This document shows, in pieces, positions 1-64,000 of a stretch of 64,000 nucleotides of DNA. The stretch spans positions 105,237 to 169,236 of the forward strand of contig JAHLKC010000091.1 of assembly GCA_025449115.1 (NCBI GenBank). Direction: 5' to 3'. The position numbers were made by a program, and so were the translations under genes. Positions within the stretch are counted from its first letter, which is position 1, and the number at the start of each line of letters is the position of its first letter. The DNA comes from Chytridium lagenaria. Lineage: Eukaryota; Chytridiomycota; Chytridiomycetes; Chytridiales; Chytridiaceae. The notes beneath the pieces were generated by a model. It made no database searches and was not told the DNA's origin. It was given only the letters and a program-made list of their open reading frames with translations.

Positions 1-36
1 GAACATCAGCACATACAAAGCTGTCATTCATCCCAC

Positions 37-435
37 CTTTTCTTGAGCTACATGAAACGCCTGCTCGTCACCGAAGTCGTCATACTCTTCCTCCTCATCA
101 AAGTTCTGGGCTTGCAAAGGCTTCAAATTCTGTCGCCGACTAGCACCTAAAAGCCCACCAGTTTCCGAGGCGTAGTCATTCTGAGCAATCGAAGTAGAGT
201 TTTCATCGCCAGGGCTCCAAATTTCTTCACTCGAAACATTGTCGATGGCGACGGGGTAGAATTGTTGGGACATAGAGGCTGAGCTTGCCGGTGGTAAAGG
301 GTTTGGAGAGAGTGCGCGGCGGAGGGAGTCAGAGAAAATGCTTCCCACTTTGAAGGGAGTCGGTTGATTTGCTGGAGAGAAGGATTCGGGATCTGCGGAT
401 GCTGCCCGTTGAGCTCGATGGTTGCGTCGTCCCAT
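37..435 (-). CDS. N-terminal exon of an unrecognised gene, continues off the left edge
   Basis: An open exon of about 133 codons starts at the first ATG in frame (433-435) and ends at a plausible donor (AAAAG|GTGGGA near 36). The rest of the gene lies outside the window. The protein start is polar and probably disordered: Ser/Pro-rich first half, then an acidic stretch EEEEYDDFGDEQAF. No transmembrane segment, signal peptide or known motif is visible. The acidic, Tyr-containing pre-domain resembles N-terminal tails of membrane-traffic proteins, but that is only a resemblance. Function unknown. Confidence 0.5.
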
Positions 436-902
436 CAAAAACCTCAAGCAAACATTGTTTTAGTGGTTTTATTTATTTTTTTTTGGCCCTCAATTTTTCG
501 GTAGAACAATGGGAAATGGCCCATGTTTTATGTGCCTCCACATCAATCCCAAGTTCAGCGGCAAGTTGTGAAAGAGATATTTTGTCTCCGCGTTGACAAG
601 AAGGGAAGCGCTACCGCAAATTTGGGACGTGAAAACACTCTCAGAACCTTAACAGAGGTCAGAGCTTTGCGTGAAGTTTAATCAACACGCACCGTAAAGA
701 CTTTATCAGTTGGCCTCGCATCATAAATTTGTTCTGGAGGGATATGCCGGCATGAGCTTTCATTCGTTCAAAAGGCCTGAAAGTCCGACACTTTATTGTT
801 ATTTCTTCACGACTTGTAGAACAAAGTTTTGTCTGAATACCTCAACCAGTGAATGTCACACCGATGGTTAAGACATTGTTGCCCATTGCCATTTATTTAT
901 TT
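436..902. other. Intergenic, 5' side of the left-edge gene and 3' side of ILK
   Basis: No coding signal beyond short chance frames. It should hold the promoter of the left-edge gene and the 3' UTR of ILK, both on the minus strand. No clear TATA box or other site was recognised. Confidence 0.4.
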
Positions 903-2886
903 TCAAGATGCAAATGTTTGCAGACTGGATATGATTTGGGCGAGGGGTGGTCTGTATTTAGGGTCGCGATTCCAGCACGATCTCATCGTCTGTGCCTGTT
1001 TTCAAATTTTATATTAAACGGTTGCTCAAAGAATAAGGAAACAAAAATTAGTTCGTGACTTCTTTCTCACCAGCTCGTCCGGAACGTATTCAGGCATCGT
1101 TGGAGTTAATTCTGTATCCAACAGCTGTGCATAAAAAAAAAGGGATAAGAAGTTATCATAAGTGCATATTCATCTAACCTTCTTCACAAATTCCTCCACT
1201 TCCATCTGCGGAAACGGATCTTCACGGCACACAATCTCAAACAACACCATCCCGAGCGCGTATATATCCAGAGCCAGGTAATCAGCGGACGTTAATTCTC
1301 GTTTGATGAAAATCTCTGGAGCCACGCATTCAGGTTCAAAAGTGAACTTTTCTTCCTTTTTGTTGAACCACGCGGATATGTAGTTGAACGTATGACTTGT
1401 GAAGCCGTATTCTGAAAGTTTGACAGAGTAATTTTCGTCCAGCTAGTCGTGGTTTTAAGAAAATAAGCCGCATTTAAGACTCACAAGAATGTTGCGGGTT
1501 TTAAGATTTAGATGATACAGGGGAGGAATTCGTGTATGTAGAAATAAGAGACCTTTTTTTAGGAGAATTTTAGTAACATGCTTCAATTTTATAACTAAAA
1601 CTCTGTACGTACCTGAACATACGTCTAGAGCCAATCTCATAGCTTCCGCAACATCCATCAAGACTGTTGGATCTCTCAAAAAGTCGTAAAGGTTGCCATT
1701 GCTCATAAAATCAGTGATGATGGATATGTTTGGAGCTACGCTGCATATCCCCAATAGAGGTAGCACATTGATATGCAAATGTTTTCTAACATGATCAATA
1801 TTGTTATCTCATTGAATCATTCCCACTTTATAATAGCTGCCTCTTGCTTAAATAGCAAAACTTGTTCGTTGGTAAACGCCTGCCACGTTGCACGTTTCAC
1901 GACAACTTGTTTAAAGTTCCATGATCCCATCATAACTTCGGCACGGAGAGAGTAGAAGGCAGGTTTCATCACCGTCATAGCTTTAAACGGAATTTCAAGA
2001 TCCTGCTCCACTGAAAACGATAAGCATATTGGTGCAACAGGGTTCTTACAGGCATGAAGAAACCGTAGCTTGGCCATATCATCGGAATCTTTGGTTTCTC
2101 GAACCTTTGCGTGAATAGCGAGAACGCTAACTCCATGTTTTATAGAAATATCTACGAAAAATTAGAGCGTTCTTTAAATTTGCTACAACAAAACCTTCGA
2201 GCTCTCCCTTGAACAACATGGCTTTATCCAACGGAACCTTCCCATACTTGTTCTTTACGTTTAACAAAGCCCCATTCTCAACCAACAATGAAGCGAGGTC
2301 TTTTCTCCTCCAAAAGCACGCATAATGCAATGCAGTGTTGCCGTGATCGTTTGCCAAATTCACTAAAAACTTGGTCAATATTCACCAGTGGCGGACAAAT
2401 AAGTTATACCATCTGCTTTTGAAGCAATAAGCTGTATTTGAAGTCAGTTCCACTTTAAATAAATATTTCATACCTTCTTGGCAATATTATGCACCCTGCT
2501 TGAGTAGCAACAATCAATGGTGTATCCCCTGTGCAATTCCTCAAATTGGTGTCCGCGCCATGGGATAATGCCCATTCAACTACACTTTCCGAGCCTTATG
2601 GAAGCAGTATTAGTATGATTATCAACTGATAGAATTCATACCCTTTTTGCATGCAATATGAAGCAGAGAGTTGTTGCGTACATCCCTAAGCACTCGACGG
2701 GTTAGCATCACCTCACCCAGTTGCACACCTTAAGTTCTCCTCAAACCCATGCTTAAAAGCCTTCTCCACATCCAAAGCATTTCTCTTCAACTCCACCGCA
2801 TGATACTCATAGAGCGCTTTTAACCCCTCCACATTATTCTCTCTCACAAGCTCAAAAAGATCCTCTTGACTCTGCGACTGTTTCAT
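903..2886 (-). CDS. ILK: Integrin-linked-kinase-type protein: ankyrin repeats plus pseudokinase
   Basis: A multi-exon gene. The N-terminal half has four ankyrin repeats, including HGNTALHYACFW and LVENGALLNVKNKYGKVPLD, which line up with animal ILK repeat for repeat. The C-terminal half is a kinase fold with a beta-3 lysine (QVVVKR), INVLPLLGICS, FLHTRIPPLYHLNLKTRN, CVAPEIF and a final NRDPKYRPPLAQI. The catalytic-loop HRD aspartate is Asn (HLN) and the DFG position reads EYG, so phosphotransfer is unlikely, as in animal ILK. In animals ILK is a scaffold with PINCH and parvin linking integrins to actin. Introns are 39-60 nt; the start is ATG 2884-2886 and the stop 903-905. One base is missing near 2498 in a G run within ankyrin repeat 3: the repeat is only continuous if it is restored. 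Length is about 470 residues, close to the 452 of human ILK. Family assignment is firm; partner proteins are not in the window. Confidence 0.85.
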
Positions 2887-3038
2887 CAAATACACAAATT
2901 GTCAAATGGTTCAAAGCTTGTCAGGATCGCGAGGTGGAAACAAGCAGGCTTGACAGTCCAGCCACGCCTGGTCAGAACCAGGCGTATGATGCAGTGGGTC
3001 TCATCAACCGTACGTCACATTCTCATGGGACATCGACA
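2887..3038. promoter_or_regulatory. Short divergent promoter region with a 9-bp hairpin
   Basis: About 150 bp separate the ILK start (-) from the first in-frame ATG of the CLAMP-like gene (+), so both promoters must lie here or overlap the genes. Positions 2964-2972 (ACGCCTGGT) and 2977-2985 (ACCAGGCGT) form a perfect inverted repeat around a 4-nt loop, a possible operator or a chance hairpin. The downstream frame is also open upstream of 3039 but has no ATG there. Confidence 0.4.
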
Positions 3039-4814
3039 ATGTCAGTTGTGAGTCCTCCAAAAACGGCATGGACCGTTCCACCAAAACCTGTATATGCAAA
3101 ACGGTTGACGGAGGCGCAGGAAGAGGAGCACAGGCAGCTTGTAAGGAGAGAGGAAAAGCTCTTTGAAGGATTTTGCGTGTCAAGAGGGGATAGTATGGGG
3201 TTGGCGAAGGCTATTGAGTCAGGATCTATTGCGAGTGGATTGTAAGAGGTTAGTTTAGCTGCATGGGAATCTAACACCTTGAAAGAGATATCATCAGAGC
3301 AAGTCTCAAGTTGATGAAGCCGAAGGAAAGTCCTTCACATATTCTTAAACAGATGCAACCGGCTCCGTTGGAAAGGGCTCGATATGATCCTAGCCTGGAA
3401 GATCGCATTGAGCGAGATACTGCTCTGGCAGACCTATTATACTCATTTGTGTCGGAAGCCCATCGAATAGGACTTTGTGAGCTGTATCTGTCTTTTTGGC
3501 TGACTGTTGTCAAGACCACGCATGATACGTTTCTTGGTAATACTCATCACTTGGATCCCCTATGCTAATCCTTTTAGCTCATGTCCGCAGAGCAAATCCA
3601 TCAAGCGCAAGTGCTTATGAATGCAAAGACGTGTTTGAGAAAGTATATTCTCAGACGTCAAGAGTTCTCACCGATAAGTTGAACGAATTTCCGTCATCAC
3701 GGTTTGAGAAGCAAAAGGAATATGCAATTAAGTCTATGACTGACTTTTTCGCAACAACGTGCGTTTCTTCCATATTAGTGATTTAACAGAAGTACAAGAT
3801 ATATACGGCATATCAAGTTGATAACCCACATGTTCTTGAAGCCACGAAACCTTCAAGTCGTGAAGATTCATAAAGATATCCACACTCATTTCCCAGTAAA
3901 TCCCTTGTCGACAGGTATTTCAGCTGATAAGTGGGATGAATATGTTGCGGCTGAAAACGAGAAAGCAAGGCGACAGAAGGAAGCGGAGCTGGTACGATCA
4001 TAAGTTATGTACATTGTTGAAATCATGTTACAGGAAGCAATCGAAGCCAAGAAAAGGGAAGAGGAGGAAAGATTCAGGAAAGAGCAAGAGGCGGCCGCGG
4101 CAGCAGCAGATCCATATAAGAGGGTAGATGGTGAGCTTTATTAAATTATTAAAAGACTATGTTTGTCCTATACTTACATTCCAACTCTTTATTATAGGTT
4201 TAATAACTCTACGCGTCCCTCCAATCGAGCCGTACTCTGGTCCTGCACCCATCTTCCCAACTGTCGAACGTCTATTTCCAGCTACAGCTGATATTAGTGA
4301 GCTTGAAAGGTTTGTTTATGTTTAATCGTTCAGCTCACGCAACCATTTTAGCATGATTCCAGCTTTCGAAATCCCGTCCATTCAAGAGATTCAAGAACCT
4401 AACTATCCTAGGCAACTCAACAATTCCATATCATCCGAAACGAAGCCCCGTCCTCTCACACCTCATACCATTGGAACAGTCCTTTCCCAAACCACAACCC
4501 CATTCCTCGGCTCCATACAGACATACATTGAATCAAGTATTGACTACCAGATGAACGAAGCTCTTGCACGGATCAATAAGCTTGGTTCGGAACGTATCAC
4601 GGCAAGAATGAAAGAGAAGGAGGAGGAAGAACTTGCGGCACAGAGGGCGGCTGCGGAGAAGGCTCGACAAAATATGAGCGCTAAGGACAAAAAGGATAAA
4701 AAGGGGGCGGAGGAGAAAGGTGGGGCCAAGGGAGGTGAATCTGGAAAGAAATCTGCAGGGACAAAGAAGGCGACGCCGCCTCTGAGTGCTAAGAAGAGTG
4801 CGGGGAAGCGCTAA
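3039..4814 (+). CDS. Probable flagellar C1a-32/CLAMP-family coiled-coil protein
   Basis: Seven or so exons join cleanly into a protein of about 430 residues. The central part (LCELYLSFWLTVVKTTHDTF, later FEKQKEYAIKSMTDFF and YKIYTAYQVDNP) resembles the CLAMP domain of flagellar central-pair protein C1a-32. After it come a KW-EY helix, a charged coiled coil (KARRQKEAEL, KKREEEERFRKEQEA), a Pro-rich segment (VPPIEPYSGPAPIFP), a second helix with KEKEEEELAAQRAAAE, and a Lys-rich tail (DKKDKKGAEEKGG). No signal peptide or membrane segment is present. If the family is right it acts in the axoneme and implies a flagellated life stage. Introns: after 3240, near 3540-3577, 3762-3788, 3850-3898, 3992-4034, 4129-4198 and 4311-4351. 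The start at 3039 is the first ATG in frame. The gene model is well supported; the family name is from memory of the domain pattern. Confidence 0.6.
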
Positions 4815-5096
4815 AAATTAAGTACTTAAGAAATGAGCTTTGTGAATATATTAGTGTGATTATGCTTTCATGGAGTTTAACGAAGCTCTGAGAATACACA
4901 ATTGTTTCTGCGCGTCACGTTGTTATGTATTGGCAAAAGTTGATGAATTTACGTACGTGAGAAGTGAAATGCATGTCAGGAATTCGTGTACCACCTTGTG
5001 TGCCCCTATAGAGTCAAGCTCAAAATTTACTTTCGGCCTTTCTCTAGTTTCTTCCCGCAATTTGCTTAAACGAGGTTGAAGGTGAGCGGCCAGCAC

Positions 5097-5139
5097 TCCC
5101 CATCCAATCCATCCCATCCCATCCCATCAACATCCCATT
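5097..5139 (+). repeat. Short ATCCC/ATCCA direct repeat upstream of the P1 gene
   Basis: CCATCCAATCCATCCCATCC and following copies repeat a 5-bp motif about 50-90 bp before the P1 start codon. It could be a promoter element or simple-sequence slippage. Related GGAT/TCCA runs occur elsewhere in the window. Confidence 0.6.
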
Positions 5140-5188
5140 CTCGACGCTAACCCAACACAATCCTTCATTCACCTCTACATAGCATAAA

Positions 5189-5788
5189 ATGTCTCTTTCT
5201 ACCAACGAGGCCGCTCTTGTGTACGCCGCCCTCATCCTCCACGATGACGGTGTCGAGATCTCTGTGAGTTCGAAATGTCTTTGATACAGTTGGCAGCCAA
5301 TTCTTCGGATACCTTGGCTGGCACCTATCCCACACATGCTAGGGATATTGTGCGAGCTTGAGAGTGCCCTATTTTCTTTTAGACAAAAAGGAACAACTTG
5401 CTGACCGCGGAAACCTACCTTTATCTATATATGTTATTTAGGCCGACAAGCTCACCACCTTGATCGAGGCTGCTGGTATCGAGATCGAGGCCATCTGGCC
5501 TAACCTCTTCGCCAAGGCCCTCGCCGGAAAGGACATTGGTGCTTTCCTCTTCAACGTTGGCTCTGGACCCGCCGCTGGTGGTGCCGCCCCCGCTGCCGCT
5601 GGTGGTGCTGCTCCCGCTGAGGAGAAGAAGGCCGAGAAGAAGGAGGAGAAGAAGGAGGAGAAGGAGGTTAGTTTTCATATCCCGGATGAACCAATGTATC
5701 CGGTTATTACGTTGATCAGAGCTCATTCTCTTTTTTATTGGAATTTCAGGAGTCCGATGACGACATGGGCTTCGGTCTCTTCGATTAA
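5189..5788 (+). CDS. RPP1: 60S acidic ribosomal protein P1
   Basis: Three exons (5189-5263, 5442-5666, 5750-5788) give a protein of about 112 residues, the usual P1 length. The start [20 protein letters not shown], the helix [20 protein letters not shown], the Ala/Gly/Pro hinge, the Lys/Glu run and the terminal [12 protein letters not shown] are diagnostic. P1 pairs with P2 on P0 to form the ribosomal stalk that recruits elongation factors. All introns obey GT-AG and no frameshift is needed. Codons are strongly C-ending, as expected for a highly expressed gene. Confidence 0.97.
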
Positions 5789-6911
5789 GCGATTTGAGTA
5801 TGCATGTCCTCAGCATCTCCGTAATACACTTGCTCTCCAAAAAACTTCGTGTCTTTTTACTTTTGGTGTTTGTTTCCAGTGATCTGAAGGAAGGCCCGTC
5901 ATTAGTACTGCGGATGCTTTCGGGACCGTTAAGTCGTAATGGAATCTGACGGATATAGCTTCACTTTACATGTCCAGAGCAAAGGGAAACCACGACCCCT
6001 ACAGTCACCGTTCGGCAACTAGACTTAAACCCGCGAAGAATATCTCAAGGAAGTACCTGAACGAGCCAGTGTCGATAATAAGTCATTAATACGAGATTCC
6101 AACAAGAATCCAAGAAAACACGAATTCCACGAACTTTCATAAAACTCTTTTAAAATATGTGTATACATATGTAGAATATTCTTATTGACGGAAAGAACCA
6201 GTTACTCGCGGGATATTATGATGATTAAGGAAGGAACTTGCTGCTCGGGTACGTACAATGATAGTTAATTGCCGGTCAGAGGAAGCGAGAACTTAGGCTA
6301 GGCCGATATTTTTATACTCTCTTTTGTAACTAGTAACGATGAAGTTAATCGATCGGTTAATTGATCTGGTACTCACTGACTGCCCGAATGAGAACGAGAT
6401 GGTGGGTCTGCAGTTTTGGTTAAACGATTGTTATCAGTGACTTGACACGCGACATTTCATAACGTAATGATTGACTGTGGGGGTCCGGTACAAGGATGTC
6501 CTTAAAGAATATATTTCCACACTCCTTAGCGACACTCCTTAGCAAACATTAAACGCTTAATGCAGGTCCATTTTGTATGCACGATATTAACATTTTTTTA
6601 AAGCACACACAAGTGGGTCTGCCTATGGAAGCACAATAAAGTAACCCTCTCCAATAACCCAGTCCTTCATCATCACTTTCTTTCTACCCTACCTATACCA
6701 CTCTCTACAAAGCATTAACCTATACTGATGCGTTAACAGAGGCGGCGACGACGACGACCCCGTTACTGGCAAACCATGTCGTCGATAGTCCTAGTCAATG
6801 TTGCTTTTAAACTCATTAAAATAAAAGAATACAATAAAGTGACAGCAATGTCTTATGCGGAGCATGTAAACTAACAAATTTTGATTACACCAAACGAGAT
6901 GTCTCTCTCCT
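5789..6911. other. Gene-free stretch between P1 and acyltransferase A
   Basis: About 1.1 kb of AT-leaning sequence without conserved coding, tRNA or repeat signal. It holds the 3' UTRs of two converging genes. A short duplicated motif (ACACTCCTTAGC) lies near 6519-6540. Nothing else seen. Confidence 0.4.
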
Positions 6912-8487
6912 CTACACATCCCCAAAGATACGATGACACACACCTGTCAAAGTCTCATCCGGCGCCACAGACGAAATAGCTTCAATAGCTCGACACACAT
7001 AATCAAACACCATCGCTCCCTTCTCATCGTCAAACTTTGACATGAACGCATAATCCATCTGCTTAACACTCGACACAAAAAACACGCCTCCACTCGCTAT
7101 ATGAGGGACGCTGTTATAAAAGTGAAACCCTTCTAACTCGATCGCCCCAAGAGCTCCAGGGAGATGATGAACAGTGTTGTAAGGGTATTGGCCTAAGTTC
7201 GAGAGGTTCAAGTCGGTGAATATGGCTTTCGGGACATCTATTTCCGATTTCGTTGTTGTACTTGTGAATCGGTTGTGCATGTACACTATCTGTGCCATAC
7301 CCTCAAAGCTGAATAGCCCACTATCTACATAGAGAACAACTCAGAAAATGTTAGAAAAAATGAAGGCTCTCACCATTAAGCTTTTTCGCCTTCCTCGCAA
7401 AGTCCCAAAACTTCGTGTCTAAGGCAACACCCTCTTTGTATATTGAGTCCAATGAGTTCATGGTGACGTTAAAGCCAACAGTATCTTCGGAAAACGGCTC
7501 CTTTACCCTTTTCCTCATATTAAAATCGCTATCCAACTTCATCTTAAAAATCCCTTTGTCGAAGTGTAGAGTCGGCTGGCTTGCTTTCGCAAATCCCATA
7601 ACGATACAAGCTATCACAGCACCATGAAGCGTGACATGTTCTTGGCGACACCGCGATAAAGCTGCTGGGAGGTTGGCGGAGTCACCGTTGCGGAAAAAGG
7701 CGTTGCTGGGGTTGCGCGGAACAGGTATGGCAAAGTCCTTCTGGTCGTTACGGATGGGAAGAACGGGTTTGTAGGACGCGATGTCCGCTCGGAGACCGTA
7801 GGGAGCGATTGCGAGAATGATGGTATCCATGAGGTAGTTAAAGTAGGATGGGCGTATGAGTTGGTCAAAGAGGGAAGGCCTAACGGGAAGCTCTTCAGGG
7901 ATATCAGATGAGTTGGTAGAGCCGCTTATGATGCTTGTTATGTTCTTTAAAAGATCATTAAATACAATCAACCCGCTGAATCCATCGCTCATGTAATGGT
8001 CCGAAAACAGTATGAATCTCAATCGATCAGGTTTAGACTTCCAAATGATCACCACAAGCGAGTAAGGAGAATCGACAGTGCGATCGGTAGGAAGATTACA
8101 TCTTTCCTCCACCACCTTTCTGCAAGTCTCCAGAGCCGCATCCTCCCATTCTCCATCTTCATCAGCATGGATGATGGTCACCAGGGGCATAACATCCTCG
8201 TCAGTCATATCGGCCGCCCTAATGATGGCTGTAAATGGCTGATCCTTTCTCGATGACATCCTTGCTCTCATCCTGGGATGACGGTTGAAGACGTTCTTGA
8301 ATGCAGGGACGATGCAAGGAAGAATGGTTTGAGATGGTCCTGACACTCGAAAGACATGTGCGATACGCATGCAACCTGTCGACATTGCGGCGCAACGCTC
8401 AAATCCCTTGATCTCGATGGTTCTTGGTTCAGTTTTAGAGTCGACGTTCGCCTTACGGCCCCAGAGGTAGCTCAGAAACGACGCCAT
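6912..8487 (-). CDS. HxxxD-type acyltransferase (condensation/PapA-like superfamily), copy A
   Basis: Two exons, about 7351-8487 and 6912-7330, join through an intron near 7331-7371 (donor AATG|GTGAGA) into a protein of about 505 residues. The motif SDHYMSDGFSG carries the HxxxDG catalytic signature of CoA-dependent acyltransferases and NRPS condensation domains. VFNRHPRMRARM is the usual N-terminal core segment, and DFNMRKRVKEPF sits where these folds have their second conserved motif. It probably moves an acyl group from CoA to an alcohol or amine; the substrate cannot be read from sequence. There is no signal peptide. A paralogue lies at 36245. The start is ATG 8485-8487. No frame break is needed. 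Confidence 0.8.
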
Positions 8488-9085
8488 GACCGATAAATGA
8501 TGAATTCAGCGTGCACAAAAACTGCATCCAAAACAAAGTTATGCCTTAATGAATCTATAGAAAGATATGCATCTCCACTTCAACCGGCCTTTTGCTTTGA
8601 CCTTTACTTATTCATTCCAAAAGTGAGACCCAACGCATCATCTACGTGCATTTATCCGCATGCTAATCAAGCGCTCGTGTTTGATGTCGGTAGTGTATCG
8701 TTCTGCTCTGGTTGACTAAGTGTTCACTTCTGTTGCTATAATAATAATAGAATGGCTCCAAATCTTGATCGATGGATAAGTTGCTAACTTCCGCCGTGCT
8801 TATGTTTTGCAAGAGCCGTTGAATTGTAATTATGCGGCAGTCTATTGTATTTAGACGGCGCTTATTTTAATTGATTAATAGACCGGTGATCACATAAGCA
8901 ATGGCATTGCACAGCTTGTCCTTGTTGTACGTGTCGAAGTATGGGCTCAGAAACATACTCCAAGTATGTATTGGGTAGATATCGTCTACGCGATACATCG
9001 TACGGGTTACGAAATGCCAGACCGATCCCGTTGTGAGAATTACGGCACGCCTCGCCAGCTGTCTAATTGCGATCAATAAGCAGAC
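8488..9085. other. Divergent intergenic region
   Basis: About 600 bp between the starts of acyltransferase A (-) and the CoA-binding protein (+). It contains both promoters. No repeat or RNA gene was recognised. Confidence 0.4.
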
Positions 9086-9711
9086 ATGTTCAAATTTTTG
9101 CAGCTCTTCTCAAGACCTCAACTCTATTCTAACACTTCAATGGCGTCATCAGCATCCACCTTCTTTGCTCAAAAGCAATTTGCTGTCGTCGGCGCTAGCG
9201 CTGACCCTTCAAAGTTTGGAAACAAAGTATTGAGATGGTGAGTCCTCCTTTAATCCTGTTAATGCAGGCGCTTCAAAACATGCATTTGTCATAAAGTTGC
9301 TGACACTCCATGAAGGTACATTGATCAGAGGCTCGAGGTCGTTCCAGTTAACCCGGTAAATAAAACACCTGCTTGTCCTTGCGATCATCTTACTGCAACA
9401 TGCAAACATTCTAATGCGTTGACAAGAAATCTCCAGAGATTGAAAGCTTAAAGACCATCACCTCCCTCTCTGGCCTCGCCAACCCCACCCAAACCTCAGT
9501 TTCCGTCATCACACCTCCTGGAGTAACTCTCAACGTTCTCAAGGAAGCCCTTTCCCTCGGTGTTCCTGCAGTCTGGCTTCAGCCAGGCTGTGAAAGCGCT
9601 GAAGTTCGTGAACTCGTGGAGAAGGAGATTGGAAATAAGATGGTTGTGCTCCTCGGTGGACCCTGCATTTTAGTATTGGGAGAGGAGGCTCTTCGCACTG
9701 CCCGGCTTTGA
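9086..9711 (+). CDS. CoA-binding-fold protein (YccU/CoA_binding_2 type)
   Basis: Three exons encode about 160 residues. The Rossmann start FAVVGASADPSKFGNKVLRW, then LEVVPVNP, VSVITPPGVTLNVLKEAL, VPAVWLQPGCES and a C-terminal GGPCILV match the small stand-alone CoA-binding domain related to the alpha subunit of succinyl-CoA synthetase. The biochemical role in fungi is not established. Two starts are possible: 9086 adds MFKFLQLFSRPQLYSNTS, a likely mitochondrial presequence, while 9140 gives the bare domain; the longer form is chosen. Introns begin at 9238 (ATG|GTGAGT) and after AACCCG near 9357. No frame problem. Confidence 0.85.
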
Positions 9712-10375
9712 AATGCCTTTTGTTGCCTTTTGTTGCCTTTCTGTTGGGCCCGTCTCTTTTTTCCTAGTTCTATCAGCTTTAAGAGGTCCTTTTCTTTTTC
9801 GTTCGGGGTCTAGGGGACTGTATTTATGAAAATACGTAATAAGCAATGGTGGTGGCATCACTGCTCTTGCATATGAATAAATGGTCGTTAACGACAGGGG
9901 ACCCGCAAGACCTTGCTTTCCTTTAACATTGATACGTCCTCCGTCTTCCTCTTTTGGAAAAGCTGCCAGCAACACCGTTTTCTTCCCTTCTACATGCATC
10001 ATGCATCATATTCCATCAGGTCGCCGGAAACAAAACATCTTCGCGAGATCAAAATTTTGTTGCCAAAAAACGACGGTGAGTCAACCCTTGGCCCATCACC
10101 TCCCTAGCGCCTATCACCATCAATCTGTATATAGAATTGTCGACAGCGAAACAGAGTAAAGTGTATAGAATAAAGATCTGGATGCATTGGATGCGACGAG
10201 AAGTGGAATGGCCCTTGATGCCGCTGGAATGTTGGAGTTGGAGATGGTCTCACGGAGAGACAAAAGCCAGCTTATGCGTAAACCGCTCATCTCTCTCTCG
10301 AACAGCACCGTTCAATAGCCCTCTTTATTCGCTTCTAATGGTCGTTCTCGTTAGAAGAAGAAATAGATAAAAATT
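9712..10375. other. Intergenic, promoter side of the PP2C gene
   Basis: About 660 bp with no coding evidence. It holds the 3' end of the CoA-binding gene and the promoter of the PP2C gene. The repeat ATGCATCATGCATCAT lies near 9993. Confidence 0.35.
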
Positions 10376-12055
10376 ATGGGACAGACTCTTTCCGAGCCGA
10401 TCAAGGAGAAACACAGCAGCTCCGATAAGGACGATCGACTCTACTATGGCGCAAGTAGTATGCAGGGATGGCGTATTAGTAAGCACTTAACGTTTTTTTG
10501 TTCCTATTTTTGTTTTGGCTTCTTCTTTATGTTTCTTGGACGGATGATAGTGAGGTGGCACCTGATTAAGCCGCACCTTTTTTGGATGTTGCGTATACTA
10601 CGGATCTAATACTTGCGTATAACACATATTGAATCCTAGTATTTGTTCTTGCTATTACTTTACCATGGCTGGCATGCTTATATTTTATTTTCAGCCATGG
10701 AGGACGCACATACCACCCTCCTCGACGTTCTGTCCGATATGGATTCATCTGCCGCACAATTATCCTCGGAAGCAGCAGTAGATCCCAAAAAGCGGATGTC
10801 TTTTTTTGCGGTTTGTAAGTTGGCATTTCCATCAACTCCAATTCCCTTATTTAATTTAAACCCGTTTTCAGATGATGGGCATGGAGGTGCAAACGTAGCA
10901 GAGTACTCGGGCAAGGTACCTCTACCGGTCTTCTTTGAGAAACTGACGTTTTTTTTTGGGCAGTTTTTACATAAAAATATTGTGTTGGATAAGGCGTTCG
11001 AGACTGGGAACTACCGGGAGGCGATTAAGAATGGATTTCTAAGGACGGATGAGGAGTTGAGAAGAGGTGAGGCTCTGCCCGTCGATGATAGTACTCTAAA
11101 TGTTTTTATGCAGATCCTGATCAAACCGGTAGACCTGCGGGATGCACAGCCGTTACAACTCTTATTACGGATGATTGGAGGCTGTTTTGTGGGAATGCTG
11201 GGGACTCTAGGGCTGTTTTATCGAGAAATGGAAAGGCGGTCGCGCTTTCGTTTGATCATAAACCTATGAATGCTGGTACGCTTAGATTTGATCCTTTTTA
11301 AATGTTGTATTTCCTTCTCATGTGACTTTAGATGAGCTTAAGCGCATAAAGGAGGCTGGTGGGTTTGTCGAGTTTGGACGTGTAAATGGTACGTCATATT
11401 GAGCTATTTTATACTTTGTTGTTTATTCAGTTGCCTGAATAACCTATTAATTTCAGGCAATCTTGCACTGTCACGGGCTATCGGCGACTTTGAGTACAAG
11501 CAAAAACACGATTTCCCTGCCGAGAGACAAATCGTGACGGCTGACCCTGAGATTCATGAGCACCAGTTATCACCTGGCGAGGATGAATTCATTGTCGTCG
11601 CATGCGATGGTAATGTATTTTACCTTTCACTGCTCCTGGCTCAATAGTATTGTCGTGCTAACATTGCTCTTTTTGCAGGTATCTGGGATTGTATGACTAA
11701 CCAACGCGTTGTCGACTTTGTCCGTCGCAGTGTGGCGACCGGTCGCACCCTCTCCGAAACCGCCGAAGACCTTATGGAGCACTGCGTTGCCCAAGATCTT
11801 GATTTTCAAACTGTCGGTGCCGATAACATGACGGTTTTGATTGTTGCGTTGATTAACGGACGGAGCATTGAGGAGTGGAGTGAGGAGGTGCGGGAACGTG
11901 TTGGGGAGATTAGTAATGATATATTGGGAGGGTTGGAGGATGAGGTTGACGAGACTGTGGAAGAGCCATCCCCTACGGGGTTTTCATTGAAAAATGTGGA
12001 TGGGTTGAGTCCCTATAGGGCGGGGGCGGACAGGGAGCCCATATTAAGGCATTAA
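10376..12055 (+). CDS. PP2C-family Ser/Thr protein phosphatase
   Basis: Eight exons join in frame to about 370 residues. It begins [15 protein letters not shown], the myristoylation-type N-terminus (Gly2) of Ptc2/Ptc3 and PPM1-type enzymes. Metal and catalytic motifs are all present: [47 protein letters not shown] and [10 protein letters not shown]. These enzymes are Mg/Mn-dependent phosphatases that switch off stress MAPK and checkpoint signalling; the exact target cannot be told. The C-terminal tail ([15 protein letters not shown] onward) is acidic and probably regulatory. Introns are 48-165 nt. The last exon shows the shift from C-ending to G/T-ending codons seen in many genes here. No frameshift. 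Confidence 0.95.
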
Positions 12056-12853
12056 AGAGTGGCCTGATGGTTCATTTATTCTCTTCTTCCTTTCGGATAA
12101 GGGCTAATGCCTTTTGAAGCCCCTTTCCTCTTCTCCTTTAATGGGCGATTATATCGATGAATGACGGTGGATGAAAGAGACAAAATGGTTGTTTCTTTGG
12201 ATGTTGTTTTTTTTTGGGCTTGTTCTATATTTGTACTATGCATGAAATTGGATGAACGACTTTTATTCACCTCCTTTTTACTTGTATTTATCTCTACTCT
12301 TTTATGTGCCCCTTTTTCACTCTTCACATCCTCTTGTTGGTGGATTGTCTTTGGCTTTTATTCCGGTTTGGGTTCCATTCTGTTGAGGTGTTTCTTTTAC
12401 CTTAGTGATCCAAGCATATCATTCTGGATTTGTTTTGCAGGAGGGATCGAAAGGTCATCTCTCATCGACTTTATCAAATACTATTAATGACATTATTGAG
12501 GTTTTTTGGGGAACGCAGAGACGATTGTTTTCTTTGTCTATAGACTGTAGTTTGTTTACGTACGCGTAAAACATGCGTAGACACAGGTAAGCGATCAACA
12601 GGAATTTAGCAAAGACAAAATTGACAAAATACATGGAATCAAAACAGGGAGCTTGAAAAAGAAAAACATTGGAAAGAAGAAAGAAGGAAATAAGAGGAAA
12701 GAGGAATCTATTGTTTAAAGAAAGAGAGAAAAAGAAGACCAAAACAAAATAAAGTCAACGGAAAATGGGGCATATATATAGGAGCAAATGGCTAAAAAAA
12801 AAAAAATTCTTAAAAAAAAGCGCTAGAAAACCCTCACTTTAAAAACCACAAAA
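12056..12853. other. 3' UTRs of converging genes
   Basis: About 800 bp between the stops of the PP2C gene (+) and the GTPBP1-type gene (-). It is T-rich then A-rich, as expected for two opposed 3' UTRs. No gene or RNA was recognised. Confidence 0.4.
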
Positions 12854-15302
12854 TCAACTCTCAGCAACAACAGCCCTTCCCGTCTTTTTCTTCTTCCCGT
12901 CCTTCGCACGCGCACCTTTCCTCCAACCCTCATCCACCATCGTCACCAAAGTCTCGGCCAAAATTCCCAACGACCCATCAACAGGACTCCCCCTCCTCTT
13001 CTTCTCACTCTGTCCCTCTAAATCTTTCCCCCCCGCCCAAAAAATCCTCGTCACCTTTCCCACGCATTTAACGCGTCCCATCTGCCCACCCCTAAACAAC
13101 ACCGGCTGCCCAACCTTCACCCACTCAGGTTCCGACGCAAACGCAAACCTCACCGTCACAGTTCCACCCGTCACAAGCAAAACATTGGGAGCCATCACAT
13201 CCGGCACAACATCTTCATCAAACAAAACATCATCCAACTCAAACACATCGTCTTTCTCACTAGACACAGTCCGTCTCCGTCGTCTCCCAAAGCTTCACTC
13301 CCCGAAACCCCAATAACTCTCGCCCCCTGACCCCCACTCCCACAGTACACAACCCCCTGCGTCCCCATCGCAGAAGAAGCAGCAGGTGCATGGAGAATAC
13401 GTAAATCCGCCTCAAACTCCCAAGCAACGCTGCCAAGATGTGGGGAGGGTGGAGACTGCGGAATCACGACTTGGCCTTTGCGAAGACGGAAATCAGCGGG
13501 GAGTGTTGTGGGGGTTAGAGACGTTGGGAAGGTAATGGCAAGGGTGCCGGCTTGACCCGGAAGGAGACGGCCGACGGGGCAGCGTTGGCGTTGAATGGAG
13601 TTAATGTGAATGGGGACGAAGCGACCGCGGTCAGGGCCGACAAGGTAGACGAGGGGAGGTGGGAGTCTTCGGTTTCGATAAGTTGATCGGGGCGATAAGG
13701 GATTGGGGAGGAAGAGGAAGAGAAGGCATAGTCTTGAATAGGCGAAATGATTCCGGATTTGAGAACACCGCCGATAACATATCCAACCGCTGTTGTACAT
13801 ATGAAAAAAGAGAATATTTCAGCATCATCCGTCAGAACATTCAAAATGTATCAGAAATACGAAAACAAATAAAAACCAAGGATACTCACATGGGACGGAA
13901 TAGATTTCCTCTATTCCAAACTCCACATTGTCTACCTCCACGATTTTTCCCGCCTTTTTCTTTTTCGCTTTCTCCTCAACCCCCAATCCCTGTCTCTTTG
14001 GTAAAAGATTCAAAACTTGATCAACAACTGCATATTTTCCCCTGTGACGCTCGATACCAAAAAAATCGGCACAACCCTCCCCCCTCCAATCCTTCCACAG
14101 CCGCAACCACATCATCCCCATTCTGCACAACTTTGGGTTCCCTCCTCACATCACTCGACCTCAAAATCCTCAACAAATCTCCAATCGTCCAGTAAGTTGT
14201 GTTCGATCGGCCACATCGATTTTAGTGATAACCACAAACACGGGGACGCCTAACCCGACAGCCACGCCGAGGTGCTCTCGAGGGACCTCAGAAACGTTAC
14301 CCGCTGTGCCGCCGAGGATCACACAGGCGTAGTCTGGGTGACTCCTGTGATGCCCGAAAGGGTGGTGCGTTGGTATTTGGGATGTCCGCATGTGTCGAGG
14401 AAGGTGATAAGCTTGGAGGCGACTTCGCAGACTTGCTCCCATGTGGAGATCATCGTATTGGATGGCATTGGCGGAGACGAGGAGTCAAGGGATGCAGATG
14501 GGGTGGGGAGTGTCGATGTGGAATTGCGGTAATTGACTAAGCCGCCTGCGGCATCAAACCCGATGATTTGTTGAGAGATGGAGGACGTGCGGCCACTCAC
14601 AATTTCGTGGCGATGGCGGAGGAGATTCAGACGGGATTTTCCTCGTCCATTGTCAAGCTCAGAATGAGTAAGAACTCCGAGAAGGGTGGATTCTGTTTAT
14701 TAAGTTGGTCAGCCAAAAGTCGCTTTATTTAGGCAATATAATGGGGTCCACTTACTTCCAGCATCCACACCGCCAAGAATGGCAACACGAATCTCAAGGA
14801 AATGTTGACTATCCGTGACTCTCTTGCGCACAAGCACCTCTGCAACCATCCTAGAAGGCGACGTCCCCTCCCTTCTCCGAATAACAGAAAATTCTGCATT
14901 CAGTTGCTCTGACATGTATCGAAGTGTGGACAAAGAGGCTTCCATATCGCTGGGAGATAGACCCACAAGCTCTCCATCATCTGCAACTCCGGACCTCATA
15001 CATGGCTTCGCCGTGTCCTTCCGCAAGCTAAACCAAAGTTTAAACGATATTTTTTAATTCTATCCTCACCTCCATTTCATCTGTGTGATAAGATGCTCGA
15101 CTCTTTCGGGTGGAGGGTCGACAAGCTTGAGCTGCAAGATATGTTTGTTAGTGTTCCAGATCTAAAAGGTGACAAGAAAAATAAAGGCAGGTCAAACCTT
15201 ATATTCGACATTGCCCTCTTCCACCTCTTGCGGTAGGGTATTTCCATCCACCTTTTCTCGCATGAACGACTTTTGGTATCGTATTGTTTTCCCAAACTCC
15301 AT
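12854..15302 (-). CDS. GTPBP1: GTPBP1/GTPBP2-type translational GTPase
   Basis: The N-terminal exons read MEFGKTIRY, then VDPPPERVEHLITQMKW and DGELVGLSPSDMEASLSTL. The P-loop is VAILGGVDAGKST (split by an intron), followed by LTHSELDNGRGKSRLNLLRH, SGRTSSISQQIIGFDAAG, the G3 motif DTCGHPKY, the G4 motif VITKIDV and a G5-like SSVTGEN. Domains II and III follow with LVGPDRGRF, SIQRQRCPVG, AWEFEADLRILHAP and EPEWVKVGQPVLFRGG. Order and spacing match GTPBP1, an eEF1A-like factor linked to mRNA decay and ribosome rescue. The gene is broken by single-base shifts near 13290, 13655, 14013, 14075 and 14345; most sit in G, C or T runs and one restored base brings back the family sequence. A start at 15302 fits the family; the frame is open further upstream. 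Confidence 0.88.
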
Positions 15303-16430
15303 AATGACGTCACAAAAACTTGAGATACTTTTGTTGTAATAGATGTGTAAGTAGAAACTGTTGTGGCATGATAATGAGTTAGTTAATCTATACTCAAGAA
15401 GACCCGCGGGCAAGTGGGATGGGTTGAGAGGAAGGAGTGCTGTGTTTATGAACATCAAAATTTTGGGTGCTGTGCCGTCACTCGATGGCAATGACAAGGA
15501 GTGACGGGTACGTAGGAACGGCGATAGGACATGCATTGAATAACGAAAGTATGGTATTCCAACTATACCTGAAAAGACTGAGGTTCTTATAATATTCGGA
15601 AGAAGTAGATGTGTGTGAAGCAAACGGGTGTTGATATTCGCATGTGGTTTAGATGGAGCTGGCAAGAGAAAGACGGAAAAGCAAGGCTTGAACGAAAACT
15701 CGAGCACCAATTAATCCCTTAATGAAGGGAAGGGAGGATGAATGCTACGTTTGCTGCTGTCTTATGGGCGGTATACCCTCTGGCGATGAAACTTCCAGAT
15801 ACAAGTTGCAAAGAATATAGAGGAACGAAATGCAGGAAATGTGGTATAATTTGGAATGGATGCCGATGTGATGTAGCAGGGGGAGGAGCACGGCGATAGC
15901 AAGGAACTGACGAAGTAGTTTTTCCGTCGTTAGTTGCTATCAAAATACCATGTGGAAATTGCTTTGTCGTTCAAAAAAATAAAGGCACAGCGGACTCATG
16001 TTTAATTTCGAATGACAGTGTTTGGCAAAGCCAGGAGTTGTGGACAATGGAGTTTGGAATTGTGTTGCTGCTGGAATCAAACGGAACCGCTTGCATTTGG
16101 GTCTGGGGGGGTGACTGGTGGTAATCCATCGCTTATAGTCAGTCCACTGTGCAAAAGATATCAGGACGTAAGGTTTACGTCTGGCCTCTTTTACGATAAA
16201 AACCAAAACATGTCTTGTCGACGAGTGCTCATCGAACTCAATAAAGCAAATACAGTATTTACATTCCACAAATCATTTTCCTTTCATATAGTTGCCTAGA
16301 ATGTTTGCAACATGAGATGACAGCCTTGATCACTATTCAGATGAATGAAGCTACAGGATGCATACTGTACATCCATCCAACCATCCACCCATCATCTCCC
16401 CATCGATGACTCTCATCCATCGGTCACAGA

Positions 16431-16490
16431 GTACCCATCGACAGAGTAGAGTACCCATCGACAGAGTAATCCCCCCGTTGACAGAGTTTG
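16431..16490 (+). repeat. Tandem CCCATCGACAGAGTA-type repeat, three copies
   Basis: Copies at about 16433, 16453 and 16472 share (C)CCATCGACAGAGTA or the variant CCCGTTGACAGAGT, spaced about 20 bp. No coding function is evident. Confidence 0.6.
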
Positions 16491-16730
16491 CTCACTCTCA
16501 TTCGCAACAGGTCTTTCAGTAATAAAAAGTGAATGGACATTGAACCTATGAGGACAACTTCTGCCGCTTCACCATGAGCGGCCACATAAACCAGAAGAAC
16601 CAATGACAATGCAGCAATAGGAAAAAGGAAGAATTTTTTGCAACATCGTGCTGCACAGAGGGAGGAGATTTAGTTTTAGAATTATACAGCACCCAGAGGA
16701 GACTCGAAAACGAAATCCTCTTCCTACAAC

Positions 16731-16754
16731 ACACACACACACACACACACACAT
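16731..16754 (+). repeat. CA dinucleotide microsatellite
   Basis: An uninterrupted AC/CA run of about twelve dinucleotides. Confidence 0.9.
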
Positions 16755-17234
16755 ATCCTTTCTCATCCGTCATGGCCGCCGTAGCTATCGATCCTCCAAG
16801 AAGGCAAGCATCCTTGTACATCTCAGCTGGCTGGCTGCTTGAGGATGGGGTGCATCAGTGTTGGACTAATATGGACAAGGGAAAAAAAAACGAATGGCAT
16901 TCAGTGATCATTGCGTTATGATGACGGAAACTCTATTCAACACAAGGGATCACAACAAGAGAGCAACAAGCTTGGGATGAGATGACGGGGATCGGGGATC
17001 GTGGATGGTGGAATGCGATCATGGCTGCATTGCTGTCTTTCTCTTGCTTATACTTTTTACAACGGAAAGCAGGAGATCGTTTCATCTAAAGGACGACAAA
17101 CTAACGGGAACTCATGGATACGGATCAAAGTTTAAAGTTGAATGCATCTTTGTACATGATCCATTGAGTTGGGGCATCATTCTAGAGATTTAGGATTTCA
17201 TTGGGACGACGGAGGGCATTTGAGTAGCATCATC

Positions 17235-18601
17235 ATGAGCGATATGTGCATGGGACGAGGCTGGATTATAGCTTTAGATAAAACCAGAGTTATTGCTATT
17301 CGCAGTTATCGACAGCATGATCCCTCGGCTACCTCTTTCTCTTTGACCACCTTTCTTTCGTCGCCATCACAGACCACCCTCACGGGCTATGTTGGTTTCG
17401 ACTCCATCACCCAACAGATTGAAAAGAAGCTTTTGAAAAGAGGCTTCACCTTCAACCTCATGGTCGTAGGTAAGTTATTCTTTGCCTTGTTGGGTTTTCG
17501 TAGTTGACGACTGACCCCCCCTTTTTTTTTAAAGGACGATCGGGTTAGGAAAATCCACTCTTGTCAACACCATCTTTGCCGCTCACCTCACTGATTCCAA
17601 GGCTCCAAAGAGGGCCGGTGAGGTCACCCGGCAAACAACTGAAATCCAGTCCATCTCTCACGGTACGTGATCCCATCCTCTCGTGTTGTTTTTTTACGTC
17701 CTTATCGCTCTCACTCATTCTCAACATTTTGATTAGTCATTGAGGAGAACGGTGTTCGTCTCAAGCTCACCATTACCGACACCCCCGGATACGGAGACCA
17801 GGTCAACAACGAGGCATGCTGGGAACCCATCACCAAATACATCAAGGAGCAATACTCTTCGTTCCTTCGGAAAGAGCTCACCCCCGCTCGTGAGAAGCGC
17901 ATCAACGATTCCCGCGTCCACGCCGTTCTCTTTTTCGTCGCGCCATCCGGTCACAGGTACATTTACAAGCCCCCTTTATGCATTCACTAACGGTTTTTAT
18001 AAAGTTTGAGCCCTCTCGACATCACCGTCATGAAAAAGATTTCAGAGATCGCCAACGTGATCCCTGTGATTGCTAAATCGGATTCCCTTACCATGGAAGA
18101 GCGTTCAGCATTCAAGAGGAGGATCAAGGAAGAACTTGATTTCCATGGTATCAGGTGTTTCCCTTACACCGATTTGGAGGATGGAGATCTCACGGGTGAA
18201 GCCGACCGTGCCGAGAAGCAGGCCGCGCAGATCATCAGGGAGATGATTCCTTTTGCGGTTGTTGGATCAGAGAGGAACGTGGTGGTGGATGGAAAGGCGG
18301 TTCGTGGAAGGAGGACTCGATGGGGTCTTTGTCAACGGTGAGTCTATTTGTTCTCCATCGTCTTTGCAATATTCTAAACTTTGTTATGTTTTGTGATTTA
18401 GTTGAGAATGAATCTCACTGCGAGTTTGTCGCACTTCGAAACTTTTTGACCCGCACTCACCTCCAAGACTTGATTGAGACTACCTCTAGCATCCATTACG
18501 AGACTTTTAGGACCAAGCAGCTTCTCGCCCTCAAGGAGTCCACCGCCGTCACCACTCCCAATGGTAGCTCCCTCAGGTCCGGTTCCTCCACCCAAGAGTA
18601 A
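17235..18601 (+). CDS. Septin, Cdc10-like (no C-terminal coiled coil)
   Basis: The core reads YVGFDSITQQIEKKLLKRGF, then VVGRSG-GKST (P-loop), TDTPGYGDQVNNEACWEPI (G3), FFVAPSGHSLSPLDI, VIPVIAKSDSLTMEE (G4, AKSD) and the septin unique element from RTRWG to ENESHCEFVALRNFL. It ends soon after IHYETFRTKQLLALKE with a Ser/Thr-rich tail and no coiled coil, which favours the Cdc10/SEPT9-type group. Septins polymerise at the cell cortex and division sites. Two single-base losses break the frame: about 17545 in the P-loop (a missing T) and about 18322 in a G run. The 5' end is uncertain; the ATG at 17235 is used, but a small upstream intron (acceptor near 17305) is possible. Confidence 0.9.
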
Positions 18602-19437
18602 AAAAAAACAAAAGAGAAATCCCCCTTCAACCTCTTGTGTGTTTTACTGCATCTTTTTATCTTTCTCTTATTATAACAGTTCCGTTCACCCCCACCTTCT
18701 TTTTTTAACCGGGAACAAGAATAAGCGATTTCATGACATTTGCGAATCGCCTTGTTTTTTTTGTACCCGGTTTTTGTTGTCTTTATTTTTAAACAGGAGT
18801 CATGCGGGTCTTCTCCTTCTTTTCACTTTGCTTCCTTTTCTTTTTGTTCTTGTCTCTACGTATGTGTGTGTGTGTCCGGGAATCGTGTTCGTGGTAAAAG
18901 GAAAAAGTGGGTGCGAATAGACTTTTCTTTAAAAAAACAGTCTTCTCCAGCTTATTCAACCAAAATCTTTATGTGTATTTCCAGCAAGTTTGTTTCCAGC
19001 AAACAGCCCAAGAGTGCTGTGAAGTACATGTATAGTGAAACCTCCAGCACATTGCCAACGTTGACTTATTAAAAACAATAGTCTGGGAGATGGTACAGAG
19101 AAGGACTCCCATCGAAAAAAAACACTATAAGAATGCGGAAAAAAAAAGGATAGAGAGAAAACGGTCACTGAAATATAAAAGAACATAAAACCAATATAGA
19201 TAGATAGATAACAACTGTTAACAAAGAAAAATAATAAGTGAAAAGAATGCAATGACAAAACCCCAACAAAACTTTAAACAATAGACCAGCCATTAATAAA
19301 TGTAAAAAAAAACAAAAACGGAAAAGGAAATGCAAAAAAAAAGGCAGCGACTCATCTCACACTCTACAAAGAAAAGAATTGGGGACGAACAAACCCCGCA
19401 AGACTTTCCCACACAGACACTACTCCAGTTCGAAAAC
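18602..19437. other. Convergent 3' UTR region
   Basis: About 835 bp between the septin stop (+) and the GH16 stop (-). T-rich then A-rich, no genes seen. Confidence 0.4.
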
Positions 19438-21133
19438 TCAACACATCTCCCAAGCTTTCACACTATCAATCTTCAACGCCGCCTTCTCCCCATTCCACGT
19501 CTTCAACCACTGTTCCCTCGCCCCCCAAAAATCCCTCGCAGCCCTCGCACTCCCAAAAGTATAAGGGGGATTCTCAAAACTAAAAGTCCCACCAACAGCC
19601 ACATTCATAATCAAGTAGAACGCTGAAAGGTGGGCGTCAGCAACGAAAAAAAATGGAATAAACTCACGTGCATCGAAGGGCGCTTGGTCGCATCCATCGG
19701 TCCATGGGTTTCTTTCTTCGGGAGGAAAGTTGCCGAATTTCCAGAAATCTTTAAGGGTGATGTTGAGGTTGGTTTGGGAGTCGACGTATGTGATTAATCG
19801 TTCGGGTGTCCATTCCTTTGAGGACCATGCAAAATAAAATATTAAGAAATAACGTCACGATGTAAGGTGTGGGGGATAAGGGGGGAGGTAAGATTAGGAA
19901 AAAAACCAGTAACATCAGATTTAACATAATGAAAGAAATTACCATCCCAAACGTATGAAACCCATCCGCAAACGACTGATTATTCTCCAGCCTCGAATAC
20001 TTTAACGTCGCCATATACCCGTTCACTCCCGGTCTAGGTCCAAAGTGCAGTGTCGACGAGACTCTATCATTCCCCGATATATTCAACGCCGTCGGATTAT
20101 TCCCCACACTCTCCATCACATCAATCTCTCCAGACCTCGGCCATCCACCATAAGTATCATTCGCAGGTAACAACCCTAAACAAATGACTTTAAAAGACAA
20201 AAAAAAAAAAAAAAAAAGGACGGGGTCATTACATATCGCTGGCCAGAGGAAATCACCGCGGGGGAGTTGAGCGACCACCTCGATTTTACCGTATCGGAGT
20301 GTTAGAGACTTTGTGGTACGTACGGCGGCGCTTCGTATTGGGTTGATCATGGCGGTGACGCCGTCGGCAGTTTTATCACAACCCCAGAACAGAGGATTGG
20401 TGCAATTGAGGGATGGATCGTCATTGTAGAGTGAGTAGGTACCGTTCAGCATTCGTTCCTCGCCTGTTTTTATGGGTTTAAGATGGGAAAAGGTAGGTGG
20501 TGGGAGTACCTATGACGTCGGAGGTGAGGGTCGGTTGAATGTAGAAAACAGAGTCGCGAACGTAGCTGTTGCGACGGTCGTTGACGTACATTTGGAATTC
20601 ATCGTTTCTAATGAATAAAACATGGGTTAAGAGGGTGAGTGGTGGAGGGGTAAAGCCCACACGAAAATAAAGAAATGTTCAATGGGAGACAATAACAAAA
20701 AAAAGAAAGCTTAAGATAACCAAACTCACCCTCCTCCCCACATGGACACATCGTGGCTCCATCTCTTCAAATCCAGCGTATCAAAGTCCTCTTCAAACAC
20801 CATGCAAAACTTCCTCTCTGGTGCATTCCCTGTTCCATTCCAAGCCGGTATACATCTAGGCTCCGTCTTTGCATGGTAAGTTGCATTGTGGAACGGTGAC
20901 TTTGGTTTGGTGGGACGGCCGGTGACGGGGTTGGTGTGCCTGGATGAAGAGCGGGTGGTTGGTCAGTCCGGTCTTTCCCCTCGGCTGAAAGAATGGGGGG
21001 GTAAGGAGACTCCAAATGACGGAAGATCCGGACATGGATGAGTACCTTTTGAAATTGCAAAGTAGATAATGACGGCTGCGACGGCCAGCGTCAGCAGGAA
21101 AGGAAAGGCGGCGGACCCGACACCGAGCCACAT
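19438..21133 (-). CDS. GH16 beta-glucanase, type II membrane-anchored
   Basis: The catalytic signature GEIDVMESVGNN (ExDxxE, two catalytic Glu) is preceded by LRYGKIEVVAQLPRGDFLWP and WLLPANDTYGGWP. Downstream, EWTPERLITYVDSQ, DQAPFDA, FYLIMNVAVGGTF and LKIDSVKAWEMC complete the laminarinase/beta-1,3-glucan-binding type of GH16. The N-terminus MWLGVGSAAFPFLLTLAVAA is a signal-anchor, so the enzyme probably faces the wall. It should cut or remodel beta-1,3-glucans. Introns include one with a long T run near 20175-20233. The link between the anchor exon and the exon containing KTEPRCIPAWNGTG does not stay in frame (about 20880-21040), so an indel or a misplaced intron remains there. Stop 19438-19440, start 21131-21133. 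Confidence 0.82.
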
Positions 21134-21626
21134 GGTTTACGTTTTTGTTGACTTGAAGGAAAAGACGGACCTCTTTGCCTGTCAATATCTTTTCCAGTCA
21201 AACAGAGGAAAAGGAATCGTTCCACTCTGCCCCACAGTTTTTTCGTTCAAATGACGATGCTGATGCTGGCGGGCAACAGGTATTGACGAAGGCGTGGGCT
21301 GTAAAAGGACCTGTGTTTTTGAATTCGGTTTGAGCACTTTTTGGCTGTTCAAGAACCAGGGGGGGACAGTGATCGAGAAAACCTGACATTTCTAAAAAGA
21401 CCCACCCAACCCATTTTGCCATGCAACGACTCCAGAGGTGCTTTGCTTGCCGTCATTCCACACAGTTTCAAAATTCTGTTACATCGGCTATCCATGATGG
21501 AGAGCATCCTCATATCGACCATTACCCACCTCGCTGCCTTCTCATGTCACATATTCCATCACTCTAGCCTCACGGCGACATCTCTCAACAACCACTCACG
21601 ATCACCGTTTTATTGACTTTTCAACA
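21134..21626. other. Divergent promoter region of GH16 and the ALKBH7-like gene
   Basis: No clear gene. A frame beginning MESILISTITHLAAF near 21500 could be the presequence of the downstream gene if one more base shift is allowed. That is not settled. Confidence 0.3.
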
Positions 21627-22645
21627 TGTCAAGAGCCCATAATCCCTACTCCGGATGAGATCACTGTGATCCCTGATTTTGTTAGCGAGAAGGAGGAGAA
21701 GATGCTCGTTCAAGCTGCCGACGCGAGGTTGAGGAGGCTGGCGAGAGGGCCGTACCTTGAGGATCACTTTGATGGAGTCATTAAGGTGGAGCCTATGGCA
21801 TTTTTCTCTATTGCTCTCAGCTCTCCTTTTGCTTAAAGTGTTTTTCCTGTGGCCGCATGAGTCGTATCTCTTGTTTTGTTTTTTTTTTTTCTGTAGGAGC
21901 CCATTTATGACTCATCTGATGGCCGATGGTTAAGCTAACTTACCAATTTTCTTGACTGTTTTGGCAGGGCTACAAGGAAGCTAGCATCTCGTCATGGAGT
22001 CTCAGCGAGGCTCTAGCGCCAGCAGATACAAAGGATGTATCACGACTGATGGATCGGTTTCGGGCGGGAGTGAATGATGCGTTGGTGCAGCGTGGGGCGA
22101 CGCGGATAGAACGGTGGCTTCCACCACATGTTCTGGAATTGAGGGATGGAGATAGGTATTAGCCTTTAGCAGTCTAACAATGAAAGCTTAATAACGCTTT
22201 TATTTCTCTTTTCTTTCTGTCTGTCTGGACAGCTGCATTCATCCGCATGTGGATAATCTAGAGGTATGCAATATTGAATCTTTTGCTTGAAAGTGAGGTA
22301 TAAATTTCTTTTCATCAGGCATCTGGAATCATTGTCGCAGGTCTCTGCCTTTTGTCACCAGCCGTCATGATCTTTTCATAACCGCACCAATCCGACCTCT
22401 TTTTTCAAAGTCTTTCTTCCCGCTCGCTGCATGTACTTTCAACGGTATGTCCTATTTCGATGTTTTCTGTAAAATATTTCCAAGACACTTAGATAATTGC
22501 GGGTAGGGGTAAAGCACGGTATGAATACACCCACAGCATTCCCATGACGAGTGACCCCCTCCACCGATTCCGAGACGTGGAGGTGGAAAGAAGACGAAGG
22601 ATTTGCGTGATGATACGCGATGAAATGAAGATGACTAAGCTGTGA
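21627..22645 (+). CDS. ALKBH7: ALKBH7-type Fe(II)/2-oxoglutarate dioxygenase
   Basis: Five exons give EITVIPDFVSEKEEKMLVQA, WLPPHVLELRDGD, CIHPHVDNLE, ASGIIVAGLCLLSPAVM, KVFLPARCMYFQRGKARYEY and RRRRICVMIRDE. The metal triad is HVD plus the His of YTHSI, and the 2-oxoglutarate-binding Arg lies in the final RRRRI segment. Order and spacing match ALKBH7, the mitochondrial member of the AlkB family. One shift near 22377 (a T run) must be corrected to join LLSPAVMIF to HNRTNPTSFFKVFL. The N-terminus is not resolved, as no ATG lies in frame just upstream, so the listed start is only where homology begins. The last intron is about 22442-22507 (acceptor GCGGGTAG). Confidence 0.72.
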
Positions 22646-22848
22646 GAGCATTACCTATGAGTATTGAGTATCTACCTATTGTAGGTATCATCTATCTACC
22701 CTGTATATCTACCTACTACTAGGTATATACCTAGCTCTATATTCCATCAATGAAAACACAGCCCCTCTCTGATATATGATTAATTCATTTTTAATAAAAT
22801 AAATATTTAAATATCTACTTGCGCTCACTTGCTACCTACGTCTCTGTC
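22646..22848. other. AT-rich spacer with palindromic TACCTA motifs
   Basis: Contains TACCTATTGTAGGTA (inverted repeat) and the perfect palindrome CTAGGTATATACCTAG near 22720-22735, amid repeated CTACCTA words. It directly precedes the first vWA gene and may be part of its promoter. Confidence 0.5.
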
Positions 22849-24389
22849 ATGGGCCTTGCTTCGAAAATAAAAAAGAGTCCTCCTCCTCCTCTCCAGCAGC
22901 AACCATCTCAAAACATGATTTCTGTTCCTTACTCTGCTCCCCCTCCTCATTCATCATCATCTTCTTCTTCTACAACCTACATTGTCCCTCAACAATCCAT
23001 CCCAGGTCCTTCTGGACATCCTGACCCTTACGCTCGCATCGGCGTGCCAGGACAGCAAACTCAACAATACGGCACGCTTCCCAACCCCGTTCGAAGCGCA
23101 ACCGCAATCAAAACATCCAACGACTATGGTCAGGCCGCTCCCGTTCAACGTGCATCCACCCTCCCCACCGGAAACGCTTATGACGCTCCCCCAGCTTACG
23201 CAGGCGCAGGGGCTCCCCCGCCCAACAAATCCCAACACTACGCTCCTCCACCCGGCGCTCCCCCTCCTCAAGGTGGACCCTCATACCAACCCCCCAACCA
23301 ATCCTACGCTCCACCCGGCGCTCCCCCTCCAGGCCCCAACCCAGGCGGTTACTACGCGGCCCCGTCCCAACCGCCTCCTGCAGCTCAACCCGCAGGTGGT
23401 GCAGTAGACCAAGCAACGTTTGCGCAACAATACGATATTCTCAATCGTCATCTCACACGTATTGTCAATGAGAATCAACTTCAAGGGTTCTATCCACCCC
23501 AAAAGCTGGATCAGGTGGTGAGGAGGGTGGCCGCGGTGAACTTTAATGTATTGTCAACGTTTTGGACCATTCCGAGGGAGATTGCCTTTGATTTGAGTGC
23601 CCTTGCGCTTTATGACGTGGTTTTCTTTTGTGATGATAGTGGGAGTATGAGGATTGAAGAGCGCGGAGAGAGGATTGATGATTTAAAGTAACTTTTTTTA
23701 TTCTTCTTTCATTCTTTATGTAGACTGTGATGATTCTTTAAAAATTTGTTTTGCCGCTAGGTTTTTATTAGTATGCAAAGGTATCTTTTGTTAACCCCCT
23801 TTTTTTCTCAAGGTTGATTCTCGAGAGAATAGCCGAGGTCGCTCTCCAGATGGACGACGACGGTATCGCCGTTCGTTTCATGAACTCTCCCATCACTGCC
23901 GACAACGTCCGCTCAGGCGCTCAAGTCAATTCCCTTGTCGATAGCGTCAACTTTAATGGCCTCACCCCTCTCGGCACCCAACTCCAACGCAAAGTCATTG
24001 AACCCTGGGTTCTCGAACCCCTCCGTCGTCGCACGCTCACCAAGCCCGTTCTCGTCATTATCATCACCGACGGTGAACCTGTAGGAGAGGATCGCAACAC
24101 ATTTAAACGCGTTGTGCTTGACACCAAGACGCAGATGGCTGCGATGGGGTACCCTGCTTCTGCAGTGGCGTTTACTGTCGCGCAATGTGGAAAAGATTTG
24201 GGAGCGCAAAGGTTTTTGGCGGAATTGGATAACGATCCTGGGGTTGGAGGGATGATTGATTGTGTGAGTTATTTTGAATTGGAGGCGGAGGAGTATGCCA
24301 AAAAGGGGGTGGATTTGACGCCGGATTTGTTTTTGGTCAAGTTGTGTATTGGAGGGATTGATAAGAGTTATGACGAGCAGGATGAGTGA
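22849..24389 (+). CDS. Pro-rich von Willebrand factor A domain protein, copy 1
   Basis: Two exons (22849-23690 and about 23813-24389) give about 470 residues. Residues 1-190 are Pro/Gln/Ser-rich with PPGAPPP repeats and probably disordered. A helical segment follows (ATFAQQYDILNRHLTRIVNE), then a vWA domain with a full MIDAS: DDSGS, the Thr of GLTPLGTQL and ITDGEP. It starts MGLASKIKK, a possible Gly2 lipid-attachment site. No signal peptide, so probably cytoplasmic and metal-dependent in partner binding. The family is an uncharacterised fungal vWA group. It is the upstream member of a tandem pair and is intact. Confidence 0.88.
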
Positions 24390-24901
24390 TTTTGTTGCAA
24401 TTTTGTTTTGCCTTTTTTTTTTTTTTTTTTTAGTGTGATGGATATTTCGGCTTTTGTTGATGTATAGTTACATAGCTCTTTTTTTTTTCTTTTTCTAATG
24501 TATGCAAACCACTGTTATTCTTACTTTTACTGGCGTTGCCTTTTTCCTCTGCTTGGTGCTGTCCGTCGTTTTTCTTTTCTTGCGTGTCATCATGTACCTA
24601 ATCCCACCTCTGAGCTTATTAGCCTATCGTGTTTTCCCATCCCTGAAGTTGTTTTACAAACCACTTGAGGGGTTCTGCTAATGCTACATGCAACCACCGT
24701 TTATCCTCTGACGCATTCACCCAAACTTTTTGAAACGTGAAATGAATTCTTGAAGAGTGTGCGTATCATCTCGTGCGCCCAAAAACAAAAAGTCGTTGTA
24801 ACGCATTCAAGTGTGGCGGGTCACCTGTGTTTTTTCGCCGAGTCACCAAGTTTGTCGATTGAAAATCATTACACCCATTCACGCACTCTCACCTGCATCA
24901 T
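24390..24901. other. Spacer between the two vWA genes
   Basis: About 510 bp, T-rich 3' UTR of copy 1 followed by the promoter of copy 2. No other signal. Confidence 0.4.
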
Positions 24902-26651
24902 ATGGGTCTTGCAGGGAAATTGAAAGCGAGTCTCCCTCCTTCCCACCAACAACAACCCCAACCACAACAACAAGCTCCAATGCCATCCGTCCCATACACC
25001 CGCCACCCCCCTCCAACCCCAACCCCACCCAATACATTTTCCAAGAACCCTTCCCCACCACCTCTGCACCAACACGACGAGCCACAGCAGGTCCATCCTC
25101 CTCTTCTCAAGGCTGGAACGGCTCCCTCACAGACCTCGACGCCCAACGAGCCGCCACCCTCTCCCGCATCACAGCCTTTGACGTTCCACCCGCCTACGCA
25201 CCGGGTCAATCCGCAACCGACACCAAAACCCCCTTCAACCCGTTTGCCGATCCCGTCCCCCAACCCTCGCCGCAGACGATCCCGGATCACACGTTTCAGG
25301 ATCAATATAGGATATTGACGGATCATCTTCATCGGATTGTTTCAGAGAATCAGATTCAAGGGTTTTACCCTGAGGAGAGGTTGAGGAGGGTGGTGGAGAA
25401 AGTGGCTAGGGTGGATTTTTCGTCGATTAGCACGTTTTGGAGGATTCCGACGGAGATTGCGTATGATTTGAGTGCGCTTGCGCTTTATGATGTGGTGTTT
25501 TTTTGTGATGATAGTGGGAGTATGAGGATTGAGGAACGGGGGGAGAGGATTGATGATTTGAAGTAAGTTTTTTTTCTTTTCTTTTCTTTTTTTTTGGTTG
25601 AGGGGGAGGGAGGGGGGGAGGGCGTGGAATACTTTGCTTTTGTGAGATTAGGAGTTTTTTCTATTTGTAGAGTTTAGTTGGGACTTTTTAAGTTTGGTCG
25701 GTCTTGTTTATAGATTTTTTTTAAAGCCCCCTTTTTTAAAGAGTTGGGGGGGGGTAAAGACTGCGATTTAAAGTTGGATTTGGTAAAGGATGGATGTTGG
25801 GAGGGCTATCTTGGTGACGGGTGGTTGACGCGACCCTTTTTTTTTTTAATGCGGGGATATATGGTCATCGACATCGACATGAAGGAAGGATTTGTGGAGA
25901 GAGGCGACGGGGGAGTGGGTGGGTACTGAGCGATACCTCTGCGTTTGGATAAGGGTTTATTTGTGTCCTCCTTTCTCTTTTACGCGTCCCTTTTAGAAAC
26001 GAGGGCTTGATCTTTTTTTTTTTGCCTTTAGTTAAGTGAAGGAGAAATTAACCGCAGTCTTTTGTTGTCAAATAGGTTGATACTTGAGAGAATAGCCGAA
26101 ATCGCGTTCCAACTCGACGACGACGGTGTTTCAGTCCGTTTCATGAACTCCACCGTCTCTGCCGATAATGTCCGAAGCGGGGCTCAAGTCAACGCCCTCG
26201 TCTCCAGCGTCACCTTCAACGGTCTCACCCAAATTGGCACCCAACTCCACCGCAAAGTCCTCGACCCTATGGTTCTCCGACCCCTTCAATCCCGGAGCCT
26301 CACCAAGCCCGTTCTCGTGATCATTATAACGGACGGTGAACCCTGTGGAGAGGATCGTGGGACGCTTCGAAGGGTGATTGTGGAGGCGAAGATGGCGATG
26401 ACGAGGATGGGGTATCCTGGATCTGCTGTTGCGTTTACGATTGCGCAGTGTGGGAAGGATGTGAAGGCGCAGAGGTTTTTGGGGGAGTTGGATGGGGATG
26501 CGGTTGTGGAGGGATGATTGATTGTGTGAGTTATTATGAGTTGGAGGCGGAGGAGTATGAGAGACGTGGAGTGGAGTTGACACCGGAATTGTTTTTGGTC
26601 AAGTTGTGTGTGGGTGGGATTGATAAGAGTTATGATGAGCAGGATGAGTGA
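24902..26651 (+). CDS. Pro-rich von Willebrand factor A domain protein, copy 2
   Basis: The start MGLAGKLKASLPPSHQQQ parallels copy 1. The block ALYDVVFFCDDSGSMRIEER is identical to copy 1, and both genes place an intron at the same codon (IDDLK|LILERIAE). Here the intron is about 500 nt (25562-26074) against about 120 in copy 1. MIDAS residues DDSGS, GLTQIGTQL and ITDGEP are kept. Two base shifts break the frame: one in the C-rich Pro/Thr region (about 25000-25060) and one near 26510, just before GMIDCVSYYELEAEEY. Both resemble homopolymer losses. A recent tandem duplicate with a diverged N-terminal tail; role unknown. Confidence 0.82.
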
Positions 26652-27473
26652 GTCTGATTTTTTTTGGTTTATTTTTCTTGTTGTTTTTCTTTAGCGATTC
26701 TTGTCGCTTCTGTCAATGCCTCTTTTGTTTTTTGTCCAGTTTTGTTGCGTTTATGAATGGCCTGTTTTTCTATGTGACCCGTCCTCGTCCCCGTCTGTCT
26801 CTGATATTTGTGTACCTTCCCTGATGCTAATATTCCCATTGCTGTATTTTAATCTCTTCTCTTTCTTGCATGGGCTCTTTTGAGTTGTTTTTTTTTTTTA
26901 CAATTGTTCTATAAATATAATCCCAGCGAGGTTTTAAATGTAGCTTAAAAGCGATTTGACTTTAAATGCTTTACGCTCAAAATGGATATTCTTTATGGCG
27001 GAAAGGAAAAATCAAATGGAATTTTCAAAGAATATTCTCAAGATATTTTGTGAGATATTATTACTATACATGATCATTGATGAGTGATGTAATCGAAGCA
27101 AAGCACAAAATGAAATTGAAATATCGAATTAGGTAAGTGATACAAGCATACATTAATTGGAAGTGTGACGTCATGCGTAGATGTGGTTACACCATTGACA
27201 TGAGCCTTGTTGTTATTATTAGAACTGCCACTTTTGCTGCGACTCAATACGAAATATTACACGGTGGTAGATAGTAGAGGGCGAGTCTTGTATTCTTGTC
27301 AAGGATAACTAACTGCCTTCAAAGTTCTTGTTGGTACTGCTGTCACCGCCGAGCACTGTGACAGGATTGGGGGTGTAGAGGAGGGGGAGGTTGTTGTTTT
27401 GTTTGTACGTGAACAGTGTTGAGGGAGGTTACTTGGCTGGCATCTGTTGAAGAAGAATGATAATGACGCCGTA
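26652..27473. other. Intergenic region
   Basis: About 820 bp between vWA copy 2 and the bHLH gene, AT-rich, no supported gene or repeat. Confidence 0.4.
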
Positions 27474-30400
27474 ATGGACAGCAGCACCATTATTGATAAT
27501 GGTCCTTTAGACTCTGACCATCATCATCATCATCAACAGCAAGAACTACAAGTCCCCAACAGCGTGTCATCCCATGGACAAGCCATGATGATAAACAACA
27601 CCAACACCTCTTCCGTAAACAACGAGAATATCAATGATACATCCACCATCAACATCATCGTCAGCGACAATGACAATGATAACACGGGTCTTACACCTTC
27701 CCTGTCCTTTGCTGCCTTTTCATCTTCTTTTCATCCAACCATATCTTCTTTTTCTTCTTTTTCTTCTTCTTCCTCTTCTTCTTCTTTGTCGTCATTGTCG
27801 TCATCAAACCTTGTCCTCCTCCCAATGGGACAACGACCACCACCACCACCACAACCACCACCACTCCCTCCCCGCATCCACATCCCATTCGCACCTTCAC
27901 CATCATCATCAAAGTCACTCTCCTCACAACAATACCACCCACACTCACAAGTCCTCGATCCAACAACAACAACCCTCTTCTCCACACACCCCCATATCAT
28001 CTCCCCACCCTCAACAGCCTTAAACCCAACCACAACAACACCAACACAAGCAACCACCAACATTCCTACCTCCGCCGCCGCCTTCTTTTCTCAACTCCCT
28101 CAAGACCCTACCTCTCAAGCTCTCGCCCTTCTCGCAACACACCATCTGTTTCCACAATCGTCGCCAACGCGGAATACGTATTTCTTGCAACAGCAAGAGG
28201 AGAGACGGTTGGAGTTGTCGTCACCGCCGTCGTCGCCAAGGAGGACTTTGGGGATAATGGAGGTCAGTTTCCCTTTCCGTCATTACGTCATTTGTTTCTC
28301 TTTTTTTTTTTTTTGGGTCTTAGTCCGATGCAAGGGATTGACAAAAATGTTTTGTTGTGATGCGAGATTTTTGTTGGCTCGTGAAAATGGGCGTTTTTCA
28401 AGACAATGGTCCTTCTCTGGAGAGAGTATGTATGGGAGTGGAATGGGATACAATGAGGGCATGGAATGGAAGTGTGATGGATGGAATGGAATGGATGGAT
28501 GGGTCTTTAAGAATGATGACGATGAGCGGATACGTATGGGTTGTAGTCCATTATAATATACTTTGGGATTCTACGCGGACGCATAACATGCTTACCATCG
28601 CATTGAGGAGGAGGAGCTTATCTTTTGTGAAGGGGTTGGATTGGAGTGGAAGGGATTGGAGTGGAGTGGGTATAGAAGGATAATTGTTGGATGTCAAGTC
28701 AATTAAGGCAGGATGGTGGTGTGATACAAGGGAATTGGAAGACTGGGCTGTTTACTCGGTTTGGGATTATAAATATTTATAGTTGAGGTGGAGGAGTAGG
28801 AACATATGCATGCCCATGCATGGGGTACGATGAAGGAATGATGGGGGTGGGAATAGAGGGTCGATAGATGGATGGATGGGAGAAAAAGAAGGGATATCTG
28901 TAAGATGGGATGGATGATATGAGAAGGTTACATACATCATTCAAGTTTATTCTCTATTCTCTAGTAAGTCTCTCTTTGTAGAGGGCGTGCTTTAGTAACA
29001 GATGGTATGGATGGGTTTATGGATGGGTTTATAGATGTTTCTACCCACCCTTTCTATTTTATTCCATATCATATCCTCTTCAATCTCACATCATTTCCCA
29101 TACCATTCTCACATCTCTCTGCACCTCAACACCACTTTTTTTTCAAATTATCCCTCTATCCTTCTTTTTTAGAATGCTACAGTAGATACCGTGTAGATTG
29201 CAGTTGACGTAGTGATGATGACGACGATGATGATGCTAACCCTCTTGTCCTCGCTCTTGCCAAAACCAAATCCACCAACAAAAAAAACCAAAAAAAAAAA
29301 AAAAAAAAAATTAATAATAATCAAATCACAAATTCCCCAAGCAGCAGCAGCAGGTGGTGCATCAACAGCACCAGCACCAACTACAGGAGATTCACAACCA
29401 ACACCACCACCACCATCACCAAACGTCACCCTCAGCTGACAGCACACTTCTCTACGAAATTGCCAAAAGACACTCTAGTAGCAGCGGCAGTGGTGTCGGT
29501 CGTCTCGGTGGTAGTGGCAGTGGTAGTGGCGCTGACGGAATGCTTGATGTCAGATTATCTTCCTCGGTTCCACCTCCTCCAATGTACCATCCGTCCGATT
29601 ACCATCCTCATCTCCATCATCCCCTCATCATCATCATCAACCACAACCGCAACATCCATCCCATAACCAGCATCAACATTCCTCGAACGTATCCGCAACA
29701 CATTCTTTCCTTCCTTTTCCTCCCCTTCCATCTTCCATGCTTACTTCCGGAAACAACCCTCCTTCCTCTTCCTACGACCCATACCTTCCTCCACCACCAC
29801 CGCAGCTGAATCCAAACATGCCGTCCTTGCTGGCCGAAGACGACGACACCTTGACCGCAAACTCTTACCTCCTTCCCACAACCGACCCCTTCCACCCCAA
29901 CTTTTCAACAACTGACACAGACGTCCTCTTCACTGAAACCGACAAGCAATACTTTGACGCCTTTCTCAACATGGTTGTCCTTGATGACCCTGCCGCCGCC
30001 TCCCTGGATCCTCCACCCCCTGACGAGATGCTTTTTGAAGGCTTTAGCGTGTTGGGCGGCGGCGTGGCATCACATCCACCTTTACCGCCACCTCCACCGC
30101 TGTTACCACCTATGGTGCCTTTGCAACGGCTTCAACCGTCACCGAGTTTATCGCAGCAACAGCAGCATTTCACGCAACCGGTTCTAGCATCACCGCCTTC
30201 GTCGACGGGAGAGGGGAGACGGCATTTTGGAGCGAGGGTTTCGGCTGGTCAAGGTGTGAGCCGGAATCTTGGAGGTGCATCTGGAGGGGAGGTGATTGAT
30301 TTGACGAGCAATGATGAAGATGAACGGAAACCTGCACCGCCTCCACCGTTAAGTCATATTAATATACCAAGTGATGCTGGACTGAATCGACCACCGGGAC

Positions 30401-31602
30401 CAAGAATACCTACACATTCTCAACATCACATACCGCTTCAACATCATCTGCCGCAACAACAATCACAGCAACCACAACAACAAAATCAACAACAGCAACA
30501 GCCTTTAAATACCCGACATCAGCATCCACCTCCACCTCATCCTCCTCCTTTGCATATGACCCATGATCCTAGTTACCCCGCTCTATCCCCTCGTCGCACC
30601 ATGTCGTTCCCGCATCAACCGCAACTCGTGTATCCACCCCCCTCATCATCATACGCAATGGAAGTGCAGCGACCGACATCCATGGAGAGACCGCCATCAG
30701 CCATGGAAGGGATGCTCCAAAGACCACCCTCTCTCCAACCCCCACCATTCCCGCCGCACCTGGACCGACGGAGACATTCAGTGGCGGTTGCGCCATATCA
30801 GGCCTTTCATGAGGAGGTGAGGGAGGATCATGGAGCGGCTTTGAGGAGGAAACGGAAACCTTCTGGAGGCGAGGTGGAGGGTGCCATGGAGGTTGGATCT
30901 GGAGTGGTGAGGGATGGGGAGGATGAAGGGGTTGGACGGCCGAGGTCTGTGTCGTTTCCAACGAGATTTGTGGGTGGCGCACCGATCAACACGTCTGCTC
31001 ATGAAAGGAAGAGTGGAACGCCCTCTGTCACGTCCCCTGCCATGAAGGGTGCACCGCCTCTAGTGGAGAAACCTGCCAAAGTCCCGCGTCGTGCAGCACC
31101 CCCACACCCGCCTGCACCGTCAACGTCGACAGGGAAACGACGGGGATCTGCTGCGGTTTCGATGAACCGGGAGTTGGTGTTGAATATGGAGGGGATGTCG
31201 CCTGATCGACGGATGTCGGTGGATTCGGTGGGAGTCACGACGCCAACGTCTGCGGCCGCAGCAGCGACGCTTGTGAAAGCATCGTCGGATCACGTGACGG
31301 AAGAAGCGCCTCGAACGAACCGACGAGGGACCAAGGAGCTTTTGACGGAAGAAGAGAAGCGTGCGAATCATATTCAGTCTGAGCAGAAGCGACGGAATTT
31401 GATTCGAAATGGGTTTCAGACGCTTGCTAACCTTGTTCCTGGGTTAAAGACGGAGCAGAATGCGAGTTTGAGTAGTAAGAGTATTATTTTGGGGAAGACG
31501 GTGGAGTTTGTAAAGTACCTTGAGAGACGGAATCGGGAGATGGAGGAGGTGTTGGAGGGGCTTGAGAGGGGTTGGAGGAACGACGGGCGGGGATGGGGTT
31601 GA
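27474..31602 (+). CDS. bHLH transcription factor, Mlx/Mondo-like, with long low-complexity region
   Basis: The C-terminus holds a clear bHLH followed by a helix: RANHIQSEQKRRNLIRNGFQ, then LSSKSIILGKTVEFVKYLER and REMEEVLEGLE. The basic region has the H-x3-E-x3-R spacing of E-box binders and is closest to Mlx/MondoA among families I know; Ino4-type is the alternative. The remaining ~1000 residues are His/Gln/Ser/Pro/Asn runs with acidic patches (VIDLTSNDEDE resembles a SUMO-interacting motif). Exon 1 runs from ATG 27474 to about 28259. The next supported coding begins near 29213, so an intron of about 950 nt, much longer than others here, or a second gene, must be assumed. One shift in a C run near 29625 joins the His-rich part to the rest. 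bHLH identity is firm; the N-terminal linkage is tentative. Confidence 0.65.
28860..29040 (+). repeat. GGAT/TGGA simple repeats
   Basis: Runs such as GATGGATGGATGGG (28867) and ATGGATGGGTTTATGGATGG (29008) lie inside the putative long intron of the bHLH gene. More TGGAATGGA runs occur at 28440-28500. Confidence 0.7.
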
Positions 31603-33031
31603 CGGGGGCGGCGGTTGGGGAGGGTGGGTTTGTGGTGCATCCGAGGGGGATGAGAGGGGACGAGGGGGGTTCACCGGCTTTGATGGTGAAGGGGACGACG
31701 GGGTCACCTTCTTTGGGATGGCAGGGGAGAACGATGGGGGTGGGTTGGGGAGGTATGATGGGAGTATGTATGCGCCTGTTGCGAGGGCGCCGATTGTGAG
31801 TGTTGGGGTGGGGAGGTGAAGAATGGGAGGAGAAGGATGAAAAGAAGATTTGAAGAGTTTTTTTTTTCATCTCTACCTTTTCAATCTCCCTCATTTTTGT
31901 TTATTGTCTGTTTGTCTGTTTTGGTTTGTTTATTTGCTGAAGATTTATGTATCCTTTCCCCCGCTTCTATTGTTTTTTGCACGGGATATTTTTATAAGAA
32001 CACGTCTTTCTTTTGTTGTTTGTTTTTGTTTTGATTAGAGATGGATGGTGTTTTGCTACCCCCTTTTTTAAATTTTTTTTTCTGTTCTTCATGTACCTGA
32101 TTTTTGTTTGCTTTTTATCCACACCATCCCTCCTCTTCCCGTAGTTATTTGACGGGTTTTCGTGTTCTTATAACGTGATATATTAAAACTACCCTCTCTT
32201 TTTTTTTTTGCTGCACCCCTTGCTTATTGGTTTTTTTTGGTCTCAAATAATTGTGAGGACTCTTTTCCTTCTTTGACATATATATTTTTTTTCTGCGGTG
32301 CGATACATTGTTTTGCGGGTGTCTTTGTTTTGCAGAGATCTTTTTGTGTCGTTGAGAGTGATTAAAGTGGATTTTGACGACGGTGAATTCCTTTCATTTT
32401 TAATTTATTTTTGACTTTGCGGTCTAATTTTTTGAAAGATTATTTAATGTTTTGTGGGCGCCACAATCTTTGCCCATTTGTGGGTTTTGGGCGCATGAGG
32501 AATTCATTGTGACGGTAGAATGACGGGAATCAGAACGCGTTGGGTATCTTATTAGGAATATGAATGGGTGGAAGGGTGTTGTACGTGTGAGAGTGTGAAG
32601 GAGAGCTCTTTATGCGCGTTGAAGTACGTCAATAAAAGGGGGCCGGAAGAACCGACTTTTTTCTCTCCAGATAACTGTGAAAGAACAAACTCTCCAGAGA
32701 TTACTGTGTTTTGTTTTTGATTCTTGACGTTTTTGGGCGGACAATAAAAAAAGCATGTGAGGAATCTGGAAGCTTTTTTTCCACTAGAGAAAAGGTCATA
32801 AGATTTCGAGTGCCGAAAAAAGAAACGACAATTTGAACGCTTTTGGCTATCCGCTTTCATTAACACCTTTATTACATACCCTCCAACTCCCCCCCTTTTT
32901 CACACACCCTCTAAACGAAACCACTCATCTCTAAAAGCTGCCCCCACCCTATCGCTTCCTTCCCTCTCGTCATCCAAAACAAACATAACCCTCACGCCTT
33001 GCTCCCGCGGCTGTGGCAAAGAAATAAACCA
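31603..33031. other. 3' UTR of the bHLH gene and promoter of the glycosidase gene
   Basis: About 1.4 kb, T-rich in the first 900 bp. Frames just after 31602 are G-rich and could be a C-terminal extension if the stop is another base-shift artefact, but nothing conserved is seen. Confidence 0.35.
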
Positions 33032-35586
33032 AACATGCTCATCACCCCTCTCCTCCTCCTCGCACCGTCATCACAGCGCTCCCCCGCCACTAGTGTTTCA
33101 ACACTCTGATCCTGACAAGCCCTCCCGAAACCACCGTTGACGGCGCCGCCTTGGAGGTTTTCGGGGAATGGGACGCCGAAGCCTGTGCCACTGGATGGGG
33201 TGGATGAGGGGGGACGTTTAGGGATGTGTTGGGAAGGAGAGGTTGTTTCGGGGGACGAATGTTGTTATGAAGGGTGAGTGGATGTTCTTTTTGCGGGTTT
33301 GGGGGGAGGTTGGGAGGATATGGGCTGGGGTGTTGGGTGCGGATAAATTTGGGGAGGGAGTGGGAGTGGGTTTTTGGAAGGATGGTTTGGATTGCGGATA
33401 ACTTTTTCAGGATGGAATGTGGACGGGCGTGACTCTTATGTTGTGGTATCTCCCTATGGTTTTGGGGCGGGACCAACCATTTTCTTTTAAAGTTCCGCAA
33501 ATATGATGCAGCGTTTAATGAGAAAACGGTATAGATTGACTGACTTTTGTGGTTTTCTATTATTGAATACAGGAGCACCTTGGTATCCGGCGATTGATAA
33601 ATGGGATAAACAGTATTCGTTCAATGCAGAGGATATCGCGTTCATGGGTGAGTTTAGGACTTGTGATTATATTTTATTTTTGCATTTTCTTCGTTAACTC
33701 AATTCCATGGTGTGAAGGTGACTTGAATATGAATGCAGTGAGACTTGGAGTGGTGAGTCGTTTTTTTTACCCCTTGTTTTTTTGCGTTATGGGGGCTAAC
33801 ACGTGGCGTGGTGCTTTTTTCTTGTTTCTTTTGTAGATGTGGCCAGGTGTTGAACCTGTGAGGGGGCAGTACAATCAAACGTATATCAATATCATGAAGG
33901 AGATTGTACAAATGTGCAATGAAAAGGTGAGAGGTTACTTGATCACAACGAAAACTGAATCGGGTCCCCCTCTTTCTTTTTTGCGTGGCGAGTAGGGTAT
34001 CTATGTTCTTTTAGAGTTCCATCAAGGTATGTACCTGTCTCTGCTTACATACCCCGATTCCCTAGTTATTTTATCTTAATGACGATTTTTGTATAGATTC
34101 ACTGAGCGAACGATTCTGTGGAGAGGGTGTGCCACTTTGGGCTGTGGATATCACTTCTCCTCTAGACAGAGCTGGTATCCATGTTCCCAACACAACCGTC
34201 GGGTTCCCTAGACCCGCAGCAGCACCTTATCAGCTGGATGAAATTGGTTTGCCTAGCGTCGAGGACTGCAGTAAACTCTCTTGGTCGACTTACCAACTCA
34301 CCTACGCCGCCGCAAACGCGTACCAGGTAATCATTCGTCTCGCCTTTCAACAAGTTCACATCTCCCAACATTCCACTAACCAAAAATAAAACCAAAAATT
34401 GTAGAACATCTATGACAATATTGGTGGCCTTCGTGACGCCTTTGCCGCATATTGGCGGAAAATCGCGGAAGAATTCTCAGGGTTCCCCAATATCCTTGGA
34501 TACGACATTATCAATGAACCTTTTGCCGGTCAGGTTTTCGAGATTCCCAGTTTATTCGTTCCAGGCGTTGCGGATCGCACAAATATTCAGAAATTGAATA
34601 AGGCGGCTGGAGACGCGATTAGAGAGGTGGATCAAAGGAATTTGATCATGTTTGAGGGTGTCACGTGGGATAATTTCATTACAGGGTTTACGGATGTGCC
34701 AGGTGATTTTGACGCTCAGTTTATATTTCTCTGTAAGATCTTTTTTCTTTTACTGATGGTTGGTTTTTTAGGAGGGTTTGGGTACCGCAATCGATCGGCT
34801 TTGAGCTTTCATTATTATAAGTTTAAGCAGGGGGGTCCGAATGTGTCGCCGCTTACACAGTGCTTTAAGGATAGGAAGAGGGATATCAAGAGGTTGGGGT
34901 CTGGGATGATTATGACAGAGTTTTATGTTCCGTGGGAGGAATGGTATCAGGCGTTGGAGCTTGCGGATTCTGAGGGTATTTCGTGGATGACTTGGGAGTA
35001 TAAGGTAGGATTTGTTTAAAGTTCTCCCAACTTGATTTGTAGTTTTCTTTGCGCTACTGACCTTTTGTCACTTTTAGCCTTTTCTCCCCATCACTGGTGT
35101 TGGGAACTCGTTCTTTGATCAAGAGACGGGTGAATTGATGGAAAACTCAATTGAGATTTACACGCGATCGTACGTCCACGCTATTCAGGGTACTCTGATC
35201 CCCGGAACCTTTTACTTTAACGCAACCTCATACCAATTCAAGTTCTCCTATTGGGCTGATCCTGCTGTTGGCGGCCCTACCGAAGCCAGGGTTCAGACTG
35301 CGTAAGTGTCGATTTCGTCTTTTTTTTTCTTCTTTTTCTGAAGATAAAAACTGTGGCTTACGTGGTGTGATGCCTTTATTTTATTTTTTCTGGTAGCGTC
35401 TATTACCCTTTTGGATTCACTGTCACGATTGAACCCGCATACCTTGCTACTTGGTACGTTCCTGAAGATAATGGTCATTTGATCGTTATCAACCTTAGCG
35501 AGGAGGCTAAAAACGGGGATCGTGTTGATGTGGTTGTGGATGCCCTTCCAGCGCCGTCTTCTGAGACCATTGATGAAGTTTTATAA
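33032..35586 (+). CDS. Endoglycoceramidase-type GH5 glycosidase, secreted
   Basis: Successive exons give RGTNVVMKG, APWYPAIDKWDKQYSF, NMNAVRLG, MWPGVEPVRGQYN, GIYVLLEFHQ and FCGEGVPLW. They continue with GYDIINEPFAG (acid/base Glu in NEP), ALSFHYYKF, SGMIMTEFYVPW (nucleophile Glu) and a beta-sandwich tail ending PAPSSETIDEVL. MWPGVEP and FCGEGVP are typical of endoglycoceramidases, which release the glycan from glycosphingolipids, rather than of exo-glucanases. A likely signal peptide starts at 33032 (MLITPLLLLAPSS), but the path from it to VDEGGR-FRDVLGR (about 33200-33264) contains stops and base shifts, so the 5' end is provisional. From 33576 on the exons join cleanly. Alternative: a GH5 beta-glucosidase acting on steryl glucosides. 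Confidence 0.78.
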
Positions 35587-36244
35587 CCCACTTTTTTTTT
35601 CAATTTACATATCCTCACATATCACTAAACCAAAAACAATAGTTGTTTGCTTCATCCCCTTACCCTTTTTTTTTTTTTACATATTCCCTTCTTTTTGCAT
35701 TTGGTGGTCTATGAACAAGCTTTTGCACGGTATCTATCATCTTCTGAAGTGTTTTTTTTTAGTGTTGGGAACATTTATGGGTTTTGTTTGTGTGTGGTTC
35801 TTTTGTCTGCTGTTCCTTTTTTTTTTTGGTTGCGGGATGATTGAATAAGCATGGAAATTAAAGGATAAAAACCTCATGAAGTCATATTACTAGCTTTGTG
35901 CGGAGTGCGGATTTAACCTTGTTTTCTTTTGAAAATATTTGGAGGAGTCTACTTACCTATGTAGGTAGTTGTGTGTGGGTTTCTAGTTTTGTCACGAGAT
36001 TCGTGGTTTTGTGGAGACGCCGTAAATATTGCCCGCTGCAGGTCTGGGCGTCCACGATGTGATTCACAAACCCACAATTTCCAAATATTATTTACAAGGA
36101 TTCAGAGGCTTTGCAACACTTTCGGTTTTTGATTCCGTCAGCAGCTCTAAAAACGTGTAACTTGAAACCACAGACACATAAAAAGCATCGCTTGGTTCCT
36201 CCATCATCAGAAAAAAACCAAACAACAAGAACGTCTAAAAAACC
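35587..36244. other. Intergenic region
   Basis: About 660 bp of 3' UTR and promoter sequence. A TACCTATGTAGGTA inverted repeat lies near 35955, similar to the motif at 22677. No gene. Confidence 0.4.
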
Positions 36245-37756
36245 ATGGCAGAACGACGAACCACCGAGATCAAGGGTTTTGAGCGCTTCGTCAGCATGTC
36301 AGAGGGATGCATGTGGATCGCTCATGCACTTCGCATCACAGCCCCATCTCAAGTCGTGATCTCAAACATTGTGCCGGCGTTTCGAGGTGTATTCAACAAG
36401 CATCCAAGAATGAGAGCTCGCATGTCAAAGGAGAAGAACGAACCATTCATTGCTGTCATTCCACCTGGTGATATGACGGATGAAGACGTCAAGCCTCTTG
36501 TTACCGTTGTTGAAGGGAAAGACGGGGAGGATTTGATTTCTGGCATTCAACCCATCATTCAAGAAACTTGCAGCAAGCCAGTGAACAGAACAACGGATTC
36601 TCCTTACAAACTTACTGTTTACGTTGGTGAGAAATCGGAAACAGGCTTGATGGATAAACTTGTCCTCATGTTGTTTTCTGACCACTACATGAGCGACGGG
36701 TTCAGTGGTCTCATTGTCCTCAACGACCTTTTGAGAAACTTGGCTTCCTCGCATCAAACGTCATTCTGGATCAAGAAGAACTCCCTCTCCGCCCTTCGCT
36801 ATTCGACCAACAATGGCCCAACACTTTATTCAATCGTATCATCACTCCCCTCATCATATCAGTCACAGCCCCAATTCTTCGCGCAGAAGTGAAAAACCAC
36901 ACCCCCGTCCTTCCCATTCGTCAAGACCAAAAACCCTTCAAGCTCCCACTCCCACTCAACTTAACTCAACTTCATCTCTTCACCGGCCATCCCGACAACC
37001 TTGTTGCAGGTTTAAAGCGTTGCAAGGAAGAAAAGGTCACGCTACATGGTGCCGTTCTTGCTTGTGTATTGATGAGCTTTGAAAAGGCAAAAGGCGTGAC
37101 GCCAAAGGGGAAGAGGTTTAAGATGAAGGTGGACAGTGATTTTAATATGCGAAATCGCGTCAAGAAGCCGTTTCCTGAGGCTTCAGTTGGGTTCAATGTG
37201 GGGATTGTTAATCTTCAAAAGCTTGATACAAAGGGTGTTGATTTTAATGAGAAGTTTTGGGATGTTGCAAGGTGCGTGAAGAAGCAAATGGTAGGTTGCA
37301 TTCTATTCATTTGTACTTTATGGGCTTTATCTGACCTATCGTTTTTATTAGACGACGGAAATCACAAGCTTCAATACTGTAGCCGCGCCTCTCTACATGA
37401 ACCACAAGCTTAACTCCTCAATCAAAAAGGTTGAAGTCGAAGTTCCCCATAGTCTTCTTGGCGACGTGAACATTTCCAACCTTGGGCGTTACCCCTTTGA
37501 GACTGTCCATACTCTCCCTCGTGGCGAGATTCGAGTTGAGGGTCTGCATTTCTCAAACAGCATTCCAAATATGGGACCTGGTGTGGATCTTGTTTGTATC
37601 AAGTGTGGGACAGTTGGATTATGCGTTTTCGACGAGGTTTGTGGACGAGGAAGGGAAGAAGGTTTTTGAATATCTTTGTAAATGCATTGAGGCGGTGGGG
37701 AGTATATTACGAAGGAGGAAACGATGCGTGGAGCGTCAGAGCGGATATTTTCTTAG
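36245..37756 (+). CDS. HxxxD-type acyltransferase, copy B, reading frame disrupted
   Basis: Paralogue of the gene at 6912-8487 along its whole length: EIKGFERFVSMSEGCMWIAH, FNKHPRMRARMS, the identical catalytic block SDHYMSDGFSG, LRPSLFDQ, PVLPIRQDQKPF, VTLHGAVLACVLMSF, DFNMRNRVKKPF and a C-terminal exon with SNLGRYPFETVHTLP. The intron is at the same place (about 37291-37352). Three shifts interrupt it: about 36745-36765, about 37590 (before FVSSVGQLDYAF) and about 37695, after which ETMRGASERIFS ends at 37756. The copy lacks the N-terminal ~19 residues of copy A. Because other conserved genes here show the same kind of shift, this may be intact in reality; it could equally be a young pseudogene. 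Confidence 0.7.
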
Positions 37757-39019
37757 TCTTTTTTGGTGTAAATAAAATCACGCATTAATCATCATCAGTT
37801 TAATACTCTTCGCCATTCAACTTTGCTTGCTGCATATTACATCTTTTTTTTCGAATCTAACATTGCATCTTTTTCAATTTCACCTTTGTGAAACTACTAC
37901 AGAAGGAGTGTAGGCCAGATGAGTATGTGATATCTTTGACTAATACACGGAACGAAATTAACTTAACATGTGTAATGATTCTTGTCTCTTCCATATCTAG
38001 AGACAGTGCAAAAGGGTATAAGATTAGCGTATGCATCCTTGCTGTTAATATCACGCTTCAGAAGTCTTATTCTTGTAGACTGCATATAATAATTGTTTTG
38101 AATCCTAACCACCTTAGCTGCCTACCAAAGTGGATACCGATATTTTCGTCAAATTCGTCCGAACTTTAGCCAGCTTTGGCTACGTTTGGTAGCACTGTAT
38201 CATACAAATGAAGACTTGCAAACACTTAATGTAGGTAGAAAGGTAACTGAGGGGAAAGAATCTGGAGGATAAGGATGGCTTGTTGGACCCACGTTTCAGC
38301 CGTCCAGTCCAAGTGGCGCCATCCGAGATAACCAGTACCCTGTCAAACTCCAGCAGAACACCTAAATAGCCGTCATGATATCTCAGGGAGAACGGCAATG
38401 GCAAGCAGGACGCTGAAGGTTGTTGAATGATCTGGAATTTCAAATTTCAATTTCTGTGAAACTTGTTATCTACCGTATGAGTTTCTGCACATATCGGTGA
38501 GTTTCACGTTGACTTCGTAATTGTAAAACGTTTGAAAAGCGTTAAGAGTAAAAGAATGCTCTTCACCTTGCCGCCCAAGTGTTGACCCTTCCTTTGCGGC
38601 AAAACTTAACTCATTAACCAACTAACTTTCTACAGTAGGCACCTTTGTGCAAATAGGACCTGTTGAGAGTTTTTAGGAAAGTGGTTTTCGAGGTTGCGAA
38701 TGAATGAGGAGATGTAAAGTTGAGTACACGTTAGAAATGTTTTCTACTTTTTTCCAGCTTTAACGGAGAGGGCTCTCGTTTCGGTTATCACTAAGTTTTT
38801 TTCATTAGCTCTGGCAACAAGGTTTTATGATATCCTCTGTCGCTGAATGCCCGGCCGTTATTTTGACTCAATATCACGGGCAAGTGCTCCACTAAACCCG
38901 TCGTCGTAGTAGAAAGGTTGCGTCAATTTAAAAACGCTATATCTAATTTCAATCAAAATATTGTTTTAACGCCTTGGGAGTCTCCTCTGTTGTAGGCAAC
39001 TGAATTAAATCCATTTTCT

Positions 39020-39225
39020 CAACCCGCGTTTCATCCACGCAACCCCAACACCTTTTTATCTACCTAAACACACAAAATAAAGTAAAAAAAACGACACGAA
39101 TTCTTCATTATAATTAGGTCTTTGACATTATGACTTCATGGGTTAAGGTCCAATACCCTCGGACAATAGGGTACGCCCAGTAAGCCCAATAGTCACGTCA
39201 TAAACAAGGATGCTGATTACTTATT
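39020..39225 (+). repeat. Dispersed duplicate, copy 1
   Basis: Shares with 39909-40300 the ordered blocks CCACGCAACCCCA, CACCTTTTTATCTA, AAACACACAAAATAAA, GACACGAATTCTT, CCAATACCCTCGGACAAT and AGTCACGTCAT followed by AAGGATGCT or GAGGATGCT. Here the last two blocks are about 20 bp apart. Confidence 0.75.
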
Positions 39226-39521
39226 ATTAGCAGTGGCCCTCCTACCCTTCCCATGCGGTAAGATGGGGCCCACCTCACCCAACCGCAGTACGTCATTGGT
39301 CGACGCTTGGGAAGAATGTCAAAAGCTTTGCTTTGGAAAACAAAAAAAGCATCGGAGTTGTGTGTCGGAGTTTTAGGATTCCAAAGCAAAAAGGAAACCT
39401 CGACAGAATGTTACGGTATATGATTTATATACGAGAAACTCGGTTCTCGTAACATGTGCTGGCCGGTTTCTCCCCTGGCCAGGAGGAAAATCCAGCCCAC
39501 ACCCTGGGATGGCTAATCACC

Positions 39522-39622
39522 AGAATGTGGATTTGAACCAGCGACCTCATGGCTGGCAGAACTTTTCCATCGAGTAAGCTGGGAATCGAAAGTTCATTTG
39601 CCAACTACGCCATTCACATTCT
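39522..39622 (-). other. tRNA-like element with A and B boxes
   Basis: On the minus strand TGGCGTAGTTGG (39601-39612) fits the Pol III A box and GGTTCAAATCC (39529-39539) the B box. An exact 8-bp inverted repeat (AGAATGTG / CACATTCT) encloses both, and GAACT/AGTTC could be an anticodon stem holding an intron. The T-arm and D-arm do not pair well in standard geometry, so a working tRNA is doubtful. A tRNA pseudogene or SINE head is more likely. Confidence 0.35.
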
Positions 39623-39908
39623 TTGAAGTTGACGAAAAAAAGGATTTTGGCCTTATATCCTTTATCAAGACAATAATGGACTTGACAATTATTTATTATA
39701 AAATTACTCTTCATCCTCCATCATCATCCCGATAGTCAACTTACTTCAGCATTCCCGTAAACATTTATCGCATGCGCCTACTAACGGCTCCTGATTGATT
39801 CCCATATGACTGGCTCATGAGTATCCATTTTATGCTGCCTTGTCGTGGAGTCTCAATCTCTGTATTGGTTTTGCGATTACATTACCTAGCGACAATTCTT
39901 TCACCGCT

Positions 39909-40300
39909 CAATCCGACTCCACGCAACCCCATCACCTTTTTATCTAAACACACAAAATAAACAAAAATGACACGAATTCTTAGGGCCTTTTACGTTATGA
40001 ATTCATGAAATGTCCAATACCCTCGGACAATGGGGTTTTTTGTGGAAAAAAAGTGGCTCAGAATTTGTCCTCGTTTTTTATCCCTACGGAAACCTGCGCG
40101 CAAACTGGTGGAAGAAACACGATGCCGCCAAAAAAGAAGGGGAGCGTCAAAGCCCAGGGTGGACGTAAGCCTTTTTATCGTCATTCCTTAAACATGCCCA
40201 AGTCTCGTTCTTCCACTTCTATTTCCTCATCCACTTTTCTTTGTTAGAGGTGCCGAGTGAGCCCAACAGTCACGTCATCAACGAGGATGCTTGTGTTCAA
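39909..40300 (+). repeat. Dispersed duplicate, copy 2, with a ~215-bp extra block
   Basis: Matches copy 1 up to CCTCGGACAAT (about 40031) and again from GAGCCCAACAGTCACG (about 40258). In between, absent from copy 1, is a small exon-like segment: ATG at 40121 (MPPKKKGSVKAQGG), donor GGAC|GTAAGC and acceptor TTTGTTAG at about 40246. It may be the 5' end of an old gene cut off by the array. Confidence 0.6.
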
Positions 40301-43300
40301 AGCTAGTCATCCTCTCGTTCTCGGCGTCGTTACGATCTCAGTGATTCGTTTGATTCCCTAAAATGGTCCAATTCGAAATTTCAAGTAGTCAGTTCCATAA
40401 GCAGATGATTCAGAGAAAAGAAGGAAACTACTTACCGGGCCGAAGCCCGTGCCTTCCTAACACGTGAGTGCCAATAGATATAACATCCCGCAGTGATAAC
40501 AACCATCAATTGTAATCTCAATGAATCCCGCGATCCGCCATCGTCTTCGTGTGGTTGTTCTAGTCGCGTTAAGATTTCGTTTGACTTGCAGTTACCTCGA
40601 ATCTTACTGCACAAAATGTCAAATAGCCAGCTCAATTTCAAGATAAGGAAAGTGATCAAAAACGTATATAAAAAAGATAATTAACGGCCGAAGCCCCTCA
40701 AATCCTTCATGCAAGCGAGTACCAGAAAATATTCGAGCAAACTTAATCGTTTCGCAATAATAACATTCATAATAGTTTCTTGAAATTTCGTTACATCCGT
40801 CATCGAATCGTCGTCTCGTTCGCGGTCTCGGTGGAACGTTAAACTCGTCAAGGACCTCGAATCGTCCTTCGCGATATCTCAAGTAGTCAGTTCAATAGCA
40901 GTAAAAGAAGAAATTCAAAGGAGAGGAAGAAAAATACTTACGGGCCGAAGCCCCTCACTTCCTTTAAGTAGGTAAGTACAAGAAAATACCGAATAACTTG
41001 ATTGTTCCCGCAAAACGAACTTCCCATAGATAATAGCTTCTTGAAATTTCGGTACATCCCTCGTCGAATCGTCGTCTCGTTCGCGGTCTCAGCGGCACGG
41101 TGACCTTGCCATGGACCTCGTATCGTCCTTCACGATATTTCAGTAGTCGGCCCAATAGGAGTAAAAGAAGGATTTCAAAGGAGAGGAAGAAATTACCTAC
41201 GGGGCCGAAGCTTTAAGCAAGTGATTATGGGAAAAAACGGAGTAACCTGATCGTTCCTGGAATACTAACTTCCCATAAATAATTGTTTCTTGAAAATGGA
41301 TCCATCGTCGAAAAGTTGTCTCGTTCGCGGTCTCGGTGGCACGGTGGCCCGGCTGGACTCACCGTCGATCTTAGATATTCTTTTACGGACTTTTAGTAGT
41401 CAGCTCAGTTTTCAGTAATAGCAGGAATATAAAGGAGAGTAACGAAAACACTTACCGGGCGGGAGCCTCCGTTTTTAAGTAGCTAGTGAGTGCTGGAAAA
41501 AACCGAGTAACTTGAACGTTCCCGCAATAATATTAATAATAGTTTCTCGAAACCTCGTGCGGGCCGAGTGGAATCGTCGTCTCTTCCTCGTCTCGGCAGC
41601 ATGGTCACATCGTTGGACTTGCCGTGGACTTTTTATCGTCCTTCACGATAATTTAGGAGTCAGTTCACTTAGCAGAAAAGAAGGATTTCAAAGGGAGGAA
41701 TGAAAACAATTACCGGGCCGTAGCCCATCATTTCCTCTAAGCAGCCGGGGAGCACCGTAATATAATCAAGAAACCTTAAGCGCACCTGCACCGATAACAT
41801 CACATACACTATAGTTGCTTGAAAGGTCGTGCGGTTTCTGGTCGAATCATCGTCCCTTTGCGGTCTCGGTGACATAAGACCTTGATGGATTCGCCGTGCC
41901 CTTAAAACATCCTGCAATATATCTCACGAAGTGATTTCAGTTATCAAAAGAAAGAAATTCAAAGTAGAGGGAGTAAATACTTACCGTGCTGGAGCGCTTC
42001 CTTTGAGGAGCCCATGAGTACCAGGATAAACTCGAGTAACTTGCGCGTACCCGCAATAATAGCATTCCATAAATAATAGCTTCTGGAAACCTCGTGAAGT
42101 GTTTCGCAGCATCGTCTTCTCTTTCGCGGTCTTTTCGGTTTGGTCACCTCGTCCCATTCGCCACGGACTTCGAATCGTTCTGCACAATATCTTAAGTAGT
42201 CAGTTCAATTATGAGTAAAAGAGGGGATATACAGGAGAGAAAAGAAAATACTTACAGGGCCGCAGCCCCTCGCTTCTTTTGAGCAAGTGAGTATCAGAAG
42301 AAACCGAGTTATCTCATGGTTCCTGCACTTCTAACTTCCCATAATAAGAGTCTCTTGCAATTTCGGTACATCCCTCGTCGACTCGTCGTGTCGTTCGCGG
42401 TCTCGCTCTCATGGTGTCCTCGTTGAACTCGCCATGGACCTCGACTCGTCTTTTACGATATTTGAAGTATTCAACTCAATCAATAAGCACTCAAAGGAGA
42501 GGAAAGAAAATACTTACCGGGCCACAGCCCTCGCTTTCTTCAAACAAGGAAGTACCAGAAAATACCGAGTACCTTGATCGTTCCCGCAAAACGAACTTCC
42601 CATAGATAATAGTTTCTTGAAACTGCGGTACATCCCTCGTCGTCCTGTTGGAGGTCTCGGTAGTATGGTGACCTCGTCGGACTTGCCGTGGATCTAATTT
42701 TCCATTATGATATTTTAAGTGGTCAGTTCCGTTTTCAATTATAGCAGGCAGGAATATAAAGGAGAGGAACGAAAGCACTTACCGGTCGAGAGCCCCTCGC
42801 TTTTTTTTTCAAGCAGCCAGTAAGTACTGGAAAACGACCGAGTATGCAATTACATTAATAGCCATGGACCTTTTATCGTCCTTCACCATATGTCAAGTAG
42901 TCAGTCAATTAGGAGTAAACGAAGGAATTCAAAGAATAGGAAGGAAAATACTTACCGGGCCGAAGCCCCTCGCTTCCTTCAAGCAGCCATAGAGTACTAG
43001 AAAAACCCGAGTAACTTACTCGTTCTCACAATCATAATAAAATTAGTTTCTCGGAACCTCGTTCAGTGCCTCGTCGAATCGTCGTCTCTTTCGCGGTCGT
43101 GTCAGCATGGTCACCTCGTCAGACTCGCCATGGACCTCGAATCGTTCTCGGTAGATCCCTCGTCGAATCGTCGAATCTTTCGCGGTCTTGGCGGCACGGT
43201 GACTTTGTTGGACTCGCCGTGGACCTCGTATCGTCATTCACCATATGTCAAGTAGTCAGTCCAATTAGGAGTAAACGAAGGAATTTTCAGTTATAGCAGG

Positions 43301-45400
43301 CAGGAATATAAAGGAGAGGAACGAAAACACTTACCGGGCGAGAGCCCCTCGCTTTTTTCAAGCAGCCAGTGAGCACTGGAAAAGGACCGACTTACATTAA
43401 TAAAAGTTGTGTCTCGTCAAATCGTCGCCTCTTTCGTGGTCTCGGTGGCACGGTGACCTCGTTGGACTCGCCGCGGTCCTCGTATCGTCCTTCACGACAT
43501 GTCAAGTAGTCAGTTCAAATTAGGAGTAAACAAGGGAATTCAAAGGAGAGTAAGGAAAATACTTACCGGGCCGAAGCCCCTCGCTATCTTCAATTAACTG
43601 AGCACAAGAAAAAAACCGAGTACCTTGATCGTTCCCGCAACATCAACTTCCCTTAAATAATAATTTCTTGATATTTTGGTAATTCCCTCGTCGAGTCGTC
43701 ATCGTTCGCGATCTCGGAAAATGATGACCTCGTGAGACTCGCCGTGAATCTTGAATTGCCCTTTACACAGTTCAGTTATCAGTAATTGAAGGAATCTAAA
43801 GGAAAGTAACGAAAATACTTACCCGGAATCCCCTTGCTTCCTTCAAGCAAGTAAGTACCAGAAAACCCCGAGTAATTTGACTGCTCTCGCAGTAATAATA
43901 TCCATAAGCTTAAGATTTCGGTAGATCCCTGGTCGAATCGACGTCGCCTGTTTCGTGGTCTCGGTGGCATGGTGACCTCGTTGGCTCGCCGCGGTCCTCG
44001 TATCGTCCTTCACGACATGTCAAGTAGTCAGTTCAAATTAGGAGTAAACAAGGGAATTCAAAGGAGAGTAAGGAAAATACTTACCGGGCCGAAGCCCCTC
44101 GCTTTCTTCAATTAACTGAGTACAAGAAAAAAACCGAGTACCTTGATCGTTCCCGCAACATTAACTTCCCTTAAATAATAGTTTCTTGATATTTTCGTAA
44201 ATCCCTCGTCGAGTCGTCATCGTTCGCGATCTCGGACAATGATGACCTCGTGAGACTCGCCGTGAATCTTGAATTGCCCTTTACACAGTTCAGTTATCAG
44301 TAATTGAAGGAATCTAAAGGAAAGTAACGAAAATACTTACCCGGAATCCCCTTGCTTCCTTCAAGCAATAAGTACCAGAAAACCCCGAGTAACTTGACTC
44401 CTCTCGCAGTAATAATATCCCATAAACTTAAAATTTCGGTAGATCCCTCGTCGAATCGTCGAATCTTTCGCGGTCTTGGCGGCACGGTGACTTCGTTGGA
44501 CTCGCCTTGAACTTTGAATCCGTCACGATAGTCAATTTAGTCAGTTCAATCAGGATTAAATGAAGGAATTTAAAGTAGAGGAGGGAAAATACTTACCGGG
44601 CCAAAGCCCTCGCTTCCTTCAAGCACGTGAGTACCAAAGAAAGAGTAACTTGATCGTAACCGCAATAACAACATCACATAAATAATAGTTTCTTGAAATT
44701 ATCGGTGGATCCCTCGACGAATCGTCGTCTCGTTCGCGGTCTCAGTCGGCACGGTGACCTCGTTAGACTCGCCATGGACATCGATTCATTCCACACAATG
44801 TCTCAAGAAGTCAGTTCAATGAATAAGCACAACAGAAGGAATGAAAATGAGAGGAATGAAAATACTTACCGGGCCGAAGCCCCTCACTTCCTTTAAGCAA
44901 GTAAGTACAAGAAAATACCGAATAACCTGAATGTTCCCGCAAAACGAACTTCCCATAGATAATAGCTTATTGAAATTTCGGTACATCCCTCGTCGAATCG
45001 TCGTCTCGTTCGCGGTCTCATCGGCACGGTGACCTCGTCGGACTCGCCTGGGATCTCAAATCGTCCTGCACAATATCTCAAGTAGTCAGTTCAACTACGG
45101 TAAACGAAGGAATTCAAAGGAGAGGAAGAAAAATACTTACTGGGCCAAAGCCCTTCACTTCCTTTAAGCAAGTAAGTACAAGAAAATACCGAATAACTTG
45201 ATTTTTCCCGCAAAACGAACTTCCCATAAATAATAGCTTCTTGATATTTCGGTAGATCCATCGTCAAATCGTCGTCTCGTTCGCCCGTCTCGGTGGCATG
45301 TTGGCCTCGCCGTGGCACTTGAATCGCCCTATACGGAATTTTAATAGTCAATAAAGTCGCCTCAAAGAAAGTTACCAAAGACGGGATGTATAATACTTGC
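40300..45400 (-). repeat. Tandem array of ~19 exon-intron-like units (~261 bp each)
   Basis: On the minus strand each unit contains CTTCGGCCCG|GTAAGTATTTTC, a near-perfect splice donor; then about 65 nt that include a branch-like ACTGAC and an acceptor (TACTTGAG or, about 11 nt on, GTGAAG); then 196-207 nt ending at the next donor. Donors lie at about 40433, 40676, 40933, 41192, 41449, 41705, 41973, 42247, 42510, 42776, 42948, 43325, 43557, 43816, 44078, 44333, 44590, 44863 and 45133. Spacing is mostly 243-274, with one short (172) and one long (377) unit. The exon-like part can encode RTRRRFDEGCTEIS in one frame and YSVFSGTYLLEGSEGLRP in another; no single frame is open in all units. A weaker donor-like GTGAGTACC occurs on the plus strand. 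Either amplified exons of the gene at 45401 or a satellite derived from them. Confidence 0.8.
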
Positions 45401-45880
45401 CGGGTCAAAGTCCTCGCTTCCTGTGACCGGCCATCGACCACCACGGTATGTACCCGAGTAATTGCCTCTGTCCATCACTCGTGCTATCTTGGATGCTGTG
45501 TTGGAATCTCGTAGTAATAACTTGTCATCGACACTGACTCGTGTAGATGGTTCCTTGAAATATACGGGGCAGGTTAAAGTCTGGGTGCGAAGCGGTGACT
45601 GCAGGCTTATGTTGCTGTCATGGTCATCATATATCATTAAAAAGTAGAGTCTTTGCGCTGAGCATGTTACAAAGCCTTCTCCGTCAAATCCCATAACGAC
45701 TCCCGAAAGCGTCCTTCCTTCTCCTCGGACTAAAATGTCCAATACATGATTTATCCTGACAATCTTCAAATATCGTGTGACAATTCCGTTATTCCAAAAA
45801 TAGCTATTATCCTTATCCCTTCCATCAAAAATAGCCTCTGGAAACGACCCCAATACAATAATCATGTTGCTCCCTTCCAT
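45401..45880 (-). CDS. Open exon at the head of the array, function unknown
   Basis: An open stretch of about 156 codons (MIIVLGSFPEAIFDGRDK, ILVRGEGRTLSGVVMGFDGE, LTCPVYFKEPSTRVSVDDKL) ends with RGNYSGTYRGGRWPVTGSED, which corresponds to the end of the array unit (SVFSGTYLLEGSEGLRP), and is followed by a GC-type donor, CCCG|GCAAGTATT. So the first array unit is this exon's 3' part. Upstream on the same strand, spliceable blocks occur (THGGVKRELTKTRQQVSRL near 45960-46030; NNLRLKVRKPQLDHKL near 46200-46260; possibly a signal-like start near 46700), so the gene may begin near 46.7 kb. No known domain is recognised. Confidence 0.5.
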
Positions 45881-48800
45881 TCAACCTTCCATGACTTCAC
45901 CAACAAAGAGACACGAAGATACGGTCGTATATAAAGAAGAACACCACATACCTCAATTTGCTTCCGTCAGCCTTGAGACTTGTTGTCGTGTTTTGGTGAG
46001 TTCCCTCTTAACGCCTCCGTGAGTCTACCAATGTCATTAACTTAGGATATATAAGATTGATATCTAGGATATATGAAGTCGATACTTACCACATGTGATA
46101 CCTGCTACCCTACTTGATGCAATGCTTCATACGACCTACGCTCTTGGGGCCGCGAATCTTGAAATATCTATCTCGCTGGTAGTTGCCAGGTATGAACCAT
46201 TTGGCATTCCTTGAGCTTGTGGTCGAGTTGAGGTTTGCGCACTTTGAGCCTGAGATTGTTCATCAGTTCTACGAGAGACAACCTATTGAAAAATATTAAG
46301 TTAGTGATGAGTTTGAAACAATAATCTCGCTCGAGGACAGGAGGCAACACCGTGTGAGATCCATCCCGTAATGGTGGTGAGTGTTAGGTAGACGATTTGC
46401 AGAGCAAGGTTTGATGGCTTGCTAAAAATAGTTTCCTTGGAAGCGAAGGGGCAGGATAGCAGTTTTATTACCAGCAACTTCTACGAAGAGCAGATGGGCG
46501 AAAATTCAAAAACAACGAAACGGATACGAGAAAAACGGAATGGACTCACTGGATTACAACAGCCTTCAATTGGTATACCGAATGTTACCTGCTCCAACTC
46601 CACCCAAAGACTCTCTACAATACGACTCTGGCGTTGGTGATAGGTAAAGGAGAGGGGTGGTGATGAGGTAAGAAAGAGGATGTGAAGGATGATGGGCAGA
46701 AAGCAAAACAAAATCAGAATTTCTCTTTTGACTCATTTGTTGTTTTTCTCGATTCCTTGCAATTTTCTCCTCCTTCTATTCTTTTGCTTAATTTCACTTT
46801 GTTTTTCTTTAATCCACTCAATTTATGCTTATTTTCCCATCAATTTATGTCTTCCGATGATTGTTTGGGGTGCAGAGCGATGAAATCGCCTTTGTTCTGA
46901 TGTTTGGTTGAAAATGAACTTTTCGTTCGTTTGGGGGTAGGTCGAGGATTTTTACAATGGACAATAGCAGAACGAGGTTTATGTGAGAGGATATGGATAG
47001 GGAGGAATAGTAAAAGGTAGAGGTGACAGGTGGGGTATCTTATTGGCTGTGTAAAGAAATAGTGAGACGGCGTAGGCCTAACGTCGACGACTCCTAAACG
47101 CTCCGCGTTGCAACCGCACTCATGAGAAATCGAGAGAGGATTGTTGCATATAAGGATGATGGAGAAGTTTGAGGATGAGAGAGAAGGAGGTGGGTTGGGG
47201 TTGCGAAGAGTTAAAGGGAACGAGAAGGGATTCCAGTATAGCCATCTGGACTCAAACTGCAAGCACGCCCATATTTTTTCATCCCAATCTTTCCTCCTAA
47301 CCCTCTACGCACTTCATTTCTAGATATACCTTAATGGTTCTGTATGATGCTTGCTTCTCGAGATGGAGGCATTATTACAAGTGCGTATGAACGTAGTTCT
47401 CAAAAAATTTTAGACTTGGTAATTTCTTAATTAATGAGAGGCATACAGATATCCTTTTTGTGGGAAAATGACGCACAGCATTATGACAGTCAGCGGGAGA
47501 CCAATGCAACCGCCATCTTCGCTGTTTCAGCATTGTTTATGTGGGCGGCCTGAATATTCTGCTTCTGATCAACAGTTCCATAAACTCGGTTAAAAATGGA
47601 ATGGATACAGGGCAAATATTGCAATGGTTCGAGATTCTGAACGTCATACCACACATCAGATATTGTCTCTAGAAGTGGTAGACCTTCTTATCTACATGAG
47701 CCTATTAGTGCAATTGGAGCGAATAGCAAAACGGTGTGGGATACGAGCCTTTCAAAGGTTAATAGTACACAAAATAATATGGAGCTACTTGAAAACTTGA
47801 GCTCTGATCTAAGGAATCTGCCAAAACAAATAATGTGACTTGGCATTGCATTAGACTTATTGTGAGTAAGTAACAGAAAAGGCAGCACAGTACAATTGCA
47901 AGCTAAAACGTTTCAAAAGAAAATTGTGAGTCAGTTTATGAGCGCAGTACATTCCACACTCTCCGTCTTCCTTCAATTCATGCAGTATACCACTAAATAG
48001 TTACATATGTATTCATCACGTCCTGCTGTGGTGGTTTCAATGAAAGCGATGATCAATTATAAATAGGCAATTCGAACATATTTGAAATAACTCTTTATTA
48101 AAGTTGTATAATTTTTCTTATCTTACGTTTAGCCTAACGCGTTTTTTTTTCGATTTGAACCTCTCCCAAACGACCCTCCACTTTGTCATCCTCTCGTCCC
48201 TTTTGCATCACACGCTAATCCCTCGATAATTTGACCACCACACGTTGTTTCCTCAATACTTTCCCATAAATAACTCTTCCTATCTAATTTCCTCTACGAT
48301 CCCTATACAGAAAGAAGGTTATAAATCAAATCTGACACCTTTCTGGTATTTACTTTCTAGATCAACAACGCGAGTTGTTATATATTTTAATTGACTGGTT
48401 TTTCCATCACTTTTTGCAAGACTGTCGTAGGGCGCATTCCAAGTCAGGTTCCAACGAATATTGCCAATCTCAACGTTTTGTTTCCCTTATCTGGGTTAAC
48501 CCAATTGCCTATTCCGATTTTACACCCACATTTCCATGTTTGGGCTCTAGATACATAACTTGTTGCTCAAAGTTGTTGCAAAACCTTTCTTTAAAAAGCG
48601 TAGGGCGAAGTTGTTGATTTGAAATCGCGTGAAGAACAGGGGTTCTCCATTGATGTATTTATTGTTATAAGCATATATTTCTTTATACTCTTTTCGAGTA
48701 TTCTCATACGAATCCATCATCCATCCATCCATCCATCCATCCATCGTACTGCATAGGTAGGTAGTTGTAAATATCATTTTCCGCCAGCAAGGAGAGGCTT

Positions 48801-49290
48801 TTTTGTTTATTTATTTTTTACGTATTAAGAAAAGAAAGAATATAAAAGGGATGATGGATGGATATTTGAATGTAACGGTGGTGCCTTTTCCATCATTGAC
48901 GTCACCATTATGTCAAAGGGCTTGCTTGCTTTTTGCGATCTTTTTTCTGCGATTAAAAATAATTATTTATTTTATTATTTTTAATAATAAATTTTTATTA
49001 TTATTTATAAGAAAAATGAATTTTGAAAAATTGAAAAAACAACAAAATAAATAAATAAATAAAAAAAGGAGTAATAATAATATTATTAGTAGTAGAGAGA
49101 GAGTAGTGATTTCTACCCCTCGTGCCTTTCATTCGTGGGAAGAATAACTATCAGAGAGGTTGTAGTTGCATATCATTCTCACGAGCCTTCTCTTCCTACC
49201 TCTCTCTCCCTCTCTGTCTCTCTCTCTCCCATCATCCATCTGCCTGCCTACCTCGTCTCCTACGTTACTTGTTACATCCAATTCGATATC
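45881..49290. other. Region with possible 5' exons of the array gene, then gene-free DNA
   Basis: 45.9-46.7 kb holds short minus-strand coding-like blocks with donors resembling the array donor (GTG|GTAAGTATC near 46090). From 46.8 to 49.1 kb no supported gene is seen. 48.95-49.08 kb is very AT-rich. The CT-rich leader of GUT2 precedes 49291. Confidence 0.35.
48711..48745 (+). repeat. TCCA tetranucleotide microsatellite
   Basis: About eight copies of ATCC/TCCA in a row, the same motif as other GGAT runs in the window. Confidence 0.9.
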
Positions 49291-52200
49291 ATGTGGAAGG
49301 CGGCACTAAGGAAACCATGGAGGACGGCAGTCATCTCCTCATCAGCTGTTGCTGTCACTGGAACATCATGCTACCTCTTGCTCTCCTTGTCTGATCAACA
49401 AGCTGCGTCATCATCATCACCATCATCATCATCATCCAATCTGTCATCACATCAAGCCTCCCTTCTCTCAAGATTCAGAGATCTCGTCGCGTCATCCATC
49501 ATCTCAACAACATCTTCATCGCAGATCATCCACGCAGATGCTGCCACTCTTCCTCCGCCCATCAAACAACCCTCTCGCAAGGAAATGTTGAATCTCTTGA
49601 AAGGGTTGAACGTCGATGGATCTATTCCTACTCCCGCCACCGCTGCGGATCCCAATATTCATCATCCTGCCGCCGGGGGTGACTTTGATCTCTTGATTGT
49701 TGGCGGTGGGCAACGGGAGTCGGATGTGCTGTAGATGCAGTCTCCAGAGGGTTGAAGGTTGCCATGGTCGAGCGAGATGACTTTGCTTCTGGTGAGTTGT
49801 CAAATAGGGATGTAGCTGTGTGTGTGGGCGATGCGTGCGTTTTTACGCCCAAAGGTCGTGTTATGGGTGTAAAAGTGGTTACGGAGAAGTAGTTTGGCGG
49901 TAGCTTGAGAATTTCTACTCTATTTTACCTGCCGGAGGATATTATAATTAGTTTCACCCCCCTATTGGTGGTCTTAGGCTTCGAATCATACTAAATCACT
50001 CTGATAGTCAATTAGCCCACTACTCAACTCTATTCTCTTTGTTCGATATACTTTCATTTAATAACTCCTATTCTGTCAATTATATACATAATCTAGGCAC
50101 CAGTTCAAGAAGTACAAAACTCGTGCACGGTGGAGTTCGCTACTTGGAAAGGCCTTTTTGGAGCTCGACTATGAACAATACAAGCTTGTCGTCGAGGCAC
50201 TTCACGAGCGCGGAGTGTTCCTCAAGATTGCTCCTTACCTGTCTTACCAGCTTCCCATCATGTTACCCATTTACCAGTAAGTCACATTGTTTTCTCATAT
50301 GTAATTGCTAATCCCCTTGTTCAAAGATACTGGAAGATTCCTTACTACTGGGCAGGTTCCAAGGCTTATGATATCCTTGCTGGATCTGAAGGTCTTTCCA
50401 GGAGTTATTTTCTTTCAAAGCGAAAGGCGCTCGAAGCCTTCCCTATGCTTAAGACTGACAAACTCGTCGGTGCTATGGTCTACTATGATGGTAATCTCCC
50501 CTCCTATCATCTCATTGCTAAATATTTTAATCTAGGCGCCCACAATGACTCCCGTATGAATGTCGCCATCGCCTCACCGCCGTTACCCAAGGCGCCGTTG
50601 TCGCCAACCACGTTGAAGTCGTTGAGCTCCTTAAACGCCCCGTACCACTAACAAGGGTGTTGAAGGACTCGGTGATGACGAAATCTATGGAGCCGTTGTC
50701 AAAGATAACCTCACTGGCGAGACCTGGACGGTTCGTGCCAAGGGGATCATCAATGCGACTGGTCCGTTCACCGATGGGTTGAGAAAGTTGGACGGTGGAG
50801 TGGAGACAAAAGAAATTGTGGCACCAAGTGCTGGTGTGCATATTATTTTGCCGAACTACTACAGGTTAGTACTTGAGCTGATTTTATGTTTATAGTTGCT
50901 GACCCCTATACTTTTTTTTTCTGTTTAGCCCTCGTCGTATGGGTCTTGTTGACCCTTCAACGAGTGACGGACGTGTTATCTTCTTCCTCCCCTGGCAAGG
51001 CAACACTATTGCCGGAACCACTGGTAGTTTCCGTCTCCTCTTCATCCCTCTCTTCCCTATTTCCTTCTTTCCACTAACCCCACCTTCTCCCAGACTCCCC
51101 CACAACCGTCTCCCCCAACCCTCTCCCGCAAGAAAAGGACGTGTCTTGGATCCTCAAAGAAATCGAAAACTACCTTGACCCAGCCATCAAGGTGCGTCGT
51201 GGTGACGTATTGGCGGCTTGGTCTGGTATTCGTCCGCTTGTTCGGGACCCTGCTGCCAAGAACACTGCGGCGCTTGTCAGGAACCATATGATTAATGTCA
51301 GTGAATCGGGGTTGTTGACGATTGCGGGTGGGAAGTGGACTACTTACAGAGCCATGGCGCAGGAGACTGTGGACAGAGCTATAGAGGTCTTTGGTAAGAT
51401 TATCTTTCTTCTCGATTATCTCACAAAATTGCCCTCTTATTTATTCTATACGCCTCACTTCTTATTTCTTTTAAAGTCCATCTCTCTGCATAATCCCTTT
51501 CCTTCATATTCTTTCGGTGCATCTTCAACATTCTCACCCTATTTTTTTCTAGACCTCCGCCCCACCGGCCCCTGCCAAACCGAACGCATCCTCCTCGTCG
51601 GCTCCCACGGCTGGTCCCAAAATATGTTTATCAAGCTCATCCAAACATTCGGTCTTGAGACGGAAGTCGCGCAACACCTTGCTGACAGTTACGGCGACCG
51701 CGCGTTTGCCGTGGCGTCTCTTGCAACATTGACGGGACGGAGATGGCCTGTGTTTGGAACGAAATTGGATAACAGTTACCCGTACATTGAGGCGGAGGTG
51801 AGGTATGCGGTGCAGTATGAGTATGCGTGTACGGCTGTGGTGAGTGATTTTTCCCTTCTCTGTCATCTCTTTTCGTTCACAAATGTCCTTTCACATCCGC
51901 GTTTCGCTGCTATTTTTGTTTTCTCTCTTTCCTAACTCGATGGTTTTTAGGACGTCCTCGCCCGCCGCACCCGTCTCGCCTTCCTCAACTCCCAAGCCGC
52001 CAAAGACGCTCTCCCCCGCGTCATCGACATTATGACCGAAGAGCTCTCCTGGTCGCCTCAACGCCGTACCCAAGAATACGATGACGCCATAGCGTTTCTC
52101 AAGACCATGGGTTTAGGGATGGGCACGGATCATCCTGACGATGCCACGTTCTTCTCTCGGAGTCATTTCACGGCGGATGAGTTGATCAAGTACCGTGCCG

Positions 52201-52542
52201 AGTTTAATAAATTTGATAACAAGAGAGGAGTGATTGGGGAGAAGGAGCTTGGAAAGATTTTGGGAAGGTTGGGGGTTTCTATTACTAAGACGGAGTTGGA
52301 GGGGTTGTGGCAAAGGTGGAGTTGGGGACGAGCGGGGTGGTGAGGTTTAATGAATTTTGGAGGTGCGTCCCTTTTTTTTTTTTTAACTTTTCCTTTTTAT
52401 TCTGTTTGTTGACGGTTTTCTATTTTAGGTTCTTGGAGCTGTCAAGGATGTCAAGATTCGTGCGCGGATTGCAGCGGGATTACCCAAAGAACAAGAACAC
52501 CGTGAACAATTCAGCACCATCCGCAGTGGCGGTGGTGTGTAA
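49291..52542 (+). CDS. GUT2: Mitochondrial FAD-dependent glycerol-3-phosphate dehydrogenase
   Basis: N-terminal MWKAALRKPWRTAVISSSAV is a mitochondrial presequence plus membrane segment. Next come the FAD motif FDLLIVGGG, VERDDFASG, SSRSTKLVHGGVRYL, APHNDSRMN-type and INATGPFTD segments, AWSGIRPLVRDP and AGGKWTTYRAMAQETVD. The C-terminal part has LADSYGDRAFAVASLA and an EF-hand region (FNKFDNKRGVIGEKELGKIL), found in animal enzymes and absent from yeast Gut2. It oxidises glycerol-3-phosphate to dihydroxyacetone phosphate and passes electrons to ubiquinone. The frame is broken at about 49708, 50142, 50570, 50642, 52308 and 52363, each repaired by one added base, mostly in homopolymers. The real C-terminus, RSGGGV, stops at 52542. 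Early exons use C-ending codons that turn G-rich towards each exon end. Confidence 0.92.
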
Positions 52543-53819
52543 TCTCGTCCCCTCCCTCTCCGTCTGCCCACTTTCTGTTTTTTTTGATATAATTTTCGCA
52601 CTTGCGTTCTTTTCTCCCCTCCTTTTTCCTTTTTTTGAGGATCCACTCTTTTTACGTCTAACGATGCTGTCAGTGGTTTACACCAAAATGTTTTTTCCTT
52701 TATCGCTAAACCCCTCTTTTTATTTATTTTTTTTCGTCATGCTAATTTTTTTTGTTTCATCGCCTAACCCATCCTTGTTTTTTCCCGTGTTTTGTGCTTG
52801 GCAAATGTTTAAGAACCATGTTTGTTGCTTTTTTGTTTTAATGACGGAATGGAGGGGGGTGTAACATCTTTGCGTTGAGTTAGAAAGTTGAACATGCGCG
52901 TCTTGTTTAGATTTGAGCCAGAAAGCTGAATAGGCGCGTCATTGTGGGGGTTTTTTTAGAGCCTTTGCGTTTTCGAACAGGGAGTGTCGAACCCCGTTTT
53001 GGACGCAAGTAGCCTAAAAATAAATATAAAGGCTTGGAAAAAAGGATTCATGGGACAATGGTTACCCGTTTATTTTTTTTCTCTATTTTACGAACACCTT
53101 AGTGATAAATGAAAACCTCATTGGTCATAAGACCAAGTGAGCGAACGACGATAAATCGCAATAAACTTTTTTTTTTTAACTTTGAGATATCCCCACTATG
53201 TCATCAGGAATCCAAAAATGCATTGACTACCGGTAAAGTCTCTTTTGCATTCGCGAAAAAAAAAACCAGCAGCTGAACGGTTAAATCTAACCTTTTTTTT
53301 TTCACGGGCAGCGTCCATGGATTAAAGGTGAATGCGGAAAACGGACAATGTTTAGTAAAGAGTTTAGGAAGCGTCCATTTTCGGTATTCTTTAAACAACT
53401 ATAACTGAAATAAATGTGATATCTTTTAGACTTTTTTCTTTTCATGTTGTTTTTTCTTCTTTTGCGTCAATGTTGTAACGAAAAATGAAATATAAGTGCT
53501 CTATGTCATTATATATTATATAGCGGTCAATACCCTTTATCAGCTCTATACGGTATTGAAGCCGCACCACACTCCCGTCCTTCTATCCGTAATATATCAA
53601 AGCAAGGAGATCAAAACAAGTGGTGTGGCAAAAAAAAAAACTGTACAAAAAGACGCAGCAAAAGAATACAAAAAAAAGGAAGAACTAACGTGAACGGGTA
53701 TGGAAAAAAAAAACAAACCACAAAAAACCCCACAAAAAACAGAATCACGTCACATTCCTCGCAATATTCCTCAACTCCCCACGAAAACATTCAACCGTTT
53801 CTTCAAAGGTCCAATCCGT
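52543..53819. other. 3' UTR and gene-free DNA
   Basis: About 1.3 kb of T-rich then A-rich sequence between converging genes. No supported coding, RNA or repeat. Confidence 0.4.
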
Positions 53820-55189
53820 TTAATCAACGTTGGAATCAAACTCACCCCAAACTCTAACCTCCCACGTCACTTCCGAACCTCTCACATCTTCATCAAGAAG
53901 GTCACCCAAAATCCGCAGATGACGTTCTGACGCGTTTGGCGACGTTTCGGAACTTTCACCGAGGTCTATGAGGACTTCGATTTGGGAGAGGTCTTGGGTG
54001 AAGGTTTCGCGGAGCGTTGCGAGGGTGTCGTGGTGAGTGGGGGGGAGGTGGGGGGAGGTGGATAGACCTTGGGCCATGTCGATGGCGTCGAGGTAGACGA
54101 GTTTGAGGTCTGGAAAGTGGGGTGTAAGGGTTAAAAAAATGCCGTTGATTATTTTCCTTGAAAAAGACAAACAGTGTGGTAAAAAGCATATGAACGAACA
54201 GAGAACACTTCAAAGAAGGAAAAATACGAAAAAAGGGAGGGATAGGAATTTCTGGGAGATATGTTACCTTCAATATGTAATGCGAATTCCTTCATATGCA
54301 TAGCATCCATCCTCAACGCTTCCTGCGCCTCATAGACTGATTTTGGAATACTCAATTCCTCCCATTCCCTCCTCCACTCCCCACCATCCCGTCCACACAC
54401 CTCTGCCTCCCCAAAATCATCATCCCAACTCTCCAACCCCCCATTCGCCGACACGCTTCTCTCCAACTCCCTCAACCGTCTCCGTTCGGCCTTCTCCCTG
54501 ACACTTGATACCAAAAAATCATCCTCCATCAACGCGTCCACCATCCCACCTCCCGCGCCTTCCCCGAATTTACGGAGGGCCACGGAAGGCGCTGATTGGA
54601 TGCGACGAGAGAGAGATTGGGAGTGTGGTGCGCGTCGAAGATGGAGGGTGGGCGTGGAGGTGGGGAGGTTGAATTCTTTGTCCCAGTCTTCGTCGTCTTC
54701 TTGGGGCTGAGGACGTTGGACACCGAGTTGACGCGGGGTTGGATGAATGGGGTGACGGGATGAACGGTCTTGAAGGGGTGTTGGGGAAGTTGGGGAGAGG
54801 TCTGCAAAGGAGTGGTGAGGGATGATGGCTGTTGAGAAGGCGCGACGGGATGGGGGTTGCGATGAAGGTGTTGAGGAGGTGGATGGACGGGTGGAGGGTT
54901 TAGTGGATGGACGGAGGGTTGAGATGGTGAAGAAGAAGGAGGGGAAGGCGATACTTGATGCGGCGCCTGAGGCTAAGATGAGCTGGAACATTAGGGTTAG
55001 AAATGGGATGGATGTGCTAGGTGGGGGCTTACGGCTGCAATGGATTTCTTGGCCTTTTTTCCTTTAAGACGAGAGGTTTGGAGAGCGACCCCTTGCGGTG
55101 TTAATATCATCTCTGGGGGTGAGGTAGGAGGTTGTGCTGGAGGCGGTAGAGGGTCTTTGCCCTGCGGGGGCGACGGAGGCTGTGAGCAT
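53820..55189 (-). CDS. Uncharacterised acidic/Pro-rich protein with WD[DK]-type motifs
   Basis: Three exons join to about 380 residues: a Pro-rich start ending LKGKKAKKSIAA, a long middle exon and a last exon from DLKLVYLDAIDMAQGL to the stop at 53820. The middle exon contains Ser/Thr/Pro-rich sequence, EDDEDWDKEFNL, LESWDDDFGEAEV and a helix AQEALRMDAMHMKEFALHIE that runs across the intron. Acidic W-D-x-x-F motifs of this kind occur in septation/mitotic-exit scaffold proteins of fungi (Byr4/Bfa1, Nud1 type), but I cannot assign it. The start at 55189 (MLTASVAPA) needs one base shift in a C run to reach the Pro-rich frame. The middle exon shows the C-rich to G-rich codon change very clearly. 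Confidence 0.55.
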
Positions 55190-55600
55190 CGCTGGCGTGA
55201 TGGGGGTAGAATATGTCAAATGTAGATGATGACGCCCGTTGCCCTTAGAGTGCGGTGTGGTTGAGGGTTTGCGCAGTCAAGTCGAGATTCAAGAGGGAAT
55301 CCCACAACAAACAAAAGAAGAGCAGGAATGTAAACAAACTTTTGCTATTAACGAGCGAAAATTGTCATGTTCATTTGGAATTGTCGTCACTCAAAAAGAT
55401 TCAGATTGATTAATAAGCTTGATACTTACACACATATAAATCATAAATCGTGAAAGAAAGCAACAAAATCATTTTTTTTAAACGAGATCCAAAAAAGTTT
55501 ATATTTAAACAAAGGAAAAGTAAACAAAATGAGGCGGAAGATGGCCAAACGTCATAACATCAGAAAAAGTAGAGAAAGCACTATTGGCTTCAAAGATATA
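55190..55600. other. Intergenic region
   Basis: About 410 bp between the start of the acidic protein gene and the stop of the reductase gene, both on the minus strand. Nothing recognised. Confidence 0.4.
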
Positions 55601-57267
55601 TCAAAGCTTGGCAGTTCCCTTCCTAAGGAGCGGCACGACAACCTTTCCAGTGTTCTTTCCAGACTACACAAAAAAAATAAAATTAGCAATCACCCAACAC
55701 AACGTGTCAACAAACTCACATGCAAAAACTTGATCGCATCATTAACGCTCTCAATGCCTTTATCAAAACCCATATCAAGTGCCGGCTTCAACGTTCCCGC
55801 AGCCACAAGATGGGTCATGGCCTTAAGGTGATCCGGAAAATCTTCCGTGTAATGGTTCAAGAAGAAACCAGTGACCGTAGCGGATTTCTGGAGGAGATCG
55901 GCGGTTGAGACTTGGTCTTTCATAATGGTCTTCATGGAGTTGATGGGGCTAAAAAAAGGGGGAGGTTTCAGTTAAAAATCGTATGGAGTTTGAAGAAATT
56001 CGAAGCTGGGTGGCATTAATAAAGGGGGCCGTAGGGGGCACGAAAGGATAAAAGAAGGCTTACCCGCCCTTGGCATCGTCTTGGTAGTTCGTGATGGCAC
56101 CAATGATGATAAGACGTCCTTTGAACGCAAGGCTACCACACCACGAGTCAGTTCACAAGAAATATAAAGAAGCCCGTTACCTGTTAAAACAATCCACCAA
56201 AGTCTTCCCTCCCACACTCTCAAAGATAATATCAATCCCCCTCTTATACTCCTTCTTCAACACCGTGCCAATATCCTCCTTCTTATAGTTGATGACGCGG
56301 TCGCATCCAAGTCCCTTCAAAAACTGAACCTTCTCATCAGACGAGCAAGTTCCAATAACATGGGATCCTAAGCAACCTGTCAGTACACGGAGGGGTTTTT
56401 TTTAAAAGGGGGAATGTACCTGCAAGCTTGGCAAGCTGAACAGCAATCTGACCGGCACCACCCGCTGCCGCTGTGACGAGAACAGTTTCACCCTTCTTCT
56501 CGCCCAGACGTCCGTGTTTGTCGAGAGCGAGGGAAGCCGTGAGACCAGAGACCAGGAGGGCGAGAATTTCGGGACGAGCAGACGGGACGGGATGGCGACT
56601 CGCTCGGGATGACCTTGCAACATAGGGTGTTAGTAAGGTTGATGATGATGATTGTTTGTTAATTACCTGGAATTCGGTGAAGGCGCCGTTGGACATGGCG
56701 GTGACGGCATCTCCGAGCTTGAGACGACGGACAGAGGAACCGACGGCGACGACCTCGCCGACGGATTCGAAACCACAGTCAAAGGGGCTGGTTGATAGAA
56801 AGGGGTGAGAAAATGGATAAAGAGAAGGTGGGCGGAACTATGAAAGACACTTACGGCCTCACGCGGGGATCGTAACGGCCGGCTAGAATAACGTAGAAAT
56901 AGGATGGTCAGAGGGTTGTATGATATGAAGAAAGGGGAGAAGCTGGAGGCGTTCAAAGGGATCCCTTCTATACGACATGTGGTTAAGCAGACCCTTCATC
57001 CAACACAGGTTAGACCCCAATTCCTATCCCGCCACTCATCATTCCCTTCAACATACAAGGACACTCACCCGTGTAATTCACATCGGAAGCATTAATTGCT
57101 ACATACGCATTCCTCACAAGCACTTCATGGGGTTTCAATTTTGTCAATACATCCTGGGTCTTGACAGTCTCGAGACGAGTGGCCTCATCGAATTTCTGGC
57201 TGAGGGTGTGGACAATGATCTTTTGGAAGGTCTCGGGCAGGTTGGGGGAGACGGCGGCTGCGGGCAT
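55601..57267 (-). CDS. PTGR3: Prostaglandin reductase 3 / ZADH2-like quinone-oxidoreductase-family enzyme
   Basis: Seven or so exons: [89 protein letters not shown] and [22 protein letters not shown] (NADPH-binding AAAGGxGQ). These are followed by [44 protein letters not shown] and [12 protein letters not shown]. This follows human ZADH2/PTGR3 block by block; such enzymes reduce 2-alkenals and 15-keto lipids with NADPH and lack the catalytic zinc. Two C-run losses (about 56590-56620) break one exon between FTEFQ and PSARPEIL. The start is ATG 57265-57267 and the stop 55601-55603. The first exon moves from C-ending to A/G/T-ending codons. Confidence 0.9.
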
Positions 57268-58272
57268 GGTGTTTCGTTGGATGAGAGGTTTGAGAGGTGA
57301 AAGGGTGAAATGTGAAAGGTCGTGTGAGTGACGGTCTTTTCGGGTTTTAATTGAAATTGTTGCGATTTCGAATTTGCCGACGGGTGAATTAGGAAACTTT
57401 GTGGGTCGTTCTTGAGACGTCATTTCTTTTGGGTTCTCGGCATGCCTTAATATATAACCGAAACATGGACTGTAGCCTGGATTACTTCGGCAGTGTTGGA
57501 AGGAATAATAGGTTTTTCGCAAAAATAAAATGCGCATCTATCTTGTCTATTGCACCCTCGTTTTAACAAGACACGGTTGAAGATTAAAGGAAAGGGAGCT
57601 TTAAGTGTGCAAATTAAGGCGACGACTTTGGATGGGAAAGCAACGCGGCAAGAATCTTTGAGACCTTCGTATTTTCATTAATGCCTACATTGTAAATTAT
57701 TCCACTACATAAAATTAACAGAGGTTTGGTCACCCACGTCTGCCTTTCCTATGCATGACTTTGTCCTAATCGTTATACATAAGCACATTTTTTAAACTGA
57801 AAGTACAATTATATTCACACGGCGTGGCGTTGTGTCGAGGCTACAAAATGCGTGTTTCGTCTGAATCTTGTTCGTGTGGGGTAGATTTTTAAATGAACGG
57901 ATCGCGTTGAATGATTGACGTTGACGATGATGATGGCCGATGACGGGCATTGATTATCCATCCATCTACCACCCGTGATGGATCCAGATATTCATCCATT
58001 GGACGATGACCAAGTTGAACCAAGTTTTTATAGTCCTAATCAACTATAGTGAATAACGATCGGAGTTTTTTTTGTTAACTTTTTAATTTATACCGATTTA
58101 ATATAATAGTATAAAGTATAAACGGGTCATTTTGTATTTTATTTATTAATTTGTTTATATGTAGAACAAAGTGAAAATTAGTAAAGTTTCTTGTTACTCG
58201 TGCTCCTGATTGGTTGACAAAACCTTTACGCGGAAAAAGTCGGAACCCGGGAGAAATTGATCTGAATTGAGC
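57268..58272. other. Gene-free DNA before the retrotransposon
   Basis: About 1 kb, AT-rich around 58050-58180, with CATCCATC-type words near 57955-58000. No gene. Confidence 0.4.
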
Positions 58273-58944
58273 TGTGTTACCAGATGTACTTTTTTAGAAT
58301 TTCTGTTCAAGGCCGCTCCGCTGAGGACGGCATAACAGTATTAGTTTATGTCTTTGCAGAATGGATTTTTAAAATGGTGCTTCCTACATCTTTCATCTTT
58401 CTTCTTCTTCTAAATTTTGGTTGTCTGTTTTTATAAAAATATTTACATGCATTTAATTGAAGTAAGAGTGTGACGGAATTTCCCGATATCTCTTGTATTA
58501 CTTCAATTATTCTTGTATTACCTTCTTTATTGAAATTTTCCACTTCGTTCATTTTTCCGCAAGATGCCACGCTTAGCCCCAACTTTGCCAACTTTATTTG
58601 AAGTTCTTTTATTTTCGTTACCTTTCTTAGTTAAAACTCGAACTTTCCTTTTCATTCGGAATGTTTCTATTTTTCGAATTTCTTCTATATTTGTTCTAAA
58701 ACCTTCTTAAACCTTCTTTCAATTTCAACTTTATTTTACGCGTTTTTCGCCTATAAAGGCTAACCCTTTCTTTGACTCCAACTCACTTCTTAAACATTTT
58801 CTACTTCTTCAACAACATTTCTCTTCTTAACAACTTCCTTCTTCTTCAATAAAATCCCTCAAAACTCCAATTTTCTCTTTCAAATATCTTTACAATATTT
58901 CCCCTTTGACGAACTTTCGCCCAAGCTAGGCTCGTTCTGTCACA
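58273..58944 (+). repeat. 5' LTR of the Ty3/gypsy element
   Basis: Begins TGTGTTACC and ends TCTGTCACA, giving TGTG/CACA ends. It contains a TATA box (CCTATAAAGG, 58750) and an AATAAA signal near 58848. The primer-binding site follows directly: TTTGGTAGCAC at 58945, with TGGTAGC complementary to the 3' end expected for initiator tRNA-Met. The left boundary is set by the inverted ends only, since no second LTR of this element lies in the window. Confidence 0.6.
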
Positions 58945-58977
58945 TTTGGTAGCACTTCAAAATTTCCTCACTCTCTT

Positions 58978-59065
58978 GAGCCCTCTCTCGCTCTCTCACT
59001 CCATTTCGAGCCCTCTCTCGCTCCCTCACTCCATTTCGAGCTCTCTCTCCCTCCTTCACTCCCTT
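58978..59065 (+). repeat. 30-bp tandem repeat in the retrotransposon leader
   Basis: Two near-identical 30-bp units (58978-59007, 59008-59037), GAGCCCTCTCTCGCT followed by CTCACTCCATTTC with small changes, and a degenerate third. It lies between the PBS and the gag start. Confidence 0.85.
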
Positions 59066-59087
59066 CACTGTTCCCTTCTCCTTTACA

Positions 59088-60159
59088 ATGTCACACACAC
59101 CAGAACTCCCTCAGCAAGTCTCCACCAGTGACATCGCCTCGGCCTTTGCAAGCTTCAGCAGCAGATAGCCCAGCTCCAAGAACGCCTCAGCGCCTCAGAA
59201 GCCTTGGTCGCCGCCGCTCGTCGCCTCTCACCAGAAGCCAGAGAACTTCCTGAATTCAAGATCACGTCACGCAAGCCACCATCCTTCTCTGGGGATCTTC
59301 GCAAGAAACCAGCTCACGAGGCCCAAGCAGCAATTGATGAATACCTCCACCAAGCCGCTGAAGACGCCAGGCTGTACGGCTTCCTTGGAGATGATGAAGA
59401 ACCTCAGTTCAAGAACCACAAGACCTACGTCGACTGGATCTCCACAGGCCTCTCAGGACTCGCCCTCACTCAGTGGAGAAGAATCTCTCCAGACGTCCGT
59501 CACCACATGGGCTGGAGAGAGTACTGTCAGTGGATTCGCGACTCCTTGCCTCATCACTCACCCTTCAGCAAGCCATTGAATCCCTCGACAAGATAGAGCA
59601 AAAGGGTGCCGCCACTCTTTACTCTCAGCAGTTCAACGAGCTCGTCGCCGCCATTGAAGGATCAGGCATTGTCTACCCAGAAGTCATCCTCTGCTTCAAG
59701 TACCGCCGCGGACTCAAGGCCATCCTCAGGACCAATGAAGATCTTTTCGACATTCAAGACGACCTCCAGAGACTCCAGCGTGCTGCAGAGCGCTGGATGA
59801 CTTCCACTGGAGAGAAGGAAACCACCAACGCCGCAGCAACCAGAATGATAACCGTCACAAGCCACGCGACCATAATTTTCGTTCCCAAAGGCAAGAAAAG
59901 CAACAGCACAACAACGGTCCCACTCCCATGGAAATCGACAACACCACAGCAACCCGGTCCAAGCTCACCGATCAAGAAAAGGCCATCTACCGTGCAAATG
60001 GTTGGTGTACCTACTGCCGCTCTCACGAACATCGCTATGAGCAATGCAACGCCCCAGGAATCCGTCGGAAACAAGTCAAGGTCAACAACACGCAAGTCTC
60101 GGAAACGACAGCACCGACGGTCGGCAACAGTAAGAGGCAATCTGCCTCTCAAACCTGAT
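59088..60159 (+). CDS. Retrotransposon Gag with CCHC zinc knuckle
   Basis: Starts at ATG 59088 (MSHTPELPQQVSTSD). A coiled coil (IAQLQERLSASEALVAAARR) is followed by a capsid-like region (FKITSRKPPSFSGDLRK, YVDWISTGLSGLALTQW, FKYRRGLKAILRTNEDLF), then MEID and a zinc knuckle CTYCRSHEHRYEQC (C-x2-C-x4-H-x4-C). The frame is interrupted near 59152 (a missing C before LQQQIAQLQ), about 59545 and about 59793, each by one base, as in host genes of the window. Gag would package the element RNA in virus-like particles. Confidence 0.82.
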
Positions 60160-62687
60160 CAAGACACGGCGTTGCGCGCGCTCCCTCGGGAGAGTCTTCA
60201 CCACCTCCCGAGGTCGAGCGCGCTACACTTGACAAGAGTTCCGTGGAGGCTCTGTCAAGACGGTTCCATCCACATCCAAACCTCAAAGGCCTCATCAAGA
60301 CGTCGATCGCATCCTCAAGATCTACCACGTCGAGAAACAAGACGCCAAGAGTGACCTTCTCGTCATTCAAGGCACCATCAACGGACGGCACGCCAAAGTT
60401 CTCATAGATGGAGGAGCCACTCACTCCTTTGTCAAGGACTCTCTCGCCTTCGCCATCAGCAAACCATCCAACCAAGAAGTTTTCGACATCAAGCTCGCCG
60501 CTTCAACACCAAGAGCAGTCAAAGGACGCCTCTTTCGCGACCTGGAACTCAACATTGACCTCTACGTCACCAAGCAAGAATTCATCTCTGCACCAATCGT
60601 GTACGACGTCATCCTCGGCAAGGATTGGTTGACACGGGTCAACCCAAGGATAGACTGGACCACCAACACAGTCACCTTCGCAACAACCGCTGGATCTGTA
60701 GAGAACAGATTCCCGTCACTGTGGAACACATTTCGGCAAAGACATTCAAGCGCCTCGCAAGGTTCCCCAACATCAGACTTGGACTCATCCACCTCAAGGA
60801 CATCCTCTCGGACAGCTTAGCCTCAAGCAACTCAGCACCTTCCTGCAATTCAGCTTCCTCTGGCCATCAAGTCCCCACTCATGTCCCTGCGCACGCTCCG
60901 GTTTTGAAGACCACCGCTGACGCCAACGAGAAAGACGCAAGAATTCTGGCTTCGCTTCCTGACAACATCAAGAACATGGTCAAGCAATACCCTGCAGTAT
61001 TCTCAGAGTACAAAGGAATCCCGCCTTCAAGACCATCAGACCACCGCATCGACCTTGAAGATCCTTCCGCCAAGCCACCACATAGGCCAATCTACCCTCT
61101 CTCGGAAGAAGAACTCCAGACCCTCAAGAAAGAACTTGAATTCCTCCTGGAAAACGGTCGCATCAAGCCTTCGGTCTCAGCATACGGCGCTCCAATCTTC
61201 TACATCGCCCAAGCAGGCAAGCTCAGACTCGTGATTGACTACCGCGCCCTCAACAAGAACACAGTCAAGAACCGCACGGCTCTTCCCAACATCACGGAAA
61301 TCCTCGATAGGTTACGCAAGGCCAAGTTCTTCTCCAAGCTTGACCTGGCATCCGGTTACCACCAGATCCGCATTCGCCCAGAAGATACCGACAAAACCGC
61401 CTTCAGAACGAAATACGGCCATTTTGAATGGGTCGTCATGCCCTTCGGTCTCGCAAACGCCCCAGCCACGTTCCAGTCCATGGTCAACAGCATCTTTCAC
61501 GACTATGTTGATGAGTTTCTCATCGCATACATGGACGACATTCTCATCTTCTCAGAAACCGCCGAAGAACATGAAGAACACCTCCGCAAGGTTTTGGCTC
61601 GACTTCAAGAACACCAGCTTCATTGTCGCCTTCACAAGTGTTCATTTTTCGCCTCTCAAGTCGAGTATCTCGGTTTTCACGTCGCCAACGGACACCTGGA
61701 AGTTTTACCGTCAAGAACCCAAGCCATTCATGATTTCGAAACGCCCAAGTCTTGGACAGAACTCCGCTCCTTCATAGGTCTCGCCAACACCATTCACCGG
61801 TTCATAGCCCATCACGCAAGCCTGCTCGCGCCTCTCACTGATCTCCTTCGTGGCGCCGGCAACAAGAAACATCCTGCACCTTTCAAGTGGACACCTGAAA
61901 ATCAAGCCGCCTTCGAGAAAGTCAAGCAAGCCCTCGTCTCACCTCAAGTACTCAGTCTTTTCGACCCCTCCAAGCCGGTTCACCTCTACACAGACTGGTC
62001 AGAATCCGCCGTTGGAAGTTACGTCGCTCAGCCAGACGAAAATAATCATGAAGCACCAATCGCCTACGCCTCAAGAAAGTGCAACAGCAGCGAACGCAAG
62101 TACCACCCCTACCTCGGTGAAATCCTTGCCCTCGTGGAAGCCTTCCGCACGCATCGGCATTACCTAATCGGCAGACAAGTCAAAGTCTTCACGGACCACA
62201 GGTCTCTTCAGTACATCCTGGACCAGCCCAAGCTCCGCCCTGTGCACCACCGCTGGCTCGCAGATCTCCTCGCCCAAGATTTCGTCATTGAGTGGACTCC
62301 AGGCAACTGGAACACTATCGCCGACGCTCTTTCGCGACGCCCTCACTCCAAAGATGCAGCAACAGACCCTCACATCAGCCTCAACGCCATCACCACCATC
62401 ACCAACGACATCCTGGACGCCATCAAAGAAGCCTTACCAGAAGATCCCGAATTCAAGGAACTTGAACAGTACTTGGACGACACCATCACCCCAAAAGAAA
62501 AAGAAAATCCTCCGCCGGTACCCAAGGAACGTCGCACTCAGATCAACCGTTACCTTCTCAGTGGAGGACTACTGTACTACAAAGCCGCCAACCAGTACCG
62601 CCTCTTTGTCCCTGCCGCCATTCGCCAAAGACTCCTCAATCTCGCCCATGACGACGGACCAAGTATTCACGGTAACTGGGAACTGTG
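60160..62687 (+). CDS. Retrotransposon Pol: protease, reverse transcriptase, RNase H, truncated integrase
   Basis: The protease region has LIDGGATHSFVKDSLA (an Asp-protease motif with Gly in place of the usual Ser/Thr) at about 60395-60445 and ILGKDWL. The RT is intact: KLRLVIDYRALN, FFSKLDLASGYHQI, GLANAPATFQ and YMDDILIFS (YMDD at about 61530). The RNase H region reads HLYTDWSESAVGSYVAQ, ERKYHPYLGEILALVEAF and FTDHRSLQYIL. The integrase begins with the HHCC-type segment (RLLNLAHDDGPSIHG) and then stops at 62687. From about 60740 the RT/RNase H frame is open to the end; the protease part needs base-shift corrections. Without an integrase core this copy cannot integrate on its own. Confidence 0.88.
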
Positions 62688-63707
62688 AAGTTCTCTCTAT
62701 GGCCCCCTCTGCTAAGCCCCGGCATACAGAGGTAGAGAACCACATAATAGGTGACGAGACTAGAGTCTAGGAAGTACTCCTATATCAAGAGTCAAGCCCT
62801 ATTCTGCCTTTAGTGACAGCGGGGATTTAAGTTGCTGTGGTTTTCGTTCTAATCGTTAATAATAAAGGGAAAAAAAGGAAGGGAAATGCCTAGAACTAGA
62901 TCTAAAGTGACTAGGGAAAGGGGTCTACGAGAAGGGATTCCATCCCGCTCCAAGGAGTGTACCAGGCCTCATATTCGCCGCAATAAGCCGTTTAAACATG
63001 TTCTATCTCAACTCATCTACCTAGGGCCCTGCTCATGCCGCTCTCCCACTCACAGGCAACTAGATAGCCTGTCATAGCCATCGAGAATAGAACAGAGGTA
63101 GTTATACTGACCAAACCTTCGAAGGAATCATGCCCTTGAGGCGTATTCCCATGGCTCATACCTTCTTAGACAATGTCTTGGTTCGGATCGCAGTCTCCCT
63201 CGGCGGCGTGCTAACCAGAGCACCCGCTAGTACAACTCAACACACGATAGTGAATAAAAAGGGAAAGAGGATAGCACAGCCCACCAGGGGCTGGCCTGAA
63301 TGTGCAAAGGCTTAATCCAGGACTGAAGAGGTGTACGTAAATCTATTCAACTTTCTACAAATAATAAAACAATACATAAAGGGGAATCAAATAACAACAA
63401 CAGGCATCTCGACCAACGTGGTAGCATGTCATAAGTTGGCATACCACGTCGACCGCCCTTCCTTCTATAAAACCTCTCTCGTATCTATGGGGAAAAACTA
63501 TGAAAAACCCGAGAGGGAAAAGAATGGAACGGGAACAACAAAATAAGAATAAGGGCACGACGTCTATATAAGCGACGCATTCATGCCTCTTGGTGAGGTT
63601 ATCTTATAATCTCACATGCACCCACACTTGAGAACAAGGTCCCTCGTGAGTTTTTACGATATAAATATATATATTCTTATATAGACTAGTATAGTGTAGT
63701 GAATACA
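62685..63707. repeat. LTR-like insertion in the Ty3 integrase region
   Basis: The sequence switches at TGTGAAGTTC (62685) and a matching inverted end GTGAATACA closes at about 63707 (TGT...ACA). Inside there is no coding; a TATATAAG box lies at about 63566 on plus, and another is readable on minus near 63675. The ~1 kb size and ends suggest an LTR. Flanks do not show an obvious target duplication, so it may be one LTR of a larger element running off the right edge. Confidence 0.45.
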
Positions 63708-64000
63708 AAGTCTTCTAATGCTAAGGGTATATCATCATCCTTAGCTATTTCCATGTCCTCACGTGGAGAGACAAGTTCTATTGGATTCACGTCTCGTGAT
63801 TCTCTATTATGGTCAATGGCATCATGCACATCAACTCCATTGTCAAGTTCAACCTCTGGGTTTGGAACTATGACTTTTTCTGACGCAGTGCTAGGCAACT
63901 CTTGGAAGCCAGCATTATCACTTGCGTCTGTATAGCGAGTTTCTAATTTCTCGCGTTTAGGAACGCCATGTTTATCAACATGAGCTAATCGTTTAAAGAT
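63686..64000 (-). CDS. Partial acidic ORF running in from the right edge, probably transposon-derived
   Basis: Open from the window edge to a TAG at about 63686 on the minus strand, about 104 codons: FKRLAHVDKHGVPKREKLET, SRDVNPIELVSPREDMEIAK and DDDIPLALEDFVFTTLY. The acidic linker style resembles polyprotein regions of copia-type elements, but no catalytic motif is included. It ends within the LTR-like sequence, which fits an element on the minus strand. Confidence 0.4.
   Translation of the reverse strand: MFKRLAHVDKHGVPKREKLETRYTDASDNAGFQELPSTASEKVIVPNPEVELDNGVDVHDAIDHNRESRDVNPIELVSPREDMEIAKDDDIPLALEDFVFTTLY

What the first reader, a model, noticed from the sequence alone, without database searches (positions are those of the whole stretch)
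40300..45444. Array of ~19 exon-intron-like units, a possible tandem-exon gene
Seen: units of ~261 bp, each with a strong donor (CCCG|GTAAGTATTTTC), a branch-like ACTGAC and an acceptor, in one orientation, so each unit looks like one exon plus one short intron of the same size class as real introns here. The exon-like part is 196 or 207 nt depending on which acceptor is used. Inference: the array could be (a) alternative exons chosen one at a time, as in tandem mutually exclusive exons, (b) exons spliced in series into a repeat protein, or (c) a satellite grown from an exon. Against (b): no single frame is open in every unit. If the downstream acceptor is used, exon length is not a multiple of three, so joining two exons shifts frame, which would fit one-at-a-time use.
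Basis: partly seen in the sequence, partly recalled or inferred. Interest (0 to 1): 0.85.

Follow-up and report, generated by a model that had tools for sequence, protein, structure and literature searches.

The report
Tandem-exon noncoding RNA gene, chytrid
A chytrid fungus carries what looks like a gene made of about twenty near-copies of one small exon and one small intron that seems to code for no protein, yet its splice signals have been kept in two separately evolving copies of the gene.

Summary
On the minus strand, window 45400 to 40435, 20 donor sites define 19 units (median about 259 bp), each with a U1-matching donor and, mostly, a pyrimidine tract, an ACTGAC-type branch site and an acceptor. 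The genome is most likely Chytridium lagenaria (Chytridiomycota). A second, more diverged array of the same unit lies on another contig (C58, about 25 donors). The ~2.2 kb upstream of the two arrays is also alignable and collinear, so a whole gene seems duplicated, not just a satellite. Between arrays, conservation peaks at exon end plus donor and at the branch; the pyrimidine tract keeps composition but hardly sequence; most of the exon body drifts. No clear coding signal: exon lengths mixed modulo 3, 20 of 40 called exons with stops in all frames, 11 of 49 indels multiples of 3. Exons fold no better than shuffles and match no Rfam family. Best reading: a noncoding RNA gene whose tandem exons are spliced in series; splicing itself, or spliceosome binding, appears to be what selection keeps. 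Mutually exclusive exons and a repeat protein are not supported; a plain satellite is disfavoured. No RNA data could be examined: transcription and splicing are inferred.

The parts
40358..45400 (-). Array of 20 donor-headed exon/intron units (19 donor-to-donor intervals), read 45400 -> 40358
   Evidence: donor profile, 20 donors; sequence read
45066..45140 (-). Example intron, 75 nt: GTAAGTATTTTT...pyrimidine tract...GTTGAACTGACTACTTGAGATATTGTGCAG
44870..45065 (-). Example exon, 196 nt, ending ...GGGGCTTCGGCCCG before the next donor at 44869
40358..40435 (-). Last intron of the array (donor 40435, acceptor TTTTAG ending at 40358)
45401..45880 (-). Stretch before the first donor; 160 codons open from an ATG, but no Pfam match, no protein relative found, and the paralogous C58 stretch aligns with frame-breaking gaps: best read as noncoding 5' exon
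45725..47339 (-). Upstream region alignable and collinear with that of the C58 array (promoter plus 5' part, inferred)
   Evidence: four collinear local blocks of six hits; global alignment score 689 against 20 shuffles with maximum 89; the coarser genome searches did not pair the two regions
47093..47108 (-). ACGCGGAGCGTTTAGG, core of an inverted repeat (AACGC-GGA-GCGTT) shared with the C58 upstream region; exactly 2 matches to ACGCGGAGCGTTTNGG in 41.9 Mb, these two
5912..6331 (+). Diverged extra copy of the piece just before and across the first donor (45714-45370), without an array
   Evidence: 79% over 127 bp, E 1e-24, plus two flanking blocks

Best explanation
The array is the body of a noncoding RNA gene transcribed leftwards (minus strand) from a promoter near 47.1 kb. 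About twenty tandem copies of one exon plus one ~75-nt intron are spliced in series, each donor to the next acceptor, giving a long RNA built of ~190-nt repeats rich in ACGAG/GACGA. Units multiply and are lost by unequal exchange; selection removes units or variants that spoil splicing, so the U1 and branch/U2 sites stay while most of the exon body drifts. The likely output is therefore an RNA that loads many splicing and exon-binding proteins (a multivalent RNA-protein platform), not a peptide and not a structured small RNA. Shown from sequence: array, splice signals, their excess conservation, second array with alignable upstream region, absence of a clear coding or structure signal. Inferred: transcription, promoter, serial splicing, protein loading and any cellular role.
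For: Second array with the same grammar on C58. 16 C58 units against the C91 consensus: exon end 0.88-0.94, donor 0.84, branch 0.82-0.89, against 0.51-0.80 for all other ten-column windows and 0.38-0.63 for shuffles. Control for choice of units: units picked by the branch profile alone (16 in C91, 26 in C58) have an intact GTAAGT 22-75 nt upstream in 12 and 20 cases, against a mean 4% (maximum 12% and 15%) in shifted windows; their best windows are donor 0.86, branch 0.83 (C91, median 0.61) and branch 0.71, donor 0.70 (C58, median 0.515). The stretch between donor and branch is 81% and 80% pyrimidine (exons 46% and 43%) although its pairwise identity is not far above shuffled, 0.60 and 0.56 against 0.51 and 0.50. 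Two of the genome's five Rfam U1 matches were read; both start ATACTTACCTGG, the complement of the donor GGTAAGTAT. Upstream regions alignable. Units of the two arrays form separate clades (17 of 18 C91 units in one, all 18 C58 units in another, midpoint root, no support values), so the signals survived in two separately homogenised arrays. No clear coding signal. Exons no more folded than shuffles: mean z +0.28 (18 C91) and +1.06 (22 C58), 40 control windows 0.0.
Against: No RNA reads or cDNA could be examined. The acceptor is the weakest signal: its window is 0.65 between arrays, in C91 10 of 17 are AAG and 3 of 20 donors have none called. Within C91 some exon windows (0.67-0.76) are as conserved as the branch (0.69); between arrays two exon windows (TATTTATGGG 0.80, GAACGAGACG 0.78) come close to the branch; in C58 one exon window (ACGAGATTCC 0.68) nearly equals donor and branch: exons are not free of constraint. 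The segment comparison anchors donor and branch on the motif and takes exon segments at fixed distances, which favours the motifs. dN/dS is 0.69 in one frame. In C58 the longest ORF of the in-silico spliced array is 128 aa against a shuffle 95th percentile of 122. The genome searches with each upstream region did not list the other one.
Confidence: 0.62

Rival explanations
1. Transcribed or untranscribed satellite that grew from an exon-intron piece; splice-like motifs are inherited, without present function.
For: Multi-unit duplications in C58; decayed donors and acceptors in some units; exon bodies diverged; acceptor window not raised between arrays.
Against: Unequal conservation at donor and branch in two arrays, pyrimidine composition kept with little sequence identity, upstream region alignable as well.
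Confidence: 0.2
2. Intron-bearing noncoding repeat whose poorly spliced introns hold the spliceosome and recruit RNAi or chromatin factors, as proposed for introns of S. pombe centromeric dg/dh RNA.
For: Donor and branch are the best-conserved parts; the genome has Piwi-domain and RdRP-domain matches on 5 contigs each; AAG acceptors next to strong donors in C91 could favour stalled complexes.
Against: Only two ~5-6 kb arrays were found in 356 contigs, not an obvious centromere family; C58 acceptors are mostly YAG (20 of 24); no small-RNA data.
Confidence: 0.12
3. Mutually exclusive or otherwise alternative coding exons, chosen one at a time after the 45401 donor.
For: 11 of 16 called C91 exon lengths are not multiples of three; 9 of 16 have at least one frame without a stop.
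Against: No frame shared by units, no codon-position signal, 11 of 49 indels in multiples of 3, dN/dS 0.69-1.03 over nine frame/region tests; the upstream 160-codon stretch is not conserved as a frame in C58 and has no relative found.
Confidence: 0.03
4. Precursor of many small structured RNAs (snoRNA, miRNA-like hairpins) with the exons or introns as carriers.
For: Resembles the layout of the mammalian SNORD116 host array.
Against: No Rfam match within the arrays (2 and 1 sub-threshold hits, all outside them); exon folding not better than shuffles; introns 52-89 nt with no conserved core seen beyond splice signals.
Confidence: 0.03

Closest known systems
SNORD116 / IPW-A exon array (Prader-Willi critical region, mammals)
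   Same: Tandemly repeated noncoding exons with introns in a long transcript (PMC4742849, passages seen).
   Different: There the introns carry snoRNAs; here introns are 52-89 nt and no snoRNA family matches within the arrays.
Firre lncRNA (mammals)
   Same: Locus-specific repeat (RRD) that overlaps 7 of 13 human and 11 of 23 mouse exons of a noncoding RNA; differs between rodents and primates (PMC4820808, passages seen).
   Different: As I recall, Firre is not a head-to-tail array of one exon plus one short intron; no relation by sequence was tested; hnRNPU binding is not testable here.
Intron-containing centromeric dg/dh noncoding RNAs and cryptic-intron lncRNAs of fission yeast
   Same: Fungal noncoding RNA in which an intron and splicing factors matter (PMC5322907, passages; PMC7229227, abstract and outline).
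   Different: Inefficiently spliced introns, a few per transcript as far as I saw; no array of ~20 matching units.
Gomafu/MIAT lncRNA (vertebrates)
   Same: Noncoding RNA with repeated spliceosome-binding motifs (tandem UACUAAC, SF1) (PMC3116199, abstract and outline).
   Different: There the branch-like motifs sit in an exon; here each motif sits in an intron layout with donor and usually acceptor.
Dscam-type mutually exclusive exon clusters (recalled, no call)
   Same: Tandem copies of one exon with flanking splice sites.
   Different: Those exons are coding; these show no coding signal.

Membership tests
Spliceosomal intron array | Donor complementary to the organism's U1 | tested here: met
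   Two of five Rfam U1 matches read, both begin ATACTTACCTGG; GTAAGT positions match at 91-98% each over 45 listed donors, one of them (C58:65874) misplaced by about 6 nt
Spliceosomal intron array | Branch site and YAG acceptor in each unit | tested here: inconclusive
   Branch-like site (lenient pattern list) after 19 of 20 and 24 of 25 donors; acceptors called for 17 of 20 and 24 of 25, YAG in 7 of 17 and 20 of 24
Spliceosomal intron array | Splicing seen in RNA | not testable with these tools
Tandem-exon lncRNA (IPW-A / Firre-like layout) | Repeated exons without coding potential | tested here: met
   (one C58 ORF slightly above the shuffle 95th percentile)
Tandem-exon lncRNA (IPW-A / Firre-like layout) | Own promoter and long transcript | tested here: inconclusive
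   Upstream 2.2 kb alignable between paralogs; transcript not observed
snoRNA or miRNA host array (SNORD116, C19MC) | Small structured RNA in each unit | tested here: not met
Mutually exclusive coding exons | Coding constraint and shared frame across units | tested here: not met
RNAi-linked intron ncRNA | RNAi machinery in genome | tested here: met
   Piwi-domain matches on 5 contigs, RdRP-domain matches on 5 contigs; Dicer not searched
RNAi-linked intron ncRNA | siRNAs from the locus, poor splicing | not testable with these tools
   No small-RNA data
Spliced-leader-like donor hairpin | Conserved stem at the donor with compensatory changes | tested here: inconclusive
   20 of 45 pre-donor 13-mers form all four GGGC/GCCC pairs; few alternative pairs. 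In minimum-energy folds 8 of 20 C91 and 12 of 24 C58 donors are mostly paired to upstream exon, no control run; six donor regions give z -2.3 to +0.3

The most novel reading that the evidence does not exclude
A gene whose product is the act of splicing: a noncoding transcript kept only as a string of about twenty spliceosome-loading sites (strong U1 match, pyrimidine tract, strong branch) separated by largely expendable, unstructured spacer exons, which titrates or concentrates splicing factors, or uses them to mark chromatin or feed RNAi, in an early-diverging fungus.
Probability: 0.25. Interest if true: 0.82.

Novelty: new variant of a known kind. Interest (0 to 1): 0.6.

Why it matters
Whether splicing can be kept by selection for its own sake, rather than for what the exons encode, is hard to test because introns normally sit in coding genes. 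Here two separately homogenised arrays keep donor and branch signals while most of their noncoding exon sequence drifts, in one small genome, so the question can be put to RNA-seq and deletion directly. The tandem-exon noncoding genes I know of (recall) are mammalian. A 2025 review of fungal lncRNAs has 0 occurrences of 'chytrid' and 'tandem' only in a reference title (PMC12566771, term search of the text), and the listings (10 of 973 papers; 10 of 10) showed no paper on such an array; this is not proof that none exists.

Tried and rejected
Coding reading of exons: rejected on codon-position, indel and frame tests. Coding reading of the upstream 160-codon stretch: no Pfam at E 1, no protein relative at E 1, not kept as a frame in C58. 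A gene model or relative for the array reading frames: a composite of three window frames found nothing at E 10. Donor hairpin or SL-RNA-like sequestering stem: 20 of 44 units in the two arrays fold with the donor mostly paired upstream and 24 do not, few alternative pairs in the GGGC/GCCC stem; left open, not claimed. Small-RNA precursor: no Rfam family, no folding excess. U1-like genes on the plus strand (the donor's complement reads ATACTTACC): Rfam finds no U1 there, while five U1 matches lie elsewhere. Relatives in other collections: 0 in viral contigs; 1 exact 20-mer in a clostridial contig, about what chance gives in 257 billion bases (my estimate), not followed. No eukaryote genome other than the window's own could be searched, so relatives in other chytrids are untested. 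A self-comparison of the C91 array for long near-identical blocks listed none above 88% although two unit pairs look nearly identical by eye and in the tree; I draw nothing from that gap.

Dropped before counts: one search used 16 of 21 C58 intervals (220-300 bp only); one search used 17 of 19 C91 units (225-300 bp); one search used 18 of 19 and 22 of 24 intervals (length limits); the tree used 36 of 40 units (150-305 bp). In some searches one C58 donor (65874) is misplaced by about 6 nt; it was left out of the stem count (24 of 25). Acceptors and branches were called by fixed patterns written after looking at the arrays, so those counts are descriptive; one search was added as a check with units picked by the branch profile only. 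The 16-base upstream pattern was also chosen after seeing the alignment.
Full report
WHAT IS THERE. The reported array is real and lies on the minus strand, reading from window 45400 down to about 40358. A donor profile finds 20 donors and so 19 intervals, of median about 259 bp. A typical intron is 75 nt: GTAAGTATTTTC, a pyrimidine tract, TTGAACTGACTACTTGAG, then CAG or AAG. Introns were called after 17 of 20 donors, 62-89 nt long. Introns of two annotated neighbouring genes are of the same class (49, 61 and a doubtful 74 nt). In the 64-kb window GTAAGTATT occurs 12 times on the minus strand, all inside the array, and never on the plus strand.

WHERE. The window ends at base 169,236 of contig C91 in a 41.9-Mb, 356-contig genome. 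A neighbouring protein matches at 99% a Chytridium lagenaria record whose contig is 169,236 long. C. lagenaria belongs to Chytridiomycota. I take this as the source.

A SECOND ARRAY. The unit finds 18 places in C91 and 3 in contig C58; scans and profiles then show about 25 donors on C58 between about 65.9 and 59.6 kb, with the same grammar but more divergence. The exon-end+donor pattern occurs 22 times in the genome, 12 in C91 and 10 in C58; its backwards control once. A 159-base C58 piece finds 11 places in C58 and 1 in C91. Genome searches score only the best candidates, so further weak copies elsewhere are not excluded.

THE UPSTREAM REGION IS SHARED TOO. Comparing the regions upstream of the arrays gives six local hits; four are collinear (E 4e-10 and three at 0.017), two are off the diagonal (0.017 and 0.71). 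Unrelated stretches of the window reach 0.001 at best, so the weak blocks count only through their order. A global alignment of ~2.2 kb scores 689; 20 shuffles average 62, maximum 89. The 16-base element ACGCGGAGCGTTTNGG occurs exactly twice in the genome, once upstream of each array (chosen after seeing the alignment). The coarser genome searches with each upstream region did not list the other. I infer promoter and 5' exon here. The 160-codon open stretch before the first donor aligns to C58 with frame-breaking gaps, has no Pfam match and no protein relative found.

SELECTION ON SPLICING. With 16 C58 units aligned to the C91 consensus, the best-conserved windows are branch (0.89 and 0.82), exon end (0.88, last two columns 0.94) and donor (0.84); the remaining windows are 0.51-0.80, the acceptor window only 0.65; shuffled units give 0.38-0.63. 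Because those units were cut at donors, I repeated the test with units picked by the branch profile alone: 12 of 16 (C91) and 20 of 26 (C58) have an intact GTAAGT 22-75 nt upstream, against a mean of 4% in shifted windows; the donor is the best window in C91 (0.86, branch 0.83, median 0.61) and level with the branch in C58 (0.70 and 0.71, median 0.515). The donor-to-branch stretch has low identity (0.60 and 0.56, shuffled 0.51 and 0.50) but stays 80% pyrimidine in both arrays. Units of the two arrays fall into separate clades (17 of 18 C91; 18 of 18 C58), so each array was homogenised on its own and kept the same signals. Against this: inside C91 some exon windows are as conserved as the branch; exon windows reach 0.80 and 0.78 between arrays and 0.68 in C58; C91 acceptors are often AAG or missing; and the segment comparison is biased towards the motifs it is anchored on.

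NO CLEAR CODING SIGNAL. In 17 C91 units substitution rates by exon position modulo 3 are 0.30, 0.28 and 0.32, 11 of 49 indels are multiples of three, and dN/dS is 0.69-1.03 over nine frame/region combinations with many stops. Called exons are of all lengths modulo 3 (C91 5/2/9, C58 7/7/10 for remainders 0/1/2), and 7 of 16 plus 13 of 24 have stops in all three frames. The longest ORF of the array spliced in silico is 104 aa in C91 (shuffle 95th percentile 114) and 128 aa in C58 (122).

NO STRUCTURED RNA FOUND. Exon folding z-scores average +0.28 (18 C91 exons) and +1.06 (22 C58 exons), against 0.0 in 40 control windows; C58 exons are, if anything, less folded than shuffles. Rfam gives no hit within either array. 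The GGGC-UUCG-GCCC hairpin before the donor looks striking, but 25 of 45 copies lack at least one pair and alternative pairs are few. In minimum-energy folds 8 of 20 and 12 of 24 donors are mostly paired to upstream exon, without a control. I read the exon end as conserved sequence and leave structure open. Exons are rich in ACGAG (C58: 67 against 15 expected from dinucleotides) and GACGA (C91: 41 against 11), which would suit multivalent protein binding; this is partly shared ancestry of units.

HOW IT MOST LIKELY WORKS. Donor and next acceptor lie one normal intron apart, so series splicing is the default. Two U1 genes read here begin ATACTTACCTGG, so GGTAAGTAT pairs over nine bases. The product would be a repeat RNA that carries many splicing and exon-binding proteins. 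Why selection wants that is open. Precedents show what such an RNA can do: retained introns of fission-yeast centromeric RNA as platforms for RNAi factors (PMC5322907, passages), lncRNA introns that recruit silencing through Pir2 and splicing factors (PMC7229227, abstract and outline), and branch-site repeats of Gomafu that bind SF1 (PMC3116199, abstract and outline). The genome has Piwi- and RdRP-domain matches, so an RNAi link is possible.

COMPARISON. The layout is nearest to the mammalian IPW-A/SNORD116 exon array (PMC4742849, passages) and to Firre's repeated exons (PMC4820808, passages). It looks like a tandem-exon noncoding gene; descent from either was not tested and is not claimed, and no intronic snoRNA was found. 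Hence a new variant of a known kind.

LIMITS. No RNA data; no other chytrid genome searchable here; branch and acceptor patterns were chosen after looking.

Noticed in passing
window 5912-6331 (+), 6912-8505 (-), 36239-37775 (+), 45370-45714 (-): Looks like an inverted duplication: two condensation-domain-like paralogs (45% identical) each lie beside a copy of the array gene's 5' piece; only the right-hand copy has the array. The 127-bp block is still 79% identical, more than I would expect if as old as the protein pair and neutral.
   Followed up: partly
window 5442-5790 (+): Ribosomal protein P1-like gene (named by eye from the translation, no search) close to the diverged 5' copy.
   Followed up: no
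C58 about 68.06-68.40 kb (L023:3058-3399): A dispersed repeat with 27 further matches listed in the genome, upstream of the C58 array.
   Followed up: no
window 59132-62770 (+): Gag-pol-like frames of a Ty3/gypsy-type retroelement (by eye).
   Followed up: no
window 22798-24389 and 24802-26598 (+): Two neighbouring paralogs with a von Willebrand A-like domain sharing 'ALYDVVFFCDDSGSMRIEERGERIDDLK' (by eye).
   Followed up: no
exons of both arrays, e.g. window 44896-44907 (-): A segment TACTYACTTGCT in many exons is complementary to the donor and on the plus strand itself looks like a donor (GTAAGTA).
   Followed up: partly
window 46025-46089 (-): A further donor-like GTAAGTATC with a TAG 65 nt on, in the upstream region of C91; no such donor in the aligned C58 stretch; possible extra 5' intron.
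   Followed up: no
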